DNA of 54,415 nucleotides from Acidobacteriota bacterium (lineage in GTDB: Bacteria; Acidobacteriota; Terriglobia; UBA7540): positions 1 through 54,415 of the forward strand of contig CADDZE010000025.1 in the NCBI GenBank assembly GCA_902812465.1. The letters are read 5' to 3'. Every line of letters begins with the position of its first letter. Position 1 is the stretch's first letter. The position numbers were made by a program, and so were the translations under genes. The notes below the pieces were generated by a model. That model saw nothing but the letters and a program-made list of their open reading frames with translations, did no database searches and had not been told where the DNA came from. Shown here in pieces: positions 1 to 54,415 of this stretch.

Positions 1-1
1 C

Positions 2-218
2 AGAAAGGGCGATTGTGCGCGCTCTACAGCGACCGGGCGAGCCCCTTTTTCGAGGCCCCAGGAGCTGGACCGCATCTTTTCGGGGCCGAGCGAACGGGGG
101 GTCAGGAAAGACAACACGGTGGAGATCGGAGACCGCTCGTGGCAGATCGAGCGGACGCCATGGGCCGCACGTGGTGGGGTGCTCCCGGGCTGATGGGACG
201 GCTCTGCACTCGGTGTGA
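2..218 (+). pseudogene. Decayed transposase C-terminal remnant
   Basis: No intact gene is present. The frame starting at base 2 encodes a stretch with ELDRIFSG...RKDNTVEIGDRSWQIE, which resembles the conserved tail of ISNCY/IS481-like transposases ('LDRIF...V.KDNT...'). That frame stops at 191-193. The adjacent frame carries the expected last part (RHGPHVVGCSRADGTALHS) and stops at 216-218, so the remnant is shifted by one base near position 160-170. The 5' part lies outside the window. The bases after it up to about 360 include ACCGGACAT, which could be the element's terminal inverted repeat, but no partner end is visible. The family call is by memory of the motif. Confidence 0.5.
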
Positions 219-260
219 CCGAAGCGCGCCACCCCAGGCGGGCGGCTCGGAAGGGCCGCG

Positions 261-307
261 TTGCCGCTAACCTCAGTCGCCCTACGGGCTCCTTCGGCTA
301 GCGGCAA
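261..307. repeat. Nested inverted repeat
   Basis: TTGCCGCTA at 261-269 is matched perfectly by TAGCGGCAA at 299-307. Inside lies a second short stem, GCCC 279-282 with GGGC 286-289. No T-run follows, so it is not a classical terminator. It sits between the transposase remnant and the start of the next gene. Confidence 0.5.
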
Positions 308-415
308 AGAAAAACCAAAACCCGACAGATCATGTGCTATAAAAACCGGACATCTTCCCGTGCTAAGAACACGTCGTCAGCGACTGCGCACCGAGGCTGG
401 CCAGCCCTGCAAGTC

Positions 416-2830
416 ATGAATTTGTCTCCGCGCGCTTCTCTCCTGCTGGTTCTTCTCCCGTTCCAAACTGTCCCCAACCCGGCTGCAGCCGTGGGGAAGG
501 CGCTACGCCAGACTAAGCAACCCGTGCGGCAGGCCTCCAGAGCCTCGGGATGGCAGCGTGCGCTCGCCGACGCCGTCCGCGAGGCCATCCGCGATCACCA
601 GTGTCCGGGCGCGGTAGTCGTGGTCGGGCACGCCGGCCGCATTGTCTACCGCCGCGCCTTCGGCAATCGCATGCTCGTTCCCCGCACCCTCCCCATGCGG
701 GTGGACACCATCTTCGACCTGGCCTCGCTCACGAAAGTGGTCGCCACCACCACGGCGATCATGCAGCTGGTGGAACAGGGGCGAATTCGCCTGGAGGACG
801 CGGTCACTCAGTACTGGCCGGAATTCGGCGCCAATGGGAAGGAAGAAATTACCGTGCGGGAGCTGATGACCCACTACTCCGGCCTGCGCGGTGATCTCGA
901 TCTGAAGCCTGAATGGTCTGGCTACGGCACGGCGATGACCCTGATCGCGGGTGAAAGCCCAATCGCCCCGCCTGGGACGCGTTTTATTTATAGTGACATC
1001 AACTATGAGACGCTGGGCGAGTTGGTGCGCCGCGTCTCGGACCAGCCGCTGGACGTCTATTGCGCCCGACACATCTTCAAGCCGCTCGGCATGCGCGACA
1101 CGATGTTCCGCCCGCCGGCCCGTCTTCGCAGCCGCATTGCGCCGACGCAATATGTGCATGGAACAAGCGGCCCGCTGTTATGGGGTGAGGTCCATGACCC
1201 GACAGCCTACGACATGGGCGGTGTGGCGGGCCATGCCGGCCTCTTTTCCACCGCGGACGATTTGGCCCGCTTCGCGCAAATGATCCTCAACGGCGGCTCG
1301 CTCCACGGTGTCCGCATCCTCAGCCCGGCCAGTGTCGACAAAATGACCACCGCCCAGACGCCCTTGGGCAAGATGGTCGTGCGGGGGCTGGGCTGGGATA
1401 TCGATTCGCCCTTTTCCTCCAATCGCGGCGACCTGTTTCCTCTGGGCTCGTTCGGGCACACGGGCTTCACGGGCACCTCGATTTGGATCGATCCGTACTC
1501 GAAGACCTACGTCATCCTGCTCACCAACGCAGTCCACCCTTCCGGGGAGGGGAACGTGGTGCCGCTGCGGGCCAAGGTGTCCAATGGGGTGGCGGCGGTC
1601 TATGCCCGTGCGCCCGCCGCGCCGGACGTGGCGCGCCGCCTCACCTCCACCGGCTATTGGGAACTGATGTCCAGTTTCCGCCCCGAACCCTTTCACAACG
1701 ACAAGGTGGAAACCGGCATCGATGTCTTGGAATCACAGAACTTCACTCCCCTCACCGGGCGTCACGTCGGATTGATCACTAACCATTCCGGTGTGGATAG
1801 CGCCGGCCGCCGCACCATCGACGTGCTGGCTCATGCACCCGGCGTCCACTTGCAGGCGATCTTCAGTCCGGAGCACGGGCTCTCCGGTACCTCCGAGGAG
1901 CGCGTGCCTTCAACCACTGAACCTGTCACGCATCTTCCGGTCTACAGCCTCTACGGTGAAACCCTGCGTCCCACCGACGCGATGCTCGACGGCCTGGACG
2001 CGCTTGTCTACGACATTCAGGACGCGGGCGTCCGCTTCTACACTTTCGAGACGACGCTGGGTTACTGTCTTGAGGCAGCAGCTCGCCGGCATATCCCCTT
2101 TTTCGTCCTGGACCGGCCGAACCCCATCACCGGCTTTCTGGTGGAAGGGCCGTTACTCGACCCCGACCTCCGCTCTTTCGTAGCCTATTTCCCTGAGCCG
2201 GTGCGCCACGGCATGACGGTGGGCGAACTGGCGCAGATGTTCAACGGCGAAGAACAACTGGGTGCGGATTTGCACGTGATCAAGATGAAGGGTTGGCATC
2301 GCCAGGACTGGTACGACGAGACCGGGCTCGCCTGGATCAACCCCTCACCAAACCTGCGTAACCTGACTGAAGCCGCCCTCTACCCGGGCGTGGGGATGAT
2401 CGAAGGCGCCAACGTGAGCGTGGGCCGCGGCACGGATACACCGTTTGAGGTTGTGGGCGCGCCGTGGATCGATGGACGGGCCCTGGCGGCCTACCTGAAC
2501 GGCCGCATGATCCAGGGCGTCCGCTTTTTGCCTATCGATTTCACGCCGCTGGAGAATCGCTTTGCGCACCAGCTCTGCCACGGCGTTCAATTGCATTTGG
2601 TCGACCGCCAAGCCCTCGATGCTCCCGAACTCGGCGCCGAACTGGCAGCCGCTCTCGACAAGCTTTTCCCCAGCAAGTTCGAATTAGACAAGACCCTGCC
2701 GCTGGTGGGTGCGCGCTCCGTGCTCGCGGCTATCCGCCAAGGCCGAGATCCGCTCCGCCTGAACTATGAGTGGCAACAGGGTCCGCTGGCGCATTTTCGC
2801 AAGGTCCGGGCGCGATACTTGCTTTACTGA
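416..2830 (+). CDS. Secreted serine beta-lactamase-fold / NamZ exo-muramidase fusion
   Basis: A two-domain exported protein of about 804 residues. I chose the ATG at 416 because it is followed at once by a signal peptide (MNLSPRASLLLVLLPFQTV); an upstream in-frame ATG at 332 would prefix it with junk. Residues about 40-400 are a class C beta-lactamase/penicillin-binding-like serine hydrolase. The SxxK motif is S104-L-T-K107, the second motif is Y192-S-D, and the third is H348-T-G. Residues about 430-804 are a DUF1343/NamZ domain, with the family signatures VYDIQDAGVRFYTF and VLDRPNPITG. NamZ enzymes (CAZy GH171) remove terminal MurNAc from peptidoglycan fragments. The fusion suggests a periplasmic or surface enzyme for cell-wall recycling or muropeptide trimming. 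No operon partner is seen. Confidence 0.9.
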   Translation: MNLSPRASLLLVLLPFQTVPNPAAAVGKALRQTKQPVRQASRASGWQRALADAVREAIRDHQCPGAVVVVGHAGRIVYRRAFGNRMLVPRTLPMRVDTIFDLASLTKVVATTTAIMQLVEQGRIRLEDAVTQYWPEFGANGKEEITVRELMTHYSGLRGDLDLKPEWSGYGTAMTLIAGESPIAPPGTRFIYSDINYETLGELVRRVSDQPLDVYCARHIFKPLGMRDTMFRPPARLRSRIAPTQYVHGTSGPLLWGEVHDPTAYDMGGVAGHAGLFSTADDLARFAQMILNGGSLHGVRILSPASVDKMTTAQTPLGKMVVRGLGWDIDSPFSSNRGDLFPLGSFGHTGFTGTSIWIDPYSKTYVILLTNAVHPSGEGNVVPLRAKVSNGVAAVYARAPAAPDVARRLTSTGYWELMSSFRPEPFHNDKVETGIDVLESQNFTPLTGRHVGLITNHSGVDSAGRRTIDVLAHAPGVHLQAIFSPEHGLSGTSEERVPSTTEPVTHLPVYSLYGETLRPTDAMLDGLDALVYDIQDAGVRFYTFETTLGYCLEAAARRHIPFFVLDRPNPITGFLVEGPLLDPDLRSFVAYFPEPVRHGMTVGELAQMFNGEEQLGADLHVIKMKGWHRQDWYDETGLAWINPSPNLRNLTEAALYPGVGMIEGANVSVGRGTDTPFEVVGAPWIDGRALAAYLNGRMIQGVRFLPIDFTPLENRFAHQLCHGVQLHLVDRQALDAPELGAELAAALDKLFPSKFELDKTLPLVGARSVLAAIRQGRDPLRLNYEWQQGPLAHFRKVRARYLLY

Positions 2831-3043
2831 CGGGGCTGGCGTGTTTGGGTCGCCTGACAGGCTCAGCTTGCTTGCCTTCGCCCGGTGGTTGCTTCTCAAA
2901 GAGGAGGCTCGCCCAATAGCGTGCGTCGCTCTGGCAAGGCAAGCCGGCCGTTCGCCTGGCGCTGGGTGCTTACCTGTGTCTTCGCGCCCAAATGATGCCA
3001 GGCACGGCCGCTTAAACCTTTGCCAATATGGAATTCCCTACGA

Positions 3044-3073
3044 TTGACAAGCTCCCGCCGGGCGTGCTACCTA
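3044..3073 (+). promoter_or_regulatory. Candidate sigma-70 promoter for the TPR gene
   Basis: TTGACA at 3044-3049 is followed 18 bases later by TACCTA at 3068-3073. Transcription would start about 10 bases before the ATG at 3090, giving a very short leader, and no Shine-Dalgarno sequence is visible there. The -10 box is weak. Confidence 0.35.
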
Positions 3074-3089
3074 AATTTCCAGATCGGCC

Positions 3090-3572
3090 ATGAGCAGCGA
3101 GAACTTCCAGTCCGCGCTGGACCTGCTGAGAGAGGCCTATCAGTATCAGATGGGCGGCGAGTACGAGATGGCTGTGGAACTCTACAAGCGCTCACTCGAG
3201 TTGCATCCTACCGCCGAAGCCTACACCTTCCTTGGTTGGGCCTACCATTTCCAGGGCAAGTTGGACGAGGCTATCGCAGAGTGCAAGAAGGCCATCCAGG
3301 TTGACCCCGAGTTCGGTAACCCTTACAACGATATCGGCGCCTACCTTATCGAGAAGGGTGAGTACGACGAGGCCATCCGCTGGCTCGAACGCGCCCTCCA
3401 GTCGCGCCGTTACGAGTCCTACCACTACCCCCACTTCAACTTGGGGCGCGCCTACGTGGCTAAGGAGCTCTATGGCAAAGCCCGCTACCACTTCGAACAG
3501 GCGCTCAAGATCTGCCCCGACTACACATTGGCCCGAGAAGCCCTGCAGGCCTTGCGACGAAAACTGCAATGA
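3090..3572 (+). CDS. TPR-repeat protein
   Basis: A 160-residue soluble protein with no signal peptide. It is built almost entirely of tetratricopeptide repeats: the helix pairs beginning near residues 15, 45, 80 and 120 carry the W-LG-Y-A-P spacing typical of TPRs (for example AYTFLGWAYHFQGKLDEAI and NPYNDIGAYLIEKGEYDEAI). Such proteins act as protein-protein interaction scaffolds, and the partner cannot be read from sequence. The gene stands alone between the NamZ fusion and a convergent FmdB-type gene. Confidence 0.85.
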   Translation: MSSENFQSALDLLREAYQYQMGGEYEMAVELYKRSLELHPTAEAYTFLGWAYHFQGKLDEAIAECKKAIQVDPEFGNPYNDIGAYLIEKGEYDEAIRWLERALQSRRYESYHYPHFNLGRAYVAKELYGKARYHFEQALKICPDYTLAREALQALRRKLQ

Positions 3573-3603
3573 TTCGGTCTGGCTGGTTTGGGCCCAAGCT
3601 CCT

Positions 3604-3627
3604 CGGTGGGTCTTCACACCTTTTTTT
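3604..3627 (+). terminator. Weak candidate terminator after the TPR gene
   Basis: A short GGTG/CACC stem (3604-3620) is followed directly by a run of seven T at 3621-3627. The stem is only about four pairs with mismatches, so the call rests mainly on the T-run and its place 30 bases after the stop codon. Confidence 0.3.
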
Positions 3628-3775
3628 CAAACAAAGCCGTAATGTTCCCTGTAATTAATGAGATACATTTTTTGGAAGAATTGGCGACCCCTGATTGGCA
3701 CGCGCCAGGATGGCTAAACGAAGGTTTACATGAGCCACAAAGCAAACACCGTGCCAGCTTACACAAGAGGCGGGA

Positions 3776-4078
3776 TCAGTCACCGCTGGTGTCGGAAGCC
3801 TGAGGCGGCTTTGGGGACTCCGAGGTGGGAGATGTTTCGGCCTTGGCAGGGGAGCTACCGTCGGGCTTTTCCGCGCTGGCAGAAGATTCTGACATCCCCT
3901 TACGCGCGTAGTCGGTGACGTACCAGCCGCTGCCTTTGAACTGGATGGCCGGCGAGGAGAGCAGGCGCTCAACCTTGCCTCCGCATCGCTCACAGGCGCT
4001 TACAGGAGGATCGGAAAACTTCTGGATCTTTTCGAAACGGACCCCGCAACTCAAACACCGATACTCGTAAAGGGGCAA
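3776..4078 (-). CDS. FmdB-family zinc-ribbon protein
   Basis: A 100-residue protein that begins MPLYEYRCLSCGVRFE, the hallmark of the FmdB/CxxC zinc-ribbon family. Zinc ligands are C9xxC12 and C30xxC33. The start codon is TTG (4076-4078), chosen because every member of the family starts at MPLYEY and because GGGAGG lies five bases upstream (4084-4089). After residue about 60 the chain becomes a low-complexity Ser/Pro/Glu tail, presumably disordered. The family is often called a regulatory protein after the formamidase operon, but its true role is unknown. Confidence 0.85.
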   Translation of the reverse strand: MPLYEYRCLSCGVRFEKIQKFSDPPVSACERCGGKVERLLSSPAIQFKGSGWYVTDYARKGMSESSASAEKPDGSSPAKAETSPTSESPKPPQASDTSGD

Positions 4079-4148
4079 GTTAGCCTCCCGCCGCGGGCTC
4101 GGACTGGCTCCCGCAGATTTCGACAGGGCAAGATTGAGCGTACGTTCT

Positions 4149-4157
4149 ATTATATCA
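4149..4157 (-). promoter_or_regulatory. Candidate extended -10 promoter for the FmdB gene
   Basis: On the minus strand the bases read TGATATAAT, a perfect TGn-TATAAT extended -10 element. There is no good -35 box, as is usual for extended -10 promoters. Transcription would begin near 4142, about 64 bases before the TTG start. Confidence 0.4.
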
Positions 4158-4385
4158 ACGTTGGGCAGGCCGCGCCTATTTAGCGTGGGGGTTGGGGGTG
4201 TAGGCCCGGGTCACGGCCTGTGATCCACGGCTCTAAGAGTGCCTGATAGGACCGGCCCGGGCGGCCGGTGCGTGGCCAGAGCCGTCTGGCCCAGTGTGGG
4301 GCTGGGCCTTTCTAAGGCCACAAAGGTGAGGAACTGCCGCTTGCAGCGGGCTTTCGGAAAAACGAGCAGGAGGTGCAGGTTAAAG

Positions 4386-6094
4386 GTGCATCGCACGGGT
4401 GTGTTGTGCGGCTTAGCGTGCATACTGCTGCCGGTTACGCTAGTTGAGGGTGGCCCACCGGCCATCCCCGCACCCGAACACCCTGTGACGGCGCCTCAGT
4501 CTATTACATCCCCTGTGAATCCCTCAGCGCGCCCGATCCCGATTGAAGACCTGTTCCATACCAAAACCGTGGCGGGACCCACATGGTCGCCGGACGGCAA
4601 GTGGATCGCCTTTACAACGAATATCACAGGACGGCTCAATCTTTGGAAGGTACCGTCAGAGGGCGGCTGGCCCATCCAAATGGGGGTCTCGGATGACCGC
4701 CAGTTGGCTCCGGCCTGGTCGCCTGATGGTAAGTGGATTGTGTACCAGCAAGATAAAGGCGGAAATGAGATCTACGACCTCTTCGCTGTTCCCAGCGATG
4801 GCGGCGAGCCGGTGAACCTGACTCGTACGGACGTTATTTCGGAAACGTCGCCGCATTGGTCCCCCCGAGGGGAGGTGCTGGCTATCGGTTACAAACCCAG
4901 AACTGCCTCTGCTGTCGACCTGGGCTTGCTGGATTGGTCCACACGCCGGGTTCGCAACCTGACCCAGGAGAAAACTCCCGATCACGTTTGGAACTTTGTC
5001 GCCTGGAGCCCAGACGGCAAGTCAATGTATGCCGTGCGCGCGAATGCTGGCTTCACGGACGCCGATGTCTACCGCATCGACGTTCAGAGCGGCGACCAAA
5101 AGAGCCTCACCGCCCACCAGGGCGAAGTGGTGTACACAGCATCTTCTGCTTCCCCGGATGGTAAGACCCTGCTTATCGGCTCGAATAAAAAAAACGGCGT
5201 TCCGAACGTGGCCCTGCTCGACCTCGCTACTGGGCGGAAGAGCTGGGTGACTGACCTGAAATGGGAGGCGCAGAGCGGTGATTTTTCCCCTGACGGGAAG
5301 TGGTTCACTTACCAGGTGAACATCGACGGCCGTTTGAGCGTCTACCTGCGCAACACGGCGAGCGGTCACGCAGAGCGGCTGGCCCTGCCCGAAGGGCTGA
5401 ACGGCTTAGCGGGCACGCCGAGCGCATTTTCCCCCGACGGAGGGAGGCTACTAATCAGCCATCAGAGCTCCAACCGGCCTGCCGACTTCTGGATCTACGA
5501 CCGACAGACAGGAAAGCCGAAGCAACTCACTTTCTCGGCTCTCGCTAGTCTGAATCCTATCGGTATCACCGGCGGCTCCTATGGCGGGTTCATGACCCTG
5601 ATGGGCATCGGCAAGACGCCAGATGTTTGGGCCGCCGGCGTCGAGATGTTTGGCATCATCAACTGGTTCAGCATGCTCCAGCACGAAGACCCTTTGCTGC
5701 AACAATATCAGAAATCTTTGCTGGGTGACCCGGTGAAGGCCCACGAGGTGTGCGAGAACTGCTCGCCCCTCAAGTACATCCGTCAAGCCACCGCGCCGCT
5801 GTTGGTGTTGCAGGCGAGAACGACATCCGTGTGCCGAAAGAAGAGGCCGAGCAGGTAGTGAATCGCCTGCGCCAGGCGGGAAAGCAGGTGGAGGCACACT
5901 ACTATCCCAACGAAGGGCACGGGTTTGCCAAGCGGGAGAACCAGATCGATTCCGTCAGGCGCACTGTGGAGTGGTTCGAACTTCGTAGACGAGAGTCGCC
6001 CTTCGCGTGGACGATGCCGAGGACGGGCACGGGGCAAAGCCGGTTGATGTCGGGCTCCCCACCCGACCCGTGCCAGCGCCGCCTCAACCGGTAG
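4386..6094 (+). pseudogene. Broken S9 prolyl-oligopeptidase-family peptidase
   Basis: The gene starts at GTG 4386, 12 bases after AGGAGG (4368-4373), and opens with a signal peptide. Residues up to about 390 form the beta-propeller, with repeated SPDGKW blades. Two lesions follow. First, the propeller runs directly from TFSALASLNP into IGITGGSYGGFMT near base 5553, so the roughly 100 residues that normally join propeller to nucleophile (the start of the alpha/beta hydrolase fold) are missing. Second, a one-base deletion near 5812 shifts the frame; the catalytic Asp region (GENDIRVPKEEAEQ) and the His region (YYPNEGHGF) are readable only in the next frame, which stops at 6094. The nucleophile Ser is intact. 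The gene cannot make a working peptidase unless these are assembly errors. Confidence 0.85.
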
Positions 6095-7336
6095 ACTGAA
6101 TTACAGGGGCCGAGGCCCTCGGAGTGCACGGTGCTAGTCTCAAGAATGGCGTCGACTCTCTTCCTAAGCGTTAATCGAAACGAAATCAGATGCGTCATCC
6201 TACCCATGAAACTACCTGAACGGACGGCCCACGAGCGTCCTTTTCACAGTCGCACCTCGCCTAGTCCCTACGCTGTAACACCTAGGAGTCTCTCGGCGCC
6301 GAGTTACCGGCACTGTCCCCCGCGTGGCCCGAGACAAGGTAAATTCTTCAAAGCCGCTGTAAATATTTCCCTGGTAGCGACCCTCAGATGCAAGGCAAAG
6401 CACTTGGCTACTAAGCGCTTAGCGATGTGGCGGACGGCGTGCAACTCGCGCTGCGCTTATCTGAAAGCCACTCGGGTGCCAGCAAATCTGGCGTGAATTG
6501 CATTCTCTCAGCCTCAGGGGTCGGCAAAGAGAGTGCGAGATTAGGTCTCAATCAGCAGATCAGTCAGGGATGCGGCAGTTCTTAAGGGGTTCCTGCCAAC
6601 TTCCCTTCAGCAAGTCGTGGTATGCACTTGTTTCGAGGGGTAGCCGCTCGCGGTGTATCGGTAGTTGCGGCTAATCAGATGTCGCGTTTCCGCAGGACGC
6701 GATCATATCACAAAAGCTCAGCAGACCGAAGGACTTAGTCAGACTTACACGGGCGCTCCGGCGTGAGGCCTACCGTGTGAAAGCCTTTGTTAGGTGCTGA
6801 TTAATCCATTAGCTAATCGTGCCGATATATGACTTGGCCCGAATAACCCTTTTACCTCGACGCTAATCAGAGCCTAGGGTCGGTTACCGGAGAAACACAA
6901 CAAAGCAGCCAGGACCTGCCGAAGGGTCGACAGATTCCTGGCAAACACGCTTGACGTGCTGCACAGGCTTTCGCTTTACAAGCGAGTGCCTGCGGTGGCG
7001 GGTAAGTGGCCAATTTTTCTAGCGGGCGTGCAGGAGGGGGCTGGCCGCTTCGAGGCACACTGATTCGGAGTGGCTTTGTTCTGGGAGTTCTTAAGCCCTA
7101 TGCTGCCCCTTTTTCGAACGCATCAGCACCGACCGCGCGCCATCTGGTCCTGCTGCCGCTTTCCCCAAGCCCTTCGCAGCTGCCAGGCGCAACACCTAAA
7201 TCTCTCGAGCCATCCGAAAGTTAAACATCCGCCAGGATTCCTTACGTTTGGTTCGCCCCACCTCGAAGATCGATCGACATCGCCTATCTCGCATCCGGAC
7301 AACATCGGTGCCCCCACATCACGAGGGAGAAGACCC
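6095..7336. other. Gene-free stretch
   Basis: About 1.2 kb with no reading frame that resembles a protein family on either strand, and no tRNA or rRNA. A 12-base perfect palindrome (CTAAGCGCTTAG, 6411-6422) is the only structured site I noticed. The composition is more mixed than in the flanking genes, which fits decayed DNA. Confidence 0.5.
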
Positions 7337-9235
7337 ATGGATAGAGTGAAAAGCCTGTGGATTGCGCAAGTCGTGAGTATCTTGCTGCTAGCAGCCCCAC
7401 TCCAGGCGCAGCGCCCTGGTCCCTGGATTCTTTATTCTGACCTTACCAGCGGGCCAAACACCGGCGGCGAGAACAATCACGGAGCAATCGTTACCCTGTA
7501 CGGAAACCTGTTCGGTCGTGTTCGGGGCGGTTCCACAGTAACCGTGGGAGCCGGCGAGGTGGCTGACTACAAGTTTTGGTCGGACACGAAGATCGTGGTC
7601 GCCTTGGGAGAAGCGACCACCACGGGCAACATCGTAGTGCGCACCGGGGCGGGTGATAGCAATGGCGTGCCGTTCACGGTACGGCCAGGGAACATCTATT
7701 GCGTATCAACCAAGGGCAACGACAGTAATTCCGGTCGGTTTCCCGACCAGTGCTGGAAGACCATGGTGGCTGCTAAGTGGAACATGGCACCCGGCGATAT
7801 CACTTACGTTATGGATGGAGTCAGGCAGGTTGCAGAAGACGATTTTGGTGCTGCTTTGGCACTCGAGACGGGGGGATCGGCGGATGCACCCCTCGCTTTC
7901 GTTGCTTACCCGGGGGCCCACGTGGTAGTGGGAGGCGGGTCAGGAGAAGGCGGTCCCGAGTATGGAATTCGGACCCCGTACGTGGTGGGCAACATGTCTC
8001 ACTGGGTCATTGCTGGCCTGAAGATCGAAGGGCGAAGAGCGATCGACCTGGCTTTTCAAGAGGATTTTCGCATCGTAGGCAACGATATCGCCTGCTCCGT
8101 GGAGAGGCAGGAGCCAACCTGTGTTCATACTGAGGGGGCCAGGAACGTAGTCATGCTGGGAAACAACGTGCACAGTGTAAACCAAGCTAGCGGCAGCCTA
8201 CCTATCCTGATTGGCGAGTCGACCGTGGAAAGCCAGGTGGATTCGGACTCCGTGGGCCAAGCGGAGGCATTCCAGGCCACAGCGACGGGCAGCGGCAGCG
8301 TCGACTCGATATCCGTTTACCTCGATTCTTCGAACGCCGCGACCAAACTCTACGTCGGGATCTATTCCGATTCCAGCGGCCACCCGGGAACGCTGTTGGG
8401 TCAGGGAAGCAGCACAAGCCTCGCTGCAGGCAAGTGGAACAACATCCCAGTGTCACCGATCAACGTTATTTCGGGCAACCCTTACTGGATCGCCCTCCTC
8501 GGAACAAAAGGGGGGCCTCCCGCTTTCCGGGATCGTTATAATGCGAGCTGCATCAGCGAAACAAGCGCACAGACTCAGCTTACTTCCTTGCCGGCGTCCT
8601 GGACCACCGGGATAGTCTGGCTGCACTCATGCCCGCTTTCGGCTTACGGACTCGATTCTGGCCCTCCCCCGCCCAGCGGTTATCTGACCGCTAGCCCTAG
8701 CAGCATCAACTTTGGTAACGTGGTGGTGGGGAACCAGAGCACCCAACAGGTGACCCTCACCAACACCGGGGGCGCTAGCGTTACCATCACCGCAGCCAAT
8801 GTGACAGGCACCGGGTTCAGCATCCGCGGCCTTTCTTTGCCCTTGACCCTGAATCCGTCGCAGCGGACCTCGTTTAACGCGATTTTCGCGCCGCAGTCCA
8901 CCGGACCGTTCTCCGGTAACGTGGCCATCATCAGTAATGCCTCAAACTCGCCGACTAACATTCCCCTGTCCGGCTATGGGGTAAACGTGCACTGGGTGAA
9001 CCTCACGTGGACGGCGAGCGACTCGCAGAACGTTGTCGGCTACAACGTGTACCGCGGCGTCCAGCATAACGGCCCGTACACTAAGATCAACACAAGCTTA
9101 ATTACAGGCACGGCTTATACGGATAATGCAGTCCAGGCCGGGCAGACTTACTACTACGTCGCGACCGCCGTAGATAACAACAACAACGAGAGTGTGTACT
9201 CCAATGAGGCGCAGGCCCAGGTACCGCTTCCCTAG
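7337..9235 (+). CDS. Secreted mosaic protein: TIG, beta-helix, jelly-roll, ASH and FN3
   Basis: A 632-residue exported protein. The ATG at 7337 follows GGGAGA and opens a signal peptide (MDRVKSLWIAQVVSILLLAA...LQAQ). The domains, in order by residue, are an IPT/TIG Ig-like domain (about 30-112) and the start of a right-handed parallel beta-helix (about 118-285). A lectin-like or DUF4082-like jelly-roll comes next (about 288-445, with AEAFQATATGSGSVDSISVY), then an ASH/choice-of-anchor D domain (about 452-552, SSINFGNVVVGNQSTQQVTL) and a C-terminal fibronectin type III domain (NLTWTASDSQNVVGYNVYRG). The beta-helix is much shorter than in the next gene and stops at NNVHSVNQAS, where an unrelated module begins near base 8200. 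The protein probably acts at the cell surface or binds glycans; no catalytic residues can be assigned. Confidence 0.85.
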   Translation: MDRVKSLWIAQVVSILLLAAPLQAQRPGPWILYSDLTSGPNTGGENNHGAIVTLYGNLFGRVRGGSTVTVGAGEVADYKFWSDTKIVVALGEATTTGNIVVRTGAGDSNGVPFTVRPGNIYCVSTKGNDSNSGRFPDQCWKTMVAAKWNMAPGDITYVMDGVRQVAEDDFGAALALETGGSADAPLAFVAYPGAHVVVGGGSGEGGPEYGIRTPYVVGNMSHWVIAGLKIEGRRAIDLAFQEDFRIVGNDIACSVERQEPTCVHTEGARNVVMLGNNVHSVNQASGSLPILIGESTVESQVDSDSVGQAEAFQATATGSGSVDSISVYLDSSNAATKLYVGIYSDSSGHPGTLLGQGSSTSLAAGKWNNIPVSPINVISGNPYWIALLGTKGGPPAFRDRYNASCISETSAQTQLTSLPASWTTGIVWLHSCPLSAYGLDSGPPPPSGYLTASPSSINFGNVVVGNQSTQQVTLTNTGGASVTITAANVTGTGFSIRGLSLPLTLNPSQRTSFNAIFAPQSTGPFSGNVAIISNASNSPTNIPLSGYGVNVHWVNLTWTASDSQNVVGYNVYRGVQHNGPYTKINTSLITGTAYTDNAVQAGQTYYYVATAVDNNNNESVYSNEAQAQVPLP

Positions 9236-9314
9236 GCATGACCTTCTGCGCCCGTAGCTTGATGCCTTAAGCCGCTTGCTCGGCCTGGCAATTTCGAATT
9301 CGGAGTGACGTCTC

Positions 9315-11114
9315 ATGAAGAAGCTCAATCATATTCTCCCCATCGCGGCAGGAGTTATCCTTTTCCTTGCTTCTTCCGCCTTCGCTCAGGCGCCGCGCAT
9401 CTTCTTTCTGGACCTGACGAGCGGACCCAACAGCGGGGGGGAAAGCGTCGGTGGCTACTCTGGAGCCTACGTGACCATCTACGGGGATTTCTTCGGCTCT
9501 TCTCAAGGCAATTCAACTGTCACTTGGAATGGCCTGAACTGCCTGCGCGTCGTTCCACCGACCGGCTCCTACTCCGGGTGGGGATCTGCATGGCTTTGGT
9601 ACCAGAAGATCATCGTTCAGCTTGGTCCAGGTTGTACGCCCGGAACGGGAGACTTCGTCGTGACGGTTAATGGCGCTCCCTCGGTCAGCACGGTGGTGAC
9701 GATCAACGGACAGCAGATGGACAATGCTAGTTTTACTGTCCGTTCGGCAGGCAACATTCACTTTGTCTGCGCGACTCCGCTGCCGGGCCAGAGCTCCTGC
9801 AGCGATTCGAACAGCGGAACCTTTTCAAGCCCATGGCGGACTATCGATCATGCAGTTGATCAAGGTACGCCCACGGCTCCCGGAGACATTATCTATGTCG
9901 AGAACGGGGTCAGTGAGACCTCGGGCTGCTCACAGTACAATGGGGCTATCTGTCCGGATGTGACCGGAACCGCATCGAATCCTATAGCTCTGGTCACTTA
10001 TCCTGGAGCGACGGCTACGATAGGATCGACGACCGGTCAGGACCGCGGCGTGATCATGTGTACCGGGCTGAGCGGATGTTCCAACGCCCCGAATTATTGG
10101 ACGATTGCCGGTATGACCCTCAGAGGCAACGGCGAGAATTCAATGAAGGTTAACAACGGCCTCTCGCACATCCGCATCATCGCCAACGATATGTCCTGCC
10201 CGAATGCGAACACTGCAAGCGGATGCCTGGAGACCGGCTCGCCCTTTCTCACTGTCTATGGCAACTATAGCCACGACAATGGGGTCAACGTGGCGTCAAG
10301 TATCACCAAACTGATGCACGCGATGTACTTGGGAGATGTCAGCGGCGGAAGCGCCAGCGCTCACACTGACCTGGGTTGGAACTTGATCGCGAACAACAAG
10401 ACGGATCGGGGTATTCAATTCTATACCAGCACAGGTAGCGGATCCTGCAGCGGTGGGTCCCTGTTCGACATTCACGTTCACGATAACGTCATTCACGATA
10501 ACCGGGGCGCTGGAATCTACACGACGAACATCTCTGTAGATTGCGGACCGACGGAAATATACAACAACGTCATCTACAATGCAGGCACGGGGCCGGACTT
10601 CATCGATGGCGCTTCTGCCTGGGTGTGCATCTACGCCTCTGCTGAAACTGGCACCACCGCCTTCCGCATTTACAACAATACAGGGTACAACTGCGGGTAC
10701 ACGGGAGGGTCTGACCCCTCGAGCGGCATAGTAGGTGAAGCTAGCGCCAACCTGAATCTTCTCAACAACATCATGGCCCAGCCCTCGACCAGCTTTAGCT
10801 ACTTGTATCTGAATGGCCCCACGAGCATGTCATGCTCCAACAATCTCTTCTGGGGTTCGGGAGGAGCACCTTCAAACTGTTCGAACGGAGCAGTTAATGC
10901 CAACCCGCAGTTTGTAAACCTGTCCGCACATGACCTCCATCTTATGAACACAAGCCCGGCGATCAACGCTGGTGTGAACATCGCGGGCCTTCTCTGGGAT
11001 CACGACGGAATCAGCCGACCACAGGGGGGGGCGTACGACATCGGAGCCTACGAATATTACGGAGCCGGTTCAAGGCCAGATCCGCCTACCAATCTCCAGG
11101 CGACTGTGCATTGA
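9315..11114 (+). CDS. Secreted TIG / right-handed beta-helix protein
   Basis: A 599-residue exported protein with signal peptide MKKLNHILPIAAGVILFLAS...AFAQ and an upstream GGAG (9302-9305). Residues about 28-135 form a TIG-like domain that shares the 'DLTSGPN.GGE' opening with the preceding gene. Residues about 150-585 are a right-handed beta-helix of the pectate-lyase/DUF1565 type, with a 'DSNSGTFSSPWRTIDHAV' entry motif and many Asn-rich turns such as HVHDNVIHDNRGAGIY. It ends in a short DPPTNLQATV tail that would normally lead into an FN3 domain, so the C-terminus may be trimmed. It is probably a surface polysaccharide-binding or -cleaving protein, and its substrate is unknown. It is 79 bases from its paralogue and likely co-transcribed. 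Confidence 0.85.
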   Translation: MKKLNHILPIAAGVILFLASSAFAQAPRIFFLDLTSGPNSGGESVGGYSGAYVTIYGDFFGSSQGNSTVTWNGLNCLRVVPPTGSYSGWGSAWLWYQKIIVQLGPGCTPGTGDFVVTVNGAPSVSTVVTINGQQMDNASFTVRSAGNIHFVCATPLPGQSSCSDSNSGTFSSPWRTIDHAVDQGTPTAPGDIIYVENGVSETSGCSQYNGAICPDVTGTASNPIALVTYPGATATIGSTTGQDRGVIMCTGLSGCSNAPNYWTIAGMTLRGNGENSMKVNNGLSHIRIIANDMSCPNANTASGCLETGSPFLTVYGNYSHDNGVNVASSITKLMHAMYLGDVSGGSASAHTDLGWNLIANNKTDRGIQFYTSTGSGSCSGGSLFDIHVHDNVIHDNRGAGIYTTNISVDCGPTEIYNNVIYNAGTGPDFIDGASAWVCIYASAETGTTAFRIYNNTGYNCGYTGGSDPSSGIVGEASANLNLLNNIMAQPSTSFSYLYLNGPTSMSCSNNLFWGSGGAPSNCSNGAVNANPQFVNLSAHDLHLMNTSPAINAGVNIAGLLWDHDGISRPQGGAYDIGAYEYYGAGSRPDPPTNLQATVH

Positions 11115-11399
11115 GACCTCTATGGGCCTCGGTCTCTGGTGGCAGGTTGTTCATCGTGGAGCCAAGTCATTTTCGGCCGGGCAGATTGTGGCCGTGATCA
11201 GAGATTCAGAATCACGGTTCTGGCAGGGCTCTGTTCCGTTGCCGGGGTATTTCTGAGCGGGCGTTCGCCCAAGCGGGGCGCACTAAAGGTCAACGATCTC
11301 CAGGAGCGCTAGGCAAGGCAGAAAACGACACCTGGCTGTGGTGGACACTCGGCGACCTGGCTGTGAACAATTGGATGTTCGGGGCTCACGTAGGCGCGG

Positions 11400-11427
11400 T
11401 TCACAGGTTCTGCAAAGTACCTATAAT
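11400..11427 (+). promoter_or_regulatory. Orphan sigma-70-like promoter
   Basis: TTCACA (11400-11405), 16 bases, then a perfect TATAAT (11422-11427). No open reading frame of recognisable type begins downstream. Confidence 0.4.
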
Positions 11428-11433
11428 GTTAGA

Positions 11434-11530
11434 CCGAAACCTTCGGGCAGCAGGGCGGCGGAGCATTCGGTAACCAATAGTTCTACGATTGCTAACGGCG
11501 GTAAAACAGCCGTAGCGGCTGTGGAATTGA
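11434..11530 (+). ncRNA. Candidate small RNA downstream of the orphan promoter
   Basis: Starting at the predicted transcription start, the DNA can fold into CCGAA/TTCGG (11434-11438 with 11442-11446) and ACAGCC/GGCTGT (11506-11511 with 11517-11522). No U-run terminator is seen, and no known RNA family is recognised. The call is speculative. Confidence 0.2.
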
Positions 11531-11556
11531 GCATCTGAATTTAGCTAACCTTGAAA

Positions 11557-11892
11557 TCAAAGCGCGGTGCTATCTCCCCTATGTGGGGACGTGTTGAGTG
11601 CGCATGCGGTTGGAAACACATCGGACTCACGGCGAGCCTCTAAAATTGAGATAATTTTCGTCTTAAGCCACTGTGGAAGAAGGGCAGCGAGGCGAATGTT
11701 GTAGTTGGCTAGATTGGTGGTGTGGAAGACAAAGAGCCCATTAGCTCGGGCGATGTGCTCCATGATCATACGGGCAGTGATCACGGTAGAGTATTTGTCA
11801 CAAAATGGTATGAGCTCAGCGTCGCCCGCCACGAGGTTATGGAGCGTCCGGTGATGTCGTAGGCTTGAATGGCTGGCACTCCAGACCGACGG
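11557..11892 (-). pseudogene. Class I SAM-methyltransferase relic
   Basis: A minus-strand frame up to about 11,840 reads VAGDAELIPFCDKY...VITARMIMEHIARANG, then LFVFHTTNLANYN...LLPQWLKTKI. This matches the post-motif II to C-terminal part of methyltransferases commonly found in sugar clusters ('GDAE.LPF...ITARMV.EH'). Upstream, the expected continuation lies in another frame (IQAYDITGRSI), so there is at least one frameshift. Neither the SAM-binding glycine loop nor the N-terminus is visible. The frame stops at 11557 soon after an NTSPHRG motif. It lies just beyond the 3' end of the EPS gene run, so it may be a lost member of that cluster. Confidence 0.55.
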
Positions 11893-12357
11893 CCACAGGG
11901 CTGCGTGTGGCTAACTCTCGCTCGGCTACCTGTGACTTTGCCATCCATAGCAGCAAAACGTGCGCCCCGCAGCCCGGGTCTAGCCAACGGCTGCCAGGGT
12001 CGATGCAACCATTAAATACTTCCTTAGACGCGTACCGGGAGTTCCTGAGGCGGGGAACACTAAGTCCTTCTAATTTCCAGTATGTTTTGCGAAGAAAATT
12101 CCGCGGTGTTCTCCCATTGTTCTCTTCTCAACCAATGTGGAAGCGTGTTAAGACTGGTACGAGTGCGCCTGGGCGAATAGACGCGGCGGTCGATGGCATG
12201 GGGCTGCAAGGTAGGTGGTGGCGGAAAGTCTCCCAGGGGGGTCTAAAAGCTCGTGCAGGTGGCATCATCTGGGAAATGCTAAGCAGGGAGGGTAAGTGGA
12301 CTGCCGTGGGAGAAAAAAGTTGCAGTCGTATAGTTCCGGTTGGGATTTGGGTGGAAG
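11893..12357. other. Gene-free stretch
   Basis: No frame on either strand resembles a known protein, and no RNA gene is seen. It separates the methyltransferase relic from the last gene of the minus-strand cluster. Confidence 0.4.
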
Positions 12358-13608
12358 TCAGCAGAACCTAAATAGCCGCAAAGAATCAAGCGACGTGGAT
12401 GCTCCAGGTGAAGGTGACAGTCCCTCCGGCCAGTTGCGCTGTGGATCCCTCTCTGGGGCGGCGGTGACGTGGTGCCATTCGCTGAGAACGCTCACGATGC
12501 GTTCGGCTGCGTGGCCGTCCCCGAACGGATTGGGCCGCGTGGCCATGTGCTGGTATACCTGTGGTTCGTCGAGGAGCGTCTCGACAGCGGTCACGATTCG
12601 TTGAGGATCTGTTCCGACCAGCCAAGCGGCACCCGCGTCGATGGCTTCTGGGCGTTCAGAGGTGTCTCGCATCACTAGAACCGGCTTGCCGAGAGACGGG
12701 CCTTCCTCCTGAAGGCCGCCTGAGTCGGTGAGCAGGATGGTTGCGCGATCCATCAAGGCTACAAAGGAGACGTAATCCAGGGGACCCAGTAGCTTGATGT
12801 TGGGCAGGCCGCTCAACGACTGGTGTACCGGCTCTGCCACGTTCGGATTCAGGTGTACTGGGTAGACGATGGATACGTCGGGGCGCCGCTCGGCCAGGGT
12901 CCGAATCGCCCGGCAGATTTGCTGCAACGGCTGCCCGAAGCTCTCCCGACGATGTGCAGTCACCAGGATTACCGGATGCTTCCCTGCGTCCAGGCCGAAG
13001 TCGGGGCGGAGCGAGCTTTCCCGGGCTAGGCGACGACGGATAAAGTGGAGTGCGTCTACGACGGTATTTCCCGTCACTACGATTCTGGCCGCGTCGATGG
13101 CCTCTCGCAAGAGATTCGCACGTGCGATCTCGGTCGGCGCAAAGTGAAGCTCGGCAATGTGGGTAATTAATCTCCGGTTAATCTCCTCGGGAAAGGGGCT
13201 GTACTTGTCTTCGGTCCGCAGTCCGGCCTCCACGTGCCCCACCGGGATCCCCTGGTAATAGGCCGCCAGCGAAGCTGCGAATGCGGTCGTCGTGTCACCT
13301 TGCACGATGACAACGTCAGGTTGTTCGCTTGTGAAGATTGGCTCGAGGCCACCTAGGACCGCTGCAGTCACCTCTGAAAGGGACTGTCGGCTGCGCATCA
13401 CGTCAAGGTTGTACTGGGGCTCGAGTCCGAAGGCCGCCAAAGCTTGTGCGAGCATTTCGCGGTGCTGGCCACTTGCGCACACGAGGGGTTCGAAGAGCGC
13501 TGAACGCCGCTTTAACTCTAAAATGACCGGCGCTAACTTAATAGCCTCTGGCCGGGTCCCCAAGACGACGGCGACCTTAACTGTTCCGCCTTTCTTTACC
13601 TTGCGCAT
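12358..13608 (-). CDS. wecB: UDP-GlcNAc 2-epimerase, non-hydrolysing (WecB family)
   Basis: A 416-residue cytosolic enzyme that interconverts UDP-GlcNAc and UDP-ManNAc, or the matching diacetamido-uronic acid derivative (WbpI type). Diagnostic stretches are VVLGTRPEAIKLAPVI at the N-terminus, GHVEAGLRTEDKYSPFPEE in the middle and LTDSGGLQEEGPSLGKPVLV near residue 300. The ATG at 13608 is chosen because the family starts just before VKVAVVLGTRPE; the open frame continues upstream but overlaps the preceding gene. The C-terminus carries about 35 unconserved residues. It is the last gene of the run. Given the WbpB/D/E-like genes at 37-39.7 kb, it could act as the WbpI step. Confidence 0.9.
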   Translation of the reverse strand: MRKVKKGGTVKVAVVLGTRPEAIKLAPVILELKRRSALFEPLVCASGQHREMLAQALAAFGLEPQYNLDVMRSRQSLSEVTAAVLGGLEPIFTSEQPDVVIVQGDTTTAFAASLAAYYQGIPVGHVEAGLRTEDKYSPFPEEINRRLITHIAELHFAPTEIARANLLREAIDAARIVVTGNTVVDALHFIRRRLARESSLRPDFGLDAGKHPVILVTAHRRESFGQPLQQICRAIRTLAERRPDVSIVYPVHLNPNVAEPVHQSLSGLPNIKLLGPLDYVSFVALMDRATILLTDSGGLQEEGPSLGKPVLVMRDTSERPEAIDAGAAWLVGTDPQRIVTAVETLLDEPQVYQHMATRPNPFGDGHAAERIVSVLSEWHHVTAAPERDPQRNWPEGLSPSPGASTSLDSLRLFRFC

Positions 13609-13679
13609 GTCAACTTTGCCTCTGACGGGCGCCGAAGAGAACTTACTACGTCCAGCACCTTGCTGCCTCCACGCACCGC

Positions 13680-14669
13680 TCAGCCCAGTGCGCGCCTTAG
13701 CACACGAGCGAGCACAGCCAATGAATTCAAGGACGGTATTTGGTCGCCGCTGCCCAACGCCCCTGCCTCGAGCTGGCGAGCCACGTCGGCCATCGTGCAA
13801 AATCGCTCGCCATAGCCGCGGTTCACCAGTCTCTCCAGCAAGGCCTCGAATCTTCTCATGGGTCTGTAATTGGGAGTGAAATCCGAGAAGCGCTTGTTCC
13901 AGCCGATGAAGCTAAAACTGTGCAGAAAGAGTATGACATACTCTGTACCGTTTCCGAGCAGTGCGAGGATGGCGCTCTCCATTTCACTCAAGGATGATGA
14001 ATTCACATCGATCTTAGCAATCTTGCGGTACCATGGTGTTTTAAGCAGCCAATAAGTCGTCACCGGCACCTCGAACACGTTACCCATCCGGAAGACGCCG
14101 TTGCCGTAGCGATTTGCCAGCTGCTGGCTTAGAACGCAGTTCTTGTGAAAAGGGAAGTAGGACGAGTCGACATGGATGTCATTCCGCTCTAAAGCTCGAA
14201 TGGTATCACAGTTTGCAGTGTAGGCCCCCGCTCGAAACGCAACCGGTGGCTTTCGGGTGCACTCCGCGATAAGTTCTCTTCCTTCGCGGATAATTTCCAC
14301 CTGCTTTGCGAAGGAAAATGAGTGCAGGCTGCCGGACACACTCCCTGGAAGCCACGAGGTGTGGGCGTGAAGCTGGACGTCATGACCTCTTGCGTCTATA
14401 AACTGGCACAACTTTTGGACGGCAAGCTTGCCATAGTGATAATGCATGTAAACATCGACAAAGAAAGTGGCTTTGACTTTAAACCTGTCGCAGATATCCA
14501 TGATCCTTCCCACGCCCAGGCTTTCATGGCCGACGTTGCCGTAGATGTTGGCCTCCAAAGGAAGAGGTCTGCCACTAATGGGGTAGGTCTCTGTGTCGAC
14601 GGTTATCACAAGACGCGTTTTGGTTTTCTGCGCAAACACGTTAGCACCGCGCGACTCGCTCGACAGCAT
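13680..14669 (-). CDS. Polysaccharide deacetylase (NodB-like)
   Basis: About 329 residues. The NodB fold is marked by the catalytic/metal motif LVITVDTETYP, the zinc motif region GHDVQLHAHTSW and the substrate-loop motif VAFRAGAYTANCDTIRAL. It would remove N- or O-acetyl groups from a sugar polymer or a lipid-linked intermediate. No signal peptide is evident. The start is uncertain: I use the ATG at 14669, which overlaps the upstream glycosyltransferase by 29 bases; a GTG about ten codons further in is possible. The HSFSF segment replaces the last conserved His-containing motif in a way usual for this subfamily. Confidence 0.8.
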   Translation of the reverse strand: MLSSESRGANVFAQKTKTRLVITVDTETYPISGRPLPLEANIYGNVGHESLGVGRIMDICDRFKVKATFFVDVYMHYHYGKLAVQKLCQFIDARGHDVQLHAHTSWLPGSVSGSLHSFSFAKQVEIIREGRELIAECTRKPPVAFRAGAYTANCDTIRALERNDIHVDSSYFPFHKNCVLSQQLANRYGNGVFRMGNVFEVPVTTYWLLKTPWYRKIAKIDVNSSSLSEMESAILALLGNGTEYVILFLHSFSFIGWNKRFSDFTPNYRPMRRFEALLERLVNRGYGERFCTMADVARQLEAGALGSGDQIPSLNSLAVLARVLRRALG

Positions 14670-15834
14670 CGACCAGCATTTGCCGGTCGATGTCCCAGTT
14701 GTACTTCTGCTGCACTGCTCTTCTGCCGTTTTCTCCCATTGATTCTCGGTTGGGGTGACGAAGGAGAAGGCTGACGACGGTTTTGAAGTCCCGGATGTCG
14801 CCGCTTCGGAAGGTAAGACCGCAGCCGACCTCATCGATTATTCTCTTGATGGGAGCGCAATCGGTGGCCACGATGGGTCGGCCCAGGGCCATGTACTCAA
14901 AGAGCTTGTTGGGCAGTGTCGTTTCGGTGTGCTCCGAGCGGAGGTGCGGGATGAGACAGAGCGAGCTTTGCCGGATATAAGCAGGAATCTTGCTAAACTC
15001 GACCCACCCCGGGAGATCAATGCGACTTTCCAGTCCCAGCGATTTGATGAGCTCGATCAATGGCCTCCGGGCCGTTCCGTCACCAATGAGGGTAACTCGC
15101 AGACCGGGGAACTCCGCTGCGAGCTTAGGAACGGCTCGAACCACTAGATCGACGCCTCGATGGGGGTCTAGATAGCCGACGTACAATAGGTTGGGAGAGG
15201 CAGCTGGTTGACGTTCGTGCCCCTCGGTAGCATCGTCGCCTGGCGAATAGAAAGAGCGCTCGGGTGTATTGCCGACGACGCTGATCTTCTCGGGTTGGAC
15301 TCCCAGGCGCACGAGTCTTCGACGCTGCTCGTCGGCAACAACGAGAATGTGGTCCATCCTGGGCAGGCACATTCGTTCATAGGCTCGTGGTAGCCAGCCA
15401 TTGCCGAGAAGGAAGGGTTGATAGATGAGCTTTTTGTAGGCGATTAGGGCTGCAGGATAGTTTTCCGCCATGTCGAGAATCACGGGCTTCTGAAGTGGCC
15501 TGCCAAGCCAAGTTGCAGTCAGCCCTAACGGCAAGTCCCTGACCAGTATGAGATCGACGCCTTCACGCCGTAGAATCCCGAGAGTTTGTTCGATCCAGAC
15601 CGGATTGAAGAAGAGCGGGTAGGCAGCCACTCGGTCGAGCGGGCGCAGCCAAGGCGCACGGGTTAATCCCACTCTATGCATACAAAGGTTTCCGTTACGC
15701 TCTTCTCTGGCAAATCCACGCTTTGCCCTGCAGATCAGGCAGATGCGGTGGCCGCGGTCGCCGAGCGCTTTGATGAACTTTTCCAAGCGGACATCCCAGG
15801 GATACGCGCAGTGCCAAACAAGGCCGATTTTCAC
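14641..15834 (-). CDS. Glycosyltransferase family 4
   Basis: A 397-residue GT-B fold enzyme that transfers a sugar from a nucleotide donor to the growing lipid-linked glycan at the inner membrane face. The C-terminal half shows LLYVGYLDPHRGVDLVV, VTLIGDGTARRPLIELI and the donor-site region LPNKLFEYMALGRPIVAT, all typical of GT4. The start is GTG, with AGAGGA about 11 bases upstream. It is in line with the preceding GT4 (24-base gap), which suggests co-transcription. Confidence 0.88.
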   Translation of the reverse strand: MKIGLVWHCAYPWDVRLEKFIKALGDRGHRICLICRAKRGFAREERNGNLCMHRVGLTRAPWLRPLDRVAAYPLFFNPVWIEQTLGILRREGVDLILVRDLPLGLTATWLGRPLQKPVILDMAENYPAALIAYKKLIYQPFLLGNGWLPRAYERMCLPRMDHILVVADEQRRRLVRLGVQPEKISVVGNTPERSFYSPGDDATEGHERQPAASPNLLYVGYLDPHRGVDLVVRAVPKLAAEFPGLRVTLIGDGTARRPLIELIKSLGLESRIDLPGWVEFSKIPAYIRQSSLCLIPHLRSEHTETTLPNKLFEYMALGRPIVATDCAPIKRIIDEVGCGLTFRSGDIRDFKTVVSLLLRHPNRESMGENGRRAVQQKYNWDIDRQMLVDAVERVARC

Positions 15835-15858
15835 AGCGAGCGATCCTCTCTATGCCGG

Positions 15859-17019
15859 TTAGAAATCGAAGCCGGGACTTGGAGCTGAGAGCTCTCTGTC
15901 CTCGAGTCGCGTCCCTTCGCCCGCGACCTCTTGATATAAATCCAAGTACTGCGCAGCCATGGCCTCGGATGAGAACCGCTCCTTCACCCAAGCGTGCCCT
16001 TGCCGGCCGAGCTGTTGCCGCAAGTTGGCATCGGCCAGCAGTCTGCTGATTGCCGCTCTTAAGGATGAAATGTCTCCCGGTTCCACCAAGAGGCCGGTGC
16101 TCTCTGGAACGATAATCTTGGGAACTGCAGCGACCCGGGTTGCAACTACTGGCTTGCCCGCAGCGAGAGCTTCGAGAAGCGCTATAGGCATCCCTTCGTC
16201 GAGGGAGGGCAGCACGAAGGCGTCGAAGGAGGCATAGACGCCTGGCATATCGTTTCGCCGGCCTGCCAATAATACGTTGTCTTGCAGCCCCAAATCTTTT
16301 GTCAACCCCTCCAGCATGGCCCGCTCCGGACCTTCGCCGACTAGAACAAACAGCACTGCCGGAAAATCGCTTACCACTCCCTTGGCCGCGTGCAGTAACT
16401 GAGAAAAACCCTTCTGGGAAACCAAACGGCCGACGGCGCCGACTATCGGTCTGTCGCCTTTGCCGATCTCCTTTGCGAGCGTTGATGCGGCGCACTCGAA
16501 AGGAAATAAATCGATACCGTTGTCGATCGTCCTTATCCTTTCCTTTTTTGCTCCGGAACGAATTAAAGATGCAGCGATGGCATCGGAGACAGCGCCAACC
16601 GCGTCAAAGCGCTTCAGCACAGCGTGATCTAGAGAAGCAAACAAGCGTAGTCCAAGAGTTCGGCGGGTCCAATAGTGGGAGGTGGCAACCAGCGCGGCTC
16701 TCGTTCCGCGCGCCGCAATGAAGCCGTAGAAGTCAGCCTTATAGCCATGAGTGTGCAGAATATCCACGGACTGTTCCCTTAAGTGCGCCCGGATGGCGCG
16801 AACAGCCTCCCAGTCCCAGCGTCGCCGGCATGGAATCACTTCAACCGCGAGGCCAGACGCCCTAGCGAGATCCACAAGCTCGGTGTGAGGATTGCGAGCA
16901 TCGTAGAATACGCCAAGCGTGTTGGAATGCCCCATGTCATGCACGGCCTTACTAAGGGTCAATACGACGCTCTCAGCGCCATAGAATCCGCCACTGCTGA
17001 TTAGCTGAAAGACTCTCAC
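15859..17019 (-). CDS. Glycosyltransferase family 4
   Basis: 386 residues with the GT4 layout. The N-terminal acceptor domain has the SGGFYGAESVVLTLS glycine loop. The donor domain has VGAVGRLVSQKGFSQLL, FVLVGEGPERAML and the EX7E region DEGMPIALLEALAAGKPVVAT. The start is GTG at 17019. The sugar and linkage cannot be read from sequence. It is 29 bases downstream of a deacetylase gene and probably acts on the same polymer. Confidence 0.9.
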   Translation of the reverse strand: MRVFQLISSGGFYGAESVVLTLSKAVHDMGHSNTLGVFYDARNPHTELVDLARASGLAVEVIPCRRRWDWEAVRAIRAHLREQSVDILHTHGYKADFYGFIAARGTRAALVATSHYWTRRTLGLRLFASLDHAVLKRFDAVGAVSDAIAASLIRSGAKKERIRTIDNGIDLFPFECAASTLAKEIGKGDRPIVGAVGRLVSQKGFSQLLHAAKGVVSDFPAVLFVLVGEGPERAMLEGLTKDLGLQDNVLLAGRRNDMPGVYASFDAFVLPSLDEGMPIALLEALAAGKPVVATRVAAVPKIIVPESTGLLVEPGDISSLRAAISRLLADANLRQQLGRQGHAWVKERFSSEAMAAQYLDLYQEVAGEGTRLEDRELSAPSPGFDF

Positions 17020-17048
17020 GGATTAATTGTCCAGGAGCCTCCGGAAGG

Positions 17049-17792
17049 CTACAGCCAGCCTTCGCGTAGAGATTCGTGCCGTGAGGCCACTAGGCACCAA
17101 AGGCGATGATACACCTGGTCACCAAGTACCAATTTCAGGGCGTCCTTCAAAACGTAAGGCAGTCTGTAAGGGATAAGTTGCAGTCCGCGGGCAGACAGCA
17201 AGCGGCGTAGCTGTGCAGGATTCATTGTCCGCCTGACGGTGAGCCTGCCCCGAGTGGTAACCCCTTCTTGTTCTCGATTGCGGAGCCACGGATCGGAGGT
17301 GAAAACCTCCCTGTAACCAACCAGGGAACAGGCGCGAAGGACTCTGCGGTTCCATCGACCATAAGGCATGGAGATCGTCTCGACCGTTGCGCCCAGTTGG
17401 TCTTCCAACTCGACTTTGGATCGGCGTAACTCGTCTCGGAGTTGAGAGTCGGAGCAGGCTGTCAAACGGCGATGGGACCAGGTGTGGGACTCTACGCGAT
17501 GACCTAATGCGACGAGGTCCCGAAGGTGTTGCCAGGTCATGATGGCGCGACTACCGACGTAAGCGGGCGGAACGAAGAAAATGGCCGTGACTTTGTGCGC
17601 TTCTAGCACAGGCAGCGCATACTCGAAATTGGAAATGTGGCCGTCGTCGAACGTAACTTGAGGTTGCGTTTCTTTGGAGGAATGTTGCGATGCCTCCTTA
17701 AGCAGTTGCAAGTGCTGATCAAGCTGAGCCGGAGTTATTCCGTAAAGGTTCGAAGCGGACTCCGGCACGATCTCGTGATAGGTGAGGATCAC
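17049..17792 (-). CDS. Polysaccharide deacetylase (NodB-like)
   Basis: 247 residues. The NodB signatures are QVTFDDGHISNF (catalytic Asp and metal Asp), SHTWSHRRL (metal His pair) and ISMPYGRWN. I place the start at GTG 17792 because it overlaps the stop of the upstream deacetylase as GTGA and gives the family-typical VILTYHEI opening; an upstream in-frame GTG at 17819 would add nine residues. No signal peptide is seen. It could deacetylate the repeat unit before export. Confidence 0.85.
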   Translation of the reverse strand: MILTYHEIVPESASNLYGITPAQLDQHLQLLKEASQHSSKETQPQVTFDDGHISNFEYALPVLEAHKVTAIFFVPPAYVGSRAIMTWQHLRDLVALGHRVESHTWSHRRLTACSDSQLRDELRRSKVELEDQLGATVETISMPYGRWNRRVLRACSLVGYREVFTSDPWLRNREQEGVTTRGRLTVRRTMNPAQLRRLLSARGLQLIPYRLPYVLKDALKLVLGDQVYHRLWCLVASRHESLREGWL

Positions 17793-18805
17793 AGTTGGCT
17801 GCCATTCGCGGCAGTGCACGCCGCGCCAGCCTGGGGACGTGCGTCTGCCATGGGCACGACGACGGAGCGCGGAGCGGCGGAGCGGTTCTCCAATTTCCCA
17901 GCTTCTGGTTGGCGGGTGTTATTGGCCGACAGGAATTCCTGAAATGGCTGAAAGCGGTGGTTCCGAAGCAGATGCTCAATTCGGCTCTCCATGCGGCGCA
18001 GGTTCGTATAATGCCGGAAGTGCGACCTGAGTTTGTGTCGGATCCGCGGCTGGTCAGGGTCAAGCTCCCAAGGGTGAAAATAGACGACCAGCGGTTGCCC
18101 GTGCTTCCTGGGAATGTGTCGAAAGATCCACCGTGTATAGGCAAAGGGGAACACTCTCAGGTAGCCGCCTCCCGCACCCGGAAAATTTACGCCCGCCAGA
18201 CGAACAGTTGTTGGCGGAAATTCGCACAGGCTGCGGCCATTGGAGCAACGGTGAACGTAAGGGAAGCGTCGCGCCTTGGGAATGCCGCACAGATCGTGGT
18301 TAATCGGGTAAATGCTGGAGTCGTAGACAAAACCTTCCTCGGCCAGCACGTCAAGGGCCCAAAGAGACTTACTTGTAATCGACCAGGTGGGCGCCCTGTA
18401 ACCCAGGAGACGAGCGCCGCTCGGCTGTTGGATTGCGTCACGCGCCATTCGGGTATCCTCACGAAACTGAGCTGGGCTCAAAGAGTAGATCGGTCGATGC
18501 CAGAAGCTGTGGCAGGCTAATTCATGGCCGCGGGCTGCAACCTCCCGAACCAGCGAGGGAAACCGTATGGCCACCCAACCCAAAAAGAAAAACGTCCCCC
18601 TGACTTCGTATCGGTCGAAAAGGTCCAGCACTTTATAAGTGTTAGTGACAACTCGAGAGGGCCATGTATCCCAGGAGTCTCGCGAGATGCGGTCGGCGAA
18701 GGCCTCCACCTGGAAGTAGTCTTCCACATCAACACTGATGATGTGCCGAAGGACTGGTGATGCAGGGCGGCCAACCTTTGGTTCCAGATTCATCAGCTCG
18801 GGCAC
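17789..18805 (-). CDS. XrtA-type polysaccharide deacetylase (DUF3473)
   Basis: 338 residues. The opening IISVDVEDYFQVEAF and the motifs GHELACHSFWHRPIY and LLGYRAPTWSIT identify the deacetylase subfamily that accompanies XrtA/PEP-CTERM EPS clusters, and the C-terminal VNFPGAGGGYLRVFPF...YFHPWELDPDQP is the DUF3473 extension. The start is GTG 18805, preceded by AGGGA at good spacing; an ATG four codons later is possible. No exosortase gene is in the window. The tail after residue about 300 is unconserved and overlaps the next gene by four bases. Confidence 0.92.
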   Translation of the reverse strand: MPELMNLEPKVGRPASPVLRHIISVDVEDYFQVEAFADRISRDSWDTWPSRVVTNTYKVLDLFDRYEVRGTFFFLGWVAIRFPSLVREVAARGHELACHSFWHRPIYSLSPAQFREDTRMARDAIQQPSGARLLGYRAPTWSITSKSLWALDVLAEEGFVYDSSIYPINHDLCGIPKARRFPYVHRCSNGRSLCEFPPTTVRLAGVNFPGAGGGYLRVFPFAYTRWIFRHIPRKHGQPLVVYFHPWELDPDQPRIRHKLRSHFRHYTNLRRMESRIEHLLRNHRFQPFQEFLSANNTRQPEAGKLENRSAAPRSVVVPMADARPQAGAACTAANGSQL

Positions 18806-18843
18806 TCTTGTTATCCCTGTTTCGGTGAAGAATCCGACACAGG

Positions 18844-19629
18844 CTATAAAGCTCTAAAGCCACGGCGTCGGAACTCACGAAACTGGTCGACAGTCGGAAA
18901 GGTAAAATAGGCTTCGCTGGTTGCACTCAGCTTCACCGCTGGATGGGACTGAGAGGCTATCCGTCTAAGCGCTCGAGCCACCGCATGGGTTCCGTGGCGC
19001 TTCGAGCGACGGATCAGATGATCCAGCGACTCGCCGGGCTCAATGGTGAGGCTCTCTTGGAGAATGGCCGCGCCCTCGTCGACGCGAGCAGCCATGTAAT
19101 GGACGGTCAGGCCCACGCTCTGCTCACCATGATACATCTGCCAGAATGTCGGCATCATTCCGCGGTACCGGGGAAGTGGAGAATGGTGAACGTTGATGCA
19201 ACCCATGGCAGGTAGACTTAGCAAGGGCTCCTTGAGAATGTAAGGGCAAGCAACGGAGATGATCGCGTCGCAGGCTCGTTCCTGTGCGCCGTTCACAAAC
19301 TCTGCTTGGTTGGGATCTCCGATGCGGGCAAAGGGAATCGAGTAGGCCCGGCAGAGCTGCGCGAGCGTATAGAATTGTGAAGCGGTAGGCCCGCGAGGGA
19401 TCAATCCCAGTGTGCAGGCGATGGCCCACCGCCCTGCAAGGCGTGCCATTCCGACCGGGCCATAGAGTACTGTCAAGCGCTGCAAAAGCTGGCGGCGTGA
19501 CCGCTTGCCCATAGGCCTGCACGAAGAGATTTGGGCGACCTCGAACTCCGAAGCGTAGTGCCGACAGAATTCCTCAAAGAAGGGCAGAACATATAAGGGA
19601 TTGTCGTCCGCCAGAAACTCGATCTTCAT
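18844..19629 (-). CDS. Formyltransferase, probably sugar N-formyltransferase
   Basis: 261 residues of the methionyl-tRNA/GAR formyltransferase fold. The active-site triad context is visible as CINVHHSPLPRYRGMMP (Asn-His) followed by HYMAARVDEGAAI (Asp). The protein is too short for tRNA-Met formyltransferase and lacks its C-terminal domain. Inside an EPS cluster with two aminotransferases the likely role is N10-formyl-THF-dependent N-formylation of an amino sugar; that role is inference. The start is ATG with AAGGA upstream. Confidence 0.8.
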   Translation of the reverse strand: MKIEFLADDNPLYVLPFFEEFCRHYASEFEVAQISSCRPMGKRSRRQLLQRLTVLYGPVGMARLAGRWAIACTLGLIPRGPTASQFYTLAQLCRAYSIPFARIGDPNQAEFVNGAQERACDAIISVACPYILKEPLLSLPAMGCINVHHSPLPRYRGMMPTFWQMYHGEQSVGLTVHYMAARVDEGAAILQESLTIEPGESLDHLIRRSKRHGTHAVARALRRIASQSHPAVKLSATSEAYFTFPTVDQFREFRRRGFRAL

Positions 19630-19641
19630 AGAGGGTCCTTA

Positions 19642-20808
19642 CTAACTTTCGCTTCGCACGGTCTCCCAGGTGACATACTTGCGTCCCCGACAGACCTCAA
19701 TCAAGCTGAGCAACGCGGCCGCGTTGAGAGTGCAAAAATAGAGCGGAATCGTTGCGAGTTTGACTCGGCGCAAGACAGGTATGAGAGCGGCCAACAGGGC
19801 GATGCCGTAAAAAAGAACCTGCAGCTCGAACAGGTGGCGGTACGTTACCTCTGCGGAAAGCAGACCGCTGCTGACAAGCAACAGCAGCAGAAACAGAGGC
19901 ACAAGCCATCGCAGGACTTTGTGGGAGACAAGCTGAAAGGCCACCCAGCCGTGCTTCCGCAGATTCAAGAGCTCAGGGACGCTTAGTAGGCCGCGTATTC
20001 CTCGACTTACTACACGTACGCGCATTCGAAACTCGTCGCGGGACGACCTCGTAGTTTCCTCGTACGCCAGTGCCCTGTCCTCGAACACCACGCGGTATCC
20101 TTTTTGGATAATCCAGAGGGGCTGCACCAGGTCGCTGATGATGTCGTGCCGCAGCTCGGTATAGAGGCTCTTTCGAAGGGAGTAGATGCAGCCGCAGCAG
20201 CCCGAAATTGTCCGAAGGCGGGATTGAAATCTCTTGATTAAATTCTCGTAGCTCCAAAAGGCGATGGTTCCCAAGCCCGTCGGGGAATTCCCCCCCGGAT
20301 CGAAATACTGGTACCGGCCGCTGACCGCTCCCACTCGAGGATCCTGGTAGTTGCACGCCAGGTAGCGCAGCGCTAGCGGGTGATAAATGGTGGTTGCATC
20401 TGAAAAGACCAGGATTTCGCCTCGGGCGTGCTTCACGCCCTGGTTCTGGGCATGTGTTTTGCCCTGGCGTGGGCAAACGCGCAACAAGCGGACGCGCGGA
20501 TCGGAAAACGATTCCACGATGGCGTCGGTCCGGTCCGTGGATCCATCGGACAGCACTAACACCTCAATGTGATCAGCTGGATAGTCGAGTGCGAGCGTTT
20601 GTGCGATCTTTTGACCTATATTCTTTTCCTCGTTGTACGCGGCGATCAGCACGGAGACAGTCGGGAGGTAGCCCTCGCTGGGCGTGTGGCGCTCGTTACG
20701 GCCAGCCAGCAGCGCCAGGAAGGCGAGCAACAAGGGGTAGCCGATATAAACGTACACCAGCAAGGTGAGGGCCGCCCAGAATCCAACGTGCGCGAGGAAA
20801 GCGAGCAT
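19642..20808 (-). CDS. Membrane glycosyltransferase family 2
   Basis: 388 residues. One N-terminal membrane segment (about 8-37) precedes a GT2 domain with VSVLIAAYNEEKNI, VLVLSDGSTDRTDAI and the acceptor motif region SGCCGCIYSLRKSLY. The C-terminus has three to four membrane helices. This is the architecture of processive-like or cellulose-synthase-type EPS transferases, although the QxxRW box is replaced here by EFRMRVRVVSRG. I use the ATG at 20808 (TGATG overlap with the upstream stop) rather than the TTG one codon earlier. Confidence 0.88.
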   Translation of the reverse strand: MLAFLAHVGFWAALTLLVYVYIGYPLLLAFLALLAGRNERHTPSEGYLPTVSVLIAAYNEEKNIGQKIAQTLALDYPADHIEVLVLSDGSTDRTDAIVESFSDPRVRLLRVCPRQGKTHAQNQGVKHARGEILVFSDATTIYHPLALRYLACNYQDPRVGAVSGRYQYFDPGGNSPTGLGTIAFWSYENLIKRFQSRLRTISGCCGCIYSLRKSLYTELRHDIISDLVQPLWIIQKGYRVVFEDRALAYEETTRSSRDEFRMRVRVVSRGIRGLLSVPELLNLRKHGWVAFQLVSHKVLRWLVPLFLLLLLVSSGLLSAEVTYRHLFELQVLFYGIALLAALIPVLRRVKLATIPLYFCTLNAAALLSLIEVCRGRKYVTWETVRSES

Positions 20809-22016
20809 CAATGTCGTTTGGCCTCGAGCAGGTCGTCGTAGATACCCACGAGCTGATCGATCATGGCTTCCACGGTGAAGCGCTCGCGAACTATGCGTGC
20901 TCCAGCCTCACCCATGCGCTTGGCTCGAGCAGAATTCTCCAAGAGAACCAGGAGGCGTTCTGCCAACGCTAGCGGATCCTCCGGAGGAACTAGAAACCCG
21001 TTATGGCCCTCCTTGACAGCCTCGGCGTTACCACCCACCCCGGTCACGACGCACGGCAGCCCACACGCCATCGCCTCCAGCAGGGCATTCGAGAATCCCT
21101 CGCTCCGCGAAGGCAGGCAGAAGACATCGCTGATCCTCAGGAGAGGGAAGACATTTTCCGTGCCGCCGAGCAGGCATACCCTCTCGGCGACGTCGAGCGA
21201 GCGTGCGAGGTCCTCCAGCTCCAGCACGTAGTCGGGCTCCAAGAATTCTCCTGCCACCACAAACGTCGTGCGGGGAAGTCGTTGGCAAACTGTCGCCGCA
21301 GCGCGTATTAAAATATCGAACCCCTTCACCCTACGCACGTGTCCCACCGTGACGACCACGCGGGTGCCCGGGCTAAGTCGGAGCAAGCGCTGAAGCTCGC
21401 CTCTTCCATCACCCTCTTCGACCTTCTTGAGGTCAATGCCGTTGTAGACCGTCACCACCTTGCTGGGGTCGAGCCTGTCATGCTCGATGCAGAACCTCCG
21501 CACCTCTTCGGAAACCGTCAACACTCGATCGAAGAAGGGCCCCATTGCCCGATAGGCCCACTCGTGCTTGCGTGCACGGAAGATTCCCATGTCACGCCGG
21601 CTGGAGATCAGCATGGGGCAGCCGCTCAGCTTGGCTACCAATCCGCCCCACAGGTCCGAGGTCTCGAAGAAGCTATGCACGATCGATATGTGCTGGTCGC
21701 GAATGAGCCGCCTAAGTCTGACGGCTGTGGCTAACGCGTTCGCGTCATAGGTCCGTCGTAGCGGAAAGTGGTAGACGGGGCAGGAAAGATCGCGAAACAG
21801 CGCAACACGGGTATCAAGCCTGAAGGTTGCTACCGAGCAGTGAAACCGCTCCTTCGGCAGAAGCCGGAGGGCATTCAGCAGCGCCCGCTCAGCACCACCC
21901 GGCTGGCAAAGCTGGTCGATGAGAAAGAGAATGTGAACCGGCGCGCCGGCGGGCGGACGCAGCGTTTGCCTCGCGACCTGCAGCCGAGGCGACGCTTCGA
22001 GAACCGGTGGTTCCAC
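20808..22016 (-). CDS. Glycosyltransferase family 4
   Basis: About 402 residues. GT4 marks are VHILFLIDQLCQPGGAERAL, VVVTVGHVRRVKGFDILI and the EX7E region SEGFSNALLEAMACGLPCVVT. I prefer the GTG at 22016, which has GAGGT about ten bases upstream and follows the polymerase stop by 13 bases. An ATG at 22076 would overlap the polymerase by 47 bases and lacks a Shine-Dalgarno sequence. It ends in a one-base TGATG overlap with the next GT2. Confidence 0.88.
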   Translation of the reverse strand: MEPPVLEASPRLQVARQTLRPPAGAPVHILFLIDQLCQPGGAERALLNALRLLPKERFHCSVATFRLDTRVALFRDLSCPVYHFPLRRTYDANALATAVRLRRLIRDQHISIVHSFFETSDLWGGLVAKLSGCPMLISSRRDMGIFRARKHEWAYRAMGPFFDRVLTVSEEVRRFCIEHDRLDPSKVVTVYNGIDLKKVEEGDGRGELQRLLRLSPGTRVVVTVGHVRRVKGFDILIRAAATVCQRLPRTTFVVAGEFLEPDYVLELEDLARSLDVAERVCLLGGTENVFPLLRISDVFCLPSRSEGFSNALLEAMACGLPCVVTGVGGNAEAVKEGHNGFLVPPEDPLALAERLLVLLENSARAKRMGEAGARIVRERFTVEAMIDQLVGIYDDLLEAKRH

Positions 22017-22029
22017 TCGCAACGTTACC

Positions 22030-23385
22030 TCAGATGCCCAATCCGGGGTGGGGGGCAGTTGCCACCACTGGAGCATAAGATGTGGCTGCTTCAGAGGCTT
22101 CGGAAGCCGCTAATCGCAAGCCACGCAGTACGCATCCGAACAGCATCCACATGAGGCCGTTCACTTGTTGATAGGTCCAGCGATCCCCGAAAAAGTTTAG
22201 CAGGACGGCTGCGCTCATCAGGCCAACAAAGCCCAAGCCAATCGACGCCCAGAAGGGATCATCGGAAGATCGGAAGAGTTGGTAGCCTAGGCGGCACATC
22301 TTCAGTAATAACCAGAGGAACGCAACAAGCCCTACGATTCCTGTTTCCACAGCAACCTTGATGTAATAGTTGTGTGTGTCTCGAAACGGGCCGACCCGTC
22401 CCAGAAACTCATACGTGTCAAAGCCAATGCCCGCAATTGGGCTCGATAAGAACAGACCTTTGGCATCCTGCCAAAGGTCGAGGCGTTCTTGCGCCGAGGA
22501 CTCGAATTGGCCTGTCGTCTCGTCGCGCTTGGTCATGAGAATTCTCTCCTGCACGGCTTCCGGGAGGACGGCTTGCCAGATGACGAGCAGCAGCACGAAA
22601 ACCAGAATTAGTTTTCGTTGGCGGAGAACTCCGAGGACTATCAGCACTCCGAGACTGGCCAAGTAGGCGCCCCTCGAGAAGGAGTACAGGATGCAGTAGC
22701 AGCCTGCAGCTATAAGACCGAGTAGAGCTAGCTTGACTGCCTGCCGACGCGCAAAGCTGTGAAGTCCGAGCAGGAAAGCGCAGAACATCGTTTCGAACGC
22801 TGCAAAGCCGTTCTCGCCGGCATAGCCCAAAGGACCGGCATCGCGCTCCTCATAGGAAAAGTGTGAAAGGTCCCGGCCGCTGATGGTATGGTAAAAGCTG
22901 CGGTTGACAACCAGGAACGAGGCGCACATGACCAGAATCAGGGTTCGCACTTGCGCCTTCTCGCGAATGACGTTGGGCACCACCAGTGCGAAGGCAAAGA
23001 GTTCAACATAGTTCTTCCAGTTCGAGAACCGCGGGTCATCGATCGAAAAGGGCAAAGGCGCGTTGAGGTACAGCGATCCTCGGACAAGCCAGGCATAATA
23101 GTAGATCGCCAGAAACAACAGCGGAGCCGTAACAGGGGTTCGCAGGCGCAACTCCTGGCGCCGGAGCGTCATGCCGAGAATGACCCCCAGTAAGGTGATG
23201 TCAACAAACTGCGCGCCCAAAGGATACTGGTGCAAGCGATAGCGGCCCGTCTGCAAAGGAAGGGTGAAGGCGAGTAGATAAACACCAGCCGCCGGCCTGA
23301 CGAAAACCGAGATCAAAAAAACGAGCATTCCGCCCACGTACAGGGCAGGAACGAGAAGACCCTCCAGTCCAAAATGAATACTCAC
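22030..23385 (-). CDS. O-antigen polymerase/ligase family membrane protein (Wzy/WaaL)
   Basis: 451 residues with about ten to twelve hydrophobic helices. A large periplasmic loop contains the O-antigen ligase family signature GIGFDTYEFLGRVGPFRDTHNYYIKVAVETGIVGL, that is, the H-N-x-x-x-x-x-x-E-x-G-x-x-G pattern. Members either polymerise lipid-linked repeats (Wzy) or ligate glycan to lipid A. The start is GTG 23385 with a poor Shine-Dalgarno sequence. The gene directly follows the frameshifted ATP-grasp gene. Because an ABC exporter is also present, the exact role is open. Confidence 0.88.
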   Translation of the reverse strand: MSIHFGLEGLLVPALYVGGMLVFLISVFVRPAAGVYLLAFTLPLQTGRYRLHQYPLGAQFVDITLLGVILGMTLRRQELRLRTPVTAPLLFLAIYYYAWLVRGSLYLNAPLPFSIDDPRFSNWKNYVELFAFALVVPNVIREKAQVRTLILVMCASFLVVNRSFYHTISGRDLSHFSYEERDAGPLGYAGENGFAAFETMFCAFLLGLHSFARRQAVKLALLGLIAAGCYCILYSFSRGAYLASLGVLIVLGVLRQRKLILVFVLLLVIWQAVLPEAVQERILMTKRDETTGQFESSAQERLDLWQDAKGLFLSSPIAGIGFDTYEFLGRVGPFRDTHNYYIKVAVETGIVGLVAFLWLLLKMCRLGYQLFRSSDDPFWASIGLGFVGLMSAAVLLNFFGDRWTYQQVNGLMWMLFGCVLRGLRLAASEASEAATSYAPVVATAPHPGLGI

Positions 23386-23608
23386 GGCGTGGGTTGACTA
23401 GGGGTTGATCAGCACCTGCGCAGGGCTCGGCTTGACCGCCCTGCCGGGAGTCGCTCAACAGCTGGTGGATCGCTGGCTCGGCTCCGGCGACCTTTCGGGA
23501 AGCGGTGAGTCCAGGTAAAGCTGGGCGTCGGCGCCGGTGACTGATGGGTCTGAGCTTCGGCGTGGAGGCCGGAGGCCAGGCTATCGATCATGCCGTGCAC
23601 ACTTTCGA

Positions 23609-24459
23609 TTAGCCTTCGGTAACACTCGCGGGGTTCCATTTGTGCTCGACCATGGCCATGCCGATCCACTTCACGTGTTCGAGCATCCGGATCGACTGCT
23701 TGAGTATGCCTGCATGCAGGGGAACACTCTCACGGTACGAGCTGCCGTCTCCTTGGAGGGGTTCATGAAGACGTTCGTGCTGGAAGGCGGCCAAAACGGT
23801 TCCGTCGACAGTCAAGAATTCTTGGCCGACGCCCACTCCTCGGAAGTAACTTTGGACTGGCGTTAGCTTGAGGAGTTCCTGGGCACGCTGGCGCAGCAGC
23901 CGATAGTCCTGAACGAGGCAGGCCGCGACGTCCAGTCGCTTCGCCTCGCGCCAGAGCTTGGATGATACTGGCTTGATCACAGAGGCAGCTCCATCCCGGA
24001 CCCGCGCTCGAACTTATCGAGCTCTGCGGCATCGTGCAGAACCACCGTTTGGGGAACGGGAACGCCCAGTTGGTTCGCCATGGTGACTGTGTTCTGCTTG
24101 AAATAAGTCTGCGCAAAACCGAGGGCATCCGGAACGGCTAGCCGAGCAAGTGATTCGAATCGCGCGCGATTGAGGACAATCGGCACAAGGCATCCGTCAG
24201 TGGCCGGAATCACCAGATCATATGCCTGGCGGCGCAAAAGCTCTTCAAGGGCTTCACACCATGGCTGCATCCCGCCCGCGGGGAAGTTAACGACATGAGA
24301 TACGAGCCTCGACCGCGCAACAATGGAACCCGGATCCTGGCTGCCGAATGTTACCGTGAGTCCTGCACGTCCCAGCGATCGGACAAGGGCCGGGCAGACC
24401 GACGGGTTCTCACCCAGTACGAGTACGCATCCGCGGCAGCGAACGTCCCCTTTTGTCAT
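23609..24459 (-). pseudogene. Frameshifted and truncated ATP-grasp protein
   Basis: The first frame (24459 down to 23977) encodes 160 residues of an ATP-grasp enzyme N-terminus (VLVLGENPSVCPALVRSLGRAG; LVIPATDGCLVPIVLNR; YFKQNTVTMANQLGVPVPQT). It stops at ELPL. The next frame resumes exactly with VIKPVSSKLWREAKR, so one base is missing near 23,979. That second frame continues through the nucleotide-binding half (LTPVQSYFRGVGVGQEFL...VWKWNPA-like end) and stops at 23609, before the usual metal-binding 'E.NGR.WGS' segment. The start ATG overlaps the upstream deacetylase relic as ATGA. ATP-grasp proteins of this type occur in XrtA-type EPS clusters. Loss of the C-terminus argues for genuine decay rather than a simple base-calling error. 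Confidence 0.8.
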
Positions 24460-25325
24460 AGGCCCCGCACCGCCCGGAGCGGTGAGCCCGTTGCGTAATG
24501 GCGGAAATCAGCGTCTGGCCAATCAGGCTCGATACGGATACGCCTCAACGGGAAGAGGTTCGGCTTCTTAGAATTCAGGCTTCGCTGGACCGTCACGGCT
24601 GACGCAAATCCTGCCTCCCCAAGCAAACGGGCAAGCCTTTCATCGTAGTCGCCGTTGGGACAGCAGAAGTGCCAGACTGGTGTACCCAGCTCCTCTTCGA
24701 TCCTTTTCTTTGAGCCCGCAATTTCATCGACCAGTTTGGTTTCGTCTTCAGCGCGTATGAGGCTCGGTGGCTTCTCGTGTGAGCTCCGAACTCCACCCCC
24801 CTGGGCCGCCATTCGGCGCACCAAGTCCCAGGTGAGAGGTGCGCGCGCACCTTTTCCTCGGTGTTCGCCGGCTCCAGATGTATTCCTTCATTCCCGCTTA
24901 AGAATACAACCGCGCTCGACCCCTGGATGTGCTGGATGCAATACTAAAGCTTGTCGAACCAAAGCCAATCCTTGCCATCCACGAAATCGGTGGTCAAGAA
25001 CACCATCGCGGCAAGCCCCAATCGCCGGAGAACCGGATCGGCAACTTCATAAAAGTCTCGATAGCCATCATCCACTTGCCTACCGTGGCATTGTTGGGAA
25101 GGGGCTGGCCTGCCTGGAGCATCATGACAGGCTGCGTAAGTGACAGCACGTGGTAACGCCGGGCGATGTAGTCGCACTGCTTTTGAAGGACGCTTCAACA
25201 CGGCCTGAAACACCGAACCGGTGGTACATCAGGATACGCGATCGTCGCTGGTACACGTCTCGGGCCACACGCAGGCCGCCCAAGACCGCGGAACAAGCGG
25301 CGAATCGCCGGATGGCCTGTGAAAG
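24456..25325 (-). pseudogene. Multiply frameshifted polysaccharide deacetylase
   Basis: Pieces of a NodB-type deacetylase appear in order but in different frames. RRSRILMYHRFG lies near 25,230, CDYIARRYHVLSLTQ near 25,160, VDDGYRDFYEVADPVLRR near 25,060, VFLTTDFVDGKDWLWFDKL up to an in-frame stop near 24,944, GVEFGAHTRSH near 24,780, and SLIRAEDETKLVDEIAGS to the end at 24456. At least three frame changes and one stop are needed. All catalytic motifs can still be recognised, so the decay seems recent. The original start is unclear; it probably lay at or near the stop of the upstream glycosyltransferase. Confidence 0.8.
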
Positions 25326-26213
25326 TCATCGTAGCCAGGCGGGTCGGCCATATCGGCCTAGCAGGCCGTGGCTCAGACCCAGCACAATGGAGCGAATGCC
25401 TGCCATTGATCTAATGTCGCTTTGTGTGCGCAGGTTCCAGAAAACAGAACGTGCACATGCGATCCAAAAAGCGGCGCGGGACAAAGGTGCATGAATGCGC
25501 CTAAGGTGTTCGTACAGCAGAAAGCGGTTGCGGAAAACAAAATAGATCTTGTGTCGGTCCGGATGAGTTTTCGGTGGCAGTTTCCTTTCCAGTCCAATGT
25601 AGTTCACGTAGATCACCTTCGTCCACTGGGACGCCCGGTAACCGTAGATGGTGTCGTCTCCTAAGATAAAGAACCGTGGGTCCGGGTAACCAATGTGATC
25701 AACAACTCGGCGGTGAATCAGCGCGCCTTCGAAGCAGGCGTAATTCACCTCGATCCATTCGCGGCCATCGTCAAAGGAAATATCCTTGGGGAGCGGCCGT
25801 TTCTCGGGGAACGAGAAATCCCATCGTCCCTCCCACGGGAAGGCAGTGCCTTGATAATGGCGCCGAACATGGATGAAGTCGGACACAGGCGCATAACATA
25901 GCATCACTTGCAGCGCCGTTGGCAAAGGCTCGACATCGTCGTCCATCACCCACATCCAGTCGAAACCCGATCCGTAAGCGTGCTTCATGCCAGCGTGAAA
26001 GCCACCGGCACCCCCCTGGTTCTCTGGAAGCCGGAGTACGTGAACCTGGGGAAAGCATGTTGCCAGCATTTCCTCGGTGCCGTCCGTCGACGCATTGTCG
26101 ACCACGAGAATCGCATCTAACGGACGAGTTTGCTTCAAAAGGCCCTGCAGGCACTCTGCCAGCAGAGCCTTGCGATTATAGGTCACCACGACGGCGCAGA
26201 CTTGTTGGCTCAT
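25326..26213 (-). CDS. Glycosyltransferase family 2, galactofuranosyltransferase-like
   Basis: 295 residues. The GT2 entry is VCAVVVTYNRKALLAECL, followed by ILVVDNASTDGTEEML. The metal-binding acidic motif is MDDDVEP, which is the DDD form seen in GlfT-type galactofuranosyltransferases and rhamnosyltransferases rather than DxD. The ATG at 26213 overlaps the stop of the UDP-galactopyranose mutase gene as ATGA; that coupling is the main reason to suggest Galf transfer. GAGGAA lies upstream inside glf. Confidence 0.85.
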   Translation of the reverse strand: MSQQVCAVVVTYNRKALLAECLQGLLKQTRPLDAILVVDNASTDGTEEMLATCFPQVHVLRLPENQGGAGGFHAGMKHAYGSGFDWMWVMDDDVEPLPTALQVMLCYAPVSDFIHVRRHYQGTAFPWEGRWDFSFPEKRPLPKDISFDDGREWIEVNYACFEGALIHRRVVDHIGYPDPRFFILGDDTIYGYRASQWTKVIYVNYIGLERKLPPKTHPDRHKIYFVFRNRFLLYEHLRRIHAPLSRAAFWIACARSVFWNLRTQSDIRSMAGIRSIVLGLSHGLLGRYGRPAWLR

Positions 26214-27331
26214 GGTGCAGCGATTTCCTCGAAAAGTCTTAAGGCGCGCCCGACCGCCTGATCCATGTTGTAATACTTGTAGTCGCCAAGCCTTCCTGCA
26301 AACAATACCGAGCCGTTCAGCTTGGCGGCTTCGCGGAGGTAGAGCTTGTGCTGTTCGCGATTCTCTTCGCGAGGAATGGGGTAGTATGCCTCGTTTTGCC
26401 CCGGCACATGCTTCTCGGGATACTCGCGGACAATGGTCGTTCGGGGTAAGGCTTGACCCGATAGGTACTTTTGTTCCGTAATGCGGGTGAACCGTTCCCC
26501 GTTCGGATAGTTGATCGTCCCTGCTTCCTGATACCACTCGCAATCCACAGTAAGAAATTCGAATGTAAGGCTGCGATAGGGCAGCGGACCGTGAACGTAG
26601 TCGAAGAACTCGTCGATCGCGCCAGTAAAGACCATGCGATTGAATCGTACTTGGCCTTGAATCCGCCGGTAGTCGGTGTCGAGCCCCACTTCAATGTTAG
26701 GATGGGCTAGCATGCGGCGGAACAACTCAGCGTAACCACGTGCGGGCATGGCCTGATATGTGTCCTGAAAGTAGCGGTCATCCCAGCTGACGTGCACGGG
26801 GACGCGGCCCGTGACTGACGGATCGAGGTCCTCGGGACGGAACTCCCACTGCTTCAACGTGTATCCCAAAAAGATCTTCTCGTACACCAAGTCAGCAAGG
26901 GCACTTAACTCCTGGTTGGCACTCTGGCGCAGCCGGAGAATGGGAATCTTGGCCCCATAACCATGGTGACGAATCAACAGATCCTCGAGCCGGGCAGCAG
27001 AGCTAGCCGGAAAGAGTCTGTGGAGGGAAGTCAGGTTGAAGGGAACGGGAACCTTTTTGCCGTCGACGACGGCAAGCACACGATGTTGGTAGGGTCGCCA
27101 TTGCGTAAATTGGGAGAGATAGTCCCACACCTTTCGGCAGTTGGTATGGAAAATGTGCGGGCCATACTGATGTACGAGCACGCCACTTTCGTCATATTTG
27201 TCGTAGGCGTTACCAGCGACGTGGCTTCGCCGGTCAACCAAGAGCACCGTCTGGCCGAGCTGGGTGGCAATCCGTTCAGCAAGCGTGCTGCCGGTGAAGC
27301 CCGCGCCGACGATGAGCCAATCTACTTTCAT
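26210..27331 (-). CDS. glf: UDP-galactopyranose mutase
   Basis: 373 residues. This FAD-dependent cytosolic enzyme converts UDP-galactopyranose to UDP-galactofuranose. The N-terminal FAD loop is WLIVGAGFTGSTLAERIA; other family marks are YGPHIFHTN, YTLKQWEFRPEDLDPSVTGRVP and the C-terminal LGDYKYYNMDQ that contacts flavin and substrate. The ATG at 27331 is chosen because the family begins immediately before the FAD loop; the open frame extends 27 codons upstream without similarity. It implies that galactofuranose is a component of the exported glycan. Confidence 0.95.
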   Translation of the reverse strand: MKVDWLIVGAGFTGSTLAERIATQLGQTVLLVDRRSHVAGNAYDKYDESGVLVHQYGPHIFHTNCRKVWDYLSQFTQWRPYQHRVLAVVDGKKVPVPFNLTSLHRLFPASSAARLEDLLIRHHGYGAKIPILRLRQSANQELSALADLVYEKIFLGYTLKQWEFRPEDLDPSVTGRVPVHVSWDDRYFQDTYQAMPARGYAELFRRMLAHPNIEVGLDTDYRRIQGQVRFNRMVFTGAIDEFFDYVHGPLPYRSLTFEFLTVDCEWYQEAGTINYPNGERFTRITEQKYLSGQALPRTTIVREYPEKHVPGQNEAYYPIPREENREQHKLYLREAAKLNGSVLFAGRLGDYKYYNMDQAVGRALRLFEEIAAP

Positions 27332-27401
27332 GAACGTCTGAAATAGGCTTACAGGAGGCGTGCGACCGAAAAGTGCCGGGTGAGGACGCGGTGCAATGGG
27401 T

Positions 27402-28538
27402 TTACGAAGCACCCAGAGCCTGGACGACTATCTGCCTCACATTCGCAAGGGTCGCCCTTACTCTGATGCCCGGGTTGCCGATCGCAATGAGCAGATATTT
27501 GATCCAAACGGGGAACAACCACAAGTCCAGCGTAAGCGCCTGCGCGTAGTATTCGCGTGAGGTGCCAAACTCCCCGCGTTGATAAAAGCGGTCGCCCAGG
27601 CCAGCGTAGACGTGAGCGCGCAACCACTGCCGTTCGGCTTCTAGCGGTACGTGGCAGTGCAAACAGTGCTCGAATTGCTGCGCGGTCGTCGTGTAATTGG
27701 GTTCGCCCTTGGCCTTGGGACCTAGATAATAGGCGTAGCGTGCTGCTATCAACCGGCGGCAGGTTCTGGCCAGTCGGGGACGGCCAGCCAAGCGAAACTG
27801 CTCTTCGAGCCGCCACAACAACGTGATGTCGTCTGAAACGATGACGTGAGGCCTTTTCTCGCGAAAACTGCGCAGCATGCTCGCATCGTGCAACCGGTAG
27901 TTAACCATGGGTTCGGCAACATACGCGACGTCATATTGAAGGGCCCACATGCACCACAGATAAAGGTCGGCCAGATGCGGCATGTCTAAAGGGAAAAAAC
28001 CTAACTTGGTGTAACAATCCTTGCGGGCCATGGCAGAGGGAGACGCGATTCCGCCTCCTGACCCCACTAAGGTCAGAGCAAAGCGGCTACGCTTGAAGAT
28101 TGTGTCTTGATTGCCGTAGAAAAACTGCGGTAGAAGGCCTGTCTCCCGGCCCTCTTCGATGCCGATGGCTGGGCAGAAGACGTATCCCACCTCGGGATGG
28201 CGCTCCATAAGGCGGATATACCGCTCCAGAACGTACGGGCGGCGCAGTCGGTCATCGGCCGAGATGAGCCAGACATACCTTCCACGCGAGAGGCCAATGC
28301 CTTTGTTGTAGTTTCGCAGATGGCCGAGGTTGGTGTCATTTCGAATGTACCGGACGCGCGGGTCCGAAAGGTATCGTGCGGCGACAATGGGCGTATCGTC
28401 GGGCGAGCAGTCGTCCATGATCAAGACTTCGAATTCGGTGTAGCTCTGGGACAGAATGGAATCGAGACACTCGGGTAAGAAACGGGCGAGATTGTAACAA
28501 GGAACGACAAAACTAACCATCGGCGTGGTTGTAGACAT
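27402..28538 (-). CDS. Glycosyltransferase family 2
   Basis: 378 residues. The GT-A domain (about 1-230) has VSFVVPCYNLARFL, EVLIMDDCSPDDTP and LISADDRLRRPYVL (the acidic metal motif as SADD). After residue about 250 there is a helical tail with an LRAHVYAGLGDRFYQRGEF... segment that looks TPR-like. The start is ATG 28538, 11 bases after the ABC ATPase stop. Donor and acceptor are unknown. Confidence 0.88.
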   Translation of the reverse strand: MSTTTPMVSFVVPCYNLARFLPECLDSILSQSYTEFEVLIMDDCSPDDTPIVAARYLSDPRVRYIRNDTNLGHLRNYNKGIGLSRGRYVWLISADDRLRRPYVLERYIRLMERHPEVGYVFCPAIGIEEGRETGLLPQFFYGNQDTIFKRSRFALTLVGSGGGIASPSAMARKDCYTKLGFFPLDMPHLADLYLWCMWALQYDVAYVAEPMVNYRLHDASMLRSFREKRPHVIVSDDITLLWRLEEQFRLAGRPRLARTCRRLIAARYAYYLGPKAKGEPNYTTTAQQFEHCLHCHVPLEAERQWLRAHVYAGLGDRFYQRGEFGTSREYYAQALTLDLWLFPVWIKYLLIAIGNPGIRVRATLANVRQIVVQALGAS

Positions 28539-28549
28539 GGAAGCCAACC

Positions 28550-29890
28550 CTATACCAGAAGGCTCGTAGCACGCCTGGCGGCTGAGGGTTGAGCCGCCAT
28601 TCCGCCAGTTTCCGGAGTGTGGAGTTGCCAGCGGTTCTCGATCAAGAAGGTCCCGCGCGTCGGCACGATCCCCGTTCCATAGTAATCGGACCGGCAAACG
28701 GAGATCCGAGTGGCCTCCTCGACCCAGTCGACCTCTCGTCCCGCAATATCGACACCGACAGCTAACCTGTACTCGCCGGGGACGAGCGGAAGACTGGCGA
28801 TATCACAAACGAAAAGCTGGTCACCCGTCCGCTCTTCATGGGGACGTTCGGGTTCATAAGCGGTATGGGCCGTGCAGATGCGTTGGCCGTAAGGTGTATC
28901 GAATCCCAGCCAGGCGTCGAAGCTCACGCAGGGGTGGGGAAGCGTGAAGTAGATCAGCGCACGGAGACCTTCTCCCACCGGGAGCTCGCCACTCAAAGGC
29001 TCACCAGTCTGCGTATAAAGCTCGACGCGCTGAAGGAGTGGCTGGCACTTTGGCGGGCGGCTCGGCGCCTCCGACAGGTCGATAATGTGCGACGAGCTCT
29101 GTTCTCCGCCCGCTACGACATTCCGCAGGTAGTACTGGACCGCTTCCTTCGCACACCCGCAGAAGACAGCTTGGCCGCGATCCAGCACCAACCCCCGCTG
29201 GCACAGGGCTTCGACCGCCGCCAGGTTGTGTGAGACGAACAGCACGGTGCGCCCTCCTCGGCTCACCTCGCTCATCTTCCCCAAACACTTCTTTTGGAAT
29301 CCCACGTCGCCTACCGCAAGCACCTCATCCACGATCAGAATCTCCGGGTCGAGATGCGCAGCTACGGCAAAGGCAAGCCGCACGTACATGCCGCTGGAGT
29401 ATCGCTTGACGGGAGTATCCAGGAAAGGTGCGATGCCAGAGAAGCCCACGATCTCATCGAACTTGCCCTCAATTTCAGCCTTGCGCATGCCCAAAATGGC
29501 GCCATTGAGATAAATGTTTTCGCGCCCCGTAAGCTCGGGGTGAAAACCGGTGCCGACTTCAAGCAGGCTGGCCATCCTGCCACGCAGTCGGACGGTCCCC
29601 TCGGTCGGATCGACAATGCGGGACACAATCTTGAGCAACGTGCTCTTGCCGGCACCGTTCTGGCCGATGATGGCGACCGTGTCCCCCGCGAAGACATCGA
29701 GGCTGATGTCCTTTAAGGCCCAGAAGGAGCGATTGGCAGTGTGTCTTTTCGCCGCCGTCTGCCGCCGCAGTCTCAGCCAGGGCCGACGAGCCATGTCAAC
29801 CAGCGCTTCGCGAAAACTGCCGTATAGCTGGGTTCCCTCCCCCAGCCGGTATTGCTTCGAAATGCCTCGGATTTCAATCGCTGGAACCAT
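28550..29890 (-). CDS. wzt: Polysaccharide ABC exporter ATPase with carbohydrate-binding domain
   Basis: 446 residues. The Walker A motif is GQNGAGKST (about 76-84), the ABC signature is YSSGM and Walker B is ILIVDE. The H-loop is VLFVSHN. Residues about 290-430 form the Wzt C-terminal beta-sandwich (ELYTQTGEPLSGELPVGEGLRALIYF...), which in characterised systems recognises the modified end of the glycan before export. The start is ATG 29890, six bases after the permease stop; a TTG precedes it. With the permease it forms the exporter for an undecaprenyl-linked polysaccharide across the inner membrane. Confidence 0.93.
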   Translation of the reverse strand: MVPAIEIRGISKQYRLGEGTQLYGSFREALVDMARRPWLRLRRQTAAKRHTANRSFWALKDISLDVFAGDTVAIIGQNGAGKSTLLKIVSRIVDPTEGTVRLRGRMASLLEVGTGFHPELTGRENIYLNGAILGMRKAEIEGKFDEIVGFSGIAPFLDTPVKRYSSGMYVRLAFAVAAHLDPEILIVDEVLAVGDVGFQKKCLGKMSEVSRGGRTVLFVSHNLAAVEALCQRGLVLDRGQAVFCGCAKEAVQYYLRNVVAGGEQSSSHIIDLSEAPSRPPKCQPLLQRVELYTQTGEPLSGELPVGEGLRALIYFTLPHPCVSFDAWLGFDTPYGQRICTAHTAYEPERPHEERTGDQLFVCDIASLPLVPGEYRLAVGVDIAGREVDWVEEATRISVCRSDYYGTGIVPTRGTFLIENRWQLHTPETGGMAAQPSAARRATSLLV

Positions 29891-29896
29891 CAATGC

Positions 29897-30814
29897 TCAC
29901 ACCACGTCCGCGAAGTCGCGCTCCATACGCCGGAAGACGAAAAGCCCGGCCACAAACCATATGGCGCTGACACCCAGCGAGAGGACTGCTGGCCCCCAGG
30001 CAGCCGGAATGCCCAGCAAGGCATGCCGGAAGCCTTCAATGACACCGGTCATAGGATTGAGTGCCACGAAAGTCCGCAGCCGCGCGGGCAAGCGGCTCAG
30101 CGGATAGATCACTGGCGTCAGAAAGAAAGCCATTTGTATGGCAAATGGCACCACGTATTTAATGTCCCGAAAGTAGACATTCAGCGCGGCGAGAACCAGC
30201 CCAGCTCCGGTGGTCGCCAGGACACCGGCCATTAAGAAGACAGGTAGCCAGAGCAGAGTTGGCGAAATCACCCAGTGATAATAGACCAGCAATAGTCCCA
30301 TAAACCCGAGGCCCACGAGGAGGTCCAGACCCAGGGCGAAGATAGTGCCCAAGGGAACGAAAAGGCGGGGGAAATAAGTCTTGCGGATCATCTGCTCGTT
30401 TCCTACCAAGCTGGTGCTCGACAAGGTAAGGGCATTGGCGAAAAACGTCCAGGGCACTAGACCAGCGAAGACAAACAGAGCGTACGGTGGCCCCCCAGTA
30501 GCTATTGTCACGACGCGGCTGAACAGGCCGCAGAAGATCAGCATCGCTAGCAAAGGCTGCAGCACCGCCCAAAGACTTCCTAAAGCGGTTTGCTTATAGC
30601 GAATTTTGACATCCCGCCACACGAGAAATCCCAAAAGCTCGCGGTGATGCCAGAGCTCGCGCCAGTCGATACCTTGCCATCCCCGGCGAGGCCGGATCAC
30701 GACTTCAAAACCGGATGAATCTGGTCTGGCCTCCCTGGAACTTCGATGGCGAGGCGCTTGCGTGGTGACTGAAAGCTCTCCGCGCCCCGTTATAAGCGAG
30801 ATTACTGGCAACAT
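29897..30814 (-). CDS. wzm: Polysaccharide ABC exporter permease
   Basis: 305 residues with about six membrane helices and the ABC2-type fold. The N-terminal cytosolic part has ELWHHRELLGFLVWRDVKIRYKQTALG, the usual opening of Wzm/KpsM-like permeases, and the C-terminus has the ALNPMTGVIEGFRHALLG motif. It pairs with the downstream ATPase. The first 35 residues are unconserved, so a later start is possible. Confidence 0.92.
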   Translation of the reverse strand: MLPVISLITGRGELSVTTQAPRHRSSREARPDSSGFEVVIRPRRGWQGIDWRELWHHRELLGFLVWRDVKIRYKQTALGSLWAVLQPLLAMLIFCGLFSRVVTIATGGPPYALFVFAGLVPWTFFANALTLSSTSLVGNEQMIRKTYFPRLFVPLGTIFALGLDLLVGLGFMGLLLVYYHWVISPTLLWLPVFLMAGVLATTGAGLVLAALNVYFRDIKYVVPFAIQMAFFLTPVIYPLSRLPARLRTFVALNPMTGVIEGFRHALLGIPAAWGPAVLSLGVSAIWFVAGLFVFRRMERDFADVV

Positions 30815-30831
30815 AAGGAAAGAACTCGTTC

Positions 30832-33800
30832 TTACTGAGTTAGTTGAACGAAGGGTGCGACTGAGGGCACGCCCGACGTATTGACGATGAAGAGCATGTA
30901 ATAGCCGGGCGGAGCTAGGTAGGCGTTGGCGGGTGCCGTCGCGCTCAGGCCTCCGGTCGTGTGTTGGAAGTTCAACGGCACATACCGCGCGTTCTGATCG
31001 AAGAAGTGGGTGACCGCCGCGGTCCGAATCAGCACGACCGACTGAATGGTAGAGGCATCTGGTGTTGCCACAAAGAAGTTACTGCCGTACTGCAGCTGCG
31101 AAGGTGCCTGGCTGATGACCGGCCGTGGCCCCCTGAACAGGTAAGGCGGCGAATAGAATTCGGCGTTCAGCTCATCCGGCACGTTCCCGAAGTCCGCGCC
31201 CATGCCCGAGACGAGCACGCGGCCATCAGGCAACAACAGGGCCGTTGAGTGGTACTCGCGTGGCGTGTGCATCGAGGACAGGGTGGTCCAGGTCTGTGTC
31301 TGCGGCGACCACAGCTCGGCGGCGTACACCGCGTTAGCGATATTCCCGCCATTCTTGTCAGTCTCTCCGCCCGTCGCTAGTACCGTCCCGTCCGGCAGGG
31401 TTGTAAGGTTCAAGAAGCTGCGCGGATAAGCCATGGACGGCACTTGGTGCCAAGCCGGCGAGGCCTGTGTAGTGTCCAAGACGTAGGTGGTGTTGGATGA
31501 GGGCCCGACTCCCTGGCTATCGGTGGCGCTCCCCGATTTCATGATCTTGCCGGGCAGAAACATACTTGCACTGGCGCCGTCGGGGAGATTGGGATCCACC
31601 ACCGACCAGCTTTGTGAGGTAAGGTTAAGGATGTCTGTGTTAGTTGGATATTCCGAGCCGCCCACGTGGATGAGTTGTCCGTTGGGCAGAAGGTAGATGA
31701 ACGGATACGTCTCGAAGGGGTTATCGGCGCTTGTGAGTTGTGTCCACTGGTTGGTGGCGGGATCGTAGATTTCAGGAATTCCCGCGTTGGTATGTTCTGC
31801 GGTTTGCCAGCCTGCAGTGACCAGCACTCGACCGTCTGACAATGTGGTGGCCGTCGGATACCACCGGCGGTAGGCCATGTGCGGCACCGCCGCCCAGAGG
31901 TTGCTGGTCGGATCGAAGATCTCGGCGTTGGAGATCCCAAAGTTATTGCCGCTTTGCCCGTAGCCACCCGTCACCAGAATCCGGCCATCGGCTAAGGCTG
32001 CGTGTCCAGAACAGAAGAGGTCTGCGGGAGCGGGAACATTGGTGAATGTGTTGTTCATGTAATCCCAAATGGTTGGCGTGCTGCCGTCTTCGTAGAACAG
32101 CACTTTGTTGTTCTTCAGCAGAATCAGGTTGACGGCGACGGCTGGCAGATTGACTACCGAGGACCAGCTTCCCACCACCGACGGATTACCTGAATTATCG
32201 ACCGTGACCGTGATCGGTGCCGAGGTACCCTGGTCACCCGCGGCGTTGTAGGCGATCGCCGATAGAATGTGCTGCCCGTTCGAGACAGTTGTGGTGTCCC
32301 AAGTCATCGAGAAGGGAGGCGAGGTAATCTGGTTTCCCAAATTGACGCCATCCAACACAAACTGCACCGCGGATACCGCCACATTTCCCGGCGCCGTTGC
32401 CCAGAGAGTAGTCCGGCTGCTGACCGTTGCTCCCGTGGCAGGAGCATTGATGGACACCGTGGGGGTTCGTAGGCTGACCGCAGGCAACACTTCGCAAATG
32501 CTCAAATTGAAGCGATCCCCGGTGGGGCCCGTGTCATTGATGCTGAGCACCGTTCCACTTTGAGGCGTGGCGCTGGTCTGTCGCTGCACCCAGTACGTAT
32601 CTCCACCGGGCGACAAGTACTGGTGCACCATCGTCTGATTGGGCCCGAGCTTGCGGGCGATGGCACGATCCCAATCGTTGCCCACACCAACCAGCCATGA
32701 GTTGTTCCGCGTGGTAGTGAGCGTAGCAAAAGGCGCTGCGAAGTCGCCGGACCCCGACGCGACGGCTCCAATGGCCCCTGAGCCATTACTTCCGGAGCTA
32801 TCCGCTCCGATAAAGCTCATCACCGTGATCGAGGAGGCTACCTTCTGGGACAGTGTGGCAGTGACGGTGACGTTGTTCAGCGGCGAAGTGGCCAATGCCC
32901 GCCAGATCTCGGACGTTCCCTGCTCGACGTTGGTCCGCACCACCAGCACCCACGTTAATCCTGCCCCGGAGATCCCAGTAACCTTGGTATTCGTTCCGGA
33001 AACGTAGTCGGTAGCCACAAATGCCAGAAGCAACTCGTTGGAGGAAGTGGTCGAAAACTTGGGGCTGGTCACCGCCAAGCTTGCGCTTCCCTGATCGCGC
33101 GAGGCCACGGCATCGATCGCCAGGGATCCAGAAGGCGGCGCGGGCTGGGCAGCGAAGTTGATGCCGCTCTGGTTGGCGTTGTTGATGGTGACGCCCTGGC
33201 TGGGAGGGTTAAAAGTGAAGCCGGGCTTCGTTGGCGTGACAGTATAGGAGCCGTTGCTCAGTCCGCTGAAACTGTAGTTGCCAGAAGGGTCGGCGGTGGT
33301 GCTGCCGTTTGAAGTTCCCGTAAGAGTCACGGTGGCTCCGCTGCCGTACGAAGCGGGGGTGATTGTGCCTGAAATGCTCCAGGTTTGGCCGCCGGTCGAC
33401 GCGGCAAGGATTTCGCAGATGCTGAGGTTGTAGCGGTCACTGGTCGGCGCCGTATCGTTGAGGGTGACCAGAGTGCCGCTGCTCGAAATGGGGTTTGTTT
33501 CCCTCTGCACCCAGTAAGTATCTCCTGTGGGAGTAAGATCCTGATGCACCAGGGTCTGGCCTGGCCCCACGGTTCTCTCGATGGGGTTATCCCAGTCGTT
33601 GCCCACACCTACCACCCAGGAACCATTGCGCGTGGTTGTCAGGCTTGCGGTGGGGGCCCCAGGGTTAGCGTTTCCGCTCCCAATCGCTCCGATCGCTCCA
33701 GAGCCGTTCGTCCCGGAACTGTCGACGCCCGTGAAACTCATGACTGTGATGGACGCCACCACTTTCTGAGAAAGGGTAGCGGTAACGGAGACGTTGGCCA

Positions 33801-34107
33801 GCGGGGACACGGCGAAGGCTCGCCAGATCTCGGACGTGCCGTTCTGCACGTTTGTTCGTATTACAGGGGCCCAGGTCAGTCCCGCACCGGACACGGCGGT
33901 AACCGTCGTGTTGGCGCCGGAGAGGTAGTCGGTCGAAATAAAGGCCAGCAAAAGCTCGTTGCCCGAGGCGGTCGAAAACGTGCTGGTCGCGATCGTGGTG
34001 CTCGCAGTCGATCCGTCTTGGGAAGTAGTCACATCCAGCGCGATCTGGCCGGAGAGAGGCGGGGCCAGCATTGCTAGCAGCACGAGTCTCAACAAGAGCT
34101 TGGTCAT
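30832..34107 (-). CDS. Secreted AA5 copper-radical oxidase (glyoxal/galactose oxidase-like)
   Basis: 1,091 residues with signal peptide MTKLLLRLVLLAMLAPPLSG; AAGGAG lies upstream of the ATG. Residues about 23-236 and 328-546 are two copies of the same beta-rich module. They are separated by a carboxypeptidase-regulatory-like repeat (about 240-322) and followed by an Ig-like domain (about 549-645). Residues about 650-990 are a kelch propeller and about 995-1091 the DUF1929 cap. All copper-radical ligands seem present: C699 (FCSG) and Y750 (RRWYPT) for the Cys-Tyr cofactor, Y952-H953 (REYHST) and H1034 (VTHFF). The RWYPT form is closer to glyoxal oxidase (GlxA) than to galactose oxidase. Such enzymes oxidise primary alcohols or aldehydes to give H2O2. 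In Streptomyces, GlxA acts with a cellulose-synthase-like enzyme in surface glycan deposition, a parallel that fits this location. Confidence 0.88.
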   Translation of the reverse strand: MTKLLLRLVLLAMLAPPLSGQIALDVTTSQDGSTASTTIATSTFSTASGNELLLAFISTDYLSGANTTVTAVSGAGLTWAPVIRTNVQNGTSEIWRAFAVSPLANVSVTATLSQKVVASITVMSFTGVDSSGTNGSGAIGAIGSGNANPGAPTASLTTTRNGSWVVGVGNDWDNPIERTVGPGQTLVHQDLTPTGDTYWVQRETNPISSSGTLVTLNDTAPTSDRYNLSICEILAASTGGQTWSISGTITPASYGSGATVTLTGTSNGSTTADPSGNYSFSGLSNGSYTVTPTKPGFTFNPPSQGVTINNANQSGINFAAQPAPPSGSLAIDAVASRDQGSASLAVTSPKFSTTSSNELLLAFVATDYVSGTNTKVTGISGAGLTWVLVVRTNVEQGTSEIWRALATSPLNNVTVTATLSQKVASSITVMSFIGADSSGSNGSGAIGAVASGSGDFAAPFATLTTTRNNSWLVGVGNDWDRAIARKLGPNQTMVHQYLSPGGDTYWVQRQTSATPQSGTVLSINDTGPTGDRFNLSICEVLPAVSLRTPTVSINAPATGATVSSRTTLWATAPGNVAVSAVQFVLDGVNLGNQITSPPFSMTWDTTTVSNGQHILSAIAYNAAGDQGTSAPITVTVDNSGNPSVVGSWSSVVNLPAVAVNLILLKNNKVLFYEDGSTPTIWDYMNNTFTNVPAPADLFCSGHAALADGRILVTGGYGQSGNNFGISNAEIFDPTSNLWAAVPHMAYRRWYPTATTLSDGRVLVTAGWQTAEHTNAGIPEIYDPATNQWTQLTSADNPFETYPFIYLLPNGQLIHVGGSEYPTNTDILNLTSQSWSVVDPNLPDGASASMFLPGKIMKSGSATDSQGVGPSSNTTYVLDTTQASPAWHQVPSMAYPRSFLNLTTLPDGTVLATGGETDKNGGNIANAVYAAELWSPQTQTWTTLSSMHTPREYHSTALLLPDGRVLVSGMGADFGNVPDELNAEFYSPPYLFRGPRPVISQAPSQLQYGSNFFVATPDASTIQSVVLIRTAAVTHFFDQNARYVPLNFQHTTGGLSATAPANAYLAPPGYYMLFIVNTSGVPSVAPFVQLTQ

Positions 34108-34172
34108 CGGCAGAAACTCCTTAAGGTTTCCCCCCTAGGCCACGGCGATGGCCTCTTGCGGCGCAGGCTTAG

Positions 34173-35351
34173 TTATGTCCCTGTTGGGGCAAAAGCTCCG
34201 ACTTGGGAGATAGATTCAACAACGTAGTCCTGTTCTTCTTCCGTCATCTGGTGGAACAAGGGCAAAATCACCGTGCTGTTAGCTGCCGCTTCGGTCTCGG
34301 GAAGACTGACTTTCCATTTCTCCTCTTGATAGGGTACTTCCCGGTGTATGGCCATGACGCCGCGGCGGGTTGAGATGCCGCGCTCCAGCAGTGCCTGCAT
34401 CAAGGTCTCCCGGGAAACGGGTGCATCTGGCCGTAGGCGCACCATGTAAGACTGGAAGTTATGCCGCGCACCCGCAGACTCCTCCGGAGTCTTTAGCCAC
34501 GGCACTCGTTCAAGGTGCCGGGAATACCGGGCGGCTAGATAACGGCGCCGTTCCAGCAGCCGATCAAACCGCCTGAGCTGCACCAGCCCGACGGCCGCTT
34601 GCAGGTCGCTCATTCGGTAGTTGTAACCCACCTCATCGTATGTCTCGAACACAACCTGCCGGGCAGTATGCCGCGTGACGTCGGAAGCGCTCATCGCGTG
34701 CTGGCGCAGCCGCCGAATCCTCTCAGCGAGGTCAGCATCCGCCGTTGTAACCATGCCGCCTTCCCCTGTGGTCAGGATCTTGCGCGGGTGGAAGCTGAAG
34801 CAGGCTGCAACGCCGTGAGGCATTCCGATTCGGCGTACGAAGTATTCCGAACCAAGCGCGCAAGCCGCGTCTTCAATCACCAGTAGGCCGTATCGCGAGG
34901 CGACGGCCAGAATTTCGTTGAGAGCGGCGGGCAGACCTACTTGGTGAACCACGAGGATGGCCCGCGTTCGGCGTGAAATCGCTTCTTCGATCCGCGTCGG
35001 GTCCAAGTTGTAGGTTTCCCGGTCGATATCTGCAAAGACTGGGCGGGCGCCGGTATAAGCAATCGCGTTGGCCGTGGCGATGAAAGACAGGCTGGGACAG
35101 ATGACTTCGTCTCCCCTGCCGATGCCCAGCGCCACCAGCGATAGGTGCAGTGCCGTCGTGCACGACGACACCGCTACGGCGTGCGGCGCTCCTACATAAG
35201 CAGCAAAGGCTGCTTCGAACTCTGCCACCCGCGGCCCTTGGCTTAGCCAGCCGCTTCGCAGCACCTCGGCGACCGCTGCTTCTTCCTCCAAACCCACATA
35301 GGGCCGCGCCACAGGAATGAGACGGAGTCCACCTGACAAGGTACGGCTCAC
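34173..35351 (-). CDS. DegT/DnrJ/EryC1/StrS sugar aminotransferase
   Basis: 392 residues. This PLP enzyme aminates a keto-sugar nucleotide. Marks are the N-terminal VARPYVGLEEEAAVAEVLRSG, the cofactor region VIEDAACALGSEY and the Schiff-base lysine K191 in SFHPRKILTTGEGG. GTG 35351 is the start because it overlaps the epimerase stop as GTGA. Its order after an epimerase and an acyltransferase suggests a module making an N-acyl amino sugar. Confidence 0.9.
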   Translation of the reverse strand: MSRTLSGGLRLIPVARPYVGLEEEAAVAEVLRSGWLSQGPRVAEFEAAFAAYVGAPHAVAVSSCTTALHLSLVALGIGRGDEVICPSLSFIATANAIAYTGARPVFADIDRETYNLDPTRIEEAISRRTRAILVVHQVGLPAALNEILAVASRYGLLVIEDAACALGSEYFVRRIGMPHGVAACFSFHPRKILTTGEGGMVTTADADLAERIRRLRQHAMSASDVTRHTARQVVFETYDEVGYNYRMSDLQAAVGLVQLRRFDRLLERRRYLAARYSRHLERVPWLKTPEESAGARHNFQSYMVRLRPDAPVSRETLMQALLERGISTRRGVMAIHREVPYQEEKWKVSLPETEAAANSTVILPLFHQMTEEEQDYVVESISQVGAFAPTGT

Positions 35352-36331
35352 CGGCCACGCTCCATCAGTTCTTCGGACTTGACTGACTGCCGCCAGCGGA
35401 TCAGTCGCTCGAGGCCCGTGCGGAGATCCACGCGGGTGCGGAAGCCGAGCAGCCTTTCCGCCTTCTCCACGGCTGCACGCCGCGCCTTCACGTTCGCCAC
35501 CTTGCGCGCCTCGCGGTACTCGGGTTGCAGCGGCGAGCGGGTAAGGTGCAGCACCAGATAGCACAGCTGACGAAGACTCGTCTGCACCCCAGTGCCGACA
35601 TTCAAGATTTCATCGGTCACGGGGCTCTCCAGCGCCAGCAAGTTGGCGCGCGCCACATCGTCGACGAAAACGAAGTCCATGGACTGGCTGCCGTCACCAA
35701 AGATACAAGGCGGTTTGCCATGGTCGATGGCATCCAGCCAGCGGATCAGTACCTCAGTGTAGAGACCCTCGAGGTCCATGCGGGGCCCGTAAACGTTAAA
35801 GTAACGCAGCGCCACGTAGTGAAGCCCAAATGTTTCATAATACGCGCGCAGCATTTGTTCGTTGGCAATCTTCCCGGCACCATACAGAGTGCGGTTATTG
35901 AACGGATGCGCTTCATCCATCGGGAGATAACTGGGTTCGCCGTAAACCGAAGCCGAGGATGCCGCAACAATCTTCCTGACTTTGTGGCGAACCGCGGCCT
36001 CGAGTATGTTCAGAGTACCAACGATAAGCACTTCGGCGGCTTCGCGTGGCACTTCGGCGCAGCGCGTGATGCGCAGAGCGGCCTGGTGGAAGACGTAGTC
36101 GGCGCCTGCCATGACATGATCCACCAGCTCGCGGTCGCGGATATCACCTTCGATCACCCGCAGGCAATCCTGTTTCATTGCCGGCTCGAGATTCCGGCGG
36201 CTACCGCGAACGAAATTATCCAGAACGCGCACCTCGCCCGCACCGGCGGCCAGCAGGTGGTCGACGATGGTGCTGCCGATAAAACCGGCTCCGCCGGTGA
36301 CCAATACGCACTTTCCGGGGATAGGGTTCAT
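35348..36331 (-). CDS. NAD-dependent sugar epimerase/dehydratase (extended SDR)
   Basis: 327 residues. The Rossmann loop is VLVTGGAGFIGSTIVDHLL and the catalytic elements are SSASVYGE and YGAGK (YxxxK). Also present are LRYFNVYGPRMD and the substrate-side FGDGSQSMDFVFVDDVARA. It resembles UDP-GlcNAc 4-epimerase/GalE-type enzymes; the exact reaction is uncertain. The ATG overlaps the upstream acyltransferase stop as ATGA and its own stop overlaps the aminotransferase start as GTGA, so the three are translationally coupled. Confidence 0.9.
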   Translation of the reverse strand: MNPIPGKCVLVTGGAGFIGSTIVDHLLAAGAGEVRVLDNFVRGSRRNLEPAMKQDCLRVIEGDIRDRELVDHVMAGADYVFHQAALRITRCAEVPREAAEVLIVGTLNILEAAVRHKVRKIVAASSASVYGEPSYLPMDEAHPFNNRTLYGAGKIANEQMLRAYYETFGLHYVALRYFNVYGPRMDLEGLYTEVLIRWLDAIDHGKPPCIFGDGSQSMDFVFVDDVARANLLALESPVTDEILNVGTGVQTSLRQLCYLVLHLTRSPLQPEYREARKVANVKARRAAVEKAERLLGFRTRVDLRTGLERLIRWRQSVKSEELMERGR

Positions 36332-37047
36332 CTCGTCTCCTTGGCCTCGGGCAAATCCCGGCGGAAGCGCAGAACCCGTGCCGGGACGCCAGCCACGATG
36401 GCGTATTCAGGGACTTCGTGCGTGACCACCGCTCCGGCGCCCACAATGGCGTGGGCACCTACCCGCACCCCGGGGAGGATCGTCGCGTTGGTACCGATGT
36501 CCGCTCCGTATCCGATCACCACGGGCTTGATCACCAGGTCCGTAGCAATGACCGGCTCTTCGAGAGGCACGCCGGTATGCGTTGATCCAAGCACCTTGGC
36601 TCCAGGCCCCCAGCCCACGTAGTCTTCGAGCACGAGGTTTCGGGCGTCAAAATAGGCGTGCGGGCCAATCCAAACGTGGTTCCCGATGGAACAGGTGCCG
36701 TCGAACCGCCCCTGGATCATCGTATGAGCACCGATGAACACACCGTCTCCGAAACTCATGGTCTCCGGGTGCTGGAACACTACTTCGGGGCTCACCTGGA
36801 GGCCGTGCCCAGCCTTTCGGCACAGCGCACGTAATAGGACACGTCGCATCAGCGCATCAAAGGGCGACTCGCCGCCGCGAAAACGCGCGAACAGTCCCTG
36901 CAAGTCCTCGGCGCGATGTAACTTGCGGAGCGCCGAGGCCAATTCGATCTCCCAGTGGGGATCGGGATGCGTCTGCCGGCGCCCGAAGGTAGCCGCCACC
37001 GTTCTCTCGGCTGTTAAATCGTCCTTGCCGTTGCTGGCGTAAGGCAC
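36328..37047 (-). CDS. Hexapeptide-repeat acyltransferase
   Basis: 239 residues. The C-terminal 150 residues form a left-handed beta-helix with imperfect [LIV]-G-x4 repeats (GDGVFIGAHTMI, IGNHVWIGPHAYF, IGYGADIGTNATILPGVRVGAHAIVGAGAVVT) and end in the sugar-acetyltransferase motif VAGVPARVLRFR. The N-terminal 90 residues are helical and unassigned. The start is GTG 37047, five bases after AGAGGTGA; it overlaps the upstream aminotransferase by 34 bases. It probably acetylates an amino-sugar nucleotide or a lipid-linked sugar. Confidence 0.85.
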   Translation of the reverse strand: MPYASNGKDDLTAERTVAATFGRRQTHPDPHWEIELASALRKLHRAEDLQGLFARFRGGESPFDALMRRVLLRALCRKAGHGLQVSPEVVFQHPETMSFGDGVFIGAHTMIQGRFDGTCSIGNHVWIGPHAYFDARNLVLEDYVGWGPGAKVLGSTHTGVPLEEPVIATDLVIKPVVIGYGADIGTNATILPGVRVGAHAIVGAGAVVTHEVPEYAIVAGVPARVLRFRRDLPEAKETR

Positions 37048-38144
37048 TCCGTCACCTCTAAGATCGCTGCTGCCACATACTCGACGGCTTCTGCTCCTAA
37101 GCCTGGATACATGGGCAAGGAGAGCAGCCGTTGGGCGACACGTTCGCATACTGGAAGATCGCCGGAACGATACCCTAAGGAGCGATACGCTTCCTGCAAA
37201 TGCAGGGGCAGGGGGTAATGCAGCCCGGTCTCGATCCCATGCCGGGCCAGCTCGCCACGCACCCTATCTCGGTCGTCTACCTGCACGACGTAAAGATGGT
37301 AGACGTGCCGCCCGTACGGCATCTCCACCGGCGGAACCACGTTCGAGCCCCTGAGGCGGCGGCCATACTCCTCCGCCAAAGCGCGCCGTTCTTGGTTCCA
37401 AAGATCCAGATGCGGCAACTTCACCGATAGAATTGCTCCTTGGATTCCCTCCATGCGAAAGTTGTATCCGGGGAAAGCGTGTTCGTACTTCGAGACTGAC
37501 CCGTGGTTGCGCAGCAGCCGGATGCGCCGTGCGAGTTCTGCGTTGCGCGTCACCACCGCCCCGCCTTCGCCGCACGCCCCCAGGTTCTTGCTGGGATAGA
37601 AGCTGAAGCACCCGATGTCGCCAACAGTTCCAGCTTTTTGCCCCTTGTACTCGGCGCCGTGCGCCTGGCAAGCGTCTTCCACCACCGCCAAGCCGTGCGC
37701 TCGGGCTATTTCCAGCAGCGGATCCAAGTCCGCACACTGGCCATAGAGGTGTACCGGAACGATCGCCCGGCACTTGGGAGTGATGGCGCTTTCCACGCGC
37801 GCGACATCCATGGTGTAGGACACGGGATCGATATCCACAAACACCGGGCGGGCGCCGACGGCGCTAATCGCTTCGGCCGTGGCGATAAACGTATTGGCCA
37901 CGGTAATAACTTCGTCGCCGGGGCCAACGCCGAGGGCCTGAAGGGCCAGCTGTAAGGCTGCCGTGCCTGAATGGAGCGCGATGGCCTGTGCCACGTCGAG
38001 GTATTCGGCAAACGCCGTCTCAAAGCGCTCAACTTCGGGGCCTAGGATAAAGCTTCCACGTTCGAGAACCCGCGCGAACGCCGCCTTTAATTCCGGCTCC
38101 AGCTCGCAATGCTGGACGCTGAGATCGACAAAGGGAACCTTCAC
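37014..38144 (-). CDS. DegT/DnrJ/EryC1/StrS aminotransferase, WbpE-like
   Basis: 376 residues. It opens KVPFVDLSVQHCELEPEL, as WbpE/WlbC-type enzymes do. The PLP site has VVEDACQAHGAEYKG and K186 in SFYPSKNLGACGEGG. The start is GTG 38144, overlapping the preceding stop as GTGA. Its direct neighbours are a WbpD-like N-acetyltransferase and a WbpB-like oxidoreductase, so the predicted step is amination at C3 of a UDP-GlcNAcA derivative. Confidence 0.9.
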   Translation of the reverse strand: MKVPFVDLSVQHCELEPELKAAFARVLERGSFILGPEVERFETAFAEYLDVAQAIALHSGTAALQLALQALGVGPGDEVITVANTFIATAEAISAVGARPVFVDIDPVSYTMDVARVESAITPKCRAIVPVHLYGQCADLDPLLEIARAHGLAVVEDACQAHGAEYKGQKAGTVGDIGCFSFYPSKNLGACGEGGAVVTRNAELARRIRLLRNHGSVSKYEHAFPGYNFRMEGIQGAILSVKLPHLDLWNQERRALAEEYGRRLRGSNVVPPVEMPYGRHVYHLYVVQVDDRDRVRGELARHGIETGLHYPLPLHLQEAYRSLGYRSGDLPVCERVAQRLLSLPMYPGLGAEAVEYVAAAILEVTECLTPATARTI

Positions 38145-38620
38145 GCGGCCACCGCCTTTCGCAGCAAGCGCGCCGGGTTGCCTGCGACCACCGCGTGATC
38201 GGGTACATCACGGGTGACCACGCTGCCGGCGCCGACAATGGCGTCCTCGCCGATGGTCACGCCACATAGGATGGTGGCGCCGGTGCCAATGGACGCTCCG
38301 CGCTTGACGCGCGTTGGCACCACCTTCCAGTCCGCTTCGGTTTGCGGTTCGCCCGTAGGGCCTGTGGCTCGCGGGTATTTGTCGTTAATGAAACTGACGT
38401 TGTGTCCGATGAAGACCCCATCCTCGATGACCACGCCTTCGCAAATGAAGGTGTGGCTCGATATTTTGACGTTTCGTCCGATAATCGCGTTCTTTTGGAT
38501 CTCCACAAATGCCCCGATTCGGCTGTTGTCGCCGATCGTGCAGCCATAGAGATTGACGAAAGCATGGATTCGGACTCCGGGCCCGAGTTTCACATCTTCC
38601 GCAATACGGCAATACTCCAT
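38141..38620 (-). CDS. Hexapeptide N-acetyltransferase, WbpD-like
   Basis: 159 residues, made almost wholly of hexapeptide turns. The segments GCTIGDNSRIGAFVEIQKNA and ICEGVVIEDGVFIGHNVSFIND, with the insert KYPRATGPTGEPQTEADWK, are characteristic of WbpD/WlbB, which acetylates UDP-2-acetamido-3-amino-2,3-dideoxy-glucuronate. AAGGAGG lies nine bases before the ATG. It ends in the VAGNPARLLRK motif. Confidence 0.9.
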   Translation of the reverse strand: MEYCRIAEDVKLGPGVRIHAFVNLYGCTIGDNSRIGAFVEIQKNAIIGRNVKISSHTFICEGVVIEDGVFIGHNVSFINDKYPRATGPTGEPQTEADWKVVPTRVKRGASIGTGATILCGVTIGEDAIVGAGSVVTRDVPDHAVVAGNPARLLRKAVAA

Positions 38621-38644
38621 GTTGGATTGCCTCCTTGGTTCTGG

Positions 38645-39679
38645 TCAGGCGCTCGCCCCTACGGGCTGGTTCTGGTCGAGTTCCACGAGGGCGCCGCGAC
38701 GCTTCATCGAGCGCGTGGCGCCCTCAAGAATGCTCACCACGCGCAGCCCGGCATAGCCATCCGTCGTCGGCCGCTCGCCGTTTTGAATACACTGTGCGAA
38801 GTGCCTCACTTCGTGGTGCAGGCCTTCTGTCATGTCGAGCTGCGGCGCGGACATGTCGCCCAAGCGGTAGCCGATCAGGGTGCTGTAAATCACTTCCGGG
38901 CTAGTGCTGATGGTGACTCCCCGGTCATAAATCTTCACCTTCTCGCTCGGTTCCATGTCGTCGTACACGATCATGCGCTGGCTTCCACCAATGAGTGTGC
39001 GCCGCACTTTCACTGGAGAGAGCCAATTGACATTGATGTGAGCGATGAGCGGACGATCGAAGAACAGCGTAAGATAGGCGATGTTCTCGCGGTCGCCCAC
39101 ATGGTTCATCCCCGTCGCGCTGACGGCCGTGGGGTGTGCCGGCAGCACAAAGTCCATGATCGCCAGGTCGTGCACCGCTAAGTCCCAGAGGACGTCTACG
39201 TCGCTCTGGAAGAGGCCCAAATTCACTCGCATAGAGTCGTAGTAGTAGATCTCACCCAGCTGCCCCTCGGCGGCCAGCGACTGGATTTTGCGCACAGCCC
39301 CTGTGTAGACGAACGTATGATCGACCATTAGAGTTAGACGTCGCCGCTCGGCCTCATCGATCAGCCTTTTCGCCTCCTCCGACGTGCTGGTCATAGGCTT
39401 TTCGACCAGCACGTGCTTGCCGGCTCGCAGGGCCTCGAAGGCGAGCTGAAAGTGCGTGGAAACCGGCGTGGCCACGGCGACCGCATCGATATCTTCGCGG
39501 GCGATTAGCGCGTGGCTGTCACGCGTGACCTCGATGCCGGGATAGCGTCTCCCGACCAGCGCCAGCCGCTCGGAGGAGGTATCGCACACGGCTACAACCT
39601 TGGTTTCGCCCGCTTCCGCAAAGTTGCGGACCAAGTTCGGTCCCCAGTAGCCGTAGCCGACGATACCGACGCGAATCAT
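38645..39679 (-). CDS. Gfo/Idh/MocA oxidoreductase, WbpB-like
   Basis: 344 residues. The NAD-binding loop is RVGIVGYGYWGPNLVRNF, the catalytic motif is HVLVEKPMTSTSEEAKRLID, and the C-terminal sheet carries DLAVHDLAIMDFVL. In the Wbp pathway this enzyme oxidises C3 of UDP-GlcNAcA before transamination. AGGAG lies upstream of the ATG. It leads the WbpB-D-E-like trio, 24 bases ahead of the acetyltransferase. Confidence 0.9.
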   Translation of the reverse strand: MIRVGIVGYGYWGPNLVRNFAEAGETKVVAVCDTSSERLALVGRRYPGIEVTRDSHALIAREDIDAVAVATPVSTHFQLAFEALRAGKHVLVEKPMTSTSEEAKRLIDEAERRRLTLMVDHTFVYTGAVRKIQSLAAEGQLGEIYYYDSMRVNLGLFQSDVDVLWDLAVHDLAIMDFVLPAHPTAVSATGMNHVGDRENIAYLTLFFDRPLIAHINVNWLSPVKVRRTLIGGSQRMIVYDDMEPSEKVKIYDRGVTISTSPEVIYSTLIGYRLGDMSAPQLDMTEGLHHEVRHFAQCIQNGERPTTDGYAGLRVVSILEGATRSMKRRGALVELDQNQPVGASA

Positions 39680-39742
39680 GTCATCTCCTGCGTCATTAGT
39701 TGGGGTTGAAGTGCCGCTGCGGGGTGCGTTAGTCGTGTGCCA

Positions 39743-42700
39743 TCACTGGCCAATGCCGGAGAGGCCGACTCTCTGCGGGCTGTTCGGAGCGTTGTCGTAA
39801 ACGGCCACGCTGGCCGTGCGAATCCCTGTTCTCGTCGGTGTGAAAGTGACGGTGATGAGGCATTGCGCCGCGGGTGCTACGCTGGTTGCGCAGTTGTTGG
39901 ATTGAGTAAAATCCCCGGGATTGTTGCCGATCAGGGTGATCGTGCTGATGGTCAGGTCGGCCGTGCCCGTATTGGTCAGAATCACGACTTGTGGTGCGCT
40001 GGCGGTGTTGACGTTGACCGAGCCGAAGAAGAGCGATGCGGGCGACAGGCTGACCGCCGGCTGGATCCCGGTGCCGCTCAAACTTACCTTCTGCGGGCTT
40101 CCAGGTGCATTGTCGCTGATATTCAGAGACGCGCTCTTCACTCCCACGGTTTTGGGTGTGAAGGTGACGTTGATGGTGCAGTTGGCTCCAGCGGGCAGTG
40201 ATGCCGGGCAGTTATTGGTTTGGGCGAAGGATGCGGGGTTCATACCGCCCATCGCGATGCGCGTGAGGGTCAGCGGAGCCAATCCTGTGTTCGTCAGGGT
40301 GACAGCCTGGGGGGGACTGCTCGTACTGACTAATTGGTTACCGAAGGCCAGCGACGTGGGAGACAGACTCACGGCGGGCGTCGTCCCCGTACCGCTCAAA
40401 CCCACTTTCTGCGGACTGCCGGCCGCATTATCACTGATGCTCAGCGACGCAGTCTTGGCACCGGCGGATGTCGGCGTAAATGTCACGCTGATGGTGCAGT
40501 TTGCGCCCGCACCGAGCGACGCCGGGCAGTTGTTGGTTTGGGCGAAGGCACCGCTGTTCGTCCCCGTGATACCGATACTACTGATCGTCAGTGTCCCCGA
40601 ACCGGTATTCGTCAGAGTCACCGTCTGGGGTGGGCTGGTCGTGTTCACCGGCTGGTTGCCGAAATTGAGCGAGGCGGGCGAGAGACTGACCGCAGGCGTC
40701 GATATTCCTGTTCCAGTAAGGCTCACCGTTTGAGGACTGCCCGTTGCGTCATCGCTGACGCTCAGCGACGCAGTGCGGGTTCCGGTGGCCGTCGGCGTGA
40801 AGGTCACGTTGATGCTGCAGTTCGCTCCGACGCCTAATGAAGCGGGACAGTTGTTGATCTGGGCAAAATCTGTACTATTTGTACCGGTGATGCTGATGCT
40901 GGCTATATTGAGCGTGGCCGAGCCGGTGTTGGTCAGAGTCACAGCTTGGGGCGCGCTGGTCGTATTCACGGGTTGGTTGCCGAACGAGAGTGACGTCGGC
41001 GATAGGCTGGCCGCCGGCGCGGTGCCCGTTCCGCTCAAACTCGCCGTTTGCGGGCTGCCGACACCGTCGTCACTGACGCTGAGCGAGGCGGTGCGCGTAC
41101 CTGTGGCCGTGGGCGTGAAGGTCACATTGATTGTGCAGCTGGCGTTCGGTGCGAGGGTCGACGGACTGAGTGGACAGGTGTTGGTTTGCGCGAAATCTCC
41201 GCTGTTGGCGCCGGTTATGCCGATACTGGTGATGGTGAGGGGCGATGCGCCGGTGTTGGTCAATGTCACGGCCTGAGCCCCACTCGTCGTATTCACCAGC
41301 TGGTTTCCAAACGAGAGCGATGACGGTAAAAGGTTGACGGTAGTGGCATTGGTTCCCACCCCGGAGAGCGACACCGTCCGCGGGCTACTTGGGTCCGAAT
41401 CGCTAATGGTCAAAGTGCCGGTACGAGTCCCGGTCCCGGTGGGCGTGAACGTCACACTGATGGTGCAGTTCGATCCCGCCGGCAAGCTGGTACCGCACGT
41501 GTTCGTCTGCGCAAAATCACCGGAGGTTGAAACGCTGCTGATCGTAAGCGTGCTGCTCGAGTTGTTTGTCAGAGTCACGGTTTGGGGCGCGCTGGTGGTA
41601 TTCACCTGTTGACTTCCAAAGGAAAGGGAAGCGGGGGAGACCGTTACGGCGCTAGAGGCGAAGACCACGTCGACCCAGTAATTGCTGGCGTTAAAGCCGG
41701 AAGCAGGAAAGGGATTATCGGCGCTGTAGCTGTAGACGCCGTTAGGCCCCGAAGCTCCGTCCGCCAAGGCGTGCAGGGGCGGATTATCGAAACCCCGAGT
41801 TGCAAAATAGCCTTGATCGTCGGCGTAATGCCCGACACTGGTGTGGTACGACGCCACGTACACTGTATTCGCCGTGATCGCCACCGGGCTGCTGAAACTG
41901 ACTTGCTGCCATCCCGAAGCCGTTTCGTTCGTGAAAATGGCCGTGGCCAATAGGGTCCCGCTGCTGGTCCACAAGCTACCGGTGTGCGTGCCGGTGTTTG
42001 CGGCACTCTTGTAGAAGCGGATGCCGGTGATGTATCCGTTCTGGTCTGAGGTGAATTTTAGTCCCAGTTCCACGGGCTGGTCAGGCCCGGCGTCTGGGGT
42101 GCTTGGTGTTCCGGAGGTCCAGATACTGCAGGGGCACTGCCCGGGAGCTCCGACGGTCGTGAAAGACCACGTATAGTTTGAAGAGAGAGCGTTCCCATTG
42201 GTGTCCTTCACGCCGTTGGCCCCTCCTAAGACGTTCGCCGTATAAGTGGTCGAGTTGGATAGCGCCTGTGTGGGCGTCAAGGTAGCCGTAAACGTCGAAC
42301 TGTTGTAAGCCACCGCGGCTGGAACGACGCAGCTGCCTTCCGTGCAGCCCACCGCCAGCAGTTGGAAGGTGTTCGTGTTAATGGTGGTAGGATCCATCGC
42401 CTCATTGAACGTTGCGGTGACGGTTGCCGTGGTGGTGACGTTCACTGCCCCATTGGCGGGCGAAACCGAGGTGACGATGGGACCGCTACCCGTGCCTGAG
42501 GGGGAAAATACGACGTCCACCCAGTAGTTGCTGGCATAATAGCCGCTGGAGGGAAAGGTACTGCTCGACCCGTAGGCAAAGACGCCGTTGGGGCCATCTA
42601 CTCCGTTCGCGAGGGCGTGCAAAGGGGGGTTGTCAACTCCGGTCGTACTGAAGTAATTCTGGTCATCGGCGTAGTGTCCGAAATTCGAATGATAGGAGAT

Positions 42701-44983
42701 CACATAGGTGGTATTGGCAGCGATCGGCACGGGATTGCTGAAATTCGCTTGTTGCCATCCCGAGGAGGTTTCGCCGCTGAACTGCACTGAGGCTAGCAGC
42801 GTGCCGGTAGCACTCCACAAATTCCCGACATGGATCCCGGTATTGTTGGCGCTCTTATAGTATCGGACTCCAGTAACAAACCCAGCGACGTCTGAGCGAA
42901 ACTTAACGCCCAGTTCGACGGAGGAGTCGCCTCCGGCGTCTGTTATTCCGGGAACCGTGGAACAACTCCAAATGCTGTTGCCAGTTCCGCAAGCGGCTCC
43001 TGTCACGTTCACGGTTACCCCTGAAGAAGGCGTCTCGAGGTTGCCGCTATCATCTACAGCCCGGCTCATAATGGTGGCTGACCCGTTTTGTGTAGGCTGC
43101 CAAACGTAACTCCAGCTCTCCCGTCCCGTCGCCGGGTGCCACGTGTTGCCGCTATCGACGGAAACCTCCACGCCGCCCACAACGCCACCTCCCGAGTCGG
43201 CAGCAGTTCCCGTGATGGTGATCTGGTTGGTCTGGATATTCGTGCCCGGCGCGGGATAAGTGATGGTGGACACTGGCGGGGTGGTGTCCGTCGAAGGGCT
43301 CGCCGCGACCAAGCCAGGTTGCAAACTGCCGGGTTGTGCACCCATGTCGGCAAACAGGTTCACCGTTGCCTGTTGCATTCGAACGTCGGGGGTAGTGCTC
43401 GCGCCAAGGGGATTGTCGTGCGTACCGTCGAGTGCGAACGACCACTGGACCGTGCCAGCCCCGAATACTAGGGCGCCGCTTGGCGCCCGATACATCGTCA
43501 TGTGGTGGGTGGCTGTACCTGCTCCGTAAGTCTCGCCATAATCCAAAAGCAGGTCACTAGTGAGGTTATAGGTTGCCGTGGACAGATCAAACGTGCCGGC
43601 AGGACGGAATCCGTTATCGAGATCCTCATCCCATTCGTACCCCAGCGTTCCAGCAGGCAGAGTAGCCGTTTGACCTGTGGTGAGGTTGGCGATGCTGGTG
43701 TTGCGCCAGAAGCGCATTTTACCGTCTGCGGCCGGAACTTGAATCGAGAGATTAATATTGTCTGAGCCAGGGCCGTTGACCATGAAGATCGTGCCGTTCA
43801 GCGCGTTTTCCGGGTGCCCACCGTCGCCCGGCGGGCTGAAGCGCGGATCGCGCCAGGTACCTGTCCAGGTTGGCGGATCGGCGGGGTCGATCACCTGGTT
43901 GGCGTACGTTTCCTTGTAGCAGACTAGGGTGCGATACGGTGTGTTCGAGCCGTCAATGCTGTTCTCCCACCGTGTCTTCCAGAATCCCTCGTTGCCACTA
44001 AAGAATGCAAGGTTAACGCCGGCATCGCGAGCCGCTTGGATGTTTGCGCGCTGTGGTCCCGACCAGTATTCGTCATGCCCTACTGACAGGTAAACCTTAT
44101 GGTTCAGGATCAAGCTGCCGTAACGGGCGGCATCGACGCCGGTGAAATAGCTCACGTCGTAGCCGTTGGCTTCCAGCCACCGCACCATGGCGTACTCTGG
44201 CCCAAAGACAAAAGACAGGGACTCGTCCTCGAAATCCCGGGTGTGAAACGGACGGTTGTAGCTCACCTTGTGGGCGCGATTGTTAATGTCGAACTGCCCT
44301 GTGGGACCGTAGAGGCTGTGTCCACCGCCGCCCCCTGGGCCCGGTCCCCAGTCGTTATAGGCCTGCCACGTCTCATCCGACGTTTGAAATAGCAGATCGG
44401 AATGGCTGGAGTCACTGCGGACGATGAAGACAATATGGTTATCACCCTGAGTGTCGCTGCGGACTAGGTGGACGAAGTAGATGCCCGAGGTTGCGTTGGC
44501 CGGCACTTGCCAGGAGGCGGTGACCGCCCAGTTGCCGCAGTCCACTAGATTGGTGGCGCCATCCTGGATGCAAGGAGGTTGACTCTGCGGTAGCTGCACC
44601 GACGGCTGAATGCTCGCTACTTTGCGGGCTCCCATCCCGTGGTAATAGCCCAGGCGGTAGATGTCCATCGTGTAAGCCGTGGCATCGGTCCTGATCTTAA
44701 AATTGATCGTTTGGCCTTGATTTACGCTCATGTCACTCGCGAAGCCTACGATGCTAGGATCGTCGCCGTTGATGCCGACGTCCCATTCGCTGGCTGGATT
44801 TCCGGGTAGGCAGTTCTCGGCCACGATCGCGTTAGGTGGATTCGCGCAGTTTTGCGCCTTCAGTCTGGTCAACTGAGGCCCGAAGGAGAGGGCTAAAAGC
44901 ACTGCCGATAGTCGCCCAAGCGATAGAAGAGCCGCGCGCCACACCCCTCGATCACCCCTATCAGTATCGGTCTCGTTTTTCAT
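39743..44983 (-). CDS. Giant secreted DMFase-like / DUF4082 / ASH-repeat protein
   Basis: 1,746 residues with an N-terminal signal or anchor helix (residues about 15-42) and AGGAGG before the ATG. Residues about 60-560 resemble the N,N-dimethylformamidase large-subunit family domain (IYRLGYYHGMGARKV, VYLSVGHDEYWSGPQR, FFSGNEGFWKTRWE). In DMFase two tyrosines and a glutamate hold iron; here one Tyr context (HDEYWS) is kept, while the second seems to be replaced by F-W, so activity is uncertain. Then follow an Ig-like domain (about 570-660), DUF4082 (about 664-828), a Big_5 Ig-like domain (about 834-941), a second DUF4082 (about 951-1114) and six ASH domains to the C-terminus. It is presumably a cell-surface protein that binds or modifies the exported glycan. 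No sorting signal is seen. Confidence 0.85.
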   Translation of the reverse strand: MKNETDTDRGDRGVWRAALLSLGRLSAVLLALSFGPQLTRLKAQNCANPPNAIVAENCLPGNPASEWDVGINGDDPSIVGFASDMSVNQGQTINFKIRTDATAYTMDIYRLGYYHGMGARKVASIQPSVQLPQSQPPCIQDGATNLVDCGNWAVTASWQVPANATSGIYFVHLVRSDTQGDNHIVFIVRSDSSHSDLLFQTSDETWQAYNDWGPGPGGGGGHSLYGPTGQFDINNRAHKVSYNRPFHTRDFEDESLSFVFGPEYAMVRWLEANGYDVSYFTGVDAARYGSLILNHKVYLSVGHDEYWSGPQRANIQAARDAGVNLAFFSGNEGFWKTRWENSIDGSNTPYRTLVCYKETYANQVIDPADPPTWTGTWRDPRFSPPGDGGHPENALNGTIFMVNGPGSDNINLSIQVPAADGKMRFWRNTSIANLTTGQTATLPAGTLGYEWDEDLDNGFRPAGTFDLSTATYNLTSDLLLDYGETYGAGTATHHMTMYRAPSGALVFGAGTVQWSFALDGTHDNPLGASTTPDVRMQQATVNLFADMGAQPGSLQPGLVAASPSTDTTPPVSTITYPAPGTNIQTNQITITGTAADSGGGVVGGVEVSVDSGNTWHPATGRESWSYVWQPTQNGSATIMSRAVDDSGNLETPSSGVTVNVTGAACGTGNSIWSCSTVPGITDAGGDSSVELGVKFRSDVAGFVTGVRYYKSANNTGIHVGNLWSATGTLLASVQFSGETSSGWQQANFSNPVPIAANTTYVISYHSNFGHYADDQNYFSTTGVDNPPLHALANGVDGPNGVFAYGSSSTFPSSGYYASNYWVDVVFSPSGTGSGPIVTSVSPANGAVNVTTTATVTATFNEAMDPTTINTNTFQLLAVGCTEGSCVVPAAVAYNSSTFTATLTPTQALSNSTTYTANVLGGANGVKDTNGNALSSNYTWSFTTVGAPGQCPCSIWTSGTPSTPDAGPDQPVELGLKFTSDQNGYITGIRFYKSAANTGTHTGSLWTSSGTLLATAIFTNETASGWQQVSFSSPVAITANTVYVASYHTSVGHYADDQGYFATRGFDNPPLHALADGASGPNGVYSYSADNPFPASGFNASNYWVDVVFASSAVTVSPASLSFGSQQVNTTSAPQTVTLTNNSSSTLTISSVSTSGDFAQTNTCGTSLPAGSNCTISVTFTPTGTGTRTGTLTISDSDPSSPRTVSLSGVGTNATTVNLLPSSLSFGNQLVNTTSGAQAVTLTNTGASPLTITSIGITGANSGDFAQTNTCPLSPSTLAPNASCTINVTFTPTATGTRTASLSVSDDGVGSPQTASLSGTGTAPAASLSPTSLSFGNQPVNTTSAPQAVTLTNTGSATLNIASISITGTNSTDFAQINNCPASLGVGANCSINVTFTPTATGTRTASLSVSDDATGSPQTVSLTGTGISTPAVSLSPASLNFGNQPVNTTSPPQTVTLTNTGSGTLTISSIGITGTNSGAFAQTNNCPASLGAGANCTISVTFTPTSAGAKTASLSISDNAAGSPQKVGLSGTGTTPAVSLSPTSLAFGNQLVSTSSPPQAVTLTNTGLAPLTLTRIAMGGMNPASFAQTNNCPASLPAGANCTINVTFTPKTVGVKSASLNISDNAPGSPQKVSLSGTGIQPAVSLSPASLFFGSVNVNTASAPQVVILTNTGTADLTISTITLIGNNPGDFTQSNNCATSVAPAAQCLITVTFTPTRTGIRTASVAVYDNAPNSPQRVGLSGIGQ
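39746..41645 (-). repeat. Six tandem ASH (choice-of-anchor D) repeats, in-gene
   Basis: Six units of about 105 codons each share 'SLSFG-N-Q-VNTTS-PQ-VTLTNTG', 'DFAQTNNCPASL-AGANCTI-VTFTP' and a closing 'SGTG'. They are highly alike in DNA as well as protein, so they may recombine or misassemble. The first unit (near 41,640) and the last (ending 39,746) differ most from the core. Confidence 0.8.
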
Positions 44984-45039
44984 GGCTAGGCCTCCTGAGC
45001 CCGGGCCGTAGCGGGTGAAACCCGTCGGATCGCGGATGG

Positions 45040-45855
45040 CTATTTCGTGTCTCTATCCTTTCCGTAGTACTCGCCGTAGTAACGATAGTAGGGGTCGAAG
45101 GAAGCGCTGGCCTCGTTCAGAATCACGCCGCGGACATGATCTCCGAGAGCCTCCAGAGCCTTAACTATCAGCTCGCGCGGCGTCCTACGCTCGCGAACCA
45201 CCAGCAGCGTGGCGTCGGCGTGGACCCGCAACTCGCTGACGTCCGCCATGGGCAAGGCGGGCGGGGCGTCGATGATGACCCAGTCAAATTGCTTTTTCGC
45301 CCATCCTAGAAAGCGTTTTACTGCCACTTCGCTGAAGAGGCCGGCGGGACTTTTGTGCCCATTGCTCACCAGGGCAGCGTACAGGGGGAACTCGCACAAG
45401 AGTTTTCCCACAACCTCCTCCGGTTCTGCTTCGCCGCTTAGCGCCGCTTCCACTCCCCTGGCTGGGCAACAACCCAGGAGGGCCGCCATCGACGGCCGGC
45501 GCAGGTCGACTTCCAAGAGAAGGGTCGGCCGCTTGTTCTCCGCCAAGCACCAGGCCAGGTTGATTGCGTTCGACGTCTTACCATCCCCGGGAGCCGGACT
45601 CGTGATCAGCAGCGCGGCGCCTAAGGGAAACTGTGCAACCAGGCGGCGACGCAGAAGCCGGTATTGCTCGGCGGCTATTCCCTCGGGATCGCTGTGAAAC
45701 ACTGCTCGGCAGTCGCTTCGAATCTTGGGCTGTAACGAGCCGAAGACCTCATCGGCTGGCGCCGCCGCTGGTTTGCTCTCCCGCTCGCCGGAAGCGATGG
45801 TCTCAAACTCGGGTACCAGAACTCTCTTTTGCAGTGCTTCGAAGAATCGGCTCAC
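45040..45855 (-). CDS. CpsD/CapB-type tyrosine autokinase
   Basis: 271 residues. This BY-kinase cytosolic domain has Walker A SPAPGDGKT (K93 by this start), Walker A' LLLEVDLRRPS and Walker B WVIIDAPP. It ends in the tyrosine cluster DPYYRYYGEYYGK that is autophosphorylated in this family. GTG 45855 is the start because it overlaps the stop of the GumC/Wzz gene as GTGA and yields the usual 'VSRFFEALQK' opening. It works with the upstream membrane protein to control polymer length and export. Confidence 0.92.
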   Translation of the reverse strand: MSRFFEALQKRVLVPEFETIASGERESKPAAAPADEVFGSLQPKIRSDCRAVFHSDPEGIAAEQYRLLRRRLVAQFPLGAALLITSPAPGDGKTSNAINLAWCLAENKRPTLLLEVDLRRPSMAALLGCCPARGVEAALSGEAEPEEVVGKLLCEFPLYAALVSNGHKSPAGLFSEVAVKRFLGWAKKQFDWVIIDAPPALPMADVSELRVHADATLLVVRERRTPRELIVKALEALGDHVRGVILNEASASFDPYYRYYGEYYGKDRDTK

Positions 45856-47387
45856 AGGATTGGACGCTCTTTCCAAAGAAATCCGGCTACGGCGAGACAT
45901 GCCAGGAGGGCGACCCCAACGGTTAGGGTCGCCACCCACACCCGCCGGCGCCGATCGGCAGGCGTGTCAATCCGGGGAATCAGTGCCAGCAAGGAACAGG
46001 CAGCGGGAGCCATTTCCCTCAGCTCCCGTTCAACGCGGACCGTGTTGTCCAACTGCTCCCTTGCCAGTGCCAACCCGATCGAGCCGAGGAAGGAAGCAAC
46101 GACCGCCGCGACCATTAAGCGAAGACGCTTGGGCTTGAATGGTTCAGCCGGCGTCCGCGCAGGATCGAGAATGGAAAAGTGCTCGGCCTGCTGCTTCTGC
46201 TCGAGGTCCGCGGCCATCTCGGCACTGGAGGCTTTCTCGAGGAGGGATTCGTAAAGCCGCTTTGACGTCTCGTAGTTGCGAACCAAGTCGGCAACCTGCT
46301 GCTCGCGCAAGGGCATGGCGTCGACCTTGGCTTGGTACATCGCAATCTGGGATTTGATGCGAGCCTGTTCCCTTTTTAGCCGTTCCGTCTCGCGGTTGTT
46401 AATTTGCAGGCGTACGGCCACGGCCGACGCCTCAGGCACTGCGGCGGTGGTACCTGGCTGCGGCAGGCGCTCGAGATCCTGTGTTACCCGCGCCAGACGT
46501 GCCATCGCATTCTGGACGTCGGGATAGTCGGAAGAGTACCGCTCCTTCAGCTCTGCCAAGCGTTGCTCGAGCTGCTGCTTCTCGGCTTCGAGCTGGGCGC
46601 GCCGGCTCAGGGGAGACGGAGCGTCCCCCGCTTTCGCCGCAACATCAGGCACCCGTGTCAGTAAAATACGCTCCTCGTCCAGCCGGTTAAGAGCCTCGAC
46701 ATTGGCTTGCAGCTCCACCTGAAGGCCGGCCAAAGCCTGCATGTTGGCCTGCATCTGGTCCGGCATCTCGCCTGGATGGCTCATCCGAAAAGCCCCCAGC
46801 TGACTCTCCTGCTCTTCCAGGTCCTTCTTGGCCTTCTCGAGCTGAGCGGCGAGGAATTCGGTGGTTTCGTTGGCCTGTTGCTCGCGGCTGTGAAGGTTGC
46901 GCTGGATGAACGTCATGGCCAGCCGGTTGGCGACTTCTGCGACCACTCGCCGGTCGCGTGATGTGTAAGTGATGGTGAAGGCGCTCAGCGCTTGTCCCGA
47001 GCCCTCTTTCACCTCCACCTTGAGGTCCTGCCGCATACGATCAATCAGCTGCTCCGGCGAGAGGGAATGGCGAAGGTCCGGATAAAGCTGCAGCTCATCG
47101 ATGATTTGCTGGAGTCGCGTAGCACTCAACACTTCCTGACTCAAGGTGTTCAGCCGTTCCGCCGGACTCTGGGTCACCGTCGGAACGACGTAGCGCTCTG
47201 GGATCTTCTGCGGGTCGACCAAAATGGTCGTCTTAGCTTGATAGTAGTCGGGAAGTTTTGCGATCACCACGATCGAGGCAAGGCTCAACGCCCAGGTGAC
47301 CAGCACCACCTGCCACTTCGAGTGGCAAAGAATCTGCCAGTAGGCCAGAAGCTGTGACAGGCTCGTCTCCTGAGATTTGTGTTTCAT
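45852..47387 (-). CDS. GumC/Wzz-type polysaccharide chain-length protein
   Basis: 511 residues. One membrane helix lies near residues 26-44 and is followed by the Wzz fold (DYYQAKTTILVDPQKIPERYVVPTV) and a long coiled-coil periplasmic stretch (about 165-400) rich in E, Q, L and R. A second helix lies near 430-450 and an extra one at the C-terminus. The kinase domain is a separate gene, as in Gram-positive and XrtA-type systems. No strong Shine-Dalgarno sequence precedes the ATG. Confidence 0.92.
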   Translation of the reverse strand: MKHKSQETSLSQLLAYWQILCHSKWQVVLVTWALSLASIVVIAKLPDYYQAKTTILVDPQKIPERYVVPTVTQSPAERLNTLSQEVLSATRLQQIIDELQLYPDLRHSLSPEQLIDRMRQDLKVEVKEGSGQALSAFTITYTSRDRRVVAEVANRLAMTFIQRNLHSREQQANETTEFLAAQLEKAKKDLEEQESQLGAFRMSHPGEMPDQMQANMQALAGLQVELQANVEALNRLDEERILLTRVPDVAAKAGDAPSPLSRRAQLEAEKQQLEQRLAELKERYSSDYPDVQNAMARLARVTQDLERLPQPGTTAAVPEASAVAVRLQINNRETERLKREQARIKSQIAMYQAKVDAMPLREQQVADLVRNYETSKRLYESLLEKASSAEMAADLEQKQQAEHFSILDPARTPAEPFKPKRLRLMVAAVVASFLGSIGLALAREQLDNTVRVERELREMAPAACSLLALIPRIDTPADRRRRVWVATLTVGVALLACLAVAGFLWKERPIL

Positions 47388-47420
47388 CGGTTGTCCCGGT
47401 TCAGAAGTTGCCGGCCTACC

Positions 47421-48809
47421 TCACTTGGCCCCGCGACCAATGAGCATGACCTTGAACGTCTCGAGGATAATCGCGAGGTCGAGGAAGACCGAAAGGTGCT
47501 TGATATAGTAAAGGTCGAACTCCAGCTTGCGCTTGTTCTCTTCGACGCTTGAGCCGTACTGATATTTGATCTGCGCCCAGCCGGTGATGCCGGGGCGCAC
47601 CGAATAACGCTGCACGAAGAGGGGCACTTCCCGCTCGAGCAGCGCGCAGAGCTCCGGTTGCTCGGGGCGGGGGCCTACCAAGCTCATGTCGCCGCGCAGC
47701 ACGTTGATGAGCTGAGGAAGCTCATCCAGCCGGAACTTCCGGATGAAGCGTCCCACGCGCGTGATCCGGGGATCGCCCTCGACCGCCCATCGCGGGCCGC
47801 TGATTTCGGCGTTCTGGTACATCGAGCGAAACTTGAGGATCTCGAAGGTGGTGCCGCCTAAGCCCACCCTGCGCTGGCGAAACAAGACAGGACCACCCGT
47901 ATCCAGCCAGATGGCTACGGCTACTAATCCCATCAGGGAGAAAGCCACGGGGAGAGCGGCGCAGCAAAGCAGGACGTCACACAACCGTTTGCTGGCGGAC
48001 AGAAACCTTGACTTGCGAAAGCCGTCTGACAGAATAAACCAGCTAGGTGATAGGCGCTCCAGTAGGATCCGGCCAGTGACCTTCTCGTGGACGGTGTGCG
48101 CATCCTCAACGCGCACTCCAGCAAATTTCAACCGTACCAGCTGATCCACGGGCGTATTGCCCCGGCGCTCGCGCAGCGCCAGCACGATCCGGTCGACCTT
48201 CTCTCGCTTTACCACGTTGGCGAGGTCCGCCACGGCGCCGATCACGCAGGGATTAACTAGAGAGCGGCCGATGTTTTCCCCCTTTTCGTCTAGGAATCCC
48301 ACGACCTTCTGGTTCAGCTCCGGTCGCGCAATAATTTCCCTCACCGTAGAAATTCCCGCCTCGTCAGTTCCGACGACCAGTACGCGTTCGGCGGAGCCAC
48401 GAAAGAGGTTGTGGCTGCCCAGCACCAGGCGTGTGCCCAAGATCAGGCTGAGCATGGCGGGAGCGGCCACGAGCGCAATACCCCGCCCGAGGTTCAGCTG
48501 CGGCAGCAGGTAGTAGAGAGCACCCAACGCCAACCCGGAGACGACCAGCGCGTTGAGCAGCCTGACGAACATGACGCTTCGCTGCCGCACAATACCCAAG
48601 TCGTATAACTCGTAATAGTAGAGCGAGAGGCCGCAAACGAGCGCCACGACGAGAACTTGCGGAACGGCCAGGGACGTACTGGTCGCCGCGCTGAAAGAGG
48701 AAAACCTCACCGCTACCGCTAGCAGCAAGCTCAGCGTAATGAAACAGGCGTCCAGGACTGCCAGAAGGCAAGCTCTGCGCGGTACATGGACACCGATGAT
48801 CTTGATCAC
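47421..48809 (-). CDS. Polyprenyl-phosphate sugar-1-phosphate transferase (XrtA/TIGR03013-like)
   Basis: 462 residues. Four to five N-terminal membrane helices and a Rossmann-like CoA_binding_3 domain (VLVVGTDEAGISTVREI) precede the bacterial sugar transferase domain, with KRLCDVLLCCAALP, ILKFRSM, KFRLDELPQLINVLRGDM and SLVGPRPEQPE. It starts EPS repeat synthesis by moving a sugar-1-phosphate onto undecaprenyl phosphate. The start is GTG 48809. The N-terminal pattern 'IKIIGVHVPRR...' resembles the XrtA-associated subfamily. Confidence 0.92.
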   Translation of the reverse strand: MIKIIGVHVPRRACLLAVLDACFITLSLLLAVAVRFSSFSAATSTSLAVPQVLVVALVCGLSLYYYELYDLGIVRQRSVMFVRLLNALVVSGLALGALYYLLPQLNLGRGIALVAAPAMLSLILGTRLVLGSHNLFRGSAERVLVVGTDEAGISTVREIIARPELNQKVVGFLDEKGENIGRSLVNPCVIGAVADLANVVKREKVDRIVLALRERRGNTPVDQLVRLKFAGVRVEDAHTVHEKVTGRILLERLSPSWFILSDGFRKSRFLSASKRLCDVLLCCAALPVAFSLMGLVAVAIWLDTGGPVLFRQRRVGLGGTTFEILKFRSMYQNAEISGPRWAVEGDPRITRVGRFIRKFRLDELPQLINVLRGDMSLVGPRPEQPELCALLEREVPLFVQRYSVRPGITGWAQIKYQYGSSVEENKRKLEFDLYYIKHLSVFLDLAIILETFKVMLIGRGAK

Positions 48810-48962
48810 GATTCACTCGCTTTCGCTGCCTGTTCCACCAGCGAAACGCTCAGACGGAGACCGAGCACTAGGTCGGTCCGGGGCCCTTCAGCTCCTCTTG
48901 GAAACGGAAGGCTTTTCTATCTTTGCAAATGAGGAAGACACTCAAGGATGGATCCGGCCTAA

Positions 48963-49586
48963 CTACAACCAGCGGCTCGGTCCCGACGTTCCTCGATTAG
49001 GAAGGAGCGGTTTTGCATTCAACCTGGAGGAAGACAAGAGCCAATCTTGTCCCGCAACACGTTCTACAGTTGTGGCTTCTACTTCGACCGCAACCGATTT
49101 TCCCAGCATCTCCACCGAAAGGATTAGCCGGAACCCGTTTTTCTTCCGGACCAGAATGCCCTCAATACCCTCCAGTGCTCCCCGCACTACCCGTACGCGG
49201 TCACCCACCTCCCAGAAAGGATGTGGTTGCATTCGCAGCGACGCACTCACCGCCAGCTGCAGCGCCTCAATTTCTGCCGCTGGGATCGGAGCTGGCCGGC
49301 TGCCCCAGGCGACAACGTGCTGGACCCCGGGCGTGCTCACAATGTCGAGCGGTCGGTCCAGTCCGCCGTGCAGGAAGACGTAGCACGGAAACAGCGGGAG
49401 AGAGAGCTCCTTTCTGCGGTCCTTCCATTGCCGAACCGTGGAGTACAGCGGAAGGAAAACCTCGAACCCCTTGCTCGAGAGGAGCTGGGCGACGGTCTTT
49501 TCGTGCTGATGCCGGGTGTAGAGGGCGTACCACGGTTTGTCCGCCCGCTCATCGGCTGCGGTGTTCAGCTGCCAGAGGTCTGTCAT
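48963..49586 (-). CDS. UpxY/LoaP-type NusG-like antiterminator
   Basis: 207 residues. The NGN domain (about 18-115) shows PWYALYTRHQHEKTVAQLLSSKGFEVFLP and LFPCYVFLHGG, and a KOW domain follows (about 125-160, WEVGDRVRVVRGALEGIEGIL). Specialised NusG paralogues of this kind are encoded at the head of long polysaccharide operons and let RNA polymerase read through internal terminators. The place here, first gene before about 36 kb of co-oriented EPS genes, fits that role. Residues after 160 are a short unconserved tail. Confidence 0.9.
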   Translation of the reverse strand: MTDLWQLNTAADERADKPWYALYTRHQHEKTVAQLLSSKGFEVFLPLYSTVRQWKDRRKELSLPLFPCYVFLHGGLDRPLDIVSTPGVQHVVAWGSRPAPIPAAEIEALQLAVSASLRMQPHPFWEVGDRVRVVRGALEGIEGILVRKKNGFRLILSVEMLGKSVAVEVEATTVERVAGQDWLLSSSRLNAKPLLPNRGTSGPSRWL

Positions 49587-49933
49587 GGATTTGGATATAG
49601 CTCCGCCCTGTGACTTACAGAGTCTGTTTCTCTATAAGCCTGCCTCGTGAGAAGAGTTAGGAGGGGAAGCTCAGCTTAGGTTGGACGGTTATGAGCTATC
49701 CGCCCGGATCTCATCGGCGTCCCTCGGGTCCCTCCAGCCCCGAGATTTCTTCACAACAAGGCTGAGCTGAAATCAGATGCGAGATCTCCCGTGGCCGACG
49801 TCAGCAGCCACTCTCGGGTTCGCGCCGGCATCGCTTCGGACGCGCGCACTTCTCGTTCCGTGCTATCGTTCGGCAGAGCGTTCTCGCCATGAACGCCAGT
49901 TGTGCCTCAGCGGTGGTTGGGTTCATATTGCGC
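49587..49933 (-). promoter_or_regulatory. Leader region of the antiterminator gene
   Basis: 347 bases between the PilZ stop and the UpxY start contain no recognised gene. A perfect six-base stem CTCGGG/CCCGAG lies at 49723-49728 and 49739-49744. NusG paralogues are often recruited by a hairpin or ops-like element in such leaders, so this hairpin is a candidate. I could not find a convincing -35/-10 pair. Confidence 0.3.
49801..49926 (-). CDS. Possible small ORF in the leader
   Basis: A 41-codon frame beginning MNPTTAEAQLAFMARTL and ending in a strongly basic, Cys-containing tail (KCARPKRCRREPESGC). There is no clear Shine-Dalgarno sequence and no known family. It may be chance. Confidence 0.15.
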   Translation of the reverse strand: MNPTTAEAQLAFMARTLCRTIARNEKCARPKRCRREPESGC

Positions 49934-50311
49934 TCATAGTCGAACAAACCTGTAATGGGTGATGGTCGCGGCCATAGCCGGCTGTGCCTCCGCTCCGTCA
50001 CCCGGACTAACGCGAACCAGCGTTCCCTGGCAGATCACCTCGGCTACACCCTCGTGGTTCACTTGAAGCCGCAGGCTCATCTCAATGGGAGTTCTTGGCG
50101 CCGTCTCTTTCGTACCACGGAACAGCACGCCCGAACTGCTGATGTTTTCTGTGTACCCTTCAGACCACTCCTGCTGGCTCCTCTCCCGGTAGCGCAACGG
50201 TATGCTCACCGCAAAGCGTTGCGCGCGCGCCTGTTCTCCCGCTCGGGTTGTCCCAGCCCCAGCTTGCCTGGTGGGCGATATTCTGTCGGCGAGCTGGACG
50301 ACTCCATCCAT
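49934..50311 (-). CDS. PilZ-domain protein with imperfect c-di-GMP motif
   Basis: 125 residues, starting at ATG 50311 with AAGGAG upstream. Residues about 28-120 form a PilZ beta-barrel: RFAVSIPLRYRE, then NISSSGVLF, which fits the [DN]xSxxG half of the c-di-GMP site. The N-terminal half should be RxxxR, but here it reads RAQR, one residue short, so binding may be weak or lost. Its location between a response regulator and the antiterminator suggests a role in controlling EPS output. Confidence 0.82.
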   Translation of the reverse strand: MDGVVQLADRISPTRQAGAGTTRAGEQARAQRFAVSIPLRYRERSQQEWSEGYTENISSSGVLFRGTKETAPRTPIEMSLRLQVNHEGVAEVICQGTLVRVSPGDGAEAQPAMAATITHYRFVRL

Positions 50312-50430
50312 CCGTCTCCTTCGGTCCAGACGCTAGCTTATCGTTCGGGGAAAAATGCGCAATGGCCAAAGGGTGACAGGAGATTGGCACAGCGGAGTGC
50401 CAGTTCGAGGCTAGTTATTAAACAAGGAGA

Positions 50431-51102
50431 TTACGCGTCGCCGACCAGCCGGTGGTTGATGGCGAAGAGCGCTAACTCAAGCCGGTTGTGGACGCCCAGC
50501 TTGTCAAAAATGTTCGTGAGGTGGTGCTTGACGGTTTGTTCGCTGATCGAAAACCGATAGGCAATGTCCTTGTTCGTATAACCAGCGACGATCGTTTCGA
50601 TGATCTCAAGCTCGCGAGGAGTGAGTCCAAAAGTGTTGCGTGGGCCGGAGCGCGTCGAAGGCATCAGCTTTTGCAACGCTTGCACCAGTCCTCCCACCGT
50701 TTCGCGCGCTACCCAGCACTCGCCACGCATAACGGCGCGGATGCTCTCGACGAGCAGTTCCGTCGCTGAATTCTTCAGGACGACGCCCCGCGCTCCGAGC
50801 TGCAGCGCTTCGACGAGCTGAGCCTTGTCAATCGCTGCCGTCAAGACGATGATTCGCGTATTCTCGGTCGAGTCGGCGAGTTCGCGCAAAGCCTCCATCC
50901 CGCCCTTCCGGGGCATGGCCAAGTCCAACAGTAGAATATCTGGCTTCAGCGCGCGGGCAAGCCTGACGGCCTCGGTACCATCTGAAGCCTCTCCCACGAC
51001 GCTGAAGCCCGGCTCCTCTTCCAGCAACTTCCGCAATCCGTGGCGGAGGATAGGATGGTCGTCAGCTACCAAAATCCGCACGGGATCTGTCTCTTGATGC
51101 AT
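50431..51102 (-). CDS. NarL/FixJ-family response regulator
   Basis: 223 residues. The receiver domain (1-120) has the acidic pocket D14-D15, phosphoacceptor D60 (DILLLDLAMP), the T in VLTAA and the K in VLKNS. The C-terminal LuxR-type helix-turn-helix (about 155-215) reads LTPRELEIIETIVAGYTNKDIA...VKHHLTNIFDKLGV. No sensor kinase is adjacent. It is the first minus-strand gene and probably regulates the EPS genes that follow; that is inference from position. Confidence 0.92.
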   Translation of the reverse strand: MHQETDPVRILVADDHPILRHGLRKLLEEEPGFSVVGEASDGTEAVRLARALKPDILLLDLAMPRKGGMEALRELADSTENTRIIVLTAAIDKAQLVEALQLGARGVVLKNSATELLVESIRAVMRGECWVARETVGGLVQALQKLMPSTRSGPRNTFGLTPRELEIIETIVAGYTNKDIAYRFSISEQTVKHHLTNIFDKLGVHNRLELALFAINHRLVGDA

Positions 51103-51679
51103 AAGACAGGCGGCCGAGCAAGCCCCTCACCACCGAACTACTCGCTGGCTACAAGATGCCGCTCGGCACTTCGGATCAGCTGTCGAGCTGAAGATAGCAT
51201 CCGGAGAGGTTTCTCCCCCTCTAACCGCTTCAATTATGCCACAAAACGGGCCCTAAAAACCACCAGGACCTGGCTTGCCTCATTGCCTGCCCTGCTGCCG
51301 GGATTCTTGCCGGGCGAGAAACCGGTTCCCTGTGCAGGCGGCGGGATGGTGCCGGAACCGGTTCACGGCTGGTAGCTTAATGGTCCGGCCCTTTGTTTTC
51401 AACAACATATCCGGGTCGTTTCGTCAAATTTATAATGGGCGCACGGAGAAGAGCATGGCTCACCCTAATTATATACAATAACGAATACAATATTGAGTTA
51501 TTGGTTTGACGTTCTCTCGCTCCCGCCACACCCCCGGCCCAACAAATTCCGCCCACCCCAGGACTTCGCGGCAGAGCCTCTCCGCCAAACCGGTCTTGCT
51601 TCACAGCCCAAAGATCGAGACAATAGCGGGCTTGCGCCTATCCTCTCATTAGGCGTCATCTTCCAGCGGAGGCTGATGC
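51103..51679. other. Divergent intergenic control region
   Basis: 577 bases between the divergent response-regulator and FAA genes, with no protein-like frame. It is GC-rich near the regulator and markedly AT-rich at 51,400-51,510. On the minus strand TATAAT lies at 51468-51473 and on the plus strand TATAAT at 51431-51436; neither has a good -35 box. GGAGG at 51668-51672 is the Shine-Dalgarno sequence of the FAA gene. Confidence 0.4.
51320..51363. promoter_or_regulatory. Paired palindromic site AACCGGTTCC / GGAACCGGTT
   Basis: AACCGGTTCC at 51320-51329 and its exact reverse complement at 51354-51363, each holding the self-palindrome AACCGGTT. The centres are 34 bases apart, about three helical turns. 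It could be a double operator for a dimeric regulator or a ten-pair stem in the regulator's leader RNA. Confidence 0.4.
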
Positions 51680-52642
51680 ATGCGGTTGATCAGGTACCAA
51701 TCCGACGGCCAGGAACGTGCCGGCGTGCTTGAGGGCGAATACATCGTCGACGTCAACGTAGCCCTAGCCCTTTTCGAGAGGGGCGAAGTGCCCGACTCCC
51801 GCCTGAGCGCGGCGGTTCATGTCCTCCGGCGTCAACCGGCCGTGCGTGATCTCACCGACCTGATCGCCCGAGGTGAGGATTACCTGCACGCCCTGAGCAT
51901 ACTCACTGGCAGCCTTGCGCAAGGAATTACGCCAGAGACCTGTTTGCCGGGTTTATTCACGCCCTTAGCTTCGGCGCGGCTGTTGGCTCCCATTGCTCGG
52001 CCGCCCAAGATTGTTTGTGTGGGCCTCAACTACGCCGACCACGCGCGCGAGCAGGGGATTGAGGCGCCCCAGACTCCCATCTTCTTCCTCAAGTCAGCGA
52101 ACACCGTCTGCCATCCGGGCGACCCCATTCGCCTGCCCCCCAACTCCTCCCAAGTGGACTACGAAGCGGAGCTGGCCGTGGTCATCGGCAAGGGGGGCCG
52201 CTCCATCGACCGCGAGAAGGCCTATGAGCATGTAGCCGGTTATATGGCGTTCAACGACGTCACGGCGCGGGACATGCAATTTGGCGATAAACAATGGTAT
52301 CGCGGTAAGAGCTGCGACACCTTTGCCCCCTGCGGTCCTTGGATCGTCACGCGCAGTGGGATGCCCGACCCCCATCGCCTGGGCATTGTGCTCACGCTGA
52401 ACGGCCAGACCATGCAGGATTCGAATACCCGCCACCTCATCTTCGACATCCCCTACCTCATCAGCTACCTCTCTCAATCGCTCACCTGGGAGGTGGGCGA
52501 CATCATTGCCACCGGCACTCCTCCCGGCGTGGGTGTCTTCCGCAAGCCTCCTGTCTTCCTCCGCCCTGGCGATACGGTGAGCGTCACGATTGAAGGCATC
52601 GGCACGCTCACCAACCCGGTCGCCGCCCAAGATCCGGCATAG
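51680..52642 (+). CDS. Fumarylacetoacetate hydrolase family protein
   Basis: 320 residues of the FAH fold. The metal ligands are visible as E162 and E164 (VDYEAELAVVIGKGG) and D193 (MAFNDVTARDMQ). Also present are VGLNYADHAREQG, GKSCDTFAPCGPWIV and IATGTPPGVGV. Members act as acylpyruvases, 2-keto-acid hydratases or decarboxylases such as HpcE or oxaloacetate decarboxylase; the substrate here is not readable. GGAGG stands seven bases before the ATG. It looks like an ordinary housekeeping neighbour, not part of the EPS set. Confidence 0.9.
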   Translation: MRLIRYQSDGQERAGVLEGEYIVDVNVALALFERGEVPDSRLSAAVHVLRRQPAVRDLTDLIARGEDYLHALSILTGSLAQGITPETCLPGLFTPLASARLLAPIARPPKIVCVGLNYADHAREQGIEAPQTPIFFLKSANTVCHPGDPIRLPPNSSQVDYEAELAVVIGKGGRSIDREKAYEHVAGYMAFNDVTARDMQFGDKQWYRGKSCDTFAPCGPWIVTRSGMPDPHRLGIVLTLNGQTMQDSNTRHLIFDIPYLISYLSQSLTWEVGDIIATGTPPGVGVFRKPPVFLRPGDTVSVTIEGIGTLTNPVAAQDPA

Positions 52643-53121
52643 CCCGCGCGACCACCCAGCAGCGGCCACTCGGTTGGCCCAGGCACCGTCCAGCTCAGGA
52701 CTGATATCAAGCGAGAATCGCGGTTGGAGCCGTCTGCGAGGCGTCCCTCGAGCGGCATTTTCTTTGGGCAAAGATCAAGCTAGCGAAGATAGGCAAAGCT
52801 TGCACTCGTGCCGCCACAACCCAGCCCCCAGGCAAGTGCTCTCCGCCGGTAGCTGGACAAGCGGCCGGTACCCAAAGTGCCTCGCGAGAGCCGGGTGTTC
52901 GCCCGCTTCAAAAAAATCGCTTGACGATCCACCCCGCCTTGGACTAACAGATCGCCAATTTCCTTGCCGCCCGCACCGGCTGCGACGACCGGGCCGCCAG
53001 GGTGGGCGAGAGGAGGGGCGCGTGACCACACAGCGTTCGGTTGGGAGTAGTCCTTTACTTGGCCCTTCGGGCTGGGGTTCCACGCTAAATAGCGAGGGGT
53101 GCCCTGCGTTCAGCGTGGCTC
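52643..53121. other. Gene-free stretch
   Basis: 479 bases with no protein-like frame on either strand and no RNA gene. A short GCCC-TTC-GGGC stem near 53,060 is the only structure, and there is no T-run after it. Confidence 0.4.
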
Positions 53122-54130
53122 ATGCCAGGAATCTTGTCCGGCCCAGGAGAAAGCTCTCCCGATTCTGTCCCCCCGCGCTTTTATCCTCGTAGCGGCCCCT
53201 TCGATACCGTCAACAACGCCAACCTCAATGTCCACTTCGAGATTCCCATCGTCAATAATGCAGGGCGCGGCATGCCCTTTTACTACCGGCTGGGGTATGA
53301 CAGCTCCATCTGGTACCCAGGCCTGAAAGCCTAGGGACAATCGGCTTGGATTGCTGTGCCTAATTGGGGGTGGCGGGCGATCACGCAGGCCCTGACTGGC
53401 TATGTGACATACCACGCCTATGGGCCCAACTACTGCACGACTCCCAGCACCAGCCTCACATGTTTTACGTCTTTAATGGCTTCACCTATATCGATCCTAA
53501 CGCTACCGGACCACCTCTTCTCTATCAACAACATATTCAGTCCGGACTCCCAGAAGTGTACGCGGCCTCCCGGGCCCAGCTGGAGCAGCGGAACCACAAT
53601 AGGCGGCTCGGGATTTCGAATGACAGCATACGCGGGAACGACGACGGCGTCCATCAGCCCGATCACGTCACCAGCCGGGCAGACCATCACAGCTCCATTA
53701 CAGCAGGGCACGGGTGCGGGCACCGTGACGGACGCGAACGGAAACACCATCCAAACCACCGACGGCTCTCACTTCACCGACACGCTCGGTATGACGGCGT
53801 TAACCGTGTCCGGCGGCCCTCCCAACCCTCTGGTCTTCCAGTATGCAGGGCCGGCAGGAGACGTGAGCGTCTATGTGGACTATAGTGCGTACACGGTGCA
53901 GACCAACTTTGGTTGCAGCGGCATCGGCGAACTCCCCGCCACGCCCGTCTACCTGGTCAGCCGTATCAGTTTGCCCGACGGTACCTCTTACACCTTTCAA
54001 TACGAGACCACTCCGGGCAACCCTGCGGACGGGTGGCACGATCACCTACGCCTATAGCGGTCTCAACAACGGGATCCTCTGCGCCGACGGCAGCGCCTGG
54101 ACCACCACGCTGACCGATCCCGGGAGTAAT
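53122..54130 (+). pseudogene. Broken RHS-repeat protein N-terminal region
   Basis: The frame opens near 53122 and encodes FDTVNNANLNVHFEIPIV and AGRGMPFYYRLGYDSSIWYP, the typical start of large acidobacterial RHS/YD-repeat proteins. It meets an in-frame TAG at 53332-53334 and then continues with VPNWGWRAITQALTGYV. Between about 53,450 and 53,510 the coherent sequence (MFYVFNGFTYIDPNATG) is in another frame before returning (HLFSINNIFSPDSQ). A further shift near 54,030 leads to TITYAYSGLNNGILCADG. Similarity ends near 54,130. At least one stop and three shifts make this a relic; the repeat core and C-terminal toxin part are absent. Confidence 0.75.
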
Positions 54131-54181
54131 TTGAAAGTTGTGTCTATATATCAGCCGTCGTCGGTGCTGTGGGAATGGGGG

Positions 54182-54262
54182 AATCCGGCGTGCTTTTCGC
54201 CGGATTTCCAAGCGCCGTGGAAAGAGTGGGAAACTTGCTGCTTGAGTTTTCCACGCTTTCCA
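54182..54262. repeat. Cluster of inverted repeats after the RHS relic
   Basis: AATCCGGCG 54182-54190 pairs with CGCCGGATT 54198-54206. Then TGGAAAGAGTGGGAAAC (54218-54234) pairs with GTTTTCCACGCTTTCCA (54246-54262) except for two G-T wobbles. TTTCCA 54205-54210 can also pair with TGGAAA 54218-54223. It has the look of a REP-like or element-end sequence; no family is assigned. Confidence 0.45.
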
Positions 54263-54415
54263 CCGTGCGTCATTTCCACAGCGCAAGGCCAAGGGCCAAA
54301 ATAAACTTTGGATGCTTTCGCCGCTCCGGCTCGCGATAAAAATGCCCCAGAATTCGCCATCCCTGGGGCCAGACCTGCTTCAGCGTCCTAACCTGACCCA
54401 AGCAGAGAACCGATG

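Follow-up and report, generated by a model that had tools for sequence, protein, structure and literature searches.

The window, by which we mean the whole stretch of 54,415 nucleotides analysed here (contig CADDZE010000025.1 of the Acidobacteriota assembly GCA_902812465.1), carries on its minus strand an ORF of 1091 codons encoding an AA5-type copper-radical oxidase (Table 1). An AAGGAG motif lies 9 nt 5′ of its ATG, and it is the single PF09118 gene in the whole source genome. The gene is 65 bp from the upstream DegT aminotransferase gene and 17 bp from wzm, all on the minus strand, and given these gaps its position is operon-like. Pfam annotation of the neighbours identified two DegT proteins, an epimerase, GFO/IDH/MocA, hexapeptide acyltransferases, ABC2_membrane, ABC_tran with Wzt_C, GLF and GT2, in agreement with the first-pass annotation, which had placed the oxidase between nucleotide-sugar genes and the Wzm/Wzt exporter, all reading in one direction. 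The EPS cluster also encodes a Wzy_C protein, deacetylases and a sugar-type formyltransferase. The glycosyltransferases among the scanned neighbours were of the GT2 and GT4 types, and no CslA-like synthase was found among these neighbours. No Sco copper chaperone gene adjoins the oxidase in the window; SCO1/SenC matches are present elsewhere in the source genome.

Table 1. Features of the oxidase gene and of the surrounding EPS cluster in the window
Feature	Position	Strand	Remarks
AAA_31 kinase-like, GNVR chain-length protein, undecaprenyl-phosphate sugar transferase	45040..48809	-	start of the EPS cluster
Partner, secreted DMFA2_C-DUF4082 protein	39743..44983	-	1746 aa; DMFA2_C, Big_5, 2 DUF4082, 6 choice-of-anchor-D repeats
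Six-gene amino-sugar set	34173..39679	-	DegT, epimerase, acyltransferase, DegT, acyltransferase, Gfo/Idh
AA5-type copper-radical-oxidase gene	30832..34107	-	1091 aa
Sec-type signal peptide of the oxidase, MTKLLLRLVLLAMLAPPLSG	34048..34107	-	judged by eye
Module A copy 1	33400..34044	-	residues 22-236; all-beta; without Pfam family or clear PDB fold
CarboxypepD_reg-like module	33151..33378	-	residues 244-319; Pfam
Module A copy 2	32473..33132	-	residues 326-545; 65% identical to copy 1
Big_7 Ig-like linker domain	32257..32463	-	residues 549-617; Pfam
AA5 catalytic core	30835..32181	-	residues 643-1091; kelch propeller and GO-like E-set
Cys699 codon	32011..32013	-	thioether partner
Trp749-Tyr750 codons	31858..31863	-	stacking Trp and equatorial Tyr of the Cys-Tyr pair; arrangement of GlxA W288-Y289
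Tyr952-His953 codons	31249..31254	-	axial Tyr and His ligand
His1034 codon	31006..31008	-	second His ligand
Wzm exporter part	29897-30814	-	17 bp downstream of the oxidase
Wzt exporter part	28550-29893	-
GT2, UDP-galactopyranose mutase (GLF), GT2	25326..28697	-

About 60% of the oxidase is accessory module. Two duplicated N-terminal modules had been proposed, and the duplication was confirmed over 215 residues; the copies of this module, which we call module A, turned out to be separated by the CarboxypepD_reg-like module, which occurs in 1-5 copies across the relatives of the oxidase. Module A matched no Pfam family, showed no match to DUF4082 by hhalign and gave no Foldseek match at E ≤ 0.001, and its identity with a known CBM or with DUF4082 was rejected. 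Its best VIA match had a Z of 4.8 and an rmsd of 3.2 over 97 residues, and we do not claim a new fold. Module A recurs in other proteins. Three genomes (G394, G551 and G636) encode it as a fusion with the DMFA2_C domain, and G636 has in addition a disrupted second DMFA2_C gene that contains the module. It was also detected in other secreted proteins of EPS loci (G618, G465, G187 and G736).

Within the catalytic part, Pfam detected Glyoxal_oxid_N/kelch at residues 680-813 and GO-like_E_set at residues 995-1088 (E 1e-24). Translation and the alignment of homologues put C699, Y750, Y952, H953 and H1034 exactly where the first-pass annotation had read them, aligned with the cofactor and ligand residues of GlxA and galactose oxidase. 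Together with W749, these residues are conserved as C-W-Y-Y-H-H in 80 of 93 homologues. Within the subfamily to which the oxidase belongs, each of the 12 alignment rows keeps them, two of these rows being duplicates of others. By sequence, the best solved relative was GlxA (4unm, E 2e-58; profile E 3e-108), followed by galactose and alcohol oxidases, a similarity well above what chance would give, and the GlxA W288A entries align as RAYPT at W749-Y750 of the oxidase.

The superposition that had been suggested as a check gave the same picture. An AlphaFold2 model of the core, built with 30 aligned cores as input (pLDDT 90.2, pTM 0.91), grouped with every solved AA5 enzyme in Foldseek and VIA-align. 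The VIA Z was 49.3 against GlxA (2.0 Å, 440 residues, 31% identity), tied with the 50.3 against the galactose oxidase of Pseudarthrobacter, and reached 47.4 against Fusarium galactose oxidase and 42.5 against glyoxal oxidase, whereas propellers outside AA5 did not exceed 24.5. Since the cofactor residues are aligned onto solved AA5 sites, they are expected to meet in space. By fold and residues, this is a true AA5 copper-radical-oxidase domain.

AA5-type genes are uncommon in the sampled genomes, being present in 21 of 396 from the phylum and 50 of 399 from the class; in the source family, they were seen in just two further sampled genomes, as tandem copies with ~41% identity. Nine other genomes share the layout of module A, CarboxypepD_reg repeats, module A, Big_7 and core, with cores that are 71-77% identical. 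Their hosts include Edaphobacter lichenicola, Acidobacteriaceae KBS 83, several Acidobacteriaceae or Terriglobia MAGs, the genome G382 and a MAG labelled Burkholderiales. In the tree, this subfamily forms one clade with a support of 100/100, within which families are mixed, and this mixing suggests that it has spread horizontally.

The surroundings of these relatives bear on whether proximity to EPS and exporter genes, as seen in the window, is a property of the subfamily. Counting as EPS genes the homologues of the window's own genes, and with several contigs being short, none of the nine other members had at least two such genes within 10 kb, and a direct Wzm/Wzt neighbourhood was rejected as a conserved signature. 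Five of the nine lie in unrelated surroundings, distant from both EPS genes and DMFA2_C; with half of the sister genes outside EPS loci, the proximity expected from the first-pass annotation does not extend to the subfamily as a whole. In G382, the oxidase gene adjoins a GT cluster, while in L182 it is followed by a FemAB-type gene and an exosortase gene. The commonest direct neighbour, in 5/9 relatives, is a gene for a secreted AhpC/TSA-redoxin, a candidate copper-handling or peroxide-removing helper. The source genome held no close match to this redoxin (best 34% identity, with a stop).

The association with EPS was found instead through the secreted DMFA2_C-DUF4082 protein encoded in the same cluster, here called the partner. 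A profile built from 15 partner domains matched N-acetyl-(R)-beta-phenylalanine acylase (8i5a, E 1e-10) and the N,N-dimethylformamidase of Paracoccus (6lvb, E 4e-4). In DMFase, the iron ligands are Y399, Y440 and E521, and H519 is essential (PMC7686228); these align with Y209, Y225, E305 and H303 of the partner, all of which are invariant in 15 homologues. The alignment of the H-x-E motif is clear, as the E521A entry 6lve has Ala in that column, while Y209 and Y225 were placed by weaker alignment segments. We regard the partner as a probable secreted iron amidohydrolase.

A DMFA2_C gene was present in 10/10 genomes carrying the oxidase subfamily; against this stands a background, with relatedness ignored, of 90/399 class genomes for any DMFA2_C and ~12/299 for genes of the close type, defined by a score of 869 bits or more. 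The partner gene, at 60-63% identity, is directly upstream of the oxidase gene in L179, with overlapping start and stop, and in L181. In L182/G697, a DUF4082-type gene immediately upstream of the oxidase is cut off by the end of the contig, and a second contig of that genome breaks off within the corresponding front part of such a gene, so that partner and oxidase apparently adjoin there too. Both genes occur in one locus in the window and in G382, where the partner is ~30 kb from the oxidase, in the same region and with the same six-gene sugar set. At least two window-like EPS genes were found within 10 kb of 11/19 DMFA2_C-DUF4082 genes versus 3/81 other AA5 genes, and in nine DMFA2_C-DUF4082 loci the Gfo/Idh-acyltransferase-DegT-acyltransferase-epimerase-DegT set is present, complete or in part. 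DMFA2_C-DUF4082 genes are thus themselves EPS genes across Terriglobia, often beside the six sugar genes. From this co-occurrence and from module A in DMFA2_C genes, it follows that the oxidase and its partner have genomes and matrix modules in common. In the survey of EPS association, direct proximity was not conserved, and what held was a linkage via a co-occurring, module-sharing partner: the conserved tie between oxidase and EPS is indirect and runs through the DMFA2_C-DUF4082 protein.

We consider it moderately probable that the gene encodes a secreted modular AA5 oxidase of a distinct Terriglobia subfamily, whose substrate is most likely the EPS of this cluster or a related Terriglobia EPS, a polymer it would have in common with the partner. 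The copper and radical chemistry is established for AA5 enzymes; the activity of this oxidase, its location, its substrate and the order of the steps we infer as follows. Made with a signal peptide, the protein would be exported, and the Cys699-Tyr750 thioether would form autocatalytically on copper binding by Tyr750, Tyr952, His953 and His1034, with Trp749 stacked above it. The oxidase should thereafter convert primary alcohols to aldehydes, or aldehydes to acids, while O2 is reduced to H2O2, the sites oxidised being putatively hydroxymethyl or aldehyde groups of the EPS. The all-beta module A blocks at its N terminus probably anchor it on the extracellular matrix, where the oxidase and the secreted DMFA2_C-DUF4082 enzyme may act on one polymer. 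A curing system can also be imagined, in which DMFA2_C removes N-acyl (formyl or acetyl) groups from amino sugars, the oxidase makes aldehydes on the same polymer, and amine and aldehyde combine into imine crosslinks of the matrix, as a parallel to lysyl oxidase, which crosslinks collagen; this idea we regard as improbable. The cluster encodes two amino-sugar aminotransferases, acyltransferases and a sugar-type formyltransferase, an observation that bears on it.

That the gene encodes an active copper-radical oxidase with a substrate other than EPS is, in our judgement, rather unlikely. It would then act on small aldehydes or alcohols or on environmental polysaccharides and supply H2O2, and its place in the EPS operon would be a local event, the insertion of a gene that moves horizontally. 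Such a reading is consistent with the half of the subfamily that lies outside EPS loci, with its sporadic distribution, clade mixing across families and the member in a MAG labelled Burkholderiales, with a redoxin gene rather than EPS genes as the commonest direct neighbour, and with the varied substrates on which AA5 enzymes act (PMC11267884). It is countered by the EPS-linked DMFA2_C partner in every genome with the subfamily, by module A, common to the partner and other EPS-locus proteins, and by the tight operon-like gaps in the window.

The large accessory share of the protein would also suit a structural or adhesive role, with module A and the propeller serving to bind matrix and catalysis either unnecessary or lost; kelch propellers often act as binding domains. 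However, the six cofactor and ligand residues are invariant across the subfamily rows and kept in most homologues, a conservation that relaxed selection would not produce; we find this role very improbable. Least probable of all is a GlxA orthologue that works on a beta-glucan together with an enzyme resembling cellulose synthase. By sequence, no solved relative is closer than GlxA, and GlxA acts with CslA in one operon, possibly modifying the nascent glycan (PMC9040799). Nevertheless, the oxidase scored 280 bits against the GlxA equivalog NF052501 (NCBIfam; best stretch 724-1089), whose cut-off is 800, and orthology was rejected on that score; the insertion between Cys and Tyr of GlxA is missing from the oxidase, and the scanned neighbours included no CslA-like synthase.

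The oxidase and its relatives represent a separate and clearly delimited AA5 clade of Gram-negative soil bacteria that has acquired a place beside a new accessory module, and the co-occurring partner of iron-amidase type is the marker of an EPS locus conserved in Terriglobia. The main interest of the oxidase lies in this pairing of two enzymes, which suggests that polysaccharides, once exported, undergo extracellular chemical modification by paired metalloenzymes. Both are encoded in Edaphobacter lichenicola X5P2 (L175) and Acidobacteriaceae KBS 83 (L176), names that suggest cultured strains. No report linking AA5 or dimethylformamidase/DMFA2_C to EPS loci of Acidobacteriota was found in the open-access literature, and within that scope the novelty that had been claimed for this phylum stands; one match, galactose oxidase with Acidisarcina cellulose, was dismissed as merely a cited reference.

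To our knowledge, GlxA in Streptomyces is the only well-studied case of a bacterial AA5 role in glycan deposition. GlxA (SCO2837; 4unm from S. lividans) likewise has the Cys-Tyr pair, the Trp-Tyr pair of the RWYPT motif, the axial Tyr-His and the second His, and its gene is likewise placed among glycan synthesis genes. However, its insertion comprises ~110 residues, and it has CslA as a partner, whereas the oxidase has no CslA-like partner among its scanned neighbours and bears a long block of N-terminal modules. The galactose oxidase of Pseudarthrobacter siccitolerans (9g43, 9g8h) has the same core fold (2.0 Å, 430 residues, 33% identity), but shows GRGYQS where the oxidase family has RWYPT, differs in its accessory domains and has an extra loop of 12 residues ahead of the DNHAWLF strand, which the oxidase lacks. 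Core fold and cofactor residues are also the same in galactose oxidase from Fusarium (1gof, AA5_2) and in glyoxal oxidase (9n3u, AA5_1); these are fungal, with 26-27% identity, and the likeness covers the cofactor residues.

As for the partner, 6lvb and 8i5a share with it the iron site of Tyr, Tyr, His and Glu. It differs from them in being secreted, in its DUF4082 and choice-of-anchor-D repeats and in its place in EPS loci. In Burkholderia pseudomallei, an AA5 oxidase is fused to an inactive CE3 domain, according to the account of Mazurkewich 2023 given in PMC11267884. The AA5 core is there likewise combined with another carbohydrate-active domain; that protein is a fusion with an inactive domain, whereas at the present locus two separate proteins are encoded and the second has a domain of the DMFase type.

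The oxidase gene is adjoined by a secreted AhpC/TSA-redoxin gene, whose product carries the motifs SxRCPxSxxFN ... GCAxRR, in five of its nine relatives, unlike in the window, where the oxidase has no such neighbour. The redoxin is a candidate helper for copper handling or peroxide removal. Among the sampled genomes, only two others of the window's family (G485 and G488) have any AA5-type gene; these genes were found there as tandem arrays of two to three each (loci L136, L141 and L143).

The DMFA2_C domain (N,N-dimethylformamidase, DMFase, type) and the duplicated module A block known from the oxidase form one fusion in three other genomes. The gene pair under the Burkholderiales label may reflect horizontal transfer or mis-binning.

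Coordinates of the features in the window and in loci of other genomes (L numbers)
Feature	Location	Strand	Remark
AhpC/TSA-redoxin gene next to oxidase	L175 11322-11960	+	Edaphobacter lichenicola X5P2
Same	L176 11345-11962	+	Acidobacteriaceae KBS 83
Same	L179 9883-10461	+	
Same	L039 19347-19901	-	
Same	L180 7130-7711	-	
DMFA2_C and oxidase gene pair	L181 680-11350	+	59-kb contig, MAG labelled Burkholderiales
Module A block-DMFA2_C fusion	L212 9118-16431	+	
Same	L246 1-2739	+	
Same	L206 11326-14785	+	copy broken up by disruptions
Formyltransferase (Formyl_trans_N)	window 18844-19629	-	EPS cluster
Beta-lactamase-like domain fused to NamZ exo-beta-N-acetylmuramidase (N- and C-terminal domains)	window 332-2830	+	

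Since the formyltransferase shares the window's EPS cluster with the DMFase-type protein, N-formyl sugars are suggested, whose formyl groups are possibly also taken off again.
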